Shown one piece after another: positions 1 to 64,000 of a stretch of DNA of 64,000 nucleotides; position 1 is the first letter of the stretch; each line of letters starts with the position of its first letter. A program made the translations under genes and the position numbers. Source of the DNA: Saccharomycopsis phalli (Eukaryota; Ascomycota; Saccharomycetes; Ascoideales; Saccharomycopsidaceae); NCBI GenBank assembly GCA_020342235.1, contig CP073218.1, forward strand, positions 1,116,001 through 1,180,000, in the 5' to 3' direction. The notes under the pieces are model-generated. The model saw only the letters and a list, made by a program, of their open reading frames with translations. It searched no databases and was not told where the DNA came from.

Positions 1-636
1 TGTCCTAGAAATGCCGAATGATTATTACCAGCCTGATATTCACCATCCATTTTGCTAAAAAGATGCATAAAATTTGAAGTTTCCGCATTAATTCCTCGAT
101 TATCATACCGGTCAATAAAGTTTTGGATAACATGTTCCGGAACTTGCTCTTGTCGAAGAATAAAGATCCCAATAATACATGATTGCATTTCCTGACTAAA
201 GTTTGAAAAGTAGTTCCGATGCCGTTCCATGGCATATTCAAATGGCGATAGTGTGCTGGAAGATGGCGATACACTGATTGTACCCTTGACTGCTTGAGCA
301 AATGACATTGTCCCATACTCAGCCTTGATTGTATGGAACCGTTCTCGTGCAGTCGAGCATTGAATTCTCTCAGTATATTGTGCAACCTTTTCAGTAACTC
401 CCTTTCGTAATAATAACGCAATAATACCATCTAAAACAGTCGCCGCATTATTTACCACTTCATTTGGTGATCCATCTGGTAATCCAAGGTCCCCATGAAC
501 AAGGTACTGAACAAGACCGAAACCAATCAGATCGAGCTTGTAGACAAACAACTTTGCCCATCGAGCATAATTGGTAGCTCCTTGCAACTTTTCTGTTGGT
601 TCAAAAGTTGCCTCGCTTCCAGGGTTACTCATAACC
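1..636 (-). mobile_element. Ty1/copia family A, second tandem copy (gag part, cut by window edge)
   Basis: This stretch repeats 4649-5284 base for base as far as I compared, so it is the start (gag region) of a second family-A element. It lies directly downstream of the LTR at 637-888, which therefore serves two head-to-tail elements. The remainder lies left of the window. The near identity means a very recent origin, by tandem insertion or LTR recombination. It is treated as an element fragment and not as a host gene. Confidence 0.9.
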
Positions 637-888
637 TGTCGTAAGCTAGCGTTTCTTTCAATGGCTTCCATATCTTACTGTTGTAGATATTCTTATTCTT
701 GTTACTATTCTAGCTATTTTCTGTCCTATTTATATTTTTCTCTGAGATGCCTTCAGTTATCCTTAACTTCAGATACCTTTACCGGTGATCTCCTTAATGT
801 ATGATATCGTTGTCGATCTCCTTAATTTATGTGATCACCAGTAGGACGATCTCCTTAATCTCTCAGATCTTCAACACGATCTTCAACA
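637..888 (-). repeat. LTR of family A, shared by two tandem copies
   Basis: 252-bp LTR on the minus strand, beginning TGTTGAAGA and ending TTACGACA. It appears identical to the LTR at 5285-5536. A TATAAATAGG box is present in it. The last part of the LTR already contains the ATG and first codons of gag, as is known for Ty1. A purine tract (AAGAGAGGG, plus-strand positions 889-897) abuts it on the pol side. Confidence 0.9.
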
Positions 889-3800
889 CCCTCTCTTAAC
901 TGAAAGCTTCTCATTCCACACATAAGTCTTAGCTTCTTGAATTGTCTCTCAGACAAAGCCTTAGTAAACATATCTGCTAGCATCTCCTCAGTTCCAAGAT
1001 GCTTGAGTTCCATTTCTCCTGAGGCAATATGACTTCTAATAAAATGATGTCTAATGTCAATATGCTTTGTTCTATTGTGTAACGCTGGATGTTTAGCAAT
1101 ATTAATACAGCTAGCATTATCTTCATGAATGACTGCTTCATTCAATTTTATACCTAGCTCTTTAAACACCAGCTTCAACCACAACATTTCCTTAACACCA
1201 TCTCCAAGAGCCATATATTCTGCCTCAGCAGTAGATAATGCAATTGTTGATTGTTTCCTTGATTTCCAAGTAATTGCACCATTGCCAAACTTAAAAACAT
1301 ACCCTGTCGTCGATTTTCTATCTGTCTTATCAGTCGCCCAGTCAGCGTCACAGAAACCATTTAACATCGCGTCTTTGTTTCTCGTATATGTGATTCCCAA
1401 CTGCTTTGTTCCTTTCAAATATTTCACCACTCTCTTTGCTGCTGTCCAGTGGATTTCTTTTGGAGTCTTGAGATATCTGGATAACACTCCAACAATATAA
1501 CCAATATCAAGACGGGCAGTATTAGTCGCAAACAACAATTTTCCAACTAGTGATCGGTATTCTGTAGCATTACATGGTTTTGAGTTGTTGTCACAGTTTG
1601 TTAGATCTTGGTTTGTGGCAGCAGGGATTGCAACTGGTTTTGCATCTCTCATCTGGAATTCTGATAACATTGTTTCAATATAATCCTCCAACAGCAAACT
1701 GATAATCTTGCTATCTTGATAAATATTCATTCCAAGAAATTTTGTAGCAACCCCCAAATCTTTCATTTTAAAATGTTGCATCAATTGATCTTTAACCTTT
1801 TGAATATTACTTACTTGATTTCCAGCAATAAGTATGTCATCAACATAAAGTGCAATCATGATAAAACTGCTGCCCTCTCTCTTTGAATACAAGCAATTTT
1901 CAGCCGCATTATTCTTAAAGCCCAACTCTTGTAGTATATCATTAATCCTGTTGTTCCACACGAGCGGTGCTTGTTTCAAACCATATAACGACTTTTCAAG
2001 TTTAAGAACATAATCTTCTTTTCCTTTAACCTCAAACCCTTCTGGTTGTTCCATGTAAATGTCTTCCTTTAATTCTCCATTAAGGAACGCAGTCTTCACA
2101 TCCATCTGATGTATAGTAAGTCCATAGTTTCCTGCAATTGATAACATGATTCTTATTGATTCATATCTTATGACTGGTGCAAATGTTTCAGTATAATCAA
2201 TCCCTTTCACTTGTGTAAATCCCCTCGCAACTAACCTTGCCTTATATCTTCCATCATCTTTGATAGAGAAAACCCAGCGACACGAAATTGCCTTTCGTCT
2301 TTGAGGAGGAACTAAAACAAAAGTTCCATTCTGATTATGAGCTTCTATTTCTTCCATAATTGCTTTTTCCCATTTCTTGCTGTCATTGCCTCGAACTGCT
2401 TGTGTGAAAGTTATTGGTATGTCGTTGCGTAAATGAGATTCGGCCATTAAACATGTGGCCACGTGATTAATACCCTCATCACTTAATTCTTCCGATCCTG
2501 ACGATACCACAATTCTATGTTTTAGAGATATGAAGTCATTACTCGATTCCAAATCTCCGCTGTTAATTACCAAATCTGATCCCCGATATCGCTTATCCCC
2601 CCTTTGAAGCTGAACGTATCATAGGGTTAGCTTCATCAGAGCTAGAGGGGCCATCATCAGATGTACTACTCAGATTTTCCAGACTATGTTTTATAGAGCG
2701 TTTCCTTGGTGTTCGTCCGAGACGCCGATTAGTGTCACTAGAGAATTCTGATTCACTTCTTGATACATGTAAACTTTCATCATCTGGCGTAGATGAAGTT
2801 CCACTGTCCCCAGAATCATTCTTTATACTCTCAATGTCATCACCAGATAAATTTTCACCATGATCGCTGATATCTGCCAAATTATCCTCATCAGTAATAG
2901 TAGTACTTGCGATAGTATCAACACTGTCCTCAGTATCATTACTAGTTGGGTCCTTTTCACCACGATCCATAACTTTATCTGCTGTTGTATCGTCCGTCCC
3001 ACTAGCACTCTTAACATTTTCATTATTCACATCGACATTCTCACATTCAACTTCGTCATCTTGGTCAGTTCTCCCTGAAACTTTGCGTTTTCTTTTCTTC
3101 ACCTTAGTACTAATTGACCGATCACTATTAACTGGCACAGCTCCAATACCCTTGGCCGTTCCTCCAATACCCACAATTGAGTTTTCCGCAGATGCTTCTT
3201 GCGCCATAGACACAGCGGAATAATAATAGCTACCTTCATCAAAGCGAACATGCGTTGCAGTTACAATCGTTCGCTTAGCCGGATCAAACAACCTATATGC
3301 CTTTCGTAATGTTTCATATCCTAGCATAACACACTTAATTCCTGTTGCCGCAAACTTTCCAGCTCGGATCTCAGCCGGAATATTGCCATAAGCCACGCAT
3401 CCAAATACTCTGAGTATGGACAAATTAGGTTTATTTCCAGTCCATCTAAAATATGGACTCTCTCCATTAATAGTTCTGGATGGGCTTCTATTAATGAGAT
3501 AGACTGCAGTCAATACTGCTTCTGGCCAGAGTTCTACTGGCACATTACTCGCATGCATCATAGCTCTCGTCTTTTCTTGAATGGTCCGATGCATGCGTTC
3601 CGCCACCCCATTCTGATAGGAGTGATATGGAACTGTCAACTCATGACTAATTCCCTTTGTTTTAAAGAACTGATGTAGAGCTTTATTCACAAACTCTCCT
3701 CCATTATCAGTTCTAACAATACCAGTACAGAACTGTAATCCTTTACTCTGAAATTGTCTCTCACTGTTAACAATAAACTGAATCAATGCTTCTGTACTTT

Positions 3801-5275
3801 CTGATTTGTTCTTAAGACATACCACATGAGTCCATTTAGTATAACCATCAACCACTGTTAGAAAATACTTGGATTCATTCACCGACTTATAATTAAATGG
3901 TCCACACACATCAACATGTAATAATTGGAGTGGTTGTATCGGCTGTGTAGTTCGCAGTTTTGGAATACTTACTGTAGTTTTAGTTACTGAACATTCACCA
4001 CACATAGTGATTTGATCGCTACTATTCCAAAGATCATGTTCTTTATTAATACTTTCCATAACATTAGTACCAGGATGTCCTAACCGCCGATGCCAAGTCT
4101 CGATATTATCTTTTGATTTAGCTTTAAAAGCAACAATTCCATTATCAGAGTTCTGAATCCTGTAGAGTCCTGTATCCAGTTCTTTGATTGCGATTACTTG
4201 TTTTGTAACATAATCAATAGCCTTCTCTCCATCAAACAAGATTTTAGCCCCACTGTCTGTTGCTCGTGAAACTGACACAAGATTAACTTCACCACCTGGA
4301 GTATAGTATGCATCCTTCAATTGTATAGTAGTCCCACCAAGCAAATTCATACAAACTTTACCTTTTGCAGTAATCGCCAACAGACCCCCAATTCCTTTAA
4401 TCCGATCATCATGGGTTTCCAAAGATTCAAATAACGCCTTGTTTGCCATAAAGTGTCTCGATGCCCCACTATCAAGATATGTGGGATACCTTTCCGCAAC
4501 CCCATGGTATGCAAGCCATGAGTGATTGTTCTTCGATAATGCATGTTTCTCATCATCATCGGTTTCCTTAAGTACCTTCTTACAATCCTTTTTCACATGT
4601 CCCTTTTTACCGCACTTAAAACAGGTCACCTGACGTCGTACCTTCCGATGTCCTAGAAATGCCGAATGATTATTACCAGCCTGATATTCACCATCCATTT
4701 TGCTAAAAAGATGCATAAAATTTGAAGTTTCCGCATTAATTCCTCGATTATCATACCGGTCAATAAAGTTTTGGATAACATGTTCCGGAACTTGCTCTTG
4801 TCGAAGAATAAAGATCCCAATAATACATGATTGCATTTCCTGACTAAAGTTTGAAAAGTAGTTCCGATGCCGTTCCATGGCATATTCAAATGGCGATAGT
4901 GTGCTGGAAGATGGCGATACACTGATTGTACCCTTGACTGCTTGAGCAAATGACATTGTCCCATACTCAGCCTTGATTGTATGGAACCGTTCTCGTGCAG
5001 TCGAGCATTGAATTCTCTCAGTATATTGTGCAACCTTTTCAGTAACTCCCTTTCGTAATAATAACGCAATAATACCATCTAAAACAGTCGCCGCATTATT
5101 TACCACTTCATTTGGTGATCCATCTGGTAATCCAAGGTCCCCATGAACAAGGTACTGAACAAGACCGAAACCAATCAGATCGAGCTTGTAGACAAACAAC
5201 TTTGCCCATCGAGCATAATTGGTAGCTCCTTGCAACTTTTCTGTTGGTTCAAAAGTTGCCTCGCTTCCAGGGTTA

Positions 5276-5284
5276 CTCATAACC
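5276..5284 (-). other. Primer binding site of family A
   Basis: The 9 bases next to the LTR end read GGTTATGAG on the minus strand. This is complementary to the anticodon loop (CUCAUAACC) of yeast initiator Met tRNA and not to its 3' end. Priming from an internally cut initiator tRNA is known for Drosophila copia and Ty5 (Hemivirus group). The site lies inside the gag reading frame. Confidence 0.7.
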
Positions 5285-5536
5285 TGTCGTAAGCTAGCGT
5301 TTCTTTCAATGGCTTCCATATCTTACTGTTGTAGATATTCTTATTCTTGTTACTATTCTAGCTATTTTCTGTCCTATTTATATTTTTCTCTGAGATGCCT
5401 TCAGTTATCCTTAACTTCAGATACCTTTACCGGTGATCTCCTTAATGTATGATATCGTTGTCGATCTCCTTAATTTATGTGATCACCAGTAGGACGATCT
5501 CCTTAATCTCTCAGATCTTCAACACGATCTTCAACA
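5285..5536 (-). repeat. 5' LTR of the family A element
   Basis: 252 bp, termini TGTTG and CGACA, followed immediately by the primer site. It matches the copy at 637-888 without visible difference. It contains the TATAAATAGG promoter box and the ATG of gag close to its 3' edge. Several copies of a short phrase, TTAAGGAGATC, lie in U3. Confidence 0.9.
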
Positions 5537-5548
5537 CTGTTATATCGT

Positions 5549-5808
5549 TGTAACGAGATAAGGTCAGGACGCCCTTAGTCACGTGCTCATATGGTTATGA
5601 AGGTATGCATCGCGATATCTGGAGGGTATTGGATGAAGTAATTAGAAGTGGCGCAGCAACTACTTACGGGAGGTAGCGTTAGTCTATCTACCTTAGGTAG
5701 CATCGGGCTACCCTACTTAGGAAAGAGTATAAATATGAAGGAAATACAATATTGAGGGGAACCAAGGATTTGGAGATCAACTTACAACTTATATTCTGTA
5801 GTTAGCGT
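5549..5808 (+). repeat. Relic LTR (TGTAACGAGA family), cut by element B
   Basis: It begins TGTAACGAGATAAGGTC, carries a TATAAATATG box, and ends in ACAACTTATATTCTGTAGTTAG. The same sequence order appears in the solo LTR at 19145-19473. It stops where the family B LTR begins at 5809, so element B appears to have inserted in it. The rest of this LTR was not found downstream of the array. Confidence 0.7.
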
Positions 5809-6119
5809 TGTTGTGATGATTAAAATCCGAGACGGCATTAGCTAAACGGCATTAGCTAAATGGCATTAGCTAAACGGCATTACAATAGGCCGTAGCTAAA
5901 TGGCATTAGCTAAACGGCATTAGCTAAACGGCATTACAATATGCCGTAGCTAAATGGCATTAGTTAAGCGGCATTACGACACGCCGTAGCTTATAAGAGG
6001 ACTATAAATAAGAGGCAATGTGCCCACAATAAGTAAGTAGTTTACCTATAAGATAAATAAGTTAATACAAACAGTTTATCAAAGATGTCAGCTAAAGAAA
6101 GACTTTCCAAATTACAACA
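5809..6119 (+). repeat. 5' LTR of family B with U3 minisatellite
   Basis: 311 bp, termini TGTTG...CAACA. U3 has about a dozen 14-bp units close to GGCATTAGCTAAAC. A TATAAATA box lies near 6004. As in Ty1, the start codon of gag (6085) is within the LTR, so every solo LTR of the family ends in the same eleven gag codons. Confidence 0.93.
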
Positions 6120-9100
6120 GGTTATGATGCATCCTGCAAGCGTCCTGCAGTTCCCCTCTGAATTAACATTGACTGGTCCAGAGACTTATCATGTTTGGAT
6201 GAAGGAACTCGAGGACTTTCTTTTTGGCTTCGGGGTCGGCTTACTTCAATACGCCGAAAATGGAACTCTGAGCATTGAACTAAACGATGTCTCGGACATT
6301 TCTTCTGCTTTCTTTATTGAACAATTGGATAGCGTGTTTGGTATTATTCTCAAGGCAAGCATTAGCCAAGAGATTCGCGGAATTATTCGCTCCACGCACT
6401 CACGTCTGACTGCTAGAAATCAATTTTTGTTTCTTCAAGAGAAGTATGGTACTCTTCCACTCCCAGTGGCTCTCACTAGCGCTGGGATTCTGGAAGAAGC
6501 TACTAGGCCCACTGAGTTTGTTGACATCAGGGCAATGCTTCAACGCAAAAATTTGTTGGTTAGACAGCAATTGACTAAGGAGGCAATCATTGCATTATGG
6601 ACTTTGGATAACATGATGCAACTTGGTGTGCCATATCCGGTTATCTCAAGCGTCATTAAAGAGCTTGAACACAAGGGGATTACTACTAATACTCTTCTGT
6701 ATCAGGTCTTGCATGAGATAACTGGATCGCATGAGTATGTTCGTCTGAACAGTCTTGCACTTTTGGGTCACGATTCTCTGTCTAAGAAGACGTCCAAACC
6801 TCGTCGCAAAGGTAAAAAGAAGGAAAAGCAACAACCATATGATGAAGAGTATCCTCAAGGTATGTTGGCTTATTCCTTCCTTGGACATCTGTTACTGATA
6901 CCAACATTTCTTGATACTGGTGCCAGTGGACATTTCTTCTCTGACATTCGTTTCTTTCAAGACATGATTCCAGAGAATGGCTCTATTCTGGGTGTTGCTG
7001 GAAACCTTGCTATTGTTGGGAAAGGTACAGTTCGGATTTCTACTCCAGCTGGACCTTTTATTCTACATGATGTTGGTTACACTCCTAACGGTATTGCTAA
7101 CCTTATCTCGGTTGGAAAAGCTTCTAATCATAAGTTAGAATTTCTCTTCAATCATCAAGGTGCTACTATCCGCTCCACCAAGAAAATGTTTGCTCATCGA
7201 GATCCACTTTCAAACCTTTACACTGTTTCATGTGAACCTTCTACTGTGATTCCGAAGCAGATTGCTTACAAGGCTGTGTCCTCTGGCCGTGATATTGATC
7301 GCTGGCATAGAAGACTTGGCCACCCTAGCGCTTCTGTTATGGCTTCGCTCGTTAAGATCCATCCACTCTGGAAGGCTGGTCAGAGTTTACTGAGTTGTAC
7401 CGGATGTATTACTGGTAAAACTGTTGACTCTGCTCCTAAAGAACGGACCACCAATCCTTCTCAGCCACTTGAGTTAGTCCATGTGGATCTTTGTGGGCCA
7501 TTTAACTACGGATCCTACGATGCATCTCGGTATTTCTTGACTATTGTTGACGGCTATACAAAATGGACCACTGTTGTTTGCCTCAATAAGAAATCTGGAT
7601 GCACTCAAGGTATCATTAATTTTATTAATACCTCTGAAACAATGTTCCGCAGCAAGGGCTTGACCTACTGCGTTGGTACTCTCCGTACAGATAATGGAGG
7701 TGAGTTTGTGAGTGAAGAATTGACTAACTTCCTCACCAAGCGTGGCATCTCTCACGAAACCACGGTACCCCATCATTCGTATCAAAATGGCGTTGCCGAA
7801 CGAATGAACCGTACACTTCAAGATAAAGCCCGCGCTCTTATGCTTCACACCAATGTTCCAGCTCAACTTTGGCCTGAAGCAATCAATACTGCTGTGTTTT
7901 TGGCTAATTGTACGCCATCACGCTCTATTGATTTTGATGTCCCATACAAACGATGGTATGGTCGCTCTTTCAACTACAAATTTCTCCGAGAATTTGGATG
8001 TGTTGCTTATGCTATTATTCCTAAGGCCCTCCGTCAAGGAAAGCTCGATGCTAAAGCCTCTCCTTGTGTCATGATTGGCTATGAATTGCAACGAAAAGCA
8101 TATCGACTCTATGACCCCAGAACAAATAAGGTTATTTGCGCTGCTCAAGCAATTTTTGAGGAGGATAAATTTTTTTATCCAACTGTGTCTCTGGCGCTGA
8201 CTAGCACAATCAATCCTCCTCAAATTTCTGGGGTTGGCAATCCAAAGATTGGAGGGATTCATTCTCTACCTATGAATTCTCAGCCAGCTATTTCTATGAC
8301 TAGAGATGAATTGACAGTTGAATCCGAGCTTGACCCTCTGGACACCTCGTTGATAGTGGACGATAATGATACAGTATCTAAATCAGATGCATACGGTAAT
8401 GCGTCTGAGTTGGCTGAAGATACTGGATCTGAGCTTGGTTACTTAAGGGATCATAATACTGCCTTAATTCGCACTGCTGCTCGCGAAATTGGAAATGAAT
8501 TAGTCGTTTCTGGTTCATCCAAGTCAAATGAACTAATCATCGCTGACGCTTCAGATGCTGAAATTGACCTGACCTCTACTATTGATCTGATTGATGTGAG
8601 TAATCCTAATGGTTCTAATAAGAATCATCTTGTCCTTGATGATCCTCAACCAAGTCGTGAAGCCATCACGTACCCTGGATTTCTGCACACACCAGATGAG
8701 CCTGAGTCTCATGCGGATGAGATCAGTGACTCAGAGATACTCGACCCCAGACGGTTGGAATATATCCCTGGAACTACTGACCTGGTTGCAGGTAGTACTT
8801 CGGGATCACCCCAACTTCAGGTTGTGAAATATGTATCACAATCTACTTCTGCGGAGTCTGATACTTCACTGTCGCTGGACAATCATGTTGCCCAACAAAC
8901 ATCACTGTCTCGTCCTGCTACTCCTCAAGCACAAGAAGTTCCTTACACCAATCCCATTGATTATAAGAACTCCAGTTCATCTCACAATCTCTTCAAGTAT
9001 GATCGGTCTCCGTCAGACAAGCGGCCTATCCCATATCCAAGGGTTAAGCGCTATGATCCCAACTATAACCCGTTTTGTGGTGATATACCTCCGACTACTT

Positions 9101-11085
9101 TTGATAATCTTCCAAGGACACCCCAAAATGAGATCATCTATAAGTACTACGGAAAGCTGAAGATTTCACGTACTAAAATTCCGGATTCTGATCTCAGATA
9201 TCTGGAAGGTGTATCTACTTCAGCTGGTCCTCCTCCTCCTCTGCCGCCTTCGCCGCCTCCGCCTCCACCTTCTGCTTTGCCGCAAAAGCGTCTTATCCGT
9301 CACAAAGGCTCCCAACCTAAGCCCCTTTTTCCTGGTCCGCTTAGTTCTGATGAACATGATCCTACTACCCACCGTTCGTCTTCAGGGAGGGATAAGAAGC
9401 CTCGTGTCTCTGATATTGTCACAAATGGTTCTTCTAATGATGGTGTCCTGACATCTGTTAAGACGCCACTCTCAGATGACACAGATGAATCCGATATAAA
9501 TACGAATGGTGTGAATTATCCTGCTACTTGTTTCATGGCTGCTAAGCATTCTCTTGAGAATGTACCTATGACATTTGATCAAGCTGTTACTTCTGATGAT
9601 GCCTACTTATGGAAAGATGCTATTCAAAAGGAAATGGAAGCCCACTATGAGAATCAGACTTTTCTGTTAGTTCCACCTAAGCAAGGTCGTCGACCTATCA
9701 CTTGCCGTTGGGTTTTTACAATTAAGAGTGATGGTCAACACAAGGCACGACTTGTGGCTAGAGGTTTTACTCAGATTAAAGGGCTTGATTATGTGGAAAC
9801 TTTTGCGCCTGTCATTAGGTATGCTTCTATTCGAATCATGTTGTCCATTGCTGCAAGATATAGACTTACTATTCATCAGATGGATGTGAAAACGGCTTTT
9901 CTCAATGGTGATTTAAGGGAAGACCTTTACATGATTCAACCTGAAGGTTTTGTGGTCAAAGGAAAAGAAGATCATGTTCTTAAGCTTAATAAGTCGATTT
10001 ATGGTTTGAAGCAAGCTCCAATGGTTTGGAATGACAAAATCAATGAAGTGTTACATGTGATTGGTTTTAAGCAAAACTCTGCGGAGTATTGTTTGTATTC
10101 TAAGAAAAATGGGAATTTGTTTATTATGGTCGCACTTTATGTCGACGATCTTCTCATTGCTGGAAATGATCAGACTGAAATTGATAAGGTTAAAGCTCAA
10201 TTGATGCTGCACTTTAAGATGAAAGACCTAGGAGTTGCTAGCAAGTTTCTTGGAATGAACATTAGTCAAGATAAGGCCTCAATACTGCTTTCTCTTCATG
10301 ATTATGTTCACCTGATGCTAAAGGAGTATCAGATGGTAGATTGCAATCCTATCTACACACCAGCGGATCCTAATCAGGATCTAACTATAACTGATGACTC
10401 AAAGGACTGGGATGCCACAATGTATCGATCCTTGGTTGGCAAATTACTTTTTGCCGTTAATACAGTCCGGTTTGATATTGCTTATATTGTTGGTGTGTTA
10501 TCAAGATATTTACAATCTCCAAAGGAAAAGCATTGGGTTGCTGCGAAGCGTGTTCTTAGATATTTGAAGGCAACAGAGGATATGAAAATTGTTTATTCCA
10601 GAAAGGATCATGGGAATTATCTTTTGGGATATTGTGATGCTGACTGGGCTACTGATAAGACGGAAAGAAAGTCAACTACTGGTTTCATGTTTAGGTATAG
10701 CGGTGGTGCTATTACTTGGAGATCTAGAAAACAGTCGACTATTGCTTTGTCGACGGCAGAAGCCGAATACATGGCATTAACTGACGGTATTAAAGATGCT
10801 CTATGGTTACAGCAGGTGTTTGCAGAACTTGGTATCCCCTTGGAAAAATTGATAGTTCATGATGACAATGTGAGCTGCGTTAATATTGCTAAAAACCCAG
10901 TGTCACATGATCGAACTAAACATATTGATATCAAGCATCACTTTATCAGGCATCATGTGAAAAATGGCAACATTGAACTACGACACCTAACTACTGACAA
11001 GATGCTAGCTGATATGCTTACCAAGGGATTATCAAGAGAGCAATTTCAAAAACTTCGGATGCTGAGTGGTATGAGGAAATTTTAA
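6085..11085 (+). CDS. Gag-Pol polyprotein of Ty1/copia family B
   Basis: One 1666-aa frame. Gag occupies roughly residues 1-260 and ends in a Lys/Arg-rich stretch in place of the CCHC knuckle seen in family A. Protease has LDTGASGHF near residue 276. Integrase starts with HRRLGHP near 410 and has the catalytic acidic core. An acidic, proline-rich linker (PPPPLPPSPPPPPP) precedes the reverse transcriptase (YVDDLLIAG near 1351) and RNase H (YCDADWATD near 1516). The domain order is that of Ty1/copia. Gag and Pol are in a single frame, so product ratio must be set by means other than frameshifting. Element gene, not host. Confidence 0.95.
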   Translation: MSAKERLSKLQQVMMHPASVLQFPSELTLTGPETYHVWMKELEDFLFGFGVGLLQYAENGTLSIELNDVSDISSAFFIEQLDSVFGIILKASISQEIRGIIRSTHSRLTARNQFLFLQEKYGTLPLPVALTSAGILEEATRPTEFVDIRAMLQRKNLLVRQQLTKEAIIALWTLDNMMQLGVPYPVISSVIKELEHKGITTNTLLYQVLHEITGSHEYVRLNSLALLGHDSLSKKTSKPRRKGKKKEKQQPYDEEYPQGMLAYSFLGHLLLIPTFLDTGASGHFFSDIRFFQDMIPENGSILGVAGNLAIVGKGTVRISTPAGPFILHDVGYTPNGIANLISVGKASNHKLEFLFNHQGATIRSTKKMFAHRDPLSNLYTVSCEPSTVIPKQIAYKAVSSGRDIDRWHRRLGHPSASVMASLVKIHPLWKAGQSLLSCTGCITGKTVDSAPKERTTNPSQPLELVHVDLCGPFNYGSYDASRYFLTIVDGYTKWTTVVCLNKKSGCTQGIINFINTSETMFRSKGLTYCVGTLRTDNGGEFVSEELTNFLTKRGISHETTVPHHSYQNGVAERMNRTLQDKARALMLHTNVPAQLWPEAINTAVFLANCTPSRSIDFDVPYKRWYGRSFNYKFLREFGCVAYAIIPKALRQGKLDAKASPCVMIGYELQRKAYRLYDPRTNKVICAAQAIFEEDKFFYPTVSLALTSTINPPQISGVGNPKIGGIHSLPMNSQPAISMTRDELTVESELDPLDTSLIVDDNDTVSKSDAYGNASELAEDTGSELGYLRDHNTALIRTAAREIGNELVVSGSSKSNELIIADASDAEIDLTSTIDLIDVSNPNGSNKNHLVLDDPQPSREAITYPGFLHTPDEPESHADEISDSEILDPRRLEYIPGTTDLVAGSTSGSPQLQVVKYVSQSTSAESDTSLSLDNHVAQQTSLSRPATPQAQEVPYTNPIDYKNSSSSHNLFKYDRSPSDKRPIPYPRVKRYDPNYNPFCGDIPPTTFDNLPRTPQNEIIYKYYGKLKISRTKIPDSDLRYLEGVSTSAGPPPPLPPSPPPPPPSALPQKRLIRHKGSQPKPLFPGPLSSDEHDPTTHRSSSGRDKKPRVSDIVTNGSSNDGVLTSVKTPLSDDTDESDINTNGVNYPATCFMAAKHSLENVPMTFDQAVTSDDAYLWKDAIQKEMEAHYENQTFLLVPPKQGRRPITCRWVFTIKSDGQHKARLVARGFTQIKGLDYVETFAPVIRYASIRIMLSIAARYRLTIHQMDVKTAFLNGDLREDLYMIQPEGFVVKGKEDHVLKLNKSIYGLKQAPMVWNDKINEVLHVIGFKQNSAEYCLYSKKNGNLFIMVALYVDDLLIAGNDQTEIDKVKAQLMLHFKMKDLGVASKFLGMNISQDKASILLSLHDYVHLMLKEYQMVDCNPIYTPADPNQDLTITDDSKDWDATMYRSLVGKLLFAVNTVRFDIAYIVGVLSRYLQSPKEKHWVAAKRVLRYLKATEDMKIVYSRKDHGNYLLGYCDADWATDKTERKSTTGFMFRYSGGAITWRSRKQSTIALSTAEAEYMALTDGIKDALWLQQVFAELGIPLEKLIVHDDNVSCVNIAKNPVSHDRTKHIDIKHHFIRHHVKNGNIELRHLTTDKMLADMLTKGLSREQFQKLRMLSGMRKF
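6120..6127 (+). other. Primer binding site of family B
   Basis: GGTTATGA directly follows the LTR end CAACA. As in family A it is complementary to the initiator Met tRNA anticodon loop, which points to half-tRNA priming. It lies within gag codons 12-14. Confidence 0.65.
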
Positions 11086-11096
11086 TTATGGGAGGG

Positions 11097-11366
11097 TGTT
11101 GTGATGATTAAAATCCGAGACGGCATTAGCTATCGGCATTGGTTAAACGGCATTAGCTAAACAGCATTAGCTAAACGGCATTATAATACGCCGTAGCTAA
11201 ATGGCATTAGTTAAGCGGCATTACGACACGCCGTAGCTTATAAGAGGACTATAAATAAGAGGCAATGTGCCCACAATAAGTAAGTAGTTTACCTATAAGA
11301 TAAATAAGTTAATACAAACAGTTTATCAAAGATGTCAGCTAAAGAAAGACTTTCCAAATTACAACA
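11097..11366 (+). repeat. LTR of family B shared by two successive copies
   Basis: 270 bp, same termini as 5809-6119 but with fewer 14-bp U3 units. It closes the whole-looking element and at the same time opens the shortened copy that follows. Identical leader and first gag codons are present at its 3' edge. Confidence 0.92.
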
Positions 11367-14300
11367 TTGCTAACCTTATCTCGGTTGGAAAAGCTTCTAA
11401 TCATAAGTTAGAGTTTCTCTTCAATTATCAAGGTGCCACTATCCGCTCCACCAAGAAAATGTTTGCTCATCGAGATCCACTTTCAAACCTTTACACTGTT
11501 TCATGTGAACCCTCTACTGTGATTCCGAAGCAGATTGCTTACAAGGCTGTCTCCTCTGGCCGTGATATTGATCGCTGGCATAGAAGACTTGGCCATCCTA
11601 GCGCTTCTGTTATGGCCTCGCTTGTTAAGATCCATCCACTCTGGAAGGCTGGTCAGAGTTTACTGAGTTGTACCGGATGTATTACTGGTAAAACTGTTGA
11701 CTCTGCTCCTAAAGAACGGACCACCAATCCTTCTCAGCCACTTGAGTTAGTCCATGTGGATCTTTGTGGGCCATTTAACTACGGATCCTACGATGCATCT
11801 CGGTATTTCTTGACTATTGTTGACGGCTATACAAAATGGACCACTGTTGTTTGCCTCAATAAGAAATCTGGATGCACTCAAGGTATCATTAATTTTATTA
11901 ATACCTCTGAAACAATGTTCCGCAGTAAAGGATTGACTTACTGCGTTGGTACTCTCCGTACAGATAATGGAGGTGAGTTTGTGAGTGAAGAATTGACTAA
12001 CTTCCTCACCAAGCGTGGCATCTCTCACGAAACCACGGTTCCCCATCATTCGTATCAAAATGGCGTTGCCGAACGAATGAACCGTACACTTCAAGATAAA
12101 GCCCGCGCTCTTATGCTTCATACCAATGTTCCAGCTCAACTTTGGCCTGAAGCAATCAATACTGCTGTGTTTTTGGCTAATTGTACGCCATCACGCTCTA
12201 TTGATTTTGATGTCCCATACAAGCGATGGTATGGTCGCTCATTCAACTACAAATTTCTCCGAGAATTTGGATGTGTTGCTTATGCTCTTATTCCTAAGGC
12301 TCTCCGTCAAGGAAAGCTCGATGCTAAAGCCTCTCCTTGTGTCATGATTGGCTATGAATTGCAACGAAAAGCATATCGACTCTACGACCCCAGAACAAAT
12401 AAGGTTATTTGCGCTGCTCAAGCAATTTTTGAGGAGGATAAATTTTTTTATCCAACTGTGTCTCTGGCGCTGACTAGCACAATCAATCCTCCTCAAATTT
12501 CTGGGGTTGGCAATCCAAAGATTGGAGGGATTCATTCTCTACCTATGAATTCTCAGCCAGCTATTTCTATGACTAGAGATGAATTGACAGTTGAATCCGA
12601 GCTTGACCCTCTGGATACCTCGTTGATAGTGGACGATAATGATACAGTATCTAAATCAGATGCATACGGTAATGCGTCTGAGTTGGCTGAAGATACTGGA
12701 TCTGAGCTTGGTTACTTAAGGGATCATAATACTGCCTTAATTCGCACTGCTGCTCGCGAAATTGGAAATGAATTAGTCGTTTCTGGTTCATCGAAGTCAA
12801 ATGAACTAATCATCGCTGACGCTTCAGATGCTGAAATTGACCTGACCTCTACTATTGATCTGATTGATGTGAGTAATCCTAATGGTTCTAATGAGAATCA
12901 TCTTGTCCTTGATGATCCTCAACCAAGTCGTGAAGCCATCACGTACCCTGGATTTCTGCACACACCAGATGAGCCTGAGTCTCATGCGGATGAGATCAGT
13001 GACTCAGAGATATCTGACCCCAGACGGTTGGAATATATCCCTGGAACTACTGACCTGGTTGCAGGTAGTACTTCGGGATCACCCCAACTTCAGGTTGTGA
13101 AATATGTATCACAATCTACTTCTGCGGAGTCTGATGCTTCACTGTCGCTGGACAATCATGTTGCCCAACAAACATCACTGTCTCGTCCTGCTACTCCTCA
13201 AGCACAAGAAGTTCCTTACACCAATCCCATTGATTATAAGAACTCCAGTTCATCTCACAATCTCTTCAAGTATGATCGGTCTCCGTCAGACAAGCGGCCT
13301 ATCCCATATCCAAGGGTTAAGCGCTATGATCCCAACTATAACCCGTTTTGTGGTGATATACCTCCGACTACTTTTGATAATCTTCCAAGGACACCCCAAA
13401 ATGAGATCATCTATAAGTACTACGGAAAGCTGAAGATTTCACGTACTAAAATTCCGGATTCTGATCTCAGATATCTGGAAGGTGTATCTACTTCAGCTGG
13501 TCCTCCTCCTCCTCTGCCGCCTTCGCCGCCTCCGCCTCCACCTTCTGCTTTGCCGCAAAAGCGTCTTATCCGTCACAAAGGCTCCCAACCTAAGCCACTT
13601 TTTCCTGGTCCGCTTAGTTCTGACGAACATGATCCTACTACCCACCGTTCGTCTTCAGGGAGGGATAAGAAGCCTCGTGTCTCTGATATTGTCACAAATG
13701 GTTCTTCTAATGATGGTGTCCTGACATCTGTTAAGACGCCACTCTCAGATGACACAGATGAATCCGATATGAATACGAATGGTGTGAATTATCCTGCTAC
13801 TTGTTTTATGGCTGCTAAGCATTCTCTTGAGAATGTACCTATGACATTTGATCAAGCTGTTACTTCTGATGATGCTTACTTATGGAAAGATGCTATTCAA
13901 AAGGAAATGGAAGCCCACTATGAGAATCAGACCTTTCTGTTAGTTCCACCTAAGCAAGGTCGTCGACCTATTACTTGCCGTTGGGTTTTTACAATTAAGA
14001 GTGATGGTCAACACAAGGCACGACTTGTGGCTAGAGGTTTTACTCAGATTAAAGGACTTGATTATGTGGAAACTTTTGCGCCTGTCATTAGGTATGCTTC
14101 TATTCGAATCATGTTGTCCATTGCTGCAAGATATAGACTTACTATTCATCATCAGATGGATGTGAAAACGGCTTTTCTCAATGGTGATTTAAGGGAAGAC
14201 CTTTACATGATTCAACCTGAAGGTTTTGTGGTCAAAGGAAAAGAAGATCATGTTCTTAAGCTTAATAAGTCGATTTATGGTTTGAAGCAAGCTCCAATGG

Positions 14301-15001
14301 TTTGGAATGACAAAATCAATGAAGTGTTACATGTGATTGGTTTTAAGCAAAACTCTGCGGAGTATTGTTTGTATTCTAAGAAAAATGGGAATTTGTTTAT
14401 TATGGTCGCACTTTATGTCGACGATCTTCTCATTGCTGGAAATAATCAGACTGAAATTGATAAGGTTAAAGCTCAATTGATGCTGCACTTTAAGATGAAA
14501 GACCTAGGAGTTGCTAGCAAGTTTCTTGGAATGAACATTAGTCAAGATGAGGCCTCAATACTGCTTTCTCGTCATGATTATGTTCACCTGATGCTAAAGG
14601 AGTATCAGATGGTAGATTGCAATCCTATCTACACACCAGCGGATCCTAATCAGGATCTAACTATAACTGATGACTCAAAGGACTGGGATGCCACAATGTA
14701 TCGATCCTTGGTTGGCAAATTACTTTTTGCTGTTAATACAGTCCGGTTTGATATTGCTTATATTGTTGGTGTGTTATCAAGATATTTACAATCTCCAAAG
14801 GAAAAGCATTGGGTTGCTGCAAAGCGTGTTCTTCGATATTTGAAGGCAACAGAGGATATGAAAATTGTTTATTCCAGAAAGGATTATGGGAATTATCTTT
14901 TGGGATATTGTGATGCTGACTGGGCTACTGATAAGACGGAAAGAAAGTCAACTACTGGTTTCATGTTTAGGTATAGCGGTGGTGCTATTACTTGGAGATC
15001 T

Positions 15002-15298
15002 TGTTGTGATGATTAAAATCCGAGGCTGCATAAACGAGTCTACCTAAACGAGTTTCACTTAAACGAGGTTACTTAAACGAGTCTACCTAAACGAGTTTCA
15101 CTTAAACGAGTTTCACTTAAACGGGTTTCACTTAAACGAGTTTCACTTAGACGCAGTATCCGCGGTAGCTAATCAGAGGACTATAAATAAGAGGCAATGT
15201 GCCCACAATAAGTAAGTAGTTTACCTAAAAGATAAATAAGTTAATACAAACAGTTTATCAAAGATGTCAGCTAAAGAAAGACTTTCCAAATTACAACA
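15002..15298 (+). repeat. Nested solo LTR of family B variant, TSD GATCT
   Basis: 297 bp, TGTTG...CAACA, flanked by perfect 5-bp target duplications GATCT (14997-15001 and 15299-15303). Both ends match family B LTRs, including leader and first gag codons, but the U3 minisatellite is different: units close to AAACGAGTTTCACTT replace the GGCATTAGCTAAAC array. A single LTR with a duplication means a full element inserted here and then recombined out. Confidence 0.93.
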
Positions 15299-15674
15299 GA
15301 TCTAGAAAACAGTCGACTATTGCTTTGTCGACAGCAGAAGCCGAATACATGGCATTAACTGACGGTATTAAAGATGCTCTATGGTTACAGCAGGTGTTTG
15401 CAGAACTTGGTATCCCCTTGGAAAAATTGATAGTTCATGATGACAATGTGAGCTGCGTTAATATTGCTAAAAACCCAGTGTCACATGATCGAACTAAACA
15501 TATTGATATCAAGCATCACTTTATCAGGCATCATGTGAAAAATGGCAACATTGAACTACGACACCTAACTACTGACAAGATGCTAGCTGATATGCTTACC
15601 AAGGGATTATCAAGAGAGCAATTTCAAAAACTTCGGATGCTGAGTGGTATGAGGAAATTTTAATTATGGGAGGG

Positions 15675-15944
15675 TGTTGTGATGATTAAAATTCGAGACG
15701 GCATTAGCTACCGGCATTGGTTAAACGGCATTAGCTAAACGGCATTAGCTAAACGGCATTACAATACTCCGTAGCTAAATGGCATTAGTTAAGCGGCATT
15801 ACGACACGCCGTAGCTAATAAGAGGACTATAAATAAGAGGCAATGTGCCCACAATAAGTAAGTAGTTTACCAATAAGATAAATAAGTTAATACAAACAGT
15901 TTATCAAAGATGTCAGCTAAAGAAAGACTTTCCAAATTACAACA
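15675..15944 (+). repeat. LTR of family B joining B and A sequences
   Basis: 270 bp, preceded by the purine tract GGGAGGG of the shortened B copy. Sequence after its CAACA end belongs to the pol of family A and not to family B, so this LTR is at the junction of a hybrid element. Confidence 0.9.
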
Positions 15945-17585
15945 ATTACAACAGCACAGAATTGTGGTATCTTCAGGATCGGAAGAATTAAGTGATGAAG
16001 TTATTAATCACGTGGCCACATGTTTAATGGCCGAATCTCAATTACGCAATGACATACCAATAACTTTCACACAAGCAGTTCGAGGTAATGACAGCAAGAA
16101 ATGGGAAAAAGCAATCATGGAAGAAATAGAAGCTCATAATCAGAATGGAACTTTTGCTTTAGTTCCCCCTCAAGGACGAAAGGCAATTTCATGTCGCTGG
16201 GTATTTACTATCAAGGATGATGGGAAATACAAAGCGAGACTAGTGGCGAGGGGATTTACACAAGTAAAAGGGATTGATTATACTGAAACGTTTGCACCAG
16301 TCATAAGATATGAATCAATAAGAATCATGTTATCAATTGCAGGAAACTATGGACTTACTATACATCAGATGGATGTGAAGACTGCGTTCCTTAATGGAGA
16401 ATTAATGGAAGACATTTACATGGAACAACCAGAAGGGTTTGAGGTTAAAGGAAAAGAAGATTATGTTCTTAAACTTGAAAAATCACTATATGGTTTGAAA
16501 CAAGCGCCACTCGTATGGAATAACAAGATTAATGGCGTATTACAAAAATTGGGATATAAGAATAATGCGGCCGAAAATTGTTTGTACTCAAAGAGAGAGG
16601 GCAGCAGTTTCATCATGATTGCACTTTATGTGGATGATATACTTATTGCTGGAAATCAAGAGAACAGTATTCAAAAGGTCAAAGAACAACTAATGCAACA
16701 CTTTAAAATGAAAGACTTAGGGGTTGCTAAGAAATTTCTTGGAATGAATATTGATCAAGATGGCAAAACTATCAAATTACTGTTGGATGATTATATTGAA
16801 TCAATGTTATCAGAATTTCAGATGAAGGACGCAAAACCAGTTACAATTCCTGCTGCCACAAATCAAGATCTTACAAATTGTGAAGACAATTCAAAACAGT
16901 GTAATGGTACAGAATACCGATCTTTAGTTGGAAAGTTGTTGTTTGCGGCAAATACTGTCCGGTTTGATATTGGGTATATTGTTGGAGTTTTATCTAGATA
17001 TCTTAAGACTCCAAAAGAAATACACTGGACAGCAGCAAAGAGAGTAGTGTAATATTCGAAAGGAACAAAGGATCTAGGAATCACTTATACTAGAAATAAA
17101 GATGTGATCTTAAATGGTTTCTGTGATGCCGATTGGGTAACTGATAAGATGACTAGAAAATCAACTACTGGGTATGTTTTTAAATTTGGTAATGGTGCAG
17201 TCACTTGGAAATCAAGGAAACAGTCAACGATTGCAATGTCTACTGCTGAGGCAGAATATATGGCTCTTGGAGATGGTGTTAAGGAAATGTTGTGGTTAAA
17301 GCTGGTATTTAAAGAGCTAGGCATAAAATTGAATGGAGCAGTCATTCATGAGGATAATGCTAGCTGTATTAACATTGCTAAACATCCGACGTTACACAAT
17401 AGAACAAAGCATATTGACATTAGACATCATTTTATTAGAAGTCACATTGCTTCAGGAGAAATGGAACTCAAGCATCTTGGAACTGAGGAGATGCTAGCAG
17501 ATATGTTTACTAAGGCTTTGTCTGAAAGACAATTCAAGAAACTAAGATTTATGTGTGGAATGAGAAGTCTTCAGTTAATAGAGGG

Positions 17586-17933
17586 TGTTGAAAGTGTTGA
17601 AGGAGCTAATGCATGTTGAAATACATCATGCATGATAAATAAGCTGGTATTAAGAAATAGCAATCTTTCAGTACCATGATGTCATTCTGTTAATGGTATA
17701 TTAAGAGTATGAGGTCATAGTATTAGCAATCTAATAAAGTTATCAGGTCATACTAATAGTGAACTGATAATAATATGAGGTCATACTGATAATGACCTCA
17801 TGAGATAAAGATAACTGAAGGCATCTCAGAAAGAATATAAATAGGACAGGAAATAGTTAGTATAGTAACAAGAATAAGAATATCTACAATAGTAAGATAT
17901 GGAAGCCATTGAGAGAAACGCTAGATTACGACA
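17586..17933 (+). repeat. A-type LTR variant (348 bp)
   Basis: It starts TGTTGAAAG after the purine tract GAGAGGG-like AGAGGG and ends GATTACGACA. Leader with TATAAATAGG and the first gag codons match family A. The U3 part is longer and differs, with repeats of the kind TCATACTAATA. No primer site or gag follows, so the chain ends here. Confidence 0.85.
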
Positions 17934-17977
17934 TAATGACTTCGGATATGCAACCTTGGACTTTAATCATCATAACA
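17934..17977 (-). repeat. Fragment of family B-like LTR
   Basis: On the minus strand it begins TGTTATGATGATTAAAG, close to the first bases of family B LTRs (TGTTGTGATGATTAAAA). Only about 44 bp remain, next to the end of the A-type LTR. Confidence 0.45.
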
Positions 17978-18015
17978 CAAAAAATAGAACTTAGAAAAAA
18001 ACTAATCTAAACAGA

Positions 18016-18086
18016 TGCGTAGACCGGGAATCGAACCCGGGGCCCATCGATGGCAACGATGAATTTTACCACTAAACCATCCACGC
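18016..18086 (-). tRNA. tRNA-Gly (anticodon GCC)
   Basis: The minus strand folds as a standard 71-nt cloverleaf: acceptor GCGTGGA/TCTACGC, D arm with GGTTTAGTGG, anticodon stem-loop with TTGCCAT, and T arm GGTTCGATTCC, discriminator A. It closely resembles yeast tRNA-Gly-GCC. No intron. An LTR begins 14 bp upstream of its 5' end. Confidence 0.96.
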
Positions 18087-18100
18087 CTGATTATTATCTG

Positions 18101-18387
18101 TGTAACCAGTTAGATCCGATCTACTTCGGAGAATGCTGGTTATGCTGAATAAGGCGTCCGTGATTCCTTATTCACGTATATGAAAGCTTACAATATTATG
18201 ACCGTAACCTTGCGTGACCTCCTTCACGCCACCGTTTGTATATTTATACTCACCCCTTACCAGGGCTTCATTCCTCTCACGTGCACATATAACCCGGGCT
18301 TCCTCCCATCACGTGCACATATACAACCAGGGTCTCTAACCGCTGTATCATTTCTCCTAACCAGGGAAGTGTACCTTCCTGGTTACA
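18101..18387 (+). repeat. Solo LTR (TGTAACCAG family), TSD ATCTG
   Basis: 287 bp, inverted termini TGTAACCAG...CTGGTTACA, flanked by perfect duplications ATCTG (18096-18100, 18388-18392). It contains a TATTTATAC box and three CACGTG sites. Placement 14 bp before tRNA-Gly fits the Ty3/gypsy habit of inserting at Pol III start sites. Related partial copies lie at 21699-21902 (minus) and 26611-26725. Confidence 0.9.
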
Positions 18388-18482
18388 ATCTGTTTGTGTA
18401 ACATTCAATATCCTAAATCGCCAGGATATTCAATATTACCTCTATAAAATAACTATTCCGAGGGGGTAGAGGAACTTACAAT

Positions 18483-18838
18483 AATGTTGGTTATAATAAG
18501 CTAAGATGGAATTTCTTCCAAAAGTGCGTTGCGCTTATAGCAGGTTTCCCAGCTATTTATATTATTCTATATGGTGGAGGTGTTCCATTGTCTTGTGTCT
18601 GGTGGAGGCGTAAGAATCCTTTTTAGGACGGTCTCGACCTTCTTTTGTCCTTAATAGGAAAGAGTATGTCTGACTCTTGGTGCAATGTAACTTAAAGATG
18701 TATACTCGTAGGGCCTAGACCTTGTTCCAGGACTCCAAGTCTTCTTCATGTTGTTCATTGCCTGTTGTATGCCTTCACGTGCCATTCACGTGTACTTTCT
18801 ATGCACCAAAGGAGAGGTACCGGGGATTGCCCGTTACA
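18483..18838 (-). repeat. LTR relic (TGTAACGGGCAATCC family)
   Basis: On the minus strand it begins TGTAACGGGCAATCCCCGG and includes an ATAAATAG box. A diverged copy in the other orientation occupies 21001-21339. The inner edge is approximate, at TTATAACCAACATTA. No target duplication was recognised. Confidence 0.65.
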
Positions 18839-18839
18839 A

Positions 18840-19144
18840 TGTAACGGGAATTGGTCAGGATCATTGAGCACGTGTTAATTGTCACGTGCCAAGTTAAAAG
18901 TTATGAATCCATCTAAACATATGAATACATCGAATGATATTATTACATCTAAAGACATGAATCCAGTTAAAGATATTTGGGTGAAAAGATATAAGCCTCC
19001 ACAGTAGTGGCAAATATTACTATATATAGCGCTTAATAAAAGGCGTAAAAAGGATTAACTAAATCTTACAAGACTTCTTAGAACATCCTACAACTTATTC
19101 TGTGTAGTTTTACTAAGGATTAATTCGACTATTCAGCATAATAA
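18840..19144 (+). repeat. LTR relic with CCTCCACAGTAGTGGCA hairpin, truncated
   Basis: It starts TGTAACGGGAATTGG, back to back with the previous relic, and contains CCTCCACAGTAGTGGC and TATATATAGCG. It is interrupted by the LTR at 19145. The same sequence, split by another insertion, lies at 24872-25000 plus 25837-25861. Confidence 0.6.
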
Positions 19145-19473
19145 TGTAACGAGAAAAGGTCAAGACTACTCTTCACGTGATTGTACCCTGTGATAATGTT
19201 GTGATTGTGTTCCTTAGTACTATTGTGATTGTGTTCGGAGTGTCCCACATATTACACAAGTACAAATCCATTCTTAGGAAAAGTATAAATAGCTGTTTAA
19301 GTTGCTAGTAATGGGATATCTTAAGTTCACTTTAGAACTATTTACAACTTATATTTGTAGTTACTCTTATTATCTTATTGATTAACTCGATATAAGTGTT
19401 ATAGCAGAAGCGTTGAATAAATTCTGTTATAAATAAGTGTTTTAACGAGAGAACTTGAACATTTCTCGTTACA
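19145..19473 (+). repeat. Solo LTR (TGTAACGAGAA family) before tRNA-Ala
   Basis: 329 bp with 11-bp inverted termini TGTAACGAGAA...TTCTCGTTACA and a TATAAATAG box. It ends 16 bp before tRNA-Ala. Flanking pentamers (AATAA and TACAA) do not match, so the original duplication is lost, probably by recombination with a neighbour. Relatives: 5549-5808, 22093-22353 (minus), 26500-26605. Confidence 0.85.
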
Positions 19474-19489
19474 TACAAGTTGTATAGTA

Positions 19490-19562
19490 GGGCGTGTGGC
19501 GCAGTTGGTAGCGCGCTCCCTTCGCATGGGAGAGGTCTTGGGTTCGATTCCCAACTCGTCCA
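19490..19562 (+). tRNA. tRNA-Ala (anticodon CGC)
   Basis: 73 nt, acceptor GGGCGTG/CTCGTCC with discriminator A, D arm GGCGCAGTTGGTAGCGC, anticodon loop TTCGCAT, T arm GGTTCGATTCC. The body is very close to yeast tRNA-Ala-AGC, but the anticodon reads CGC (for GCG codons). No intron. Confidence 0.95.
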
Positions 19563-19653
19563 ATAAATTTTTAATTTTTAGCTAATTATAGTTTCTGTTG
19601 GTAGTTTTCGTGTAATTTTAAATTTGTACTTATTATGGTTCTACATAAATCGG

Positions 19654-20069
19654 TGACGTACGTACTACGTATGTGCCGAATAATCCTGATCGTTCAGAGA
19701 GCTGACGTCATACGAAGTATGATACAAGATGATGGTCACGTGATAAGCGGAATAAGCAGCATGGGGAGCATGGACGCCGATCTATGATGATGCGCAGTAT
19801 GACTCCGCCACAACACAGGGAACACGTATATGTGAGAGATGCAGGTATAAAAGGTATTAGTTTAGACCTGAAGATCTTTAGTTCAATATAAATACAAAAT
19901 ACGTTTGTAAGATAGCTCGGCACTATCAATAATACCTCGTATCTTACTGAGCTCACTACTATTGATTATTATTTATTTATTACTACCCGTGCAGAGTCCC
20001 CATCAGAGAAGAGACTACACTAGGTACGTCAAGAGCAACCATAACAAAGAATTACGATGCAGAATGATG
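19654..20069 (+). repeat. LTR relic of TGACGTACATAC family, interrupted
   Basis: The first 49 bp and the segment 20032-20069 match the LTR at 23928-24210 (GCCGAATAATCCTGAT, then AGAGCAACCATAA). Between them sits another LTR, 19703-20031. The 3' part of the relic is lost where a further LTR begins at 20070. Confidence 0.65.
19703..20031 (+). repeat. Solo LTR (TGACGTCATACG family), TSD AGAGC
   Basis: 329 bp, TGACG...CGTCA termini, perfect duplication AGAGC (19698-19702, 20032-20036). The undisturbed target sequence is preserved at 23928-24210, which confirms the insertion exactly. A GTATAAAAGG box is near 19851. Confidence 0.88.
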
Positions 20070-20224
20070 TGACGTACATTAGTGAAATGTACTTATCCTA
20101 TCAGAGTTCTTGGTCTCGTAACCATGATTGATGATGTGGTTGCAACCGGATGAAGTGGTATTACCCTACCTATAATACCTTATAAAAGGGATTTACTGCC
20201 TCCAAGTTATTGAGTTCAGAATTA
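20070..20224 (+). repeat. Partial LTR (TGACGTACATTAG family)
   Basis: It starts TGACGTACATTAGTGAAATG and shares GGGATTTACTGCCTCC with copies at 21340-21698 and 25317-25651. It ends where a LINE tail (ATT)n begins, so the LINE piece interrupts it. Confidence 0.65.
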
Positions 20225-20696
20225 TAATAATAATAATAATGTTTATTTACTTCTATAGCTATACTAGGCTCCCCAGAAGGGTGAGATTGATATTTCACCG
20301 TCTAAAAAACTAAGGACGGCGCCGCTAATGTTGGAGTCGAGAGAAAACCCTTCGAATGGGGATAAAAACTTTCGACTTGATCTTTAAGAAACTGTTTAAG
20401 AGAAATGACTCAGAAAGGGCTATGGAGTCTCGCCCCCCGGAGGGACTACCTGCCCGGCCGCCCTTCTTGTGTACTGCAAAAAGAAAAGGAATCTACCCGT
20501 CCAGCACTAACGTGTAGAAACCTATAAGAGAATGAACTGATTTTGCGTCTGTAAAGAGGCGGCGAGTCTGCGCTCTGGTTGTGAGGCCTTCGCCGATTGT
20601 TTCCTGAGTTCTGAATACCTCTAAACATGGGCATGATAGGTCATGGAATATTGTTGGGGAGGGATTGTCGCACCTAGGGCACTTCGGATCACTCAC
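20225..20696 (-). mobile_element. 5'-truncated LINE (non-LTR retrotransposon) with (ATT)n tail
   Basis: Minus-strand reading gives a C-terminal protein piece (20446-20696) with a Cys/His knuckle, CPRCDNPSPTIFHDLSC, and the ending IGFYTLVLDG, typical of the region after the RT of L1-type elements. A 3' UTR with GGCGGCGCCGTCC-like GC-rich core follows, then TATAGCTATAG and an (ATT)n tail near 20220-20240. Other pieces with the same parts lie at 26726, 27446, 27996 and 61340. It is dead by truncation. Confidence 0.75.
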
Positions 20697-20808
20697 TACT
20701 ACTATTACTTATTATTTATTTATTACTACTAGTTCAAGGTCCCCATCAGAGAAGAGACAACACTAAGTACGTCAAATACAAAAATAAATATTATTATTAT
20801 TATTATCT
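20697..20808 (+). repeat. LTR end plus LINE tail
   Basis: 20697-20774 matches the last part of the LTR at 19703-20031 (CCCCATCAGAGAAGAGAC...GTACGTCA). It is followed by AAATACAAAAATAAAT and (ATT)n, the tail signature of the local LINE in plus orientation. Confidence 0.55.
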
Positions 20809-20913
20809 AAAAGCGAGTCTGGATAAAAAATACAGGTGAAACATTATTTCAAGACAAGTGGTAAAGTATAAAATTCAATTTTTTATTTTATTGAACAATG
20901 AACAAAAAACATA

Positions 20914-20986
20914 AGCCCAATGCGGGGCTCGAACCCGCAACCTTTCGATTAAGAGTCGAATGCACTACCGATTGTGCTAACTAGGC
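20914..20986 (-). tRNA. tRNA-Lys (anticodon CTT)
   Basis: 73 nt on the minus strand. Acceptor GCCTAGT pairs with ATTGGGC (two G-U pairs), discriminator T. Anticodon stem TTCGA/TCGAA with loop CTCTTAA gives CTT. The T arm has GGTTCGAGCCC. No intron. LTR sequence starts 14 bp upstream. Confidence 0.94.
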
Positions 20987-21000
20987 CGATTACGTAAGTT

Positions 21001-21339
21001 TATAACGGGCAATCCCTGGTACCTCTCCCTTGGAGAATAGAAGGCACACGTGAATGGCATGTGAAATCATACAACATGCAATGAACAACATGAAGAAGAC
21101 CGTTCTCTCTGGAACAAGGTCTAGGCCTTGCGAAGATACGCCTTTAAGTTACGTACATCAAGAGTCAGACATACCCCTTCCTATTAAGGATAAAGAAGGG
21201 CTAGATCTTCCTAAAAAGGATTCTGACGCCTCCACCAGACGCAAGACAATTGAACACCTCCACCATATAGAATAATATAAATAGCTGGGAAACCTGCTAT
21301 AAGCTTAACTCACTTTGGAAGAAATGCCATCTTAGCTTA
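21001..21339 (+). repeat. LTR relic (TATAACGGGCAATCC) before tRNA-Lys
   Basis: It matches the minus-strand relic 18483-18838, from TATAACGGGCAATCCCTGG to CTTAGCTTA. It starts 14 bp upstream of tRNA-Lys and is cut by the LTR at 21340. Confidence 0.65.
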
Positions 21340-21698
21340 TGATGTACTAACTAAAAACCTTAGACTGTGATCAATCACAAGGAAAAACTTAATACGTAAA
21401 TACGGCCCACAATATTAAATATATAATATTGTAGGTTCGGAGCACAGAACTATCAGTAGCTACTATAACAATTATACATTGTTCCAATCGATACCGTAAT
21501 ATACATTGTTCCAATCGATACCATAATATACATTCTGTATATAAAATTCTGAACTGAATATCTTGGAGGCAGTAAATCCCTTTTATAAGGCATTATAGGT
21601 AGGGTAATACCACTTCATCCGGTTGCAACCACATCATCAATCATGGTTACGAGACCAAGAACTCTGATAGGATATGTACATTTCACCAAAGTACGTCA
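21340..21698 (-). repeat. LTR (TGACGTAC...GTACATCA family)
   Basis: 359 bp on the minus strand. It contains GGGATTTACTGCCTCC and CCTTATAAAAGGG (a TATA-like box), and a short internal duplication around CATTGTTCCAATCGATAC. A second copy is at 25317-25651 and a partial one at 20070-20224. Flanking pentamers differ. Confidence 0.75.
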
Positions 21699-21902
21699 TT
21701 CAGGTTAGAAACCCTGGTCATGCTTACACGTGATTAAGAATAAAGTGCTGGTTAGGGCGTAGTTATAAATATACAGAAGGATACAAGAGGAGGATACGTA
21801 AGGTTACGACCATAATCAGTGCAAGTTCTTGTACAGTCGAATAAGGAAGCATAGGTGCCTTATTCATCATACTAACGAGTAGATTGGATCTACCCGGTTA
21901 CA
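21699..21902 (-). repeat. Partial LTR (TGTAACCGGG), relative of 18101-18387
   Basis: Minus-strand start TGTAACCGGGTAGATCC, then GAATAAGG and a TATTTATAAC box in the same order as the tRNA-Gly LTR. It is truncated where 21340-21698 abuts it. Confidence 0.65.
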
Positions 21903-21903
21903 A

Positions 21904-22092
21904 AGTGCAGAATCAGGTAGAGTACATAACTCTAATAGAAGTATACTTATTGTATCGAAATTAGCTTGAGCTATTCTTTATAACACTTATAACATTTAAT
22001 CAACCGTACAAGGTATAAGTTATCTCCCTAACCATTCAACTATTACCCGTTCATTATCACGTGAAATATCCATCAGACCTTTTCATGTTACA
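21904..22092 (-). repeat. Truncated LTR (TGTAACATGAAAAGG)
   Basis: Minus strand. The opening resembles the TGTAACGAGAAAAGG family, including TTCACGTGAT, but later sequence diverges. It abuts the next LTR without a gap. Confidence 0.45.
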
Positions 22093-22353
22093 GTTAGTTA
22101 TATAACAGAAAAGAGCCAAAGCTTCTGCTATAACACTTGTATTGAGTTAATTAATAAGGTAATGAGGTTATCTACAAATATATGTTGTAAATAACTCTAA
22201 AGTGAACTTGAGATATCCCATTACTAGCGACTTGAACAGTTATTTATCCTTTTCCTAAGGGTGTATTTATACTGGTATTCTATGTGAACACAATCACAAT
22301 AATATTAAGGGATACCCACACGTGGAAGGTGTGATTGACCTTTTCTCGTTTCA
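22093..22353 (-). repeat. LTR of TGTAACGAGAA family, diverged
   Basis: Minus-strand order is ACGAGAAAAGGTC, TATAAATA-like box, GGGATATCTCAAGTTCAC, AAGTGTTATAGCAGAAGC, which parallels 19145-19473. Its last part is shortened. Confidence 0.65.
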
Positions 22354-22850
22354 TTACTACCTGGTTAGACTCTCTGATGATATATTGACACGTGCACAGG
22401 CAGGAAGCTTTGATCAAGGAGTGACAATAAATATACACCAATGGTCCCTGGGAAAGGTAACAAGGTTAAGATAATAGCATGGACACAGACTGAAAAGACC
22501 TAAATCTCCACTTAGGAGAGATGATACAATATAGTAATCCAACGCAATCACGCCTCGTTCGATCATGTCACAGAGGAATCACCCCTCTCTCATCAAATCA
22601 ATCCTTTGTCTTGGATGATGACATGAATCAGCGTTGAGGACAATCCGACATATTACACTATTGATGAAGGCGAATTCGTCATCCTGGATCCGGAGGTCGA
22701 ACCATAGGGTGACCAAATAATCGATTACATACAACTGGGAGTTTAGGAAAACGAAGAATCAGGCCCTTCGCCAGATCGAAAACATTAACAAGAACACGAA
22801 ATCTCACAGGGAATTGAAATGGACCCTACCAAAAATACAGAAGATGAAAT
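22354..22850. other. Gene-free stretch, probable eroded retroelement
   Basis: No intact gene. Between two LTR copies the sequence has stretches that read like acidic, polar coding sequence with many interruptions, perhaps gag remains of a Ty3/gypsy element. No domain is recognisable. Confidence 0.3.
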
Positions 22851-23164
22851 TGTCGTAATCTAGCGTTTCTCTCAATGGCTTCCATATCTTCTATTATAGA
22901 TAATTCATCTTCTTGTTACTACTCAAGCTATTTTCTGTCCTATTTATATTATTCTTTAAGATGCATTCAGTTATCCTTAACTTCAGATGTCTGTACCGGT
23001 GATCTCCTTAATGTATGACCCCACTGTCCATCTCCTTAATTTATGAGATCCCCAATAGGGCGATCTCCTTAATCTCTCAGATCTTCAACAGGAAGATCTC
23101 CTTAATCTCTAGTATTTTCGACATCTTCAACATTTAATCTCTCAGATCTTCGACATCTTCAACA
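22851..23164 (-). repeat. Solo LTR of copia family A, TSD GAAAT
   Basis: 314 bp on the minus strand from TGTTGAAGA to TTACGACA, flanked by perfect duplications GAAAT (22846-22850, 23165-23169). It is older than the LTRs at 637 and 5285: bases differ and the U3 phrases around TTAAGGAGATC are expanded. The TATAAATAGG box and gag ATG are kept. Confidence 0.9.
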
Positions 23165-23927
23165 GAAATCGCCGTCCAAAACCAAACAAGTACCCATCAG
23201 ACGGGAACTACCAAACCTGGTTGCATGATCTAATAAAAATTCCATTATCCTCATTATCATACAAAAAAGACTAATAATTCTTGAGGCTACGCACAGCTTC
23301 TATAAAAATTCGAAAATCACTTTTATGGTCCAAGTACCCCTATACTGCTACAGAGCACGGGGCACACAATAGGCGTATAGGTATCATGCTTAATGATTAT
23401 CACCAGTGTTGGTAGAGTTGAAAGAAGGAGTACTTTAAATTAAGAAAATATACAATTATCTAGTTTATTTTTCCTTTGACTTGAATGACTGATTTACGAC
23501 TATTTGAAGATCGACTGACCAAAAATCTCGAAGAATTAGACCAACATGTGTCACATATCTAGTGCAGGTACCCACGAGCACCAAACAATGCAGCTAGATC
23601 TTCTACAGTGGATATTCAGCTGCTAATAGTTGAATAGACGCCTAACAAAAGTTAGTCACCTATCTAAGCGGTGGTTTACCTGAAATGTTAAAACTGCATT
23701 TCACCGAATACAACATGTGGAAATAGATGTCTCTCAAAAGAATTCTCTAGTGATACCCATATAGACCATTAAAAAAAGCCAAACCCATATGCTGGAATAC
23801 GTTCCTTGAATCCTTGGATGGTTCCACAATATGACCGCTCGCATTTAAATACTTCACTCCAGAAATCACGCATAAGATAATCAAGCTCTTTGACGAATAG
23901 GTCCAGCCCTTCAGTGAAACCTTATTC
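23165..23927. other. Gene-free stretch, eroded element remains
   Basis: No open gene. Scattered in-frame fragments on the plus strand suggest decayed coding DNA continuing from before the solo LTR at 22851. Nothing was identified by motif. Confidence 0.3.
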
Positions 23928-24210
23928 TGACGTACATACTACGTGTGTGTGCCGAATAATCCTGATAGTTCAGAGAGCAACCATAATAAATAATCAGGAT
24001 GAAGGATAAGGGGAAGTAACCAATCAATAATTGGATCTTGAGGAACAGGATGTTCGCTAAATCGAGGAGCAAATTTTTATATATTGTTATACATATATTA
24101 CGGCTGTAATTTGTGCACTGTGATCTACACAGCGCGGTTACCCACTAATACTTTTGCCAACAAATTACTAACACCAAATTAATGTGTCTCCGTAAATCTG
24201 AGGTCCGTCA
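23928..24210 (+). repeat. Solo LTR (TGACGTACATAC family), TSD TATTC
   Basis: 283 bp, TGACG...CGTCA, with perfect duplications TATTC (23923-23927, 24211-24215). This intact copy defines the family also seen at 19654 and 25001. Confidence 0.88.
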
Positions 24211-24397
24211 TATTCCAATATCGGAACATGGGCGTCGCCTTGGTACACGCCTTTAGAAACATGAATCGCACAATCCTCTTCGCCAAAATGAAACCGGTAG
24301 GTTTCTCGGGAACTCTCTTTTTTATTTCTTTTTTATCTCTACTAGTTACTCTATCAAATTCGAACTACAATAATAGTAGATAGTATATGCAAAAATA

Positions 24398-24468
24398 TGC
24401 GCTAACCGGGAATCGAACCCGGGGCCCATCGATGGCAACGATGAATTTTACCACTAAACCATCAGCGC
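24398..24468 (-). tRNA. tRNA-Gly (anticodon GCC), second copy
   Basis: 71 nt, nearly the same as 18016-18086 with compensated acceptor changes (GCGCTGA/TTAGCGC). Anticodon loop with GCC and standard T arm. A solo LTR begins 12 bp upstream. Confidence 0.95.
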
Positions 24469-24480
24469 TTATTACGACAA

Positions 24481-24863
24481 TGTAACGATAAAATATCGTT
24501 TACACTAGACACGTGTACTCCACGTGTCGGTCACATGGGATGACACGTGAACATCACATGCCAGCGTGCGGATAAGGGATGATGCCTATGGTGACGAGAA
24601 GGGAAAATCAAAACACTGTTGAATGGAAGGACGAGTCAGGAAGAATCCCAAAAGGGATTTGAGGCAACCCTTAATTAAGGAAGTAACCCTGTCTCTGGAA
24701 TAATATAAATACAGAAGGAAATAGCTAATAAATCATCAAGTAACTTAGAGATATATTCTGAGATAACTTTACAACTTATATCTTGTAGTTAACAATACTT
24801 CATATTGTTAATTAGCCAGTTTATAAGTGATTGTAACGATACCACCAGGATTTTATCGTTACA
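24481..24863 (+). repeat. Solo LTR (TGTAACGATAAAAT family), TSD GACAA
   Basis: 383 bp with 14-bp inverted termini TGTAACGATAAAAT...ATTTTATCGTTACA and perfect duplications GACAA (24476-24480, 24864-24868). An AATATAAATAC box is near 24701. It begins 12 bp from the 5' end of tRNA-Gly, a Ty3-like position. Confidence 0.92.
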
Positions 24864-25000
24864 GACAAATTGTAACTATATTGGTTAGAATGACTCTGCA
24901 TGCAATAATTTCACGTGCAGAGTCAAAAGGCCATAAATCCATCAAAAGATATATGCAGGGGAATGGGTATAAGCCACCACAGTAGTGGCAAAGAGTATTA

Positions 25001-25836
25001 TGACGTACATACTACGTATGTGACGAATAATCAAGGTCGTTTCAGAAAGGAATCATAGCAAATATGCGGGATGAGGAGGAGAACAATAGGAACAATAAGC
25101 AATCAACAATTAGTATTTGACGGACCTCGAATTTACGGGGCCACTTTAGATTGTTGGTGGGTTGTTGGTGGTTTGTTGGCAAAAGTATCAGTGGGTAACA
25201 GTGTTGTGTCGGTCACAATGCACGAATTACAGCCGTAATATATGTATAATAATATATAAAAATTTGCTCCCTCATTTAGTGAACCTCCTGTCCCTTAAAT
25301 ACTAATTGTTGATTGCTGATGTACTAACAAAAAACCTTAGACTGCGATCAATCACAAGGAAAAATTTAATACGTAAATACGGCCCACAATATTAAATAAA
25401 TTATATTGTAGGTTCGGAGCACAGAACTATCAGTAGCTACTATAACAATTATACATTGTTCCAATCGATACTGTAATATACATTGTGCATATAAAATTCT
25501 GTACTCAATTACTTGGAGGCAGTAAATCCCTTTTATAAGGTATTATAGGTAGGGTAATACTGCTCCATCCGGTTGTAACCACATCATCAATAATCGTGGT
25601 TACGAGACCAAGAACTCTGATAGGATAAGTACATTTCACTAATGTACGTCAGTATTTAAGGGACAGGAGGTCCACTAAATCAGGGAGCAAATTTTTATAT
25701 ATTATTAAACATCTATTACGGCTGTAATTCGTGCATTGTGACCGACACAACACTGTTACCCACTGATACTTTTGCCAATAAACCACCAACAACCCACCAA
25801 CAACCTAAAGTGGCCCCGTAAATTTGAGGTCCGTCA
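25001..25836 (+). repeat. LTR of TGACGTACATAC family with insertion inside, TSD TATTA
   Basis: Outer termini TGACG...CGTCA and perfect duplications TATTA (24996-25000, 25837-25841). Its own body is split by 25118-25651. The joined ends match the intact copy 23928-24210. Confidence 0.88.
25118..25651 (-). repeat. Nested composite LTR, TSD GTATT
   Basis: Flanked by GTATT (25113-25117, 25652-25656). 25118-25316 is the reverse complement of the 3' part of the host LTR family; 25317-25651 is a copy of the family at 21340-21698. The two parts act as one insertion, so this is a composite or recombinant LTR. Opposed arms make a long inverted repeat around it. Confidence 0.75.
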
Positions 25837-25861
25837 TATTATATATAGCGTTTAATAAATG

Positions 25862-26280
25862 GATGGGAAAAAATTTCAAAAAGTAACTTATCACATTCAT
25901 ATTGTCCCTGGAAATAAACCAACATTTAAACGACATTATAGGTTAAATCCCGAAAATCGGACAGAATTAAAACGACAAATAACCAATCTTCTAAACAAGA
26001 AGTAGATCTTCCCTATATCAAGGATAGAAGGTCTATTAGACCATATCCTGGGACCAAAAATATTTTCTAAACTAGATTTAGTCAGTGGACATCATCAAAT
26101 ACCGGTTAATAAAGACGATCGCTACAAAACGGTTATGGTGACACCATTTGGGCAATATGGTTGAATTATTGTTCCATTTGGCTTATGTAATGCGCCGGCA
26201 ACATTTCAAGCAGTTATGAATGACTTACTTGTACCTCTTGAGAAATTTTGTGTGGTATACTTGCACGATTGTAATAAAGA
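25862..26280 (+). mobile_element. Ty3/gypsy pol relic (reverse transcriptase)
   Basis: Broken fossil with several breaks. Recognisable RT phrases are FKRHYRLNPENR, KLDLVSGHHQIP, DRYKTVMVTPFGQYG and [15 protein letters not shown], which are typical of Ty3/gypsy reverse transcriptases. It lies after an LTR relic and is the only sizeable gypsy coding remnant in the window. Confidence 0.88.
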
Positions 26281-26610
26281 AGATGAAAGGGTTATCCTGA
26301 AAATGTTTATCTGCCGTCTGTTTGGTTCCTAGGAAATGATCTAGCCAGATCCATTCCCTCTACACGACAACACTACATCCTTTCCAAGACATTCATTCCT
26401 CTCTTTGAAAAGTTGTTTTCTTTGTTCTTCCATTTCTGTTTCTGTTTTGCTTGCTTTTCTACCCAGTCTCCTAGTCAAAGGTAATGGTCTCGCCAAGTCC
26501 ATTCCCTTAGACCAAAGAATGTGTCTTACTTTCTCCAGATATAAATAGTTTGACTATTCGGAAAAATAAATGATTTAACGAGAGAACTTCATCATTTCTC
26601 GCTACATAAA
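26281..26610 (+). repeat. Decayed sequence ending in a TGTAACGAGAA-family LTR end
   Basis: 26500-26605 carries ATATAAATAG and ends ATTTCTCGCTACA, matching the 3' half of 19145-19473. The preceding 200 bp hold a doubled phrase (TCTCCTAGTCAAAGG / GTTCCTAGGAAATG with CCATTCCCT) but no gene. Confidence 0.5.
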
Positions 26611-26725
26611 TGTAACAGGGTAGATCCTATCTACACGCGGTTATGTCGATTATGATGAATAGGGTGCCATTGCTTCCTTATTCGTATGTATAAGTGCTTA
26701 CAATATTTATAATCGTAACCTCCAA
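26611..26725 (+). repeat. Partial LTR (TGTAACAGGG), relative of 18101-18387
   Basis: The opening TGTAACAGGGTAGATCC, then GATGAATAGG and a CTTACAATATT segment follow the order of 18101-18387. It is cut by LINE sequence. Confidence 0.6.
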
Positions 26726-26965
26726 TAAGATCCGGCTCCCGACCTATTACACGACGCTACGCCAAGGCTCAATTAAAGTGACTACTGAAAAGTCAAACTT
26801 ACTACTTTCAGAAGCCCTAGTTGGAACTAAACGAATACTCAGCAAGATCAGCCAACTACTCAGCGGCCAAAGCATAGTTTCACATAAAACAAAGACGTTA
26901 TTCAACGCAGAGGCGAAGCTCAAAAATCGTATAGGATTCTACTCGTCTGTGCTGGACCGCTAGTT
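26726..26965 (+). mobile_element. LINE fragment
   Basis: Reads SQLLSGQSIVSH and ends RIGFYSSVLDR, matching the C-terminal ends at 20446-20696 and 27660-27760. Part of the Cys/His segment is missing. It is dead, truncated at both ends. Confidence 0.6.
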
Positions 26966-27311
26966 TCCGGGTGAACATAGAGGTCACGCGTCAACGCGGC
27001 AAAACACCAGAATGCAGCAGATAATAGTGCCAGTGATAAACAGGCACGGCATGTTCCATCACAATATAGCACGTGGTTGAAGTAGTTGCTAGTTACGTGG
27101 ACAGCACGATCTACGTTAACGAGGTTGAGATCGGCAGTACTAGTACATTAGAGGCTGTTTGACCAATATTTAAGTGGACGTATCCGAGTTAAAGCCAGTG
27201 CATTAGTTCATGAGGATATTTATAGGGTTCTGTACGCCAATCGCAGACAATATAGTGGCTATATGACCAGTATACATACATTGTATGTTCTGATATTTAT
27301 ACGACGCGTGC
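26966..27311. other. Gene-free stretch
   Basis: Mixed sequence with CACGTGG and several weak matches to LTR ends. I recognise no gene or complete repeat. Confidence 0.4.
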
Positions 27312-27445
27312 TGTCTTAATCTAATACTTCTCTCAATGGCTTCCATATCTTACTGGTATAGATAATTAAATTCTCATTATTCAGTCTAGCTATTTTACTG
27401 CTATTTATATTCTTTTCGATGTGCGAAGATCTTCCATTGTTCTAG
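27312..27445 (-). repeat. Decayed LTR of copia family A (partial)
   Basis: Minus-strand sequence includes TATAAATAGCAG, GAAGCCATTGAGAGAAG and TTAAGACAG, corresponding to the leader and LTR end of family A. Only the 3' third is left. Confidence 0.6.
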
Positions 27446-27995
27446 CCACTTACGATTTTGTTATGTATGTCTACATCCTGGACTCTGCGTTGCTCAAGCT
27501 ATTTGGTAACAAGGAACCAAATTGCAAATGATGTGGGTCAAATTTGTCCTCCTTCATTGTCTAGAAATCGGTCCACAAACTTACAGAGTTTTACCAGAGC
27601 GTGTTGGAACATGATTTATCTAGTACATAATGAGACACCGGTGGTGACCACTGCCAAAGACAAACTCCTACTAGCTGAGGCCTTAGTTAGCCCGAAGAAA
27701 ATTTTAAGCCTGATCAGCCAACTTCTAAGTGGAAAAGGCTTGGTATCAAGTACCATCAAGAAGAGCAGCCGGGCAGGTAGTCCCTCCGGGGGCGAGGCTC
27801 CGTAGCTCCTTCTGAGTCATCTCTCTTTAACAGTTCCTTAAAGACCAAGTCGAAAGTTTTCATCCCCACTCAAAGGGATTTTTCTCGAATGCAAAATTAG
27901 TGGCGCCGTCCTTAGTTTTTTAGACAGTGAAATATCAATCTCACCCTCCGGGAGAGCCTCGTATAGCTAAATACAAAAATAAATATTATTATTAA
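27446..27995 (+). mobile_element. 5'-truncated LINE with 3' UTR and tail
   Basis: The coding part ends in KKILSLISQLLSGKGLVS. The 3' UTR (GGCAGGTAGTCCCTCC, TGGCGCCGTCCTTAG, GAAATATCAATCTCACCC) and the tail AAATACAAAAATAAATATTATTATT match the LINE at 20225-20696 in the other orientation. The Cys/His region is deleted. Confidence 0.7.
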
Positions 27996-28190
27996 GGAGT
28001 TTGTGGACTGATTTTTGGTCGGCAAACACTTTTCCAAGTGTATTGCGTATGCCATGAGTGGAATCTAATATGTCATCAATGCGCGATAGAATTTGAGCTT
28101 CTAAGAGCTCTGGACATCGTAGGTCATGTATGATGGAGGGGGAGTGAATCCTATTATTATAATAAGATTCGGTGGTCAAACTTGGCGACT
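27996..28190 (-). mobile_element. LINE fragment, minus strand
   Basis: Minus-strand reading has SPSIIHDLRCPELLEA and FADQKSVHKLL, matching the end of the LINE protein at 20493-20696 and 61550. It lies head-on to the preceding LINE tail. Confidence 0.6.
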
Positions 28191-28510
28191 ATGCTGCTTA
28201 CGTAACCACTTCAAGTAGTAAGAATTAATGACCAAACTACTCAAATTAGAGCTTCTGATCACAGACAGCTATTTGAGTGCTGAAAAATGGGTTTCTTCAA
28301 CAGTCTTGCCACCTCAGGATGTTCCTGTGTCAGTAGATGGCAACTTCGCTCCCGACTACTAATAGTGCACGTGATTAATTATGCATGGTTAACTAGATGG
28401 TACTAGCTTAATCTCGACAGTTTCCGAGTGAAAATATACTTTTTAAATAACCGTGCTTGTGGAGAAAATATATAGTTAAATACAACAATAAATATTATTA
28501 TTATTATCAG
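28191..28510 (+). mobile_element. Short LINE tail copy
   Basis: Only the end is clear: ATATATAGTTAAATACAACAATAAAT followed by (ATT)n at about 28470-28507 gives the LINE tail signature. Sequence before it has no recognisable coding content. Confidence 0.45.
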
Positions 28511-30642
28511 AAACAGACTATAAATCCGGACACCAGCACTGTATGTTGATGTTCGGATGTGTGTATATGTTATGCTGCCCTGGTCGATGTCCGAGGTTCG
28601 AATCTTGGATAGATATTATATTAAAATTTTTTTGGAGCAAAGTTGAAACTCTTCAATTGATACATTTTTAAGGCAATTTTTAGCTAATGAGTACACACTT
28701 CGGGCTGTTTGAGATTAATTGATGTTTATGTTTGCCATCTGAAGTATACAATAAAATCACTGACAATTATGTAAACTTCTACATCATTTGGTTTGCTCCT
28801 TTGTAATTGAATAACCAGATATGTAGGTGAAATTAGATTATTCCCTGTGCTTTGGGTGGGTCTTGCCTCCCTCTTTCTATTGAGAACCGGACTTTTTATT
28901 CATGAGTAATCAATTTAAGACGGATTATTTTATAAACCACAATAAAATACTTGTCCATCTTAGATAAATTATTTGCTTTCTTGAAGAACATAAAAGCGAT
29001 TTTTTTTATTTCAAGATTTCTATTTGTTTTAATAAAAGTGATTTTTTTTTTGAAAAATTTAGTTCATTTATAAGATTAACAATTTATCAAATATTCCATA
29101 CAATTTTCTAATTTATTTTGCTTCTCCTATTCCGTTGTTTCTTCTTTAAAAGATGACAGGGCTTGGCGTTTTGATACTTAGTTATTACTATTATATAGTT
29201 CCTATACAATCAATAGTAGCAATAATTAATCGTATGATTCTATAGAATATATATCCCGTTAATATTCATTCATTACGGTATCTCTCACAACAGGGTGGGA
29301 ACCATGATACTTGTGAAAATGACAATCATAATGCCCATTACCCTTACTAAGTTATTAGGGTTATGAAGACGTTGAATTAGGTTTGCTATCACAAGATTCT
29401 AAATCTTATGAGATATTACCCCTTTCCCAAGGGTATCTAAAAATTTAAATATATGAATTAGTGTATCAGCTTTTCTATGTTCGGGGCTAAGCCAACATCT
29501 CGTTCGGCACTTAGACAAAACATCATAAATATGTGTCCTAATATACTATATCTTGCACAAATAATCAAATATCCAATCAATAAAAGTCTCTATCTATACC
29601 CAGTGCATAATAGATTCCTCAAGAGCAGTTATGGCATCTTCTTAGCCCATCCACGTGACCGTGTATATTGATTAGTATGCTGTATTTCGAAAAAGACTAA
29701 CGAAACTGATGCCAAGAAATCAATGTAACGAGTTGGACAAATTCATGTTTCACCATCACCAGTTAGTGATTGGTACGCTTCGTGAAACACTAAGTCAAAC
29801 TGATGTCTGGACAACGGTGTAAAATTGCATAACCAGTGAATGTGGGTCCAATAGAACTCCTGCAACAGCATTGACTTAATTGCGTCAACAGTCTAGACTA
29901 TAGTGCTTCGTGTTCCAGTTTAGATAATAGTCTATGTTAGGAAACTTCGCTATCCAAAAAAGAATGAGGCAGTCTACAAAGGGATAATAGGGGTGGTCTA
30001 ATGTACGAAGTGATTCTAACCGAACCAGGCGCTATATCATACAACACTAAGAAAACCCTTAGCTGTACTCATCTGTAACTGTTAGACGGTATCAGTTTGT
30101 TTAGTGCAATCTAGATTGTAGATCTTGACGGTTTGCAAAAATATGATACACGCATTACCCGGATTTCAAAGTAGGCTTAGTAGTCATTGGGCAACGACGG
30201 GACTGGGGATCTGCTAAAAATAGTAGAAAAGGAGCGATAAAGAAAAATAGACAAGGTTGAAACTATTCTAGGAATTGTTAGATGCGATATTTTTGTAGAA
30301 TTTCACGTAAATACAAGAATTAACCAGTACATATCGATAACCGACTGGAGTATGGGTGTAAGGCACACTCATATTACCTAGGGACCAGTCTATGTAAGTC
30401 GTAGTACCAGTGAAACACACCAACACACAAAATTTAGATCCGAAGATCTGTTTTACGTCTCTTAGGACAATGCACAGATCTGAAAAGAGGAAACAACTAG
30501 GTCCCGCAGCATGTGTGTTAGTCAACATGAAACATGTCGGTCTAAAGATGCACATCCCCTATTAGAAAAACAGGGACTATAAACATGGAGTAATTCTCCA
30601 GAAATATTCATCATCACATCAAAGAAACATTCACAACCACCA
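28511..30642. other. 2.1-kb stretch without a supported gene
   Basis: AT-rich, with A/T homopolymer runs at 28,900-29,110. Short open frames exist on both strands, but none shows protein-like composition or a recognisable motif. The last few hundred bases are upstream of the adhesin gene; the trinucleotide-rich leader CATCATCACATCAAAG lies just before its ATG. Confidence 0.6.
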
Positions 30643-33261
30643 ATGTTAAGAATTGTTGATATTTTAGCTGTGGCTGCCATAGTCGCTCAAGCCTCTGGAA
30701 ACAATATCCCAACGCCAGTCAAGGACTTTCCTGGATACTGTACTCCAACACAGTATGCTCATCCTACTGATTTCGTCAACCAGTACAAGATCACCGGCCA
30801 GTGTGGCAGTGTGTTTAACAATGTCAAGACTGTTGACCAGAATGCCTATGGTCTCTCATATCTCTTGACTGCTAGTTATGGAAACAACTTCAACGACATG
30901 GCAAACCACATTGGTACGCCGTTCCTCTCTTCAGTGGTTGCTGGTTGTGCTCAGCCAAAGAGCACTCAGTCGCCAGTGATTCCTCATGACTGCGGGTTTG
31001 CAGGTGATTGTACTTTCTTGAAGTACGATGTTTCTGCCGATTCCTTTTACAAGCATAACTTGTGTCCATACACTTCTCCAAACGGTCCAACTTTGTATGC
31101 CGACCAATCTGTGTTCTACCTGACTGGCGGAACCCAGCTCGGTGTTGTTCCTACTCCTACCAATTCTGCTTCTACTCCAACCAATGCTGCTCCTAGTTCC
31201 ACCGGAGTTGCTGCCATCGGATCCACCAGTGCCAACATCCCATCCATCACTGCTCCTGCTGTCTTCCCAACAAACACCGGTGCAATTAATTTCTTGGGCT
31301 CCAGCACCGCCTTCTTGGAAGGTATCTCCAGTGTGAACACCAACGCAGCTCAGGGTTTGGAGCAGGCTTTCTCACAGAACAACCAAGCGCTCAGCCAATT
31401 CTTGAACAACTTTGGAACTCAATTGGTCCACGGTCTCCTTGCTGGAACTGTTCAGCCATTTAGTGCTGTTACCCAGTTCTTTGGTAGCGTTTCTACCGGA
31501 TCCATCTCGATCTCTGCATACACCACTGTGTCTAACCAGGTCCAGGAGGAATGTGGTGTATTTAACAGCGGAAGTCTCGTTGGTAAGGTCACCAACTTTT
31601 ACAGCAACGTTCCTGGTCAGAGTGTGCCAACTGGATCTCCAAGTGGATCGTCTCCAAGTGGATCTCCAAGTGGCTCTTCTCCAAGTGGCTCTTCTCCAAG
31701 TGGCTCTTCTCCAAGTGGCTCTTCTCCAAGTGGCTCTTCTCCAAGTGGCTCTTCTCCAAGTGGCTCTTCTCCAAGTGGCTCTTCTCCAAGTGGCTCTCCA
31801 AATGGATCTAGTACTGTCAGCCCATCCAGTGAAACCAGTTCTCTTAGCTCTCCAAACGGATCAAACTCCACCAACTCTTCCAATGGATCTTCTCCAAGTG
31901 GATCTCCAAATGGATCTAGTACTGTCAGCTCATCCAGTGAAACCAGTTCTCTTAGCTCTCCAAACGGATCAAACTCCACAAACTCCACAAACTCCACAAG
32001 CGGATCGAACTCCTCTAGCGGATCGAACTCCTCTAGCGGATCTAACTCTTCCAGCGGATCAAACACTTCCAGCGGATCAAACACTTCCAGCGGATCAAAC
32101 TCCTCTAGCGGATCGAACTCTTCTAGCGGATCGAACTCTTCCAGCGGATCGAACTCTTCCAGCGGATCGAACTCTTCCAGCGGATCGAACTCTTCTAGCG
32201 GATCGAACTCTTCCAGCGGATCGAACTCTTCCAGCGGATCAAACTCTAGCGAATCGAACTCCTCTAGTGAATCGAACTCCTCTAGTGAATCGAACTCTTC
32301 CAGCTCTTCCAGCTCTTCCAACGGCTCGAACTCTTCAGGATGGTCTTCCAACTCTACCAACTCCTCAATCTGGTCCAATGCCATGTCCGCCTCCACCAGC
32401 ATTGGCTTGGTGACCCTCACTACTGTTATCAACCAAGAATCAACCGTTATTGACACCATAACCAGCTGCTCCAACAACGATTGTCACCCAACTACTACAT
32501 CTTCTGTCGTCACTGTCTCCAGCACTTCTGTCTATGTCACCTCAACCACCATGGTTTGGTCATCTGGCCAGAACCAAGTTGAAAGTACTGTTGGAGAAAC
32601 CACTTCGACAATCTTCACCACGGTTACTTCCTGTGACAGTAACAATGTCTGCTCCACCTTCAGCACTCCAACTGTTGTTCCTGTTGCAATTACCTCTTTG
32701 GTTCCACAAGAAGGATCTCAACTGTGGACCACCGTTGGCCTGACTACTTCCACAATCTTCACCACCACTACCTCCTGTGACAGTAACAACGTCTGCTCTA
32801 CTTTCAGTACCCCAACTGTTGTTCCTGTAGCAGTTACCTCTTTGGCCGCACAAGAAGCATCCCAACTGTGGACCACTGTTGGACTGACTACTTCTACAGT
32901 TTTCACCACCACCACCTCCTGTGACAACAACAACGTCTGCTCTACTTTCAGCACCCCAACTGTTGTCTCTGCTCCAATTACCTCTTTGGTCTCGCAAACA
33001 CAAGGTGCCGACAACGCTCAACCATCCGGATCTGGATCCGGCTCAAATGGTGCACCAGGATCTCCATCTTCAGGTGCACCAGCCCAATCTACTTTGGACG
33101 CCGAAGCTTCGACTGTCAGTGGTTCTGCTAGCGTCACCCAAGCAACTAGCCCAGCAGCAAGCAGCTTGAGTATCAGTGCTCAAATCGCCAATGGTGGTGC
33201 TTTGACCAAGATCAACCCAGTCTTTGCTTCCTTATTGGCAGCATTGGCCTTGTTTTTTTAA
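30643..33261 (+). CDS. GPI-anchored, Ser-rich cell-wall protein (adhesin-like)
   Basis: 872 aa. A secretion signal (about residues 1-19, MLRIVDILAVAAIVAQASG) precedes a Cys-containing N-terminal domain (about 25-170, with GYCTP, TGQCG, HDCGFAGDC, NLCPY) that I cannot assign. Next come GSSPS pentapeptide repeats (31,621-31,800), a second Ser/Asn block, SSGSN repeats (32,000-32,295), then about three 40-residue modules of the type TTVGLTTSTIFTT..SCDSNNVCSTF (32,590-33,000). The end is a Ser/Gly stalk and a hydrophobic tail (NPVFASLLAALALFF) fitting GPI attachment. Such architecture is typical of yeast adhesins and structural wall mannoproteins. The role is inferred from architecture, not from homology. 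Confidence 0.85.
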   Translation: MLRIVDILAVAAIVAQASGNNIPTPVKDFPGYCTPTQYAHPTDFVNQYKITGQCGSVFNNVKTVDQNAYGLSYLLTASYGNNFNDMANHIGTPFLSSVVAGCAQPKSTQSPVIPHDCGFAGDCTFLKYDVSADSFYKHNLCPYTSPNGPTLYADQSVFYLTGGTQLGVVPTPTNSASTPTNAAPSSTGVAAIGSTSANIPSITAPAVFPTNTGAINFLGSSTAFLEGISSVNTNAAQGLEQAFSQNNQALSQFLNNFGTQLVHGLLAGTVQPFSAVTQFFGSVSTGSISISAYTTVSNQVQEECGVFNSGSLVGKVTNFYSNVPGQSVPTGSPSGSSPSGSPSGSSPSGSSPSGSSPSGSSPSGSSPSGSSPSGSSPSGSSPSGSPNGSSTVSPSSETSSLSSPNGSNSTNSSNGSSPSGSPNGSSTVSSSSETSSLSSPNGSNSTNSTNSTSGSNSSSGSNSSSGSNSSSGSNTSSGSNTSSGSNSSSGSNSSSGSNSSSGSNSSSGSNSSSGSNSSSGSNSSSGSNSSSGSNSSESNSSSESNSSSESNSSSSSSSSNGSNSSGWSSNSTNSSIWSNAMSASTSIGLVTLTTVINQESTVIDTITSCSNNDCHPTTTSSVVTVSSTSVYVTSTTMVWSSGQNQVESTVGETTSTIFTTVTSCDSNNVCSTFSTPTVVPVAITSLVPQEGSQLWTTVGLTTSTIFTTTTSCDSNNVCSTFSTPTVVPVAVTSLAAQEASQLWTTVGLTTSTVFTTTTSCDNNNVCSTFSTPTVVSAPITSLVSQTQGADNAQPSGSGSGSNGAPGSPSSGAPAQSTLDAEASTVSGSASVTQATSPAASSLSISAQIANGGALTKINPVFASLLAALALFF
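31621..32295 (+). repeat. Coding minisatellites of the cell-wall gene
   Basis: Two 15-bp arrays: CTCCAAGTGGCTCTT units (GSSPS) at 31,621-31,800 and TCTAGCGGATCGAAC-like units (SSGSN) at 32,000-32,295. Between them a block of about 120 bp (SPNGSSTVS..SETSSLSS) is present twice. Unit length is a multiple of three, so copy-number change keeps the frame. Confidence 0.9.
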
Positions 33262-34568
33262 ACCTTTAGAGCTTTAGATTTGTTTTTGTCAATTACCTTA
33301 TTAAATCTTTATAAATATAGAACAATGTTACTTTACATGGTGTAAAAGAATTCAATTGAAATATTTATGTGTAGCCAGTGATGATAAATTTAGACAATTT
33401 CAATATATAATTGATTTAAATAGTCATTGGTGGAATCCATTGTCAGTTGGTTTTTTGACCAAGATTCTTTCTCATGAGGTTTGCAACGAAGCTAAATCAC
33501 ATGACTAAGACCCCAATCTCTAGACGCTACCCGGCTGTTCACCAGGGTTCGTGACGGGTAACTTCTGTATGGCTAGTATCGTTACTAGGCATATCTCCTA
33601 GTAGTTTATCCAAAGTTGTAACCAAAACTTAATCTTTCTTACCATGTGCTGATGCGAATTTTATTATAAAGAATCTCATTCTACGCACTTTTGCATCATC
33701 TGTATGGCGTTAATTTGGTCTGGCAAAAAGTTGTGCTCCATTTGCGGCAATAAAGGTACATTATACAACTGCCAAAAGTACATCAATATATTCAGACTTG
33801 TAATTGCTCCATTCAAGATTCAATAACTGTATCGAGCAATTCCTACTACCTTCCCTTTGAGGCACGTGATTTGCACGTGTATCCGACCACTGTAGCCTCA
33901 ATGGAAGAGTCAACCATGGTTGTGAAATGTAACTTGAGGCCATTTCCATCTCAAAGTGGGATGGAAGAAGGGATACGATCACTATTTATAGAAAATATCA
34001 ATAATCAGGAAAACATCTATAAAGAAGATGCTCTGGGAGGGACTCCCAACCTAGTATTTGGTACTGATTCTATTTCTACCAGAGCATACTACAACCGGTT
34101 GCTTATCCATTTAAGCAACTCTTTGACGTTACGCATGTCTATATTGGTAGATTGTGAAATATCGTAAGCTATGTACAAATAATGCCATTGTTCAGCATGT
34201 CTTGGATCGTTTTCCAGCAATGCCCAACCATTTAAATGTAAATCAGATCAAATGAGACACTCTGATTGTAATGAGACTATGCAATACGCTTGGAAATATC
34301 TCCGTAATCCGTCAGAGGTAAGTGACTGGCAAAATTCATGCCCAAAACTTGGCCCTGCTCAGGGTAGCACACCTGATCTCCTAAAAACATGTCATCTTTT
34401 AGAAACAATTCTGTAAAACGTCACTTGATTCCTGTTCTACATCTGCCTACAATCCTGAAACACAATCAAGACAAAACTACATGGTATAGTAAGTTTATGC
34501 ATTTTGTTGTGACATTGTGTCGGTCAATAGCATTAGACTCACAAAACATCATTACGTCGTAACCGGAC
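33262..34568. other. Intergenic, convergent gene ends
   Basis: Lies between the 3' ends of the wall-protein gene and the ELMO-like gene. The middle (33,850-34,170) has CACGTG, a CACTATTTATAG box and a 98-codon frame that I do not trust; it could be an old LTR. Nothing else is recognisable. Confidence 0.5.
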
Positions 34569-37355
34569 TCATAAATAATAAAAGCCACCTGCCACTTCCA
34601 TCAAAGCGTCCCGGTTGTATAAATCGTCAAAGTCATCTGAAGCAGATACTTCAGTGACAGTCACTGAGCTGGCATCATCCAAATATTCGTCTTGTCGCTG
34701 CAACAATTCTTCGCTACCGTCACTCTGGCCCAAGCTGCTGGACGGATCCTTACCCAAGCTGCTGGATAGATCTTGGCCTATACTGTTGACCAATGGCCCG
34801 TACTGCACAGATTTTCGAATGTCCAGCAAGAACTCCAAGTGCTTCCCAGTGGTTTCAGACAAGTACTTGTGGACATCCTTGCCTCTGCCATTCACCAAGC
34901 ACAGTAGCCCGTCTTTCCAAATGACACTCTGGGACTCCGAGTGGCATGTAAACTCAAGTAGAAGCTTTGACCCGCTGAGAACGCGGAACACCACCAGGCA
35001 GCTCGAAGTGAATGTTTCGACGCTGGTGATCTCCAGAACTGCCAATTTCACTGCCTCACACCGTCCTAGGAGATCTGGCACCGGGTGGACGTGTTTCTGG
35101 AAGTGTTTGTAGACCAAGGTGCGTTTATCTGGAGACACAAGCACGTAGACATACCCATTGTGAACAGAAAACCAGGCGCCGGTCATCAAGTTATACAGGC
35201 GGTTGGCGACTGTGTAGGAATACAAGTCCAGCTGCAACTTGGCGTTGAACAGATGGTTCTGCTTCTTGGCCTTGATGTCCAGAATGAGAAGCCTCACGGC
35301 GTCTTCGAAGTTTGTACTTGAGAGAATATGGACAAAGTTGGAATAAGATAAGTTTTTGGAGCCGACAATTGTCTTGTTGGCAGCCTCAGTGACTTTGGCC
35401 AAAAGGCAGAGAATGAAGTTGATATCGCTGTCATCGTTTTGGCATTTGGACAGCCTCCAGTACTCCACAAACATGTCCAAGTACAATAGAATCGTCGACT
35501 TGTAGTTCACGTTGACAAAGGTGTCATAGAGCTGTTTTTCCAAGTAGTGCTGGATCTCGATGTTGAGCATGCGGCACAAGAGAAGCACCACTTTCACCAC
35601 AGGAAGATTGTAAAGGGTGAGCTGCTCGTCCCTGTTCTGGGTACTGGTGGAGGTTCCGTACAACTCGCTCAACATGAGGTCGTTGTGGCGGAAAAAGTAG
35701 TCCTTCACAAGCAGCAGAAACACGGGCCGCAGGTCGAGCACCTCCAACACTGAGATACAAGACAACAAGTCGTTCCATGAGAACTCAGTGGTGATGTACC
35801 CAATGTAATCGCCAGAAGAACCAAAGGTCGTCTCCAACACCCGTGGGTGGCAGTACAACTGCTTGCCCTGTTCTTTAACATGGTACTTTGCTGCAATCTG
35901 CCGTACTAGTGCTGCAAAGTCATTCAAGAGAATGACGTCGCTGTTGGCACTGAAGTACTTGATACAAGCGTCGTAGTCGCATTTGCTCAGGGCATTGAAC
36001 TCCTCGTAGCTGATGATACGGCTGGAGATGTACTGTTTGAAGTTGTAGATGTTGATACTCAAGTCGACGTCCTCGGCCAACAGAGACGCCAAGGTCTCCT
36101 GGTACTTTTCGCCAACCAAAAAGTTCAACTTCAGGACAATTTTCCAGCCGGTTTTATAGTGATGCCGGTTGGCCGCTTGGCGAAGAAGCACCGACAAAAA
36201 GCGGGTATGTGCGAGCGACTTGGGTAAAGGAGCAAGGCTGGTTGGAAGCGAGAACGTCGCTGTGACTGGGGTATGGGTTTGCGAGGCCATGGCCATGTAC
36301 AAGATTTTCCAAATGACCAAGTCGAGGATCTTTGGGTGGGCGTCGATGATGTCAAAGAACCTCTGGCTAAAGAGCTTGGTGAGGATATCAAGTACAATCT
36401 CATCGAGCACCGTGGTGTGTTCAAGTGCGGCTGTGTCTGAGATGTTGATGGTGTAACCTTTCACCATTGGGTTGAAATGGGCGTTGTTTTTCAAAAAGTA
36501 GTCGACTAGGAGCGAAAAGACCTTGGGCTCGGTGATACTGGAGACATCAGTCACCAGGATGAGGCGATCGTAGGTCTTGAGACATCGCATTAGCGTGGAG
36601 AAGTTGGACCCTGTGGTGATAACCTGCGGCTTGGCGAAAAGCGGCGATACTGGAGTGGAAAGCGGCGAGGAAGCGACAGAGGAGCAAGAAGAGGCGCTGG
36701 ACGGGGTCTTGGGCACCAGGGAGTCCAGGCGGATGGAGATGGAGAGCTGGAATGGGTTTTTGAAGTTGGCTTTGCGAAAGGGTCTTGGCAAAAGCGACTT
36801 CTTGACCTTCACCGGGGTGTCCAAGCCGACAATGTGGACTGGAGAAGGTAAGTTGATTTTCAGAGGGGTAGAGTCCAATTCCGAGGGCATTGTTTCCAGG
36901 TCCCGTTTGTGCCTGGTGAATTCGCGATCCATTTGAACCGGCTCCATAAGGCCTATGCTAGGTTTTCTTAGGCTGAGGAGGGATGACTTGTGTTTCAACT
37001 GGCCAATACGGAGCAATCCGGGCAGTTTGTGGCCGTCGATGAACAGCTTTTGGCTCTCGGCCACCAGTCTGCGGCCATCAAGAACCAGTTTTTGGCTCTC
37101 GGCCACCAGCTTGCGACTCTCGGCCACCAGCCTATGCTCAACCAACACCTTTTTGGACATCAGATCCTGTAAAGAACTGGCCATGAAATCCATATCATGG
37201 AAGTAAACAAGCAACTCGTTCAAAAACCCAAGGTATTTCGATGCCAACAACACACTCAAACCGTCCTTGTTTCCTCGGGTCACTCTCGATCGTTCAAACC
37301 CACCCAAACTCTTGTCGATAGAGTCCAAGTCCAGAAGTATTTGCGGGAACACCAT
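34569..37355 (-). CDS. ELMO-like protein, diverged paralog of LMO1
   Basis: 928 aa. The C-terminal third resembles the other ELMO-family protein of this window: TGAWFSVHN near residue 720 parallels RGSWFLAHS, then VSPDKRTLVYKHF parallels VSPNRQYIMYKEF, and IWKDGLLCLVN parallels VWCDGINLLLN at the end of the PH-like domain. The middle is helical, ARM-like. The N-terminus has a tandem LVAESxKL run (about residues 70-105) and a long Ser/Pro-rich, probably disordered segment not in LMO1. ELMO proteins partner DOCK exchange factors (Dck1 in yeast) to activate Rho5/Rac. Function here is inferred. It is much longer than S. cerevisiae Lmo1 (665 aa) and its tail ends in an acidic Ser-rich stretch. Confidence 0.7.
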   Translation of the reverse strand: MVFPQILLDLDSIDKSLGGFERSRVTRGNKDGLSVLLASKYLGFLNELLVYFHDMDFMASSLQDLMSKKVLVEHRLVAESRKLVAESQKLVLDGRRLVAESQKLFIDGHKLPGLLRIGQLKHKSSLLSLRKPSIGLMEPVQMDREFTRHKRDLETMPSELDSTPLKINLPSPVHIVGLDTPVKVKKSLLPRPFRKANFKNPFQLSISIRLDSLVPKTPSSASSCSSVASSPLSTPVSPLFAKPQVITTGSNFSTLMRCLKTYDRLILVTDVSSITEPKVFSLLVDYFLKNNAHFNPMVKGYTINISDTAALEHTTVLDEIVLDILTKLFSQRFFDIIDAHPKILDLVIWKILYMAMASQTHTPVTATFSLPTSLAPLPKSLAHTRFLSVLLRQAANRHHYKTGWKIVLKLNFLVGEKYQETLASLLAEDVDLSINIYNFKQYISSRIISYEEFNALSKCDYDACIKYFSANSDVILLNDFAALVRQIAAKYHVKEQGKQLYCHPRVLETTFGSSGDYIGYITTEFSWNDLLSCISVLEVLDLRPVFLLLVKDYFFRHNDLMLSELYGTSTSTQNRDEQLTLYNLPVVKVVLLLCRMLNIEIQHYLEKQLYDTFVNVNYKSTILLYLDMFVEYWRLSKCQNDDSDINFILCLLAKVTEAANKTIVGSKNLSYSNFVHILSSTNFEDAVRLLILDIKAKKQNHLFNAKLQLDLYSYTVANRLYNLMTGAWFSVHNGYVYVLVSPDKRTLVYKHFQKHVHPVPDLLGRCEAVKLAVLEITSVETFTSSCLVVFRVLSGSKLLLEFTCHSESQSVIWKDGLLCLVNGRGKDVHKYLSETTGKHLEFLLDIRKSVQYGPLVNSIGQDLSSSLGKDPSSSLGQSDGSEELLQRQDEYLDDASSVTVTEVSASDDFDDLYNRDALMEVAGGFYYL

Positions 37356-40300
37356 TGCTTCTCATGAGACGTGTTACAATAGACTGAGTGGGATTCTAGA
37401 AATATGCCGGTCCTATTCACAAGCAGCCCAATCGGTTGGCTATATATGGCAATTAGTTTTCACGTCTTGACCGGCGCAAATCTATGTTGATCGACGCGAA
37501 TGTACGTGTATGCGATTTGGCAACAGGAGTTGACTCATAAACAATCTAGAAATTACAAGAGCATAGAAATCGCAAGAGAATGGTGCTTACCGGGGCAGAA
37601 AAAAAATGGGCACACTACAGAAAGAAAGCCACTCCACATTTTATACACGGGTAGAAATATACTACGGCATATTGAATGCAAAAATGTACAGAGGTTTGGT
37701 GGCTATTTTGCAAATTATAATTAAGGTTTTCCCCCTCCAGAAGGGGGCACGTGACAAATTAACCCTGGCACACAATTTCAGGTAAAAACTTTGTAAACAA
37801 CCTCACGAGAAAAAAAAACACCAGGGTATTGACGCGACTGGTAGGCCATTTGTAGGTGGCGACACGTCTTTTATTATTATTAATAATATGCAAGTGTGTA
37901 GTGTATTCAGGTGTGTTTGGAAACTCGGCGACACCAAATCCTGGGCCAAAGGGTGTTTTGGTGTAGCTCCAATGGAGCTGCTTTGCACTTGTTTACTGAT
38001 TGTATATGAACTTTCTTTTTTTTAGCTCAGTGGTTTTCTTTTGCCAACTTTGTTTTCCTCACTGGCCAAGGGTTACTTTTCTTTTTCCATGTCTTCCTGC
38101 CCAACGATTCACTAGGTAACCAGCTGGTAGCCAACATATGCTGTTTCTGTGATAACAAGGATCTACAAAGTACCCTTCGGCCAGGAACTGCCACCATGAA
38201 AATAGCGACATACTAGCCCGAGTTGGTTTGAACATCTACGATGCTCTTTACAACCGAACGAACCGTTTCCATCTTGCAATGATCTTGACCATGATGCGTA
38301 TATTCATGGTCTTTATCCATCTTTCGTAGTGAAATAATCCCTCAAGGCCTTTTGCTATTTTTACATCAAGTGAATACCATATGCACGTCTATTGTTTGAT
38401 ATATGAGATGATCCTGGAGTTCCATCTAAAACCACTTGGCTACCACAGAACTGATTCCTAGAAATGTGAATATTCGACATGCTTGTGCTTATAAACGGGG
38501 TTTACATTCGCTGCTGATCCCAAACAACCAAGTGGTTTCCCCATTTGATGAATACTCGTGCCAAATAGTCTGCACCATCCGATGGACGGCCAACTTCTAG
38601 AATACTTTATAGATTCTCGCCATGCACAAGGAGCTTAACCATCGGGTTACATTGTTAAGTGAGACAAATAAGTGCCATATTACGCCAATTAGGGTCACTA
38701 ACGATGAAGACGACGTACAACAATGTAGGCAAATGACAAAGGACAAAGGTTCGACAAAGAACGAATGTACGACAAAGAACCAAGGTCCGACAAAGGAAAA
38801 GGTATTGACAAAGAACCAAGGTAATTGACGGTAGTACTGTAGGACAATGTAGGACATCAAACAGAATCACAAATCAGCCACTTACAGGGTATACAAATCC
38901 CAGAAAATGACGTTAAACATGGGGATTTGCACGTGTAGAAGGAAAAATACATACAATAAGAATACCTCGGGACAAATTGAGAATACGAAATAGGACCATG
39001 TGTTGAAATAATCGGAAACTGCATGTATGAGACCTTGCTGCAGAGAAGATATAATGAGCAAACAGGGTCAAATTGAGGAAATGTCGCATTCAGCACTATT
39101 ATAAATGCAGCATGGTTTATAGACTATCTGAATGCTGGTAGAATATCCAATGGTAGAATATACAATGCTGTCAAAGCACCCAATTCCGATTCAACCAGGT
39201 TACTCAATGCTCGACTTGAACCAGACCATACCAACCTGGAGTCCACTGGTCAAGACTTTGTGCTTATCAAATTAGTGTAAAATACCCAGCAGAATACCAC
39301 GTCGTATTTCACAACCGATGGCAAGTCCAAGACCCACTACAATATTCTGTTCTAAATCAATCAAGCAAGTATATGGTGGAGAGAAAAGCGAGTGTCGTAT
39401 AACGTGGTCAACAATGGGCGGAGTCAAAATAAGCGGCCTTCGGGCTACACCACAAATAAGAGTACAATACAATGTGTAATGTATAACGAGAAGCATATAA
39501 TAGGAGAAGCATATAATAGGAGAAACTTATAATGGGATAAACCTACAACAGGAGAAACCTAGATTGAAGAGCCAGTGAAATTGGACATGCCAGGAGTTCC
39601 AGGTGGGCTTGTGAAATAGCAAGCCAGTTGTACATTATGGTCAAGCTGATGGCAATTTCAGCTTGTAGAATTTGCTGACCACGAATTTAAAATGGCTTCG
39701 TGAAACCAAGCCGTGAAGGTTATGTGCGTAGCGTCGTGGATGAATCAACACATGTCAAGCCCATTGTTGAAGAACCTTGAAAATGTGGGGTTTTGCTGGG
39801 ATTGAAAAGAGGCACGAGTGGTGGAAAGCCAATAAGTGATGGAAAATCAATGAGTGATGGAAAGCCAATGGATGTTCTAGAGTACAAGTCCTAGAGTACA
39901 AGTCCTAGAGTACAAGTTCTAATACAAGTTCCAGTACAAGTTCTAATACAAGTTCTACAGCCAATAGACAACGCTCAAAGGTACATTCACCAACCAGATT
40001 TGCTCATATTCCGCCCAATTCTCAATAGTATACTCATTGAAATAGCAAAGCCAAGCAATCCTTTTTACTCGTGCAACTGACGCGGCAGGTTGAACAAACC
40101 AAATTCTACAGGATCCTTCCCTTCCGATTATACTACATCATGTACGATTACCCAAATTTCAGCAAACTATACGCAGGTCTTAAAGTGTCTAAAATGGTCT
40201 AAGACAGGAAAAATGCATCTTTTGACAGTTTAGTATTGCTGTTTACAACCACCCAATTTTTCTTTTACGAAAGCTCGCAGTAGTGTTTGGCAACTGATTG

Positions 40301-41508
40301 GCCCACTAAGGTAAGTTGTAATATTGAAATGAATTTTCATGAGTTAGCAATCAACAAACGTGAACCAACAAGTTCATGTAAACTGGGTCGCATATACATT
40401 GCCTAGCCCGGCTGAGGAAGACTTGATTCACCTTTTAAATTTAATGGGTACCATCACGATTTGACCGCATGTTGATGACCAACCGGCAATGTGTTATTAT
40501 TAGAGAATACATTGAAGTAGAACGCCTCCAATTCAATGAGTCTTGACGTGCGGCCATGAAAAGTGTGCCCAATTGTTCATTAGCTCAATCAAAAGAGCAC
40601 AATTGTGGAGTAAAGCGAGAGACACTTAGAACTTGATAAGCCAACTTGTTGGAAAACTTCCAACATAACGTACCATCAAGGCACAACTCGATCCAAATTG
40701 CAACCAATGCTACGTTGTGATAATTCCAACCATCCCAGACTTGTACTCACACTCGGAGACATTGAACCCGTAGAACAATAGGTAAGGTTTAATCATCCTG
40801 ACCCAAGTTCATTGCCTCTTAGAGATGAAAAGCGGCGCACAAACCCTTTGGATTTTCCTTTCTTGAGAACATGCCTCCAAGTATACGCATCTACGTGTGT
40901 TATCGATATTTGAAAACTCAAAAGCAACAAATCTCATTTATAATTAAATATCTGAGCAAAATTGTAACAATGACAAACACTAATAATGACAATGGCAGGA
41001 TCAATTGACAAATCCTGGGGGTTTTGTTACGCAGTGTTGTTCCTTTAAACAAAGTTTTGAGGTTGAAAACCACCAGTAAGTCACATATAAAAGAGAAGCT
41101 ATTCTACGTTGGAATGTACTCAGGGAACGACAGAACATGCAGAACGTGCAGTTGTAACGTAATGTGAAACTCATGACCATAGGAACTTATGAGGAGATAT
41201 CCATCCTATAAAGGGGAGATATTTTAGAAGTTAAGAAGAGTAAGTAAAATCGATTCAATCATCACTACCGTTCCAATTATTCAATTACGAAGGAACAAAA
41301 CTTATCTATAGTTAAGTAAATATCTGAGCATGCGTTTGTAACGATGTCACACTCTATGGAAGAAGAAATTGACATTGACACAAAGGAAAGTCCAACACCC
41401 AGCATTTGTGTCTATAATTTGCTGTTTGTGACATTGGCTTACTATATAAGAAAGTGCACCTTTGCGTATTGAGTAACCTAACTAGCGCTTCAAATCAGAC
41501 AGACCAAA
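37356..41508. other. 4.15-kb stretch without a supported gene
   Basis: No reading frame with protein-like sequence. Several small tandem arrays: ACAAAGAACNAANGT-like units at 38,737-38,822, AGGAGAAGCATATAAT-like at 39,490-39,565, GATGGAAAGCCAATG-like at 39,815-39,870, and AGAGTACAAGTCCT/AATACAAGTTC at 39,880-39,960. 41,155-41,345 has a TGTAACGTAATG...CTATAAAGGGG order suggestive of an LTR but without ends I can defend. Confidence 0.6.
41443..41449 (+). promoter_or_regulatory. TATA box of the 47-aa-repeat gene
   Basis: TATATAA, 60 bp upstream of the ATG at 41509, in an otherwise mixed context. Spacing is normal for a yeast TATA promoter and supports expression from this ATG. Confidence 0.5.
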
Positions 41509-43578
41509 ATGGACTACTTTACCATAATGACAGTTATGTTGCTTAAAATCCGTGAAATGATTCATTTTTTTCAAATTACTCATTTCATTCAACTTACTCG
41601 CAAAATCCAGCTTGTTTTATCAGAATCACTCAAAAACTGGGTGTTTTATCTCACCAACTCACAGTTCTTTAAAGCCTTGGACACCCAAAGAACTACGTTT
41701 CTCAACTCCGAATGGACCAGCTATTGGACAAATAAGATTCATCAATATGTCTTCAAGACTTTCGCAGCACTCCAAGGATGTGTGTTGCTCAACTCCGAAT
41801 GGACCAGCTATTGGACAAATGTGATTGATCAATGTGTCTTTAAGGCTTTCGCAACACTCCAAGGTTGCATGATTTGTCTCACTAACTCACAGATCTTTAA
41901 GTTCTTGGACACCCAAAGAACTACGTTGCTCAACTTTGAATGGACTAGCTATTGGACAAATATGATTCATCAATGTGGTTTCAAGACTTTAGAAACACTC
42001 CAAGGATGGATGCTTTATCTCACTAACTCACAGATCTTTAAGTTCTTGGACACCCAAAGAACTACGTTGCTCAACTTTGAATGGATCAGTTATTGGACAA
42101 ATATGATTCATCAATGTGGTTTCAAGACTTCTGAAACACTCAAAGGATGTATGCTTTATCTCACTAACTCACAGATCTTTAAGTTCTTGGACACCCAAAG
42201 AACTACGTTGCTCAACTTTGAATGGACTAGCTATTGGACAAATGAGATTCATCAATTTGGTTTCAAGACTTCTGAAACACTCAAAGGATGTATGATTTAT
42301 CTCACTAACTCACAGATCTTTAAGTTCTTGGACACCCAAAGAACTACGTTGCTCAACTTTGAATGGACTAGCTATTGGACAAATATGATTCATCAATGTG
42401 GTTTCAAGACTTCTGAAACACTCAAAGGATGTATGCTTTATCTCACTAACTCACAGATCTTTAAGTTCTTGGACACCCAAAGAACTACGTTGCTCAACTT
42501 TGAATGGACTAGCTATTGGACAAATGAGATTCATCAATTTGTTTTCAAGACTTCTGAAACACTCAAAGGATGTATGATTTATCTCACTAACTCACAGATC
42601 TTTAAGTTCTTGGACACCCAAAGAACTACGTTGCTCAACTTTGAATGGACTAGCTATTGGACAAATGAGATTCATCAATTTGGTTTCAAGACTTCTGAAA
42701 CACTCAAAGGATGTATGATTTATCTCACTAACTCACAGATCTTTAAGTTCTTGGACACCCAAAGAACTACGTTGCTCAACTTTGAATGGACTAGCTATTG
42801 GACAAATATGATTCATCAATGTGGTTTCAAGACTTCTGAAACACTCAAAGGATGTATGCTTTATCTCACTAACTCACAGATCTTTAAGTTCTTGGACACC
42901 CAAAGAACTACGTTGCTTAACTTTGAATGGATCAGTTATTGGACAAATGAGATTCATCAATGTCTTTACAAGAAATTTGATACACTCTACTCCGAAATCT
43001 ATAGATTTGGGAAAAATCGTTGGTGGGAAAACGTTCAGAGCATTGAGTTTGAGGGGCTTGTGATTCATGAGAATTTTGTGGCTATGATGATTGGAATTCT
43101 CATTGGCATATTATTGACACTTGCCTTGAGTCCAAGTATTGGTTCTTTCTACACCTTGGTTAGGCCAAATGTCCAGGATGTCAAAATGACTGATTCACAA
43201 GAAGAGTTTGTGTCAAATCAGGTTGTGCAAAGCCCATATCCAGAAGAATACAATGAAGCCACTAATTTATTGCAACAGTACAAGATTAATAAAGCTAGAA
43301 AGATTAAACAGCTTGCCAAACAACTTGTCGAGATGCCGGTAGAAGCAAAGTCATTTGAGAAACAAAATGTCATGAGAAATCTAGACAACGCACAGATTGA
43401 AACTATGGCTGAGACCGTTGGATCCAAGGCCAAGAAATCAGGTGCAAAGAGACGATATCGAAAGAAAAACTGGGAAAAGAAGCGGAAATTTGAAATGGGC
43501 AAAGGGTCTAGTGGTGAAATTGTCAGTGTTTTCCCTAGCAATATCACAATTCTTTACTACTCTGGCAAGTCTTTATAA
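41509..43578 (+). CDS. Membrane protein made of ten 47-aa tandem repeats, unknown function
   Basis: 689 aa, not recognised. After a 48-residue N-terminus come ten repeats (about residues 49-500), consensus start YLTNSQIFKFLDTQRTT, then LLNFEWTSYWTN, [M/E]IHQ[C/F]GFKTSETLKGC. The first two are diverged and the second is short; the last loses its C-terminal half. A single membrane segment follows (about 523-545, MMIGILIGILLTLALS), then an acidic-to-basic tail with a Lys/Arg cluster (KKSGAKRRYRKKNWEKKRK, about 640-660). No clear signal peptide. Repeats 3-10 are almost identical at DNA level. The unit could form an amphipathic helix-turn-helix that lies on membranes; that is inference. It is bracketed by long gene-free DNA. 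Confidence 0.8.
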   Translation: MDYFTIMTVMLLKIREMIHFFQITHFIQLTRKIQLVLSESLKNWVFYLTNSQFFKALDTQRTTFLNSEWTSYWTNKIHQYVFKTFAALQGCVLLNSEWTSYWTNVIDQCVFKAFATLQGCMICLTNSQIFKFLDTQRTTLLNFEWTSYWTNMIHQCGFKTLETLQGWMLYLTNSQIFKFLDTQRTTLLNFEWISYWTNMIHQCGFKTSETLKGCMLYLTNSQIFKFLDTQRTTLLNFEWTSYWTNEIHQFGFKTSETLKGCMIYLTNSQIFKFLDTQRTTLLNFEWTSYWTNMIHQCGFKTSETLKGCMLYLTNSQIFKFLDTQRTTLLNFEWTSYWTNEIHQFVFKTSETLKGCMIYLTNSQIFKFLDTQRTTLLNFEWTSYWTNEIHQFGFKTSETLKGCMIYLTNSQIFKFLDTQRTTLLNFEWTSYWTNMIHQCGFKTSETLKGCMLYLTNSQIFKFLDTQRTTLLNFEWISYWTNEIHQCLYKKFDTLYSEIYRFGKNRWWENVQSIEFEGLVIHENFVAMMIGILIGILLTLALSPSIGSFYTLVRPNVQDVKMTDSQEEFVSNQVVQSPYPEEYNEATNLLQQYKINKARKIKQLAKQLVEMPVEAKSFEKQNVMRNLDNAQIETMAETVGSKAKKSGAKRRYRKKNWEKKRKFEMGKGSSGEIVSVFPSNITILYYSGKSL
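41653..42990 (+). repeat. 141-bp coding tandem repeats
   Basis: Period of 141 bp, for example ACTCACAGATCTTTAAGTTC recurring at 141-bp steps from about 41,883 to 42,870. Two alternating sub-types (ATGATTCATCAATGTGG and GAGATTCATCAATTTGG) show block duplication. An early copy is shortened by 57 bp, in frame. Confidence 0.93.
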
Positions 43579-43886
43579 ATTTCCGGCTGTGATTTTCCTT
43601 CTAATTAATTCGATTGGCTTGTGCTTGACGATGTTGAGAATTCTCGACTGCTTGACGCTATTTCATGTTTGAACGAGGCTCTCCAATATGAATAGGTCAC
43701 TAGACGTGTTATGCTAATTTGATTATATCTGATTTGATTATATTTGATTATATTTGATTTGATTATATTTGGTTATATTTGATTATATTTGATTATATTT
43801 GATTATATTTGGTTATATTTGATTATATTTGATTATATTTGATTATATTTTATTTACTTTATATTTACATTTTATATTTCTTATAT

Positions 43887-43980
43887 TGTAGTATGATAAC
43901 TAGAATACGAGTTGGTAAAATAGCTAAAATATATTCGCTCGACTATTCAAAGAAAATTCTAACTATTTATAATTAAAACG
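43887..43980 (+). repeat. Dispersed LTR-like repeat, copy 1
   Basis: TGTAGTATGATAACTAGAAT, then the core GGTAAAATAGCTAAAATAT, CGACTATTC and a TATTTATAAT box. Three other copies are at about 44,425-44,509 (minus), 51,087-51,175 (plus) and 54,960-55,155 (minus). The TG start and TATA order suggest an LTR, but no ends with a target duplication were found. Confidence 0.5.
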
Positions 43981-44424
43981 AGCAATTGTTTAGCGGAAGA
44001 CGAAGTTACACCAGTGGGGGCACTTTACTAGTGGAGAAGCTAGAGCCAGACAAGAAATAACAACTTAAAGGAGAAAGCATTGGTCCTCTAAAGGGAATCC
44101 GGGGACTGCCTGAGCTACAAAAATCAAGGATCAGCGTTCTTCTTCATTACATATTTACATTATTTCATCTCTTTTGTATTGAAAAAGGTTACATTTTTTT
44201 CCTGAAGCTACACTAATCCGTTAGTTTCTCACATGTTTCTTGGCTATATACCATTTCCGGATCTTTCTGGTAATTGTGCTAGCTTTTATCAATTGTGCTA
44301 GTTTTTACCAATTGTGCTCATCTTTTGGCAATTGTGCTTCTTCCTGAAACTACCATCTTGGAAGATATGAATTCCAATAGGTCTTAGTTCTTCTCTGGCA
44401 AAAGGTTAATTATCTTATTTCAAG

Positions 44425-44509
44425 TATAAATAGCCAGACTTTTTTCTGAGTAGTCGTGCGAATATATTTTAGCTATTTTACCGACTCGCATCTTAGTTTC
44501 TTTATTACA
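44425..44509 (-). repeat. Dispersed LTR-like repeat, copy 2
   Basis: Minus strand: TGTAATAAAGAAACTAAGAT, core GGTAAAATAGCTAAAATAT, CGACTACTC and TATTTATACTT. It is inverted relative to copy 1, 440 bp away. Confidence 0.5.
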
Positions 44510-45306
44510 TTGTATATGCTGTACAGTTGTGTCTGGTGCCTCTGGATGTTGCCAAGTGAAAATATACCTTTATACCACCATAATTCCTGAGCCAAATGAG
44601 CCAAATATTATTAAATCTCGACATCTGGCTGACCAGGCTAGTCATGTGACTGAATTGTAACTAGAGCAAGGTCAGTATATAGCACGTGAATTAGGTATGA
44701 TCTACAACAGATATAATGTCCTCATGAAGAATACCGGGACTCTTTAGATTTAAGGAGCTTAGTGATTAATATGAGAGCAAGGCTTTTTCAAGTTTGAAAC
44801 CAGTGAGAACAAGTTTGACTATGTATCTGGGTATTTCCAAGGAACAAGATTACTGGAGAGTATTGTAGAGCAACTACGATGAATAATGTTTTGAGGTTGT
44901 AAACATCAAGAGAAGTAGGTGATTATTTCTAGGTAAAGAATTTACTATAAAGGCGATATGTGTGGTTAGTAGATGTAACTGGAGGAGAATAGCGTTCTGA
45001 TTATGTGATACTGCAGACAATGATGACATGAATTGTAGAATTCATGTTGAATTAAATGGAACAAGGCCAAAGTTTTGTCAATTCGAAGGTGTTTTAAATA
45101 CAGTATTGTGGCGAATTACAGTTGGTGATGGAAGATGATGGTGATAGAAAGAAGAAAGATAAAGAAGAAAGATAAAGAAGAAAGATAAAGAAGAAAGATA
45201 AGGAGGAAAGATAAAGAAAGAAAAAAGACAGTGAATCAACATCAACTTTACGAGTACAGTCCAAATAAGTCACGTTACTAAACTAATTCAGAACCTCTTG
45301 AGCTCA

Positions 45307-46542
45307 CTAAATTCCGTCGGCAGGATAAAAGTAAAACGCCAACGCGATAATTGCATAGGTGCTCAACAACATAATACCCTCTAACCAGTTACTCTCACCA
45401 TCCATGATCAAAAAGTTGGTGATAAACACCGAGACAAACAACACTGCGGTCTCAAAGGTGCTAAAGTACAAGTTCATTGGTACATCCATGGCCCAGCCAA
45501 CAAGGACCATGAATGGAGTGACGAAAAGCGCGATTTGCATCGACGAGCCAACGGCAACACCAATTGCCAAGTCCATCTTGTCCTTGACTGCGACCACGAC
45601 TGCGGTCACGTGCTCGGCAGCGTTGCCGACGATTGGGATTAGAATGATACCGATGAATGTTTTTGAGAGGCCGGTTTTGGAGACGACCGAGTCGATGGAG
45701 CTGACGAGGAAGTCTGCGCAGAACGACACAAAGACCGTGCTGAGGAAAAGCACCACCAACAGGCCAAGTACGCTCAAGCTCTCGAGGTCGTGGTCAAGGG
45801 AGATTGGTCTTGACGGCAATTCTTCGCCCGAGGACGAGAACGAGCGGCGGATGTTGTTCTGTTCCTCTTCTAGGTCGTGGTCTGCGGCCTCAAACAACTG
45901 TTTGTGGGTGTACAACTGGAAAAAGAGGTAGAGGATGTACACCACCAACAAGACGATGGAAGTTGATCGGGAGAGCGCAAGGATCTGCGACCCGGGGTGT
46001 TCGGGGGTGTGGGGTGTGTCGGAGGTGTTTTGCGACGCAATGGTAGCGTTGAACGCTGCGGGAATCACGAGCGACGAGCATGCCAATGCCATCAAAGAAC
46101 TCATTGTCTGGGCAACGGTCTTGGAGAATTTCTGCTGGATCCGGTTCCAGCCGCCAAACACAAAGCAGCAGCCCAACACAAGCAACAAGTTGGAGAGAAT
46201 CGACCCGAGCATCGACGCTTGCACGATGCGGATCTGGTTCTCACGAAGCGCAATGATCGACACAATCAACTCCACTGCGTTTCCAAACGTCGCGTTGAGC
46301 AATCCTCCAACGGTTTCGCCCACGTGCTCAGCCAATTCCTCAGTGGCATACGCCAAAATCGCTGCCAACGGTACAATAGCAAAGAAGTTGAGTCCAAAAA
46401 CCAAGGATGGATTCCACTCCAAGTGGCCGGCAATTAGCCCAAGGGGAACAAACACAAGGAGAATGTTCACAGGCGAGGACTTGAGCGTGAGGAGCGTCGC
46501 ATTGGTGGATTTTTCCCACAATGTTCGTTTGGTGGTGGACAT
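45307..46542 (-). CDS. VCX1: Vacuolar Ca2+/H+ exchanger
   Basis: 411 aa, the same length as S. cerevisiae Vcx1. CaCA-family transporter that moves cytosolic Ca2+ into the vacuole in exchange for protons. Both alpha repeats carry the signature ([13 protein letters not shown] at residues 87-99, [13 protein letters not shown] at 306-318), with the pore Glu residues present. About eleven membrane segments; a hydrophilic loop (about 211-255) with the acidic run [10 protein letters not shown] splits the two halves, as in the family. The start at MSTTKRTLW precedes the first hydrophobic segment. A CACGTG lies 90 bp upstream. Confidence 0.95.
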
Positions 46543-47853
46543 TTTGGGGATTAAAAGTTTTGAGTTTCAGGGTCTACTCAGCCTACAGGTTAGGAGTGCA
46601 TGGGCATTGACGGTCATCAAGAAGCGCATGTCACGTGACAATGTGCCACGTCGAGATATGCGGGCGGGTAAGGCTAACGAGGTTGGCTGAAACCGGCTGA
46701 AACTGGCTGAAAAATGGCTGAAAAATAAGGTAAGTTGATGTGTGTTGAGGTGAACTGAGGTAGTTTGACTGAAAATTGACTGGAAATTGAGGTAGATTGA
46801 CCGAATGTTGGTTGGAAATTAAGGTAAATTGACGGGAGAATTGGACTGAAATCGATTGAAAACTGTACTGGAAAATAACGGTAAATCGAGGTGAATCGAG
46901 ATAACTTGGGACAAGTTGACTGGTGGACTGTATTGGAAAATTGACTGGAAAATTGAGGAAATTTGACTAGTGGATGGTAGAAGATTGACTGGAAATTGAG
47001 GTAAGCGGAAGTAAGTTGAGGTAGATTAACTGGTGGATTGTAGAAAATTAACTGAAAATTAAGGCAAGCTGATGTGAGCTGAGGCAATTTGACTGGTGAA
47101 TGGTATTGGAAAATTTACTGCACAGCGTATTGGAAAATTGACTGAAAATTAAAATACAAAGTCTCAGACCCAGTCAAACCTGGCTTAGACCCGGCTTAAC
47201 CTAGCTCAGACCTCGTTTAGACCTGGTATTAACCACCCCAGATAACACCTGCATTGTAGTTTCAATCTCATTTCTCGTCATCCCCATTGGAAACGCCTTT
47301 CATAGCGTACCAACCTTGATGACAGCACTCTCACTACCACATGACTACAATAAAGCCGCTTGTTTTGAGTACCAGCTTGATTTGGTGCACAGCCCAAAAC
47401 AATGTATCCTGCAACAGAAACTTTAATGACGCATTCAAGCCATATCCAGGACCCATTGTCATGTGAAACTGGTTCCTCATCCACGCTTTTATGCGTGGCT
47501 CTTTCTGTCATTATTGAAATTGTACACGGGGATGACGTTTCTGACAAAGATCGACGTTTTTCTACCAAGACTACGATCTGCGGTGTTTCAAGAAACTGCG
47601 ATCTAGAGGTTTTCCAGTCAACGCCACGGTCAACAGATCCTGTAGTACAAGCTGCGGTTCTGCCAACCAATTTGGCACTAAAACAAACTACACTTTTCCT
47701 AATACAATGTTCCACATTTTGACACTAAAAACCACTTATTGTATGCAACTATAAAAAAAATTTTAAGCGATTCTCACGTGACACATACGCAGCTAGGACA
47801 ATCGTCGTTTTGCCCTTACAGTGAGGCTCCAAAAGTTTAAAAAAAAATGTAGT
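46543..47853. other. Intergenic with long degenerate minisatellite
   Basis: Shared upstream region of VCX1 (minus) and LMO1 (plus). 46,684-47,145 is built of irregular units such as GACTGGAAATTGAGGTAAGTT. Two mutually opposite open frames near 47,280-47,720 lack recognisable features and are not called. CACGTG sites are at 46,632 and 47,775; a TATAAAAAAA box lies near 47,751. Confidence 0.6.
47847..47852 (+). promoter_or_regulatory. Minimal start-stop upstream ORF
   Basis: ATGTAG, one base before the first in-frame ATG (47854) of LMO1. If transcripts include it, scanning ribosomes would start and stop here and could favour the internal start at 47959 or damp translation. Confidence 0.35.
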
Positions 47854-49929
47854 ATGATATTTGGAGCCCTGCCCTGGGTATCGTGCCGCAGAAATTTGAG
47901 CCCGTACCAGGCTAGGTTGTTCACTTTAGGTTTCGTCAAGCTTGCAATCTTGTTGGAAATGGCAGAGGACTCGCTTGCAATAAATCATTACTTGAATAAG
48001 TTTCTGGAGAAACAGGAGCCGTTTCTAACGATTGCAGTGGGAAACCGGTTTTTATCGTCGCTTCGGTCGAGCATTCTCAACAAGAACAACAAGCAGGAAC
48101 GGGTGAATCTGGTGGTTGTGTTGGCGAAAATGGTTGGCTTTTTGAAGCGGAACGACGAGACGTTGGCGATCTTTGACGAGCCGTTGTTTCGCGAGCTTCT
48201 TCGCATTGCGATTCAAAAGCCGATCGAGCTCACTGGCAACAGCGTGTTCAGAATCATCAACTTCTTCATTGTGGAGCCCCACCCGATGATTTCGCGGCTC
48301 TACGACTGTGTGTACCAGAGCCTGCGGTTCATTGAGATATTTCTCCCGAGGTTGAACGCCGACTCCGAGACGGTGACGTTGACGTTTGAGTTTTTGAGCT
48401 CATTGTTGTACTCTCTGGCGGACTATCCTGCCAACAAACTAGCGGTGATCATCGGGCGGATGCGCCAGGTGAGTTTGACCGAGCATTGTGAGGAGATTAT
48501 GGCCAGCAAGTCGATGCTGGTGGACCAGCTCCAGAAGCTCAAGACACGGTACAATATGGGTCTCTTTAGGCTTATCAAGCGGGGAGCGCGGATCTTCTTG
48601 CAGCCAGAGTCCGCCAGCGACATGCAGCTCATCCACGACCTTCTAGAGCTTCTCAAGACGTTTTTCAGCAGCGGGGCCAGTGACGTGGAAATCTACGCCA
48701 AGGCAGGGTTCACTCGGGACCCGACGCACTACATTGCGAGCCAGTACCCGTTGTCGATTGTGTGCAACATCACGGTGTTTCTCAGTCACGCAAACGACAA
48801 GTTCCGCCGCCGGTACTACGAGCAGCTTCTTCTCACGTCCAAGAACTACTGTTTCCCCGTCGGCAAGGTTGCGCTCGAGGTGCTGGCTTTCCTCAGTGAC
48901 CACGTCTTTGTCGAAAAGGAGTTCCAGGCCTTGGTGCGCTTCTTGCCGTTTTACGACTCCATCTTCTACGGCAGCATGCTTCTCTGTGTCGACTTCTGGG
49001 AGCAGTCCGGCTGCCAGTCGTCGGACCCACTGGACATCACTGTGATCATCAACCTCCTCCAGGCAACGTTCAGCCACTTGGTCAAGACAATCACCCCAGA
49101 AACGTCTGGCCCCGAGCTCCGGGAAATGCTTCTGCAGGTGTCCTATGCCAAGGCCCGCGAGGTCCAGCTCGCACAGATCCACAAAAGACGCCAGGAGTGG
49201 TACGGAGACGACATCAACAAGTTCGACAACCAGCTTGAGATCGAGGTCGCCAACTTTGTCCGGGAAGAGCGCATCCTCCTGCTCATTCGCGGCTCCTGGT
49301 TCCTCGCCCACTCCCCGCGATTCCAATACACACACGGCAACCCCATGGGCTCTGCGCAAAACGTGCCCACCACCCGCCACGTGCGGCCTTCTCAGTACTA
49401 CTTTTGCGTGTCGCCCAATCGTCAGTACATCATGTACAAGGAGTTCGATTCCAAGGAATCCGTGGCCCCAGTGCTTGACAGGCTGACCGCAGCCACCATC
49501 CCGCTATCAACGGTGCGCGATATCACCGTCACCGAGGTGGGTCGGAGCTGGAACACGGGTACCCACATGCGGCACGTCAATCTCTTTGTGAGCATCGAGT
49601 CGCGCAACTCGTTGCTGAAGATTGCGTTCTGGAACAAGAACGGCGGCGAGATTGTCGGCTTCTACACCGACTCGCGAGACTTGGCATACGTGTGGTGCGA
49701 CGGTATCAACTTGCTTCTTAACAAGCCGATTTCCAAGGTCAGCGAATATACAAAGGGCCAGATTGAAAAGTTATTTGATGTGCGCCGCGCCGCACAGTTT
49801 TCCACGCTAAGATTGCACCAGGAAGAGGGAAGAAAGGGTCGGAAGGGCGATCTCAATGAGGACGAGGAGGAGGGATTGTATGACTACAGCCAGTTGATTA
49901 AAGTCACGGGTAACTATTATTATGATTAG
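47854..49929 (+). CDS. LMO1: ELMO/CED-12 homolog
   Basis: 691 aa from the ATG at 47854, or 656 aa from the ATG at 47959 (MAEDSLAINHYL), which is closer to S. cerevisiae Lmo1 (665 aa) and may be the true start. An ARM-like helical N-terminal half (LNKFLEKQEPFLTIAVGNRFL onward) is followed by a C-terminal PH-like domain (GSWFLAHS, QYYFCVSPNRQYIMYK, VWCDGINLLLN) of the ELMO type, and an acidic tail ending in NYYYD. In yeast Lmo1 works with Dck1 as exchange factor for Rho5 in stress and mitophagy signalling; the same role is inferred. A diverged paralog lies at 34569-37355. Head-to-head with VCX1. Confidence 0.8.
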   Translation: MIFGALPWVSCRRNLSPYQARLFTLGFVKLAILLEMAEDSLAINHYLNKFLEKQEPFLTIAVGNRFLSSLRSSILNKNNKQERVNLVVVLAKMVGFLKRNDETLAIFDEPLFRELLRIAIQKPIELTGNSVFRIINFFIVEPHPMISRLYDCVYQSLRFIEIFLPRLNADSETVTLTFEFLSSLLYSLADYPANKLAVIIGRMRQVSLTEHCEEIMASKSMLVDQLQKLKTRYNMGLFRLIKRGARIFLQPESASDMQLIHDLLELLKTFFSSGASDVEIYAKAGFTRDPTHYIASQYPLSIVCNITVFLSHANDKFRRRYYEQLLLTSKNYCFPVGKVALEVLAFLSDHVFVEKEFQALVRFLPFYDSIFYGSMLLCVDFWEQSGCQSSDPLDITVIINLLQATFSHLVKTITPETSGPELREMLLQVSYAKAREVQLAQIHKRRQEWYGDDINKFDNQLEIEVANFVREERILLLIRGSWFLAHSPRFQYTHGNPMGSAQNVPTTRHVRPSQYYFCVSPNRQYIMYKEFDSKESVAPVLDRLTAATIPLSTVRDITVTEVGRSWNTGTHMRHVNLFVSIESRNSLLKIAFWNKNGGEIVGFYTDSRDLAYVWCDGINLLLNKPISKVSEYTKGQIEKLFDVRRAAQFSTLRLHQEEGRKGRKGDLNEDEEEGLYDYSQLIKVTGNYYYD

Positions 49930-50319
49930 CGACAAACTTGGGACAGAATATGGTTTGGGAAGTATAGAATGTCAGTAGGCTGGCCTAGATGGTGTAATAT
50001 AATAACGACTTGTGTATGATTAGTAGTGGCTAGTGTCATGTGATGAGTATGGGTATATTGTCGCGTGATATGAGATAGTCACGTGTTACATGAAGATAAC
50101 ACAAACATGCAAGTCACGTGTAGTAAGAATATCACACAAAAATACAAATCACGTGGGTCACAAACCACGTGATATATACAGATTATTAATTTCCGACTAA
50201 GCGTCACATGACTAGATGCACCATTCACGTGACATTCAGCTCAGGAATGCCGTGCTGCCTCATTTCCACGTGACCTCTACTTTTCCTGAAAAATTAGTCA
50301 GCAGCATCTTTAGCACAAA
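49930..50319. other. Promoter region with CACGTG cluster
   Basis: 390 bp between LMO1 and the glutaredoxin gene; no gene. Its last 240 bp hold six CACGTG palindromes. Confidence 0.7.
50080..50272. promoter_or_regulatory. Cluster of six CACGTG boxes
   Basis: CACGTG at 50080, 50115, 50150, 50166, 50226 and 50267, mostly as TCACGTG. The motif is the known site for bHLH factors such as Cbf1 and Pho4. About 0.05 would be expected by chance in 193 bp. It points to strong bHLH control of the downstream glutaredoxin. Confidence 0.75.
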
Positions 50320-51006
50320 ATGTCGGTTGTTGCAGTAAAATCAGAGGATCAGTTCACCAATTTGATTAGCAACTCAAAGGATAAACTTGCCATCCTATAT
50401 TTCCACGCTCCTTGGGCCGCTCCTTGCGTGCAAATGTCCACAGTGTTTGAAACCCTTGCCCAAGCCAACCCGGAGTTTGACTTTTTGTCAGTCGATGCCG
50501 ACGACTTAAGTGACATTGCCGAATTGTTTGAAATCAGCTCTGTGCCACACTTTGTGTTCATCAAGAACGAGGTCAACTTGAAGGAAATCTCCGGTACCGA
50601 CCCTAAAGAAGTTGCCACTGCAATTGAGCAGTTCAAGACCACCAAGACCGAGTCCAAGGAGGAAAAAGTCGCTCAGGCCAGTACTCCATCAGAGGAGGAT
50701 TTGAATAAGCGGTTGGATAAGCTCACCAAGGCAGCACCAGTGATGGCATTTATCAAAGGAACGCCATCCGAGCCAAAGTGCGGGTTTTCGCGCCAGTTGG
50801 TGGCGATTTTGCGAGAGCACCTGGTCAAGTTTGGGTTCTTTGATATTTTGAAAGATGATTCCGTGAGACAGGGCTTGAAGACGTTTAGTGACTGGCCGAC
50901 GTTTCCTCAGTTGTATATAAACGGTGAGTTCCAAGGCGGGTTGGACATAATTAAGGAGAATCTCGCGGAGGATGCGAAATATTTTACTACTGCGTTGAAT
51001 AGTTGA
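50320..51006 (+). CDS. GRX4: Monothiol glutaredoxin, Grx3/Grx4 type
   Basis: 228 aa. An N-terminal thioredoxin-like domain (residues 1-105) has WAAPC at 32-36, with only the second Cys of the thioredoxin pair, as in Grx3/4. A Lys/Glu linker leads to the glutaredoxin domain with active site CGFS (154-157), the cis-Pro motif WPTFPQLY (192-199) and the GG glutathione site (206-207). Known role: cytosolic/nuclear Fe-S cluster carrier that signals iron status to Aft1 or Fep1-type regulators and delivers iron. S. cerevisiae has the pair GRX3/GRX4; only one is seen here, so the symbol could be GRX3. Confidence 0.93.
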   Translation: MSVVAVKSEDQFTNLISNSKDKLAILYFHAPWAAPCVQMSTVFETLAQANPEFDFLSVDADDLSDIAELFEISSVPHFVFIKNEVNLKEISGTDPKEVATAIEQFKTTKTESKEEKVAQASTPSEEDLNKRLDKLTKAAPVMAFIKGTPSEPKCGFSRQLVAILREHLVKFGFFDILKDDSVRQGLKTFSDWPTFPQLYINGEFQGGLDIIKENLAEDAKYFTTALNS

Positions 51007-51407
51007 GTTGAGTGGTATAATGGTTGAATGTCCGGGTAAACAGTTTGCAACATGAGAAATTAAGTATAATGCAAGTTAATCTATACTGTAATTTACTAAG
51101 TAGGATATGAGTTGGCAAAAGCTAAAACATATTCGATTTGCCGATTTGGGAGCAAAACGGATTATTTATAATGGAAGTAGGAACCAGACCAAGACTTGAG
51201 GTCAGATGGTCTAGGGAATGTGTTTTGGTGATTATTTAAGCGTAATCATAGGAGTACAAGTCTTGTATTAAAGAATTAGCAAGGATATTAAGTATTATAT
51301 GGTCTCTGTAATGCTCGTGTAATGACAGTGTGTACTCCTCGACGGTCTGAATCAACAGCTTTCAACAATCTGGATAAACACCCTATCAACAGTCTGAATC
51401 AACAGCT
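51007..51407. other. Intergenic, convergent gene ends, LTR-like repeat
   Basis: From 51,087 lies the third copy of the dispersed repeat (TGTAATTTACTAAG, GAGTTGGCAAAAGCTAAAACAT, TTATTTATAATGG). Near 51,345-51,410 a phrase TCTGAATCAACAGCTTTCAA is repeated. No gene. Confidence 0.55.
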
Positions 51408-53042
51408 TCAATCAATCCAATCTATATCAGAATCACTATCAATCGTAGTATCATCCTCACCCTCCAGCTCAATCGGATCATCCTCAAACTCAGTATCATC
51501 CTCACTCTCCTCTTCATTGTAATTCACATAACACTCACCAACTCCCATTTCCTGCCCAGAATCTTGGTAGCTAATAGCTCCACCCAACCTAGACACAAGC
51601 AAATTCTTACCACAGGCCCACGATCCCCATTTGGACTTCCCTTGAGCATACATCTGGGCCTTGTGCTGGAACATCCGCAGACTGTTGATGACACTTTCAT
51701 AGTAGCCTTGATACAATATACAGTCACTAGAACTCACACGGACGTGGTGCCGTCTGTAGAAGGCAATGTGCTGCTCCACATTTCGGGTCTTTTTTAGTCG
51801 CTTGTAATCACTCGGAAACATGATTTTATCATGGGACGACTCCTTGGGTAAACGGCCTCCTACAACGTTCCCCTGGGGGTCCAAATGGATCCGAGAGGTT
51901 CTCACCATTACATTAAAGCATATTTCCGAGTCGCCACGCCCTTTGGAAATGTCACACCACGACAAATCGTCAGCGATACTGGACCCTGCCTCCACGCTGA
52001 AACCCCCCTTTTGGTACACAGTATAGTTCTCCAATAGAAACAACGCCATCAAGGCAACGTTTCCCTGCAAACTGTGGTCCACAACCTCGTCACAAATCGC
52101 CCGGTTCCGCGCCACTCCAGGCTTGTCAATCTTCAGACTGCCATACACCAAACGGCCCACAAAATGGAACAAATCAAGCTGAGGCAACTTGTTGTATTCC
52201 AGCAAGGACAGCGGCCGGCCACGTGCCCAGAATTCAAGACTGTTGATTGCTGCTGGAATGTCGCCGAGGCCTGAGAGCGTCGAAACGTACTGGTCGACGA
52301 CACTGCGGTTCACCGACCTAAAAGCGGCTTCACTAGAGACTATGTGCTTTAATGTTTTTGCCATTAGCGTCTTGTTAACCGCATTAAACTTCAAGTGCCG
52401 CGTAAGACGGTCTCTCATGATCTCGAGTCCCATGAGCGAGTCGACGGAAAAGTACCCGTCAGCGACGCTAAATTCGGAAATAATCACGACCATGGGTATG
52501 TAATCGCAGTGAACCCATTTATAAACTGCCTTTTGGAACGCCAGCAACGTCGTATCGTGGTATATGTTTGGCAAATCCTCCACCACCACGATCTTGTCCT
52601 TCAAGTACCGTATTCCGTTGAGAAACTCTGAAAACTCGTCAACACGGCCCACACCCGCAACAGGTTCCGGGTTCTCCCATTCTATGATCGCTTCTTGGCC
52701 TAGAAGCCGAGCAATCAGCAACCGTATGGTGACACTCTTGCCCGACCCAGGAGGCCCACTGACGACAAGAAGCCGGTTTTTTTTGCGGACCAAGTCGAGT
52801 ATTGCGGTCTCAACGTCCTTGACCTTTCGAGTGTGTACCGAAACGCCTTCAATGGTCCTGGGAGAGTACTTGTCGACCCACAAATTAGAGCTGGACGAAA
52901 TGCCTGGATCACGGCGAAACGGCTCGGGAATTTGGCGAGAGCCACGGAAGTTGGAAGCGGGAAGAAACTTTTGTCGCTTGACATTGAATTCGATGTTGTC
53001 GAAGCTCGATTCATCAATTGAATCGTCGTCAAAAGAAGACAT
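51408..53042 (-). CDS. RAD24: DNA-damage checkpoint clamp loader subunit Rad24/Rad17
   Basis: 544 aa. The AAA+ ATPase begins after LWVDKYSPRTI (about 54-64, the family's RFC-like opening); Walker A is SGPPGSGKS (95-103) and a Walker B-like VVVEDLPN (152-159) has the Rad17 form in place of DExx. The C-terminus is a long acidic tail (ESEDDTEFEDDPIELEG...). Rad24-RFC loads the 9-1-1 clamp at 5' junctions to activate Mec1/ATR. Somewhat shorter than S. cerevisiae Rad24 (659 aa). The start MSSFDDDS is the first ATG of the frame, 60 bp after a stop-rich AT region. Confidence 0.88.
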   Translation of the reverse strand: MSSFDDDSIDESSFDNIEFNVKRQKFLPASNFRGSRQIPEPFRRDPGISSSSNLWVDKYSPRTIEGVSVHTRKVKDVETAILDLVRKKNRLLVVSGPPGSGKSVTIRLLIARLLGQEAIIEWENPEPVAGVGRVDEFSEFLNGIRYLKDKIVVVEDLPNIYHDTTLLAFQKAVYKWVHCDYIPMVVIISEFSVADGYFSVDSLMGLEIMRDRLTRHLKFNAVNKTLMAKTLKHIVSSEAAFRSVNRSVVDQYVSTLSGLGDIPAAINSLEFWARGRPLSLLEYNKLPQLDLFHFVGRLVYGSLKIDKPGVARNRAICDEVVDHSLQGNVALMALFLLENYTVYQKGGFSVEAGSSIADDLSWCDISKGRGDSEICFNVMVRTSRIHLDPQGNVVGGRLPKESSHDKIMFPSDYKRLKKTRNVEQHIAFYRRHHVRVSSSDCILYQGYYESVINSLRMFQHKAQMYAQGKSKWGSWACGKNLLVSRLGGAISYQDSGQEMGVGECYVNYNEEESEDDTEFEDDPIELEGEDDTTIDSDSDIDWID

Positions 53043-53392
53043 GTATCATGGAAAGAAGAAGAAGGAGAAAGAAGGAGGAAGCAGAAGAAAAAAGAAAGGT
53101 GCAAGAAACGAAAAAACAAGAAAAAGAATTCTTTATAATTAAAAGAATAGTTGTATATAAATATACAATTAGCACAATAAAAAAAACTAGAGATGCAATA
53201 CCATCGCTGTATCAAGGTCACATGCCAGAATGATGTCAGGGGTTACCCGTTGCATGCACCTGGATCCTTCACTCCCGGTGTTTCTACATTACCGATTACA
53301 TTCCATGACATTCCTATATTCCAACGTATTCCAAATTCCAATTCCAAATTCCATATTCCAAATTCCTCTGTATCCCAATTAAACTCGGCCGT
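53043..53392. other. Intergenic, 350 bp
   Basis: A purine-rich run (AAGAAGAAGGAGAAAGAAGG) lies directly upstream of RAD24. Around 53,325-53,370 is a small tandem of ATTCCAAATTCC. No gene. Confidence 0.6.
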
Positions 53393-53905
53393 TTACATCA
53401 CGGCCTCTCCAACAAAAATCTCACTCACCTCTACACAATTATACCCTTCCCGCTCATTATTGGCAGAGTTCCGACGGTCATGGTGCAATATCTTGTACCC
53501 ATCCTCAATAATTAACTGCTTGCGGTCCGTATCCTTGTCCTTATCATGCTCATGAGCACGTACTTGCTGATACTCGCTGGCAAACAAGTCCTGGTTGAAA
53601 CTAAACCCCTGACTTTCTTTCAAAGAAAGCGAAAACGACAACATCCGCGGATACCGCTTCAGCTTGCTATCCAAGTTTTTGTCCTGGTCAATCTCCTCTT
53701 GCACGTCTTCATCGTCAATAACATCGTCATACATATAACTAGATGACTCATAAACTGAATGTTTTTCGTCGCTCAACATTGCCAGGGACAAAAATTTGAC
53801 TGCTTCTGCCCAAGAGGACTCATAAAACTGGTCTGCCTGCTTCATTTGTAAAACAAAGACACTGCCCAATTTCAAATCGGTATATAACCTCATCACTCCA
53901 TGCAT
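53393..53905 (-). CDS. Small acidic protein, unknown function
   Basis: 170 aa from ATGCATGGAGTG at 53905. An in-frame ATG at 53983 would add 26 residues, but that segment overlaps the CACGTG cluster and looks like promoter. The sequence has a basic-neutral N-terminus, an acidic middle (DDVIDDEDVQEEIDQD), the phrase LSFSLSLKESQGFSFNQDLF, and a polar, His/Asp-rich end. I do not recognise a domain. Size, composition and position next to RAD24 made me think of small ribonucleotide-reductase inhibitors (Dif1/Spd1), but no signature proves it. Divergent from ATP17. Confidence 0.55.
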   Translation of the reverse strand: MHGVMRLYTDLKLGSVFVLQMKQADQFYESSWAEAVKFLSLAMLSDEKHSVYESSSYMYDDVIDDEDVQEEIDQDKNLDSKLKRYPRMLSFSLSLKESQGFSFNQDLFASEYQQVRAHEHDKDKDTDRKQLIIEDGYKILHHDRRNSANNEREGYNCVEVSEIFVGEAVM

Positions 53906-53910
53906 AATAT

Positions 53911-54026
53911 CACGTGGATGCCTGAAGTCAATCACGTGCACTAAACTACACCCGGGAACATGTGCGTCGCCGACATTGATCACGTGAACTAAACTACACC
54001 CGGAGTCACGTGCAATATATCACGTG
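53911..54026. promoter_or_regulatory. Divergent promoter with five CACGTG boxes and a 23-bp direct repeat
   Basis: CACGTG at 53911, 53933, 53981, 54007 and 54021. The second and third open a 23-bp repeat (CACGTG, one base, then ACTAAACTACACCCGG) at 53933-53955 and 53981-54003, exactly 48 bp apart. It is shared by the unknown gene (minus) and ATP17 (plus). Confidence 0.7.
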
Positions 54027-54076
54027 CACACAAGTTTTTCGTTCATTTCCCATTGGCCAATTAGTTTCTCACCACA

Positions 54077-54422
54077 ATGTCTTTTGTTATTAGACGTAAA
54101 TTATCGACTTTGATCCCACCAAAGATTGCTTCAGTCAAGGTATGTTGTTTTTTTCGCCGTATTTTAGTTACTTTTCTGACATTAGAACTTGGGTTCTGAC
54201 CCAAACGCAAAGAGAATGGGCAACGTTGTTGAGTTTTATAAGGCCTTGCCTCAAGGAAAGGCTGCTCCTGTTCAGCCAAGAGGTTTGATTGGCAGATACA
54301 AGGCCAGATATTTTGATGGTAACAACGCCAGCGGTAAGCCAATTTTCCACCTTGCTTTGGCTATTTTGTTTGGCGGATACGCTATGGAGTATCATTTCCA
54401 CCACAGTTCTCATGAGCACTAA
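54077..54422 (+). CDS. ATP17: Mitochondrial ATP synthase subunit f, spliced
   Basis: Two exons, 54077-54139 and 54186-54422, 99 aa. Exon 1 encodes a mitochondrial targeting start (MSFVIRRKLSTLIPPKIASVK). Exon 2 has SDPNAKRMGNVVEFYKALPQG, ARYFDGNNASGKP and one membrane segment (FHLALAILFGGYAMEY), lining up along its length with S. cerevisiae Atp17. Subunit f is part of the Fo peripheral stalk/membrane sector in the inner membrane. The intron interrupts between the presequence and the mature part, which starts NLGSDPN. Confidence 0.93.
54140..54185 (+). other. 46-nt spliceosomal intron of ATP17
   Basis: Donor GTATGT, acceptor TTAG, possible branch site TTCTGAC ending only 5 nt before the terminal ATTAG. 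It is very short, with the branch point close to the acceptor, unlike typical S. cerevisiae introns. Frame is phase 0 on both sides. Confidence 0.85.
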
Positions 54423-55718
54423 GCATAATATATACTTGTGAAAAATGTAGGGATAGTGATCGATGTGGATATAATATGGATTGATGTGGATATAATATGG
54501 ATAGATGTGGATATAATATGGATAGATGTGGATGATGATATGGATGAACAATGTGAATGTGGATTGAATAGTATTACCGATGAAAATCATTGAAATTCGT
54601 GCCATGAACTTTTTAGCCTGAAATTCCAAACAAAGATGATAGGATTTGCCTTATTTTCTCTTGGCTTGCCATGCTTGGAAGTTGGAATGGCTCAAGTGAT
54701 TTGTTCATGACTTTGATTGGTTGCATACCCAGATTAACATCGGTTGTGGAATTGCTTGACTAGTAACAATGTCATGCCAATTTGATGATTGGATATTTGA
54801 TTTGGCTGCTCTTTCCATGCTATCTTTTAATTATTATCCTGCTATCATTTTGACCATTCTATCTATCATTCTATCTATCATTCTATCTATTTATCCTGTC
54901 TCATTCTGTCATTCTATCTACTATTCTATCTATTTATCATGTCTCATTCTATCATTCCACCTACTATAAAAAGAGAAGTTTTGTTTCTCGACACCATTTT
55001 AACTGATCAAATCTTATATCACGAAGACATTGTCTAGCCCAGTTTATTCCCTCGTACAGTGAATAAGTCACCTTTTAAGTATATTCAGACTTTGAATAGT
55101 TAAGTGATTATATTTTAGCAATCTTACCAACACGTATTCTAGTTACTATATTACATGATGCAATATTTATGTTTGGCGGAGCAATAGAGAATCATTATAT
55201 GTTAAAACGCACAATCAATGACATTAACAATCAATCAATGGCATTATCAGTAAATGGCCTTAATCATCAACAATTCAAGTTTGAAGGAGTAACTAAACAA
55301 GTTGTATAACATCAGAGGACTACTTAAATAGTGCCCTACTTAGTCGTAGACGATAAGCAATCTCTCGAGGAACCCTGGATAAATATCTAAACAATTACCT
55401 GTGCTGAAATGGACCTTAATTCATATCAACGAGTCTTGATCTCGAGGCATTAAACATGTCACAATGTCTGATTATATTCATTTTCTGGCTGCATTATCAT
55501 GACCACTGTACCCAGAAATTTAATTAAGTAATATTTCAGCTTTATTTGCCCATATAAAATATTCATTGAAGGTATTATCACACAAATCATTCGATGCCGT
55601 TGAAGCGTGGGTCTGACATTAGCCTCGAAATCGCAACAGCATGAGGCATGAATAATCACCAAGGCACATCATGTGATTAATATATATATCAACAATAGCC
55701 ACTCACTTCTAATCATCA
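54423..55718. other. Intergenic with small tandem repeats and LTR-like copy
   Basis: 54,466-54,545: GATGTGGATATAATATG units, about 20 bp each. 54,850-54,965: TCTATCATTCTATC tracts. 54,960-55,155 on the minus strand is the longest copy of the dispersed repeat (TGTAATATAGTAACTAGAAT, core GGTAAGATTGCTAAAATAT, CTTTTTATAGTAGG box). No gene. Confidence 0.6.
54960..55155 (-). repeat. Dispersed LTR-like repeat, copy 4
   Basis: Starts TGTAATATAGTAACTAG on the minus strand and has the family core and a TATA-like box about 180 bp in. It shows the element extends well beyond the 90-bp core. Confidence 0.5.
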
Positions 55719-56983
55719 ATGAACACTTTGGCCATCTTTCACATCCTTTTAGCCATGCGCTTTATGGAGCATGGCTTTGCGTGTCCAGTCGATGGTACTC
55801 TTGTTGCTCGGGACAATGTCATTGAAAGATTGCTCAATTCCGGGGGAATGACAGGTCTAAATGCTCGGTATTTCACTCTGTATAAAGAATATCAACGTCA
55901 TTGTAACTCTGAACAGACCAGAGACGTGGTTCTTGCATACAAGAATCTGTCAAAAAGGGAAAATAGTATCATTAAAGGATTCGGGGAGAATCCATATATG
56001 TCTTTTCCCATGAGACTGCCATTTTTTCGTCCTGTAAACCTCAATGGTTTATTTCCGGACCAAGCTCTAGTATTTTTTTTTTATTATTATTTTATTTTTT
56101 AAGGCTATAGCTATACTTTGGCTCCAGAGAGATTGATATTTCACCGTCTAAGACTAGGGACGGCGCCGCTATATATGTTGCTCAGAGAAAACCCTTCAAG
56201 TGGGTAGAAAAACTCCAAGCGGGATTTGGTAGTTGTGCTGGTAATTTGTGCATGGGACAGGCTGTGAGGTTTCGCCGCGGGTACTAACTCGGTAGCCTGC
56301 CGTAGGGTTGTCACTAAGCATCGAATTGAACCCGTGACGGTGAAGCTCTAGTATGGGATGCTAACTGGATCAAGGCGCATTGGTACGATCCTAAGAATAC
56401 ACCATTCTTGGAGACTCTGCTTCATATAGACGATTTCACATCATTGAAACCAGACTGTTATGATGAAAGAAGCAGGTGGAAGGATAATATAACGTATCAG
56501 CAGTTGTACCATTTAAGACATGACATGACCGAGGAACAGACGGCGATACCTAACAATTTAATTGTCCGAGGGAGCGTCCATGGGGTTCGGAGACAAGCTG
56601 TCGCTGACTACCTTAGAGCCGTCAAAATCCACTTTATAGTTATGGGAAAACTTTTTAACCAAGCAGATTTCCACAAGGCATTTAAACCAGGCAAGGTTTA
56701 CATCAAGGAAGAGTTTAAAAACAGAATGAAACCCTTGGCAAATTCACAGTTTAATGGAAAAGTCATAAAGGACAAAAATGGCAAGTCTCTTTGTATGATT
56801 GATGAAATTTTGAGGAACTACAGAATCGCTGGTACTGGAACAATCATGAGTGGTGAGACTTTACCCTTCTCGGAACCGGTGAATGAAAAAACCCAGCTAA
56901 TGATAAGTAGATGTATGGGTGCTCTTACGATGCTGACTGACATGAGTTACTGCTTCGCAAACAGATTTGGAGAATGTGAGTGA
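55719..56983 (+). pseudogene. Secreted-protein gene of unknown function, interrupted by a retroposon
   Basis: The ATG at 55719 opens with a hydrophobic segment (MNTLAIFHILLAMRF) followed by FACPVDGT, fitting a secretion signal with cleavage near residue 21. 115 codons on, the frame meets an insertion (56073-56342) flanked by an 11-bp duplication; host sequence resumes in the same frame and stays open to 56983, with NLIVRGSVHGVRRQAV, KVYIKEEFKNRMKP and GECE at the end. So the gene was intact until the insertion, which is probably recent. I do not recognise the protein. As it stands the first part would end in a short Phe/Tyr tail read from the insert. Confidence 0.7.
56073..56342 (-). mobile_element. 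LINE tail or SINE insertion with 11-bp target duplication
   Basis: Duplications AAGCTCTAGTA at 56062-56072 and 56343-56353. On the minus strand the insert ends with AGCGGCGCCGTCCC, GACGGTGAAATATCAATCTC, TATAGCTATAG and an A-rich/ATT tail, all shared with the LINE 3' UTR at 20225-20450. Its 5' part (CACGGGTTCAATTCGATGC) is not clearly LINE and contains a rough Pol III B-box, so a SINE that borrowed the LINE tail is possible. Confidence 0.75.
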
Positions 56984-57751
56984 GGCTTTAGCGGGCTTGA
57001 ATCGTATCAAGAAAATCCTGAGGCAGCATTGCTGAAGAAATCCTGAGGCAGCTCTCATTCGGCAGTTTCGAATTGTATCCCAGAGCTTTTGCTTCTCGGC
57101 TTGTAATATAATTCCTGGTTTGACATTTTCTAAATCACCCATTACTCGTCAATTTCCCCTGCTTCTGATTCCATCTTGCAAGACAAGGGATTAGATGGTG
57201 TAATTGTGATTCTGGAGACAATATATAGCTAAATACAGCAATGAATAGTATTATTATGGTTACCTAGTGCAGACCTCATGACCATCAAGATCAATCTTTT
57301 CATTAAATAAGGCCAAATTTAATTAGCCAATTGTATATAATTGAGTTGCTTTTTAGATTGTAGTTTGATACTATATTATAGCTCATAGCTTCACTACATT
57401 GTAGCTCGTAGCTCACTACATTCCATCTTTAGCCATTCCATCTTTAGCCATTCCATCTTTAGCCATTCCATCTTTAGCCATTCCATCTTTAGCCATTCCA
57501 TCTTTAACCATTCCATCTTTAGCCATTCCATCTTCTATGTTAATTACCTGGTATGCACCATAGCACAAGGCTATCCATGCTTGATTTCAAACTCGAGCTG
57601 TTTAAATTAGGGTATCCAAACATTGACAAATTTGTAATGGTACTGCTTGGATATCTCGAGCAATGAGAATGAGAATGAGAATAATAATAATAATAATGAT
57701 AACCACAATACTAAACCACGATAGCCTCATTTATTACGCATTGCCACGCTG
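56984..57751. other. Intergenic with 15-bp minisatellite and LINE tail
   Basis: 57,200-57,256 has ATATATAGCTAAATACAGCAAT and a short ATT run, the LINE tail signature. 57,420-57,536 is CCATTCCATCTTTAG repeated eight times, nearly perfect. Doubled TAGCTCATAGCTTCACTAC-like phrases precede it. No gene. Confidence 0.65.
57420..57536 (+). repeat. 15-bp minisatellite
   Basis: CCATTCCATCTTTAG about eight times head to tail with one or two base changes, ahead of the 3' end of CDC48 (which reads toward it). Confidence 0.9.
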
Positions 57752-60334
<2,583 letters not shown>

Positions 60335-61339
60335 TCAGTTGGTATTGGTGAGCATGGATAAAGCATTGGTCAAGTATTTATGAAAATATTTTGATAAGTA
60401 TTTTGATAAGTATTTATGAAAATATTTTGATAAGTATTTTGATAAGTATTTTGATAAGTATTTATGAAAATATTCTTGAAAATATTCTTGAAAATATTCT
60501 TGAAAATATTCTTGAAAAATATTACATCAGTGAATCATCAACCCGCTCGTCACTCTGTCAAGACCTCAGAGTGCAATTGTAATATTAATATGATGCGAAA
60601 AGCATGGTCTTGTTCAATCAATTACATGCTAAATGTGCCGTAATCCAGCCATTCTGTAAGCTCAACGGCAGAATTAATTGGGCAAGTGTATTCGAGTAGA
60701 GTCAAACATTTCCAGTTGCAAGACAATTCAAAGGACTCTGTGCATCATGGAGAATTGGTCCGCATACATTAACCAACTAATCACCATAATAATCGGAAAA
60801 TGCATACTCAGTTGATTAGTAATAAGCCGTCGTTTATCCCCTGCCATCTGATCCAAGGCTGAGTAGACCATGTATGCAACTACTTGTAATATGGTAACTA
60901 GGCTAATCGAAAATTGGACTACTGATGAAATGGGCTGCCCTTTGATTCAAACTGAGTATCATTGTCAACTAAAGTTATCAAAGATAAGTAATGCGAATAC
61001 AAATTTTGGGTCTGTCATCTGCTTCTTATAGTGCACAACACAAAGCCTACGACACAAGACACAGATGCGGCACCAAAGGAAGGAAGCATCACTCTTGTGG
61101 CTTGTGGTTTTGCGATATTTCCCATGAATCATTGATGAAATGAGATTATTCAAGGCTTTACGAATTTTGAGGTAGCGCATGTAGTTGTATGATGGTGTTG
61201 GCTGGTGCATTTATGAATGTTCAGCATCAGGAACCATGCATCTCATGTCGCACCGTGCCTATATTATTTTTTGGCACACTCCCAATCTAGAAGGTATTTT
61301 ATCCGGTTATTAAACAGTATTTATCAGCCTTGAATTTAT

Positions 61340-61452
61340 CAGTCTTAAATCGCATTGATTTCTGGCTGGCAAACACTCGATCGTGTTGCGTATTCCAATG
61401 GAGGTGTCTAGCATTTCATCAATTCTCAATGGGATTTGAGCCGAGAGCTCTG
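61340..61452 (-). mobile_element. LINE fragment, minus strand
   Basis: TTGATTTCTGGCTGGCAAAC and TTGAGCCGAGAGCTC match the minus-strand LINE piece at 27996-28190. It joins head-on with the next fragment. Confidence 0.5.
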
Positions 61453-61680
61453 AATGGCATCACAACTACTCAGTGGAAAAAGCCTCATAGATGGCTGGTT
61501 GCTTAAACTATTTTGCAACGATGACCCAAAGTGCAAAAGATGCGGGATTCACTTCCCCATTATACATGACCTCCAATGCCCAGAGCTTTTTACTCGGATT
61601 CTATTGCAAATTGATATTACTAGACTCTTCCATGGGATATCTGACAATCCACCTCTAAAGATCTAGGCAAAGAACACATT
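61453..61680 (+). mobile_element. LINE fragment, plus strand
   Basis: Reads SQLLSGKSLIDGWLLKLF, NDDPKCKRCGIHFPIIHDLQCPEL: the Cys/His knuckle (C-x2-C...H-x4-C) that follows RT in L1-type LINEs. It supplies the segment deleted from the copies at 26726 and 27446. Confidence 0.7.
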
Positions 61681-62247
61681 GCCCCTCCAATGCACATTAC
61701 CTTAAATAAATATTAATGATAATTTAAGCTGACATGTTAAATGTCGTGATTACCAGCTGATTACAAAGTAGTACATAAGTAGTGTACACTGGTACATCAA
61801 ATACAAGGGATTGCAATGTCTGTACAGAGTATTTGCTCTCTGTATAGCATAGGATGATTACTGGAACGACTATAAAAGGCTAGGTAGAAAACTCCCAGGA
61901 CATTCATCGGTTCAAGGACCTCTGGTTTAGATTCCATCATTCAATCTCAAAGGAACAAAATATATAGAGTTTATAATAAGAGCTTGATAGTCATTAACTA
62001 CTCTTGTATTTATAAACTCAGGCAGTTGGATCACTTGCTCTGCAGACAATATAGCTATATAGAATAAATACATTGTAAGCCGTTTTTATACATTTCTACA
62101 TTGATACATTTCTACATTGATACACTAACAATTCACGCAAGAGTGTATTCAAGTCAACCTACTTACCAATGCCCAATTGCTCAGTACAACCTATATTATC
62201 TATGCTACTGCCAACCAGGCACGACCTTTCCAAGCCATCCACACTGA

Positions 62248-63534
62248 CTAATCGACAAACTTGTAATTGCCCAACAACACAATCTTCCCCGGCATGTTCC
62301 CCTGCACCGGCAACAACACCTTCAACTTCTTCTTGCTGTCGTTGGCCTCGCTGATATACCCGAAGCACATGACCCCCGAGGAGATTGCACTGGCGCTGGA
62401 GTCGGTCTTGGTGTACAAGAAGGCAATGATTGCATTTTGCAAGTACGACGACTGGGGCTCGATCTTCTCACAGACATCCTGGGCCTGCTCCTGCTGCTCT
62501 TCTCCCTCGCCAATGGGAAGCACTGAAGACACGCCAGAGCCCGTGTCGGCACGGGTCACTGTCAAGTGGTAGAACTGGAGCTTGTCGTAGTCGACTGCGG
62601 AGATGGTGTATGGCGAGAGCACCAACTTGCGGTCGCCGTAGAAGTACTGCTTGATTTGCTGCTGCTGCACTCCCCGGACGTACGACTCGTCCTTCTCGAC
62701 ACAGCCATCGCTCTTGGAGAACTTGAGCATGGTGGCGTCGGGGTGCCGCTTTTTCAAGTCGGTGAACAAGCGTTCGTTGCCAAGCACAACTATGACATTG
62801 ATCCGGTACGCGCTCACAATCTCGTCGACAAGCAGCGCGTTCTTGTTGGAGAGCGCAGGAGTGTCGACAATCAACCCCGAGTCGCGCACGTCGGAGTCGG
62901 AGTCGATGCGGCTGTTGATGTGCGACGCGACTTTGTTCGCGCAGATACGGAAATATGTCTCGTTGCTGGACACACTATCGAACCCGTAGTACGCGACCGT
63001 CGGCTGGCCCGGGTGCAAAAGCGACGCCCCGCTGACAATGCTCTGTCCCCAGCCAATCTCCACGTCCAAGATATCGTTGACGACTACACCGCTTAGAGCT
63101 CCTGGAACGGTGTAGACGCCTTCGGCCGGGTTCAAGTTCACCACGGCCGGGGTCCGGCCAAGCCGTACGGCGTTGCTCACCAACGTCTTGGCCAAACAGG
63201 TCTTGCCCGAGTCTTTTGGTCCAAAGATCGCGACCCGAGGCAGGGCCTTTTGCTTCCGGAGACCCTCGAGAGCAAACGACAAGGCCAAATACTGGTCCAT
63301 ATAGCTCTCCTCCGACGTGTACTCCGACGATAACCCACCCAGATACTCAATGACCGCGTCCTCGATGCAGTAGATCATGGTCTTGGTGCCTTCGAATTTG
63401 AGCTCGTCATTGTTGGGCAACTCAGTGCCGTTGATCTCCACAGTGCCGCTGACAACTTTGACCACCAATTGCTGCGAGAAATCCACCTCAAACCGCCACT
63501 CCGACCCGGCTTTTAACTCAATCTGACCATCCAT
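62248..63534 (-). CDS. CLP1: mRNA 3'-end cleavage factor IA subunit Clp1
   Basis: 428 aa (S. cerevisiae Clp1: 445). N-terminal beta domain (MDGQIELKAGSEWRFEVDF), central P-loop domain with GPKDSGKT (105-112), LVDTPA and VVLGNERL, and a C-terminal domain ending KIVLLGNYKFVD. Clp1 binds ATP and bridges Pcf11 and CPF in pre-mRNA cleavage/polyadenylation; the fungal protein lacks the kinase activity known in human CLP1. Divergent from the RRM gene with 98 bp between start codons. Confidence 0.95.
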   Translation of the reverse strand: MDGQIELKAGSEWRFEVDFSQQLVVKVVSGTVEINGTELPNNDELKFEGTKTMIYCIEDAVIEYLGGLSSEYTSEESYMDQYLALSFALEGLRKQKALPRVAIFGPKDSGKTCLAKTLVSNAVRLGRTPAVVNLNPAEGVYTVPGALSGVVVNDILDVEIGWGQSIVSGASLLHPGQPTVAYYGFDSVSSNETYFRICANKVASHINSRIDSDSDVRDSGLIVDTPALSNKNALLVDEIVSAYRINVIVVLGNERLFTDLKKRHPDATMLKFSKSDGCVEKDESYVRGVQQQQIKQYFYGDRKLVLSPYTISAVDYDKLQFYHLTVTRADTGSGVSSVLPIGEGEEQQEQAQDVCEKIEPQSSYLQNAIIAFLYTKTDSSASAISSGVMCFGYISEANDSKKKLKVLLPVQGNMPGKIVLLGNYKFVD

Positions 63535-63632
63535 GAGGTTGAAAAGTCAATCACGTGGAGATATAACTGGTGGCACGTGTTGATCCCGTGACATTCCCCG
63601 TGATGTTCCACGTGATGATACCTTCCTTCTTC
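63535..63632. promoter_or_regulatory. Bidirectional promoter with three CACGTG boxes
   Basis: 98-bp gap between CLP1 and the RRM gene with CACGTG at 63552, 63574 and 63609. Two genes of RNA processing share it. Confidence 0.65.
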
Positions 63633-63923
63633 ATGTCCTTTCCTATAGTCTTGTTAAAGAACCTTCCGTTTGACGTCTCTTCCGAAGAGTTGTACTCATT
63701 GTGCTCAAACTTTGGCGATGTCGTCCAGATTCGCAAGGGAACCGACCTGCACATCAAAGGAAACTGCTTTGTAGTTTATTCCACACTACAAGCCGCAAAG
63801 ACCGCTGTCGACCGTTTAAATGGGTATAGTTTCAAAGGACGTTATTTGGTGGCGCTCAGTTATGTTGTTGATCCTAAACTGCTTGAGGAGGCGAAGATTT
63901 TGCTGGTTGGAAAGGTGAAATGA
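63633..63923 (+). CDS. RRM protein, SF3b14/p14-like U2 snRNP component
   Basis: 96 aa from MSFPIVLLKNLP. A single RRM with RNP2 (VLLKNLP, residues 6-12) and RNP1 (KGNCFVVY, 42-49), then RYLVALSY and a short helix. The size, the near absence of flanks and the order RNP2/GNCFVVY/RYLV fit SF3b p14 (SF3B6), which contacts the branch-point adenosine with SF3b1. Two in-frame ATGs upstream (63603, 63615) would add 6-10 residues. S. cerevisiae lacks this protein, so its presence suggests a more basal yeast. Confidence 0.75.
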   Translation: MSFPIVLLKNLPFDVSSEELYSLCSNFGDVVQIRKGTDLHIKGNCFVVYSTLQAAKTAVDRLNGYSFKGRYLVALSYVVDPKLLEEAKILLVGKVK

Positions 63924-63929
63924 GAGATG

Positions 63930-64000
63930 GAGGTGGAGGTGGAGATGGAGATGAAAGAGAGATGAATGATGAATGATGAATGATGAATGAGAGATGAATA
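63930..64000 (+). repeat. Microsatellite
   Basis: GGAGGTGGAGATGGAGATG followed by GATGAAT repeats up to the window end, just after the RRM gene. Confidence 0.8.

Follow-up and report, generated by a model that had tools for sequence, protein, structure and literature searches.

An open reading frame with in-frame 47-residue repeats and a predicted membrane segment in a 64-kb window of Saccharomycopsis phalli

The 689-codon open reading frame (ORF) described here could be a real CUG-Ser yeast gene that evolves fast and is probably lineage-restricted, and whose product would be a single-pass membrane tether or scaffold with unstable repeats. We give this reading about an even chance of being correct. 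The ORF is located in a window of 64,000 nucleotides, by which we mean the whole stretch of S. phalli DNA that was analysed. Copies of a 47-residue block make up the front two thirds of the protein, and these are followed by a strongly hydrophobic segment and a long C-terminal tail (Table 1). A role as a tether is proposed from this architecture alone.

Table 1. Positions in the window of the ORF, its parts and a TATA-like element upstream
Feature	Position	Strand	Basis or remark
ORF	41509..43578	+	689 codons plus TAA
TATA-like element TATATAA	41443..41449	+	pattern scan; ends 60 bases 5′ of the start codon
N-terminal segment, aa 1-46	41509..41646	+	hydrophobic, with charges scattered through it; inspection shows no clear signal peptide
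Unit 1 (aa 47-93)	41647..41787	+	old copy, diverged from units 2-8 at 20-22 of 141 bases
Partial unit, 29 aa (aa 94-122)	41788..41874	+	lacks the 18-residue YLTNSQ..TTL stretch
Units 2-9 (aa 123-498)	41875..43002	+	eight 141-bp units
Membrane segment, aa 521-541 (ENFVAMMIGILIGILLTLALS)	43069..43131	+	Kyte-Doolittle; helix in low-confidence AlphaFold2 model
C-terminal tail, aa 555-689	43171..43575	+	charge and codon analysis
Basic patch, aa 636-664	43414..43500	+	NLS-like KRRYRKKNWEKKRK at 647-660; weakly similar to the eS8 N terminus

The frame is uninterrupted from its ATG to its TAA over exactly the interval tabulated, and an in-frame stop codon is located upstream at 41479-41481. The TATA-like sequence may serve as a promoter element of the ORF. 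A pattern scan of positions 40801-44200 found no GTATGT, and GTAAGT occurs in this interval only upstream of the ORF (at 41076 and 41240), and therefore the ORF carries no splice donor of these two types. The branch-point-like heptamer CACTAAC is present eight times inside the ORF (41880-42873) with a spacing of 141 bp, and each occurrence is followed by TCACAG. Soon after the stop codon the decamer ATTTGATTAT is repeated in tandem about 13 times (43732-43854). In addition, a pair of 97-nt inverted repeats with 79% complementarity is found just 3′ of the ORF (43882-43978 and 44418-44514), with a partial copy of 66 bp at 55090-55155. The inverted repeats and the partial copy are perhaps remnants of LTRs or transposons.

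The genetic code of the window was judged from the CDC48 gene (57752-60328, minus strand), which matches at an E-value of 0 the Cdc48 of PDB 8dar, presumably the S. cerevisiae protein. The sole CTG of this gene, at codon 344, reads as leucine by the standard code and aligns with a serine (MAGESE-S-NLR). On the strength of this one codon, the window appears to come from a CUG-Ser yeast. Translation of the 689-codon ORF is identical under tables 1 and 12 because it lacks in-frame CTG codons: the triplet occurs 11 times over the three forward frames of the ORF region and 0 times in the coding frame.

Tandem Repeats Finder reports a 141-bp array at 41784-42963 (8.4 copies, 95% match, score 2066) and, ahead of it and overlapping it, an 87-bp array at 41697-41864 (1.9 copies). 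The original prediction counted ten 47-residue repeats. Nine of these are full units, but the tenth is a partial unit of 29 residues, and the count is therefore ten only if the partial unit is included. The full unit (141 bp), the partial one (87 bp), and the 54 bp by which they differ are each a multiple of three in length. Compared with each of the remaining eight full units, unit 9 shows 21 to 34 base differences out of 141, most of which fall in its 3′ part. A half-repeat within the 47-residue unit was considered and rejected, with best ungapped scores of 17 and 16 compared to shuffled means of 17.3. A gapped alignment scored 49 versus 18.3 for shuffled sequences (0 of 2000 shuffles as high), and this score was set aside because it derives largely from an LNSEWTS stretch common to neighbouring units. 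The N terminus was also rejected as a diverged unit, since its match is not significant once the overlapping letters of unit 1 are removed.

The array is young: unit 4 has exactly the DNA sequence of unit 7, and unit 5 that of unit 8. When the array is compared with itself three units (423 bp) further on, the longest stretch of identity is 340 bp. These features point to a recent duplication of a three-unit block. Furthermore, positions 30, 34, and 47 of the unit covary in all seven of units 2-8, where they read either M-C-L or E-F-I, a pattern expected if blocks of several units were recently duplicated through unequal exchange. Units 2-8 vary as if neutral, and no purifying selection is visible among them (pooled pN 0.036 and pS 0.029, from 21 non-independent pairs). 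Some older copies lean towards silent changes, although the picture is mixed. When unit 1 and the partial unit are taken together, 24 of 37 differences change an amino acid, compared to 29.0 (sd 2.3) in a neutral simulation (P 0.029). The partial unit alone departs from the simulation to a similar extent (P 0.027), whereas unit 1 alone does not differ from it (P 0.29). The pN/pS ratio of unit 9 is 0.20 over its first 33 codons and 0.81 over the whole unit, and that of unit 2 against the consensus is 1.88.

Hydropathy analysis agrees with the original prediction of a single-pass protein with one membrane segment. Only one segment, about 20 residues long, is strongly hydrophobic, and its Kyte-Doolittle mean over 19 residues reaches 2.58 in the window that starts at aa 523 (aa 523-541). 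A second, weak peak (mean 1.28) covers aa 105-124, in and just past the partial unit. The strongly basic tail that had been predicted is likewise present, and the final 60 residues have a net charge of +10. In tail-anchored proteins the anchor lies no more than about 40 residues from the C terminus. In this protein the segment ends near aa 541 of 689, and the proposal that the protein is tail-anchored is unsupported because 148 residues follow the membrane segment.

The N-terminal 46 residues have a net charge of +2, with acidic residues at positions 2 and 16 of the protein. Helical amphipathicity in 18-residue windows of this segment is uneven, with a moment of up to 0.49 at aa 28-45 that drops to 0.04 at aa 11-29. 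Neither end of the protein contains a 19-residue window above 1.2 in a scan that can miss a short signal peptide, and this result speaks against both a signal peptide and a GPI signal. The 15 residues before the membrane segment include three acidic residues and no Lys or Arg, while the 15 residues after it include one Arg and no acidic residue. Application of the positive-inside rule to these flanking charges would place the basic tail on the cytosolic or nuclear side. However, the topology is uncertain because an N-terminal part of approximately 520 residues would be hard to translocate without a clear signal peptide.

In keeping with the original prediction that the protein carries no recognised domain, searches of Pfam, NCBIfam, and PHROGs returned no credible match, and no credible named family was found. 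The Pfam family DUF6469 (PF20073) reaches an E-value of 7.3e-9 against the whole protein (36.2 bits, cut-off 27), with 0 stretches that pass on their own. The same family is not listed at E 10 in scans of three pieces of the protein, including two units alone. Membership in DUF6469 was therefore rejected as a case in which weak matches to near-identical units had added up. The best NCBIfam matches fall far short of their cut-offs, and HpsJ_fam was also rejected, with an E-value of 0.0011 and 19 bits versus a cut-off of 60 for the C-terminal 210 residues. PHROGs yielded one match at E 0.25 and none for the C-terminal part. Among solved structures, the best E-value was 8.4 with the whole protein as query, the unit profile retrieved nothing at E 10, and the tail retrieved FlhF (E 0.11) followed by eS8 (E 0.16). 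Non-fungal collections gave two pattern matches in IMG/VR viral contigs and ten in bacterial and archaeal genomes, none of which were confirmed, and no match at E 1 in phage records. Such negatives from viral, prokaryotic, and phage collections carry little weight for a yeast gene. A search of the literature on this kind of gene or repeat found nothing among the papers listed, which is no proof of absence from print.

The original prediction was that the repeats could fold as helical hairpins on a membrane, and structure prediction is divided on this point and gives no clear support. AlphaFold2 run on the single full sequence places strands in the repeats (mean pLDDT 39.5, pTM 0.40), and the pLDDT of the repeats in this model is about 38-58. 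In contrast, a run restricted to three units, for which an alignment of 7 rows was assembled from the units of this window, produces helices, with four short helices per unit (pLDDT 42.5, pTM 0.27). Confidence is low in both cases, and neither a beta-solenoid nor a helical-hairpin repeat emerges with confident strands or helices in each unit. One study reports that AlphaFold2, when given perfect repeats, favours beta-solenoids that are unrealistic (PMC11795689). Hydrophobicity along the array has its strongest periodicity peaks near 138, 92, and 168.5 degrees, with no leading peak at the 100 degrees of an alpha helix, and the mean Chou-Fasman propensities for helix (1.00) and strand (1.09) hardly separate. 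The linker that follows the membrane segment contains predicted helices in a low-confidence AlphaFold2 model.

Past the array the frame stays open for another 191 codons, for which the chance probability estimated from base composition is 5e-7. The ORF frame also has the best codon score of the six frames in all five segments, in a comparison where the segments overlap one another and frames that contain stops are penalised. Taken together with the contrary results given below, this suggests that the ORF probably does encode a protein, whose constraint is weak or uneven. The open stretch and the frame comparison weigh against the alternative that the frame is open but non-functional, a chance or decaying ORF inflated by a minisatellite, and that its protein does nothing. 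This alternative, which we regard as unlikely, would fit the neutral-like variation among units 2-8 and in unit 1. It would also fit the codon score of the ORF (-0.15), which is below those of all seven conserved genes in the window, whose leave-one-out scores range from 0.10 to 0.43. Third-position GC content is likewise below that of all seven genes (0.441 versus 0.576 to 0.788). Moreover, the length of the ORF is mostly not independent evidence, because a 141-bp unit that is open once tends to stay open in its copies. The ORF adjoins a 4-kb stretch that contains no ATG-started ORF of at least 150 residues, as well as repeats that resemble LTR remnants. A clear membrane segment and tail, the lean towards silent changes in unit 1 and the partial unit taken together, and a TATA element just upstream also weigh against a non-functional frame.

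Two more specific locations were considered as alternatives. The NLS-like pattern KRRYRKKNWEKKRK starts 105 residues past the membrane segment, and signal and linker together might pull the segment through the nuclear pore, as for Heh1 and Heh2, to give an inner-nuclear-membrane protein whose repeats would either occupy the perinuclear space or point into the nucleus. For Heh2, one study describes a signal plus linker as both required and sufficient (PMC4695851), but the order in the Heh2 reporter given there is signal-linker-membrane, which is reversed in the ORF protein. Basic patches occur widely and have many kinds of binding partner, the intervening linker has predicted helices, albeit at low confidence, and the LEM and MAN domains of Heh1/Heh2 are absent among the Pfam matches listed up to E 10. 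We consider this location quite unlikely. A mitochondrial membrane protein seems improbable. In that case the N terminus, with a start perhaps at Met7 or Met10, would be the targeting sequence and the later segment a stop-transfer sequence. This proposal draws on the hydrophobic N-terminal segment with its scattered basic residues and net positive charge, and on the amphipathic windows found there, but it is countered by the two acidic residues and by the near loss of amphipathicity at aa 11-29. Similarly improbable is the scaffold first envisaged, which would be tail-anchored with its repeats lying on the membrane as helical hairpins. The helices of the three-unit model favour this arrangement, whereas the long stretch after the membrane segment, the strands of the whole-protein run, the low confidence of the helical model itself, and the lack of a leading helical periodicity do not.

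The reading that we prefer, a single-pass tether or scaffold, can be laid out as a simple mechanism. Unequal exchange or recombination among the 141-bp copies would cause the array to grow and would determine how many units it holds. The segment at aa 521-541 would anchor the protein in an internal membrane, with the basic tail presumably facing the cytosol or nucleus by the positive-inside rule. The repeat region might then act as a spacer or as a multivalent binding arm, whose reach and valency would scale with unit number, and the protein would thereby function as a tether or scaffold. Should the protein be produced, it would count as an orphan among repeat proteins, separate from the usual cell-wall class, and the near identity of its units would allow a direct test of copy number against tether function. 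For now, the ORF simply adds to the unexplained yeast genes that contain a minisatellite. The analysis also exposes two traps, namely a family E-value of 7e-9 produced by the summing of repeats and opposite folds obtained from two AlphaFold2 runs on one repeat.

Elsewhere in the window, positions 1-28000 hold a cluster of Ty1/copia-type elements with a Ty5-like Gag. An intact ORF of 1666 residues is present in this cluster at 6085-11085, and the other elements are broken. Many repeat copies in the region resemble LTR remnants, and four tRNA genes are located between 18 and 24.5 kb. In the CUG-Ser yeast S. stipitis, centromeres were identified by means of large clusters of the Tps5 retrotransposon, roughly 20 to 40 kb in size (PMC8546629). 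By analogy with these Tps5-cluster centromeres, positions 1-28000 could be a centromere region. The ORF at 30643-33261 (plus strand) encodes an 872-residue protein with no Pfam match at E 0.01, and its N-terminal 338 residues give none above the cut-off. Because of its Ser/Gly/Asn-rich repeats and its ends, which are hydrophobic by inspection, this protein is a candidate for an adhesin or a cell-wall protein with a GPI anchor. The 689-codon ORF is flanked on both sides by genes whose products have a PH_12 domain towards the C terminus (34569-37355, minus strand, and 47854-49929, plus strand), and these two proteins are perhaps ELMO/Lmo1-like. ORFs of 170 residues (53393-53905, minus strand) and 152 residues (56525-56983, plus strand) have no credible Pfam match. 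Among the real genes of the window, the 689-codon ORF had been singled out as the least explained. This description is fair, but the ORF is not unique in this respect, given that those at 30643, 53393, and 56525 also lack a Pfam match at E 0.01.

Comparison with known systems yields no sign that the ORF is a new kind of system or that it is unusual beyond its repeats and membrane segment. Ribosomal protein eS8 binds rRNA, and about 26 residues of the tail can be aligned to GAKR and KKRKFELGR in the N terminus of eS8. The raw score of this alignment is 51, compared to 30.3 (sd 5.1) for the shuffled patch, with about 3 in 3000 shuffles as high. The best E-value of eS8 is only 0.16 against the tail among 177,635 sequences, where three of the 14 sequences listed are eS8, and 8.7 against the whole protein. 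The remainder of eS8 is absent from the ORF protein. We treat the match as a lead only because it was picked after the fact from a large search. It would be very improbable, but conceivable from these parts, that the protein is a membrane-anchored tether for RNA or ribosomes, with an eS8-like tail on the cytosolic or nuclear side, one membrane segment, and an arm of changeable length and unseen fold whose reach strains would tune by copy number.

The ORF protein resembles Heh1 and Heh2 in its combination of a membrane segment, a linker, and a basic NLS-like patch, and differs from them in its N-terminal repeat array. Proteins of the HPF1/FLO type have secretion signals and Ser/Thr-rich repeats. 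Unlike these, the ORF protein has no clear signal peptide, its repeats are rich in aromatic residues, and its membrane segment is followed by a long tail. HPF1 is the gene of a cell-wall protein (PMC7263189). At the level of DNA, yeast genes of the HPF1/FLO type, like the ORF, contain in-frame tandem repeats within the coding region that are near-identical in sequence, and in both the number of repeats is expected to change by recombination.
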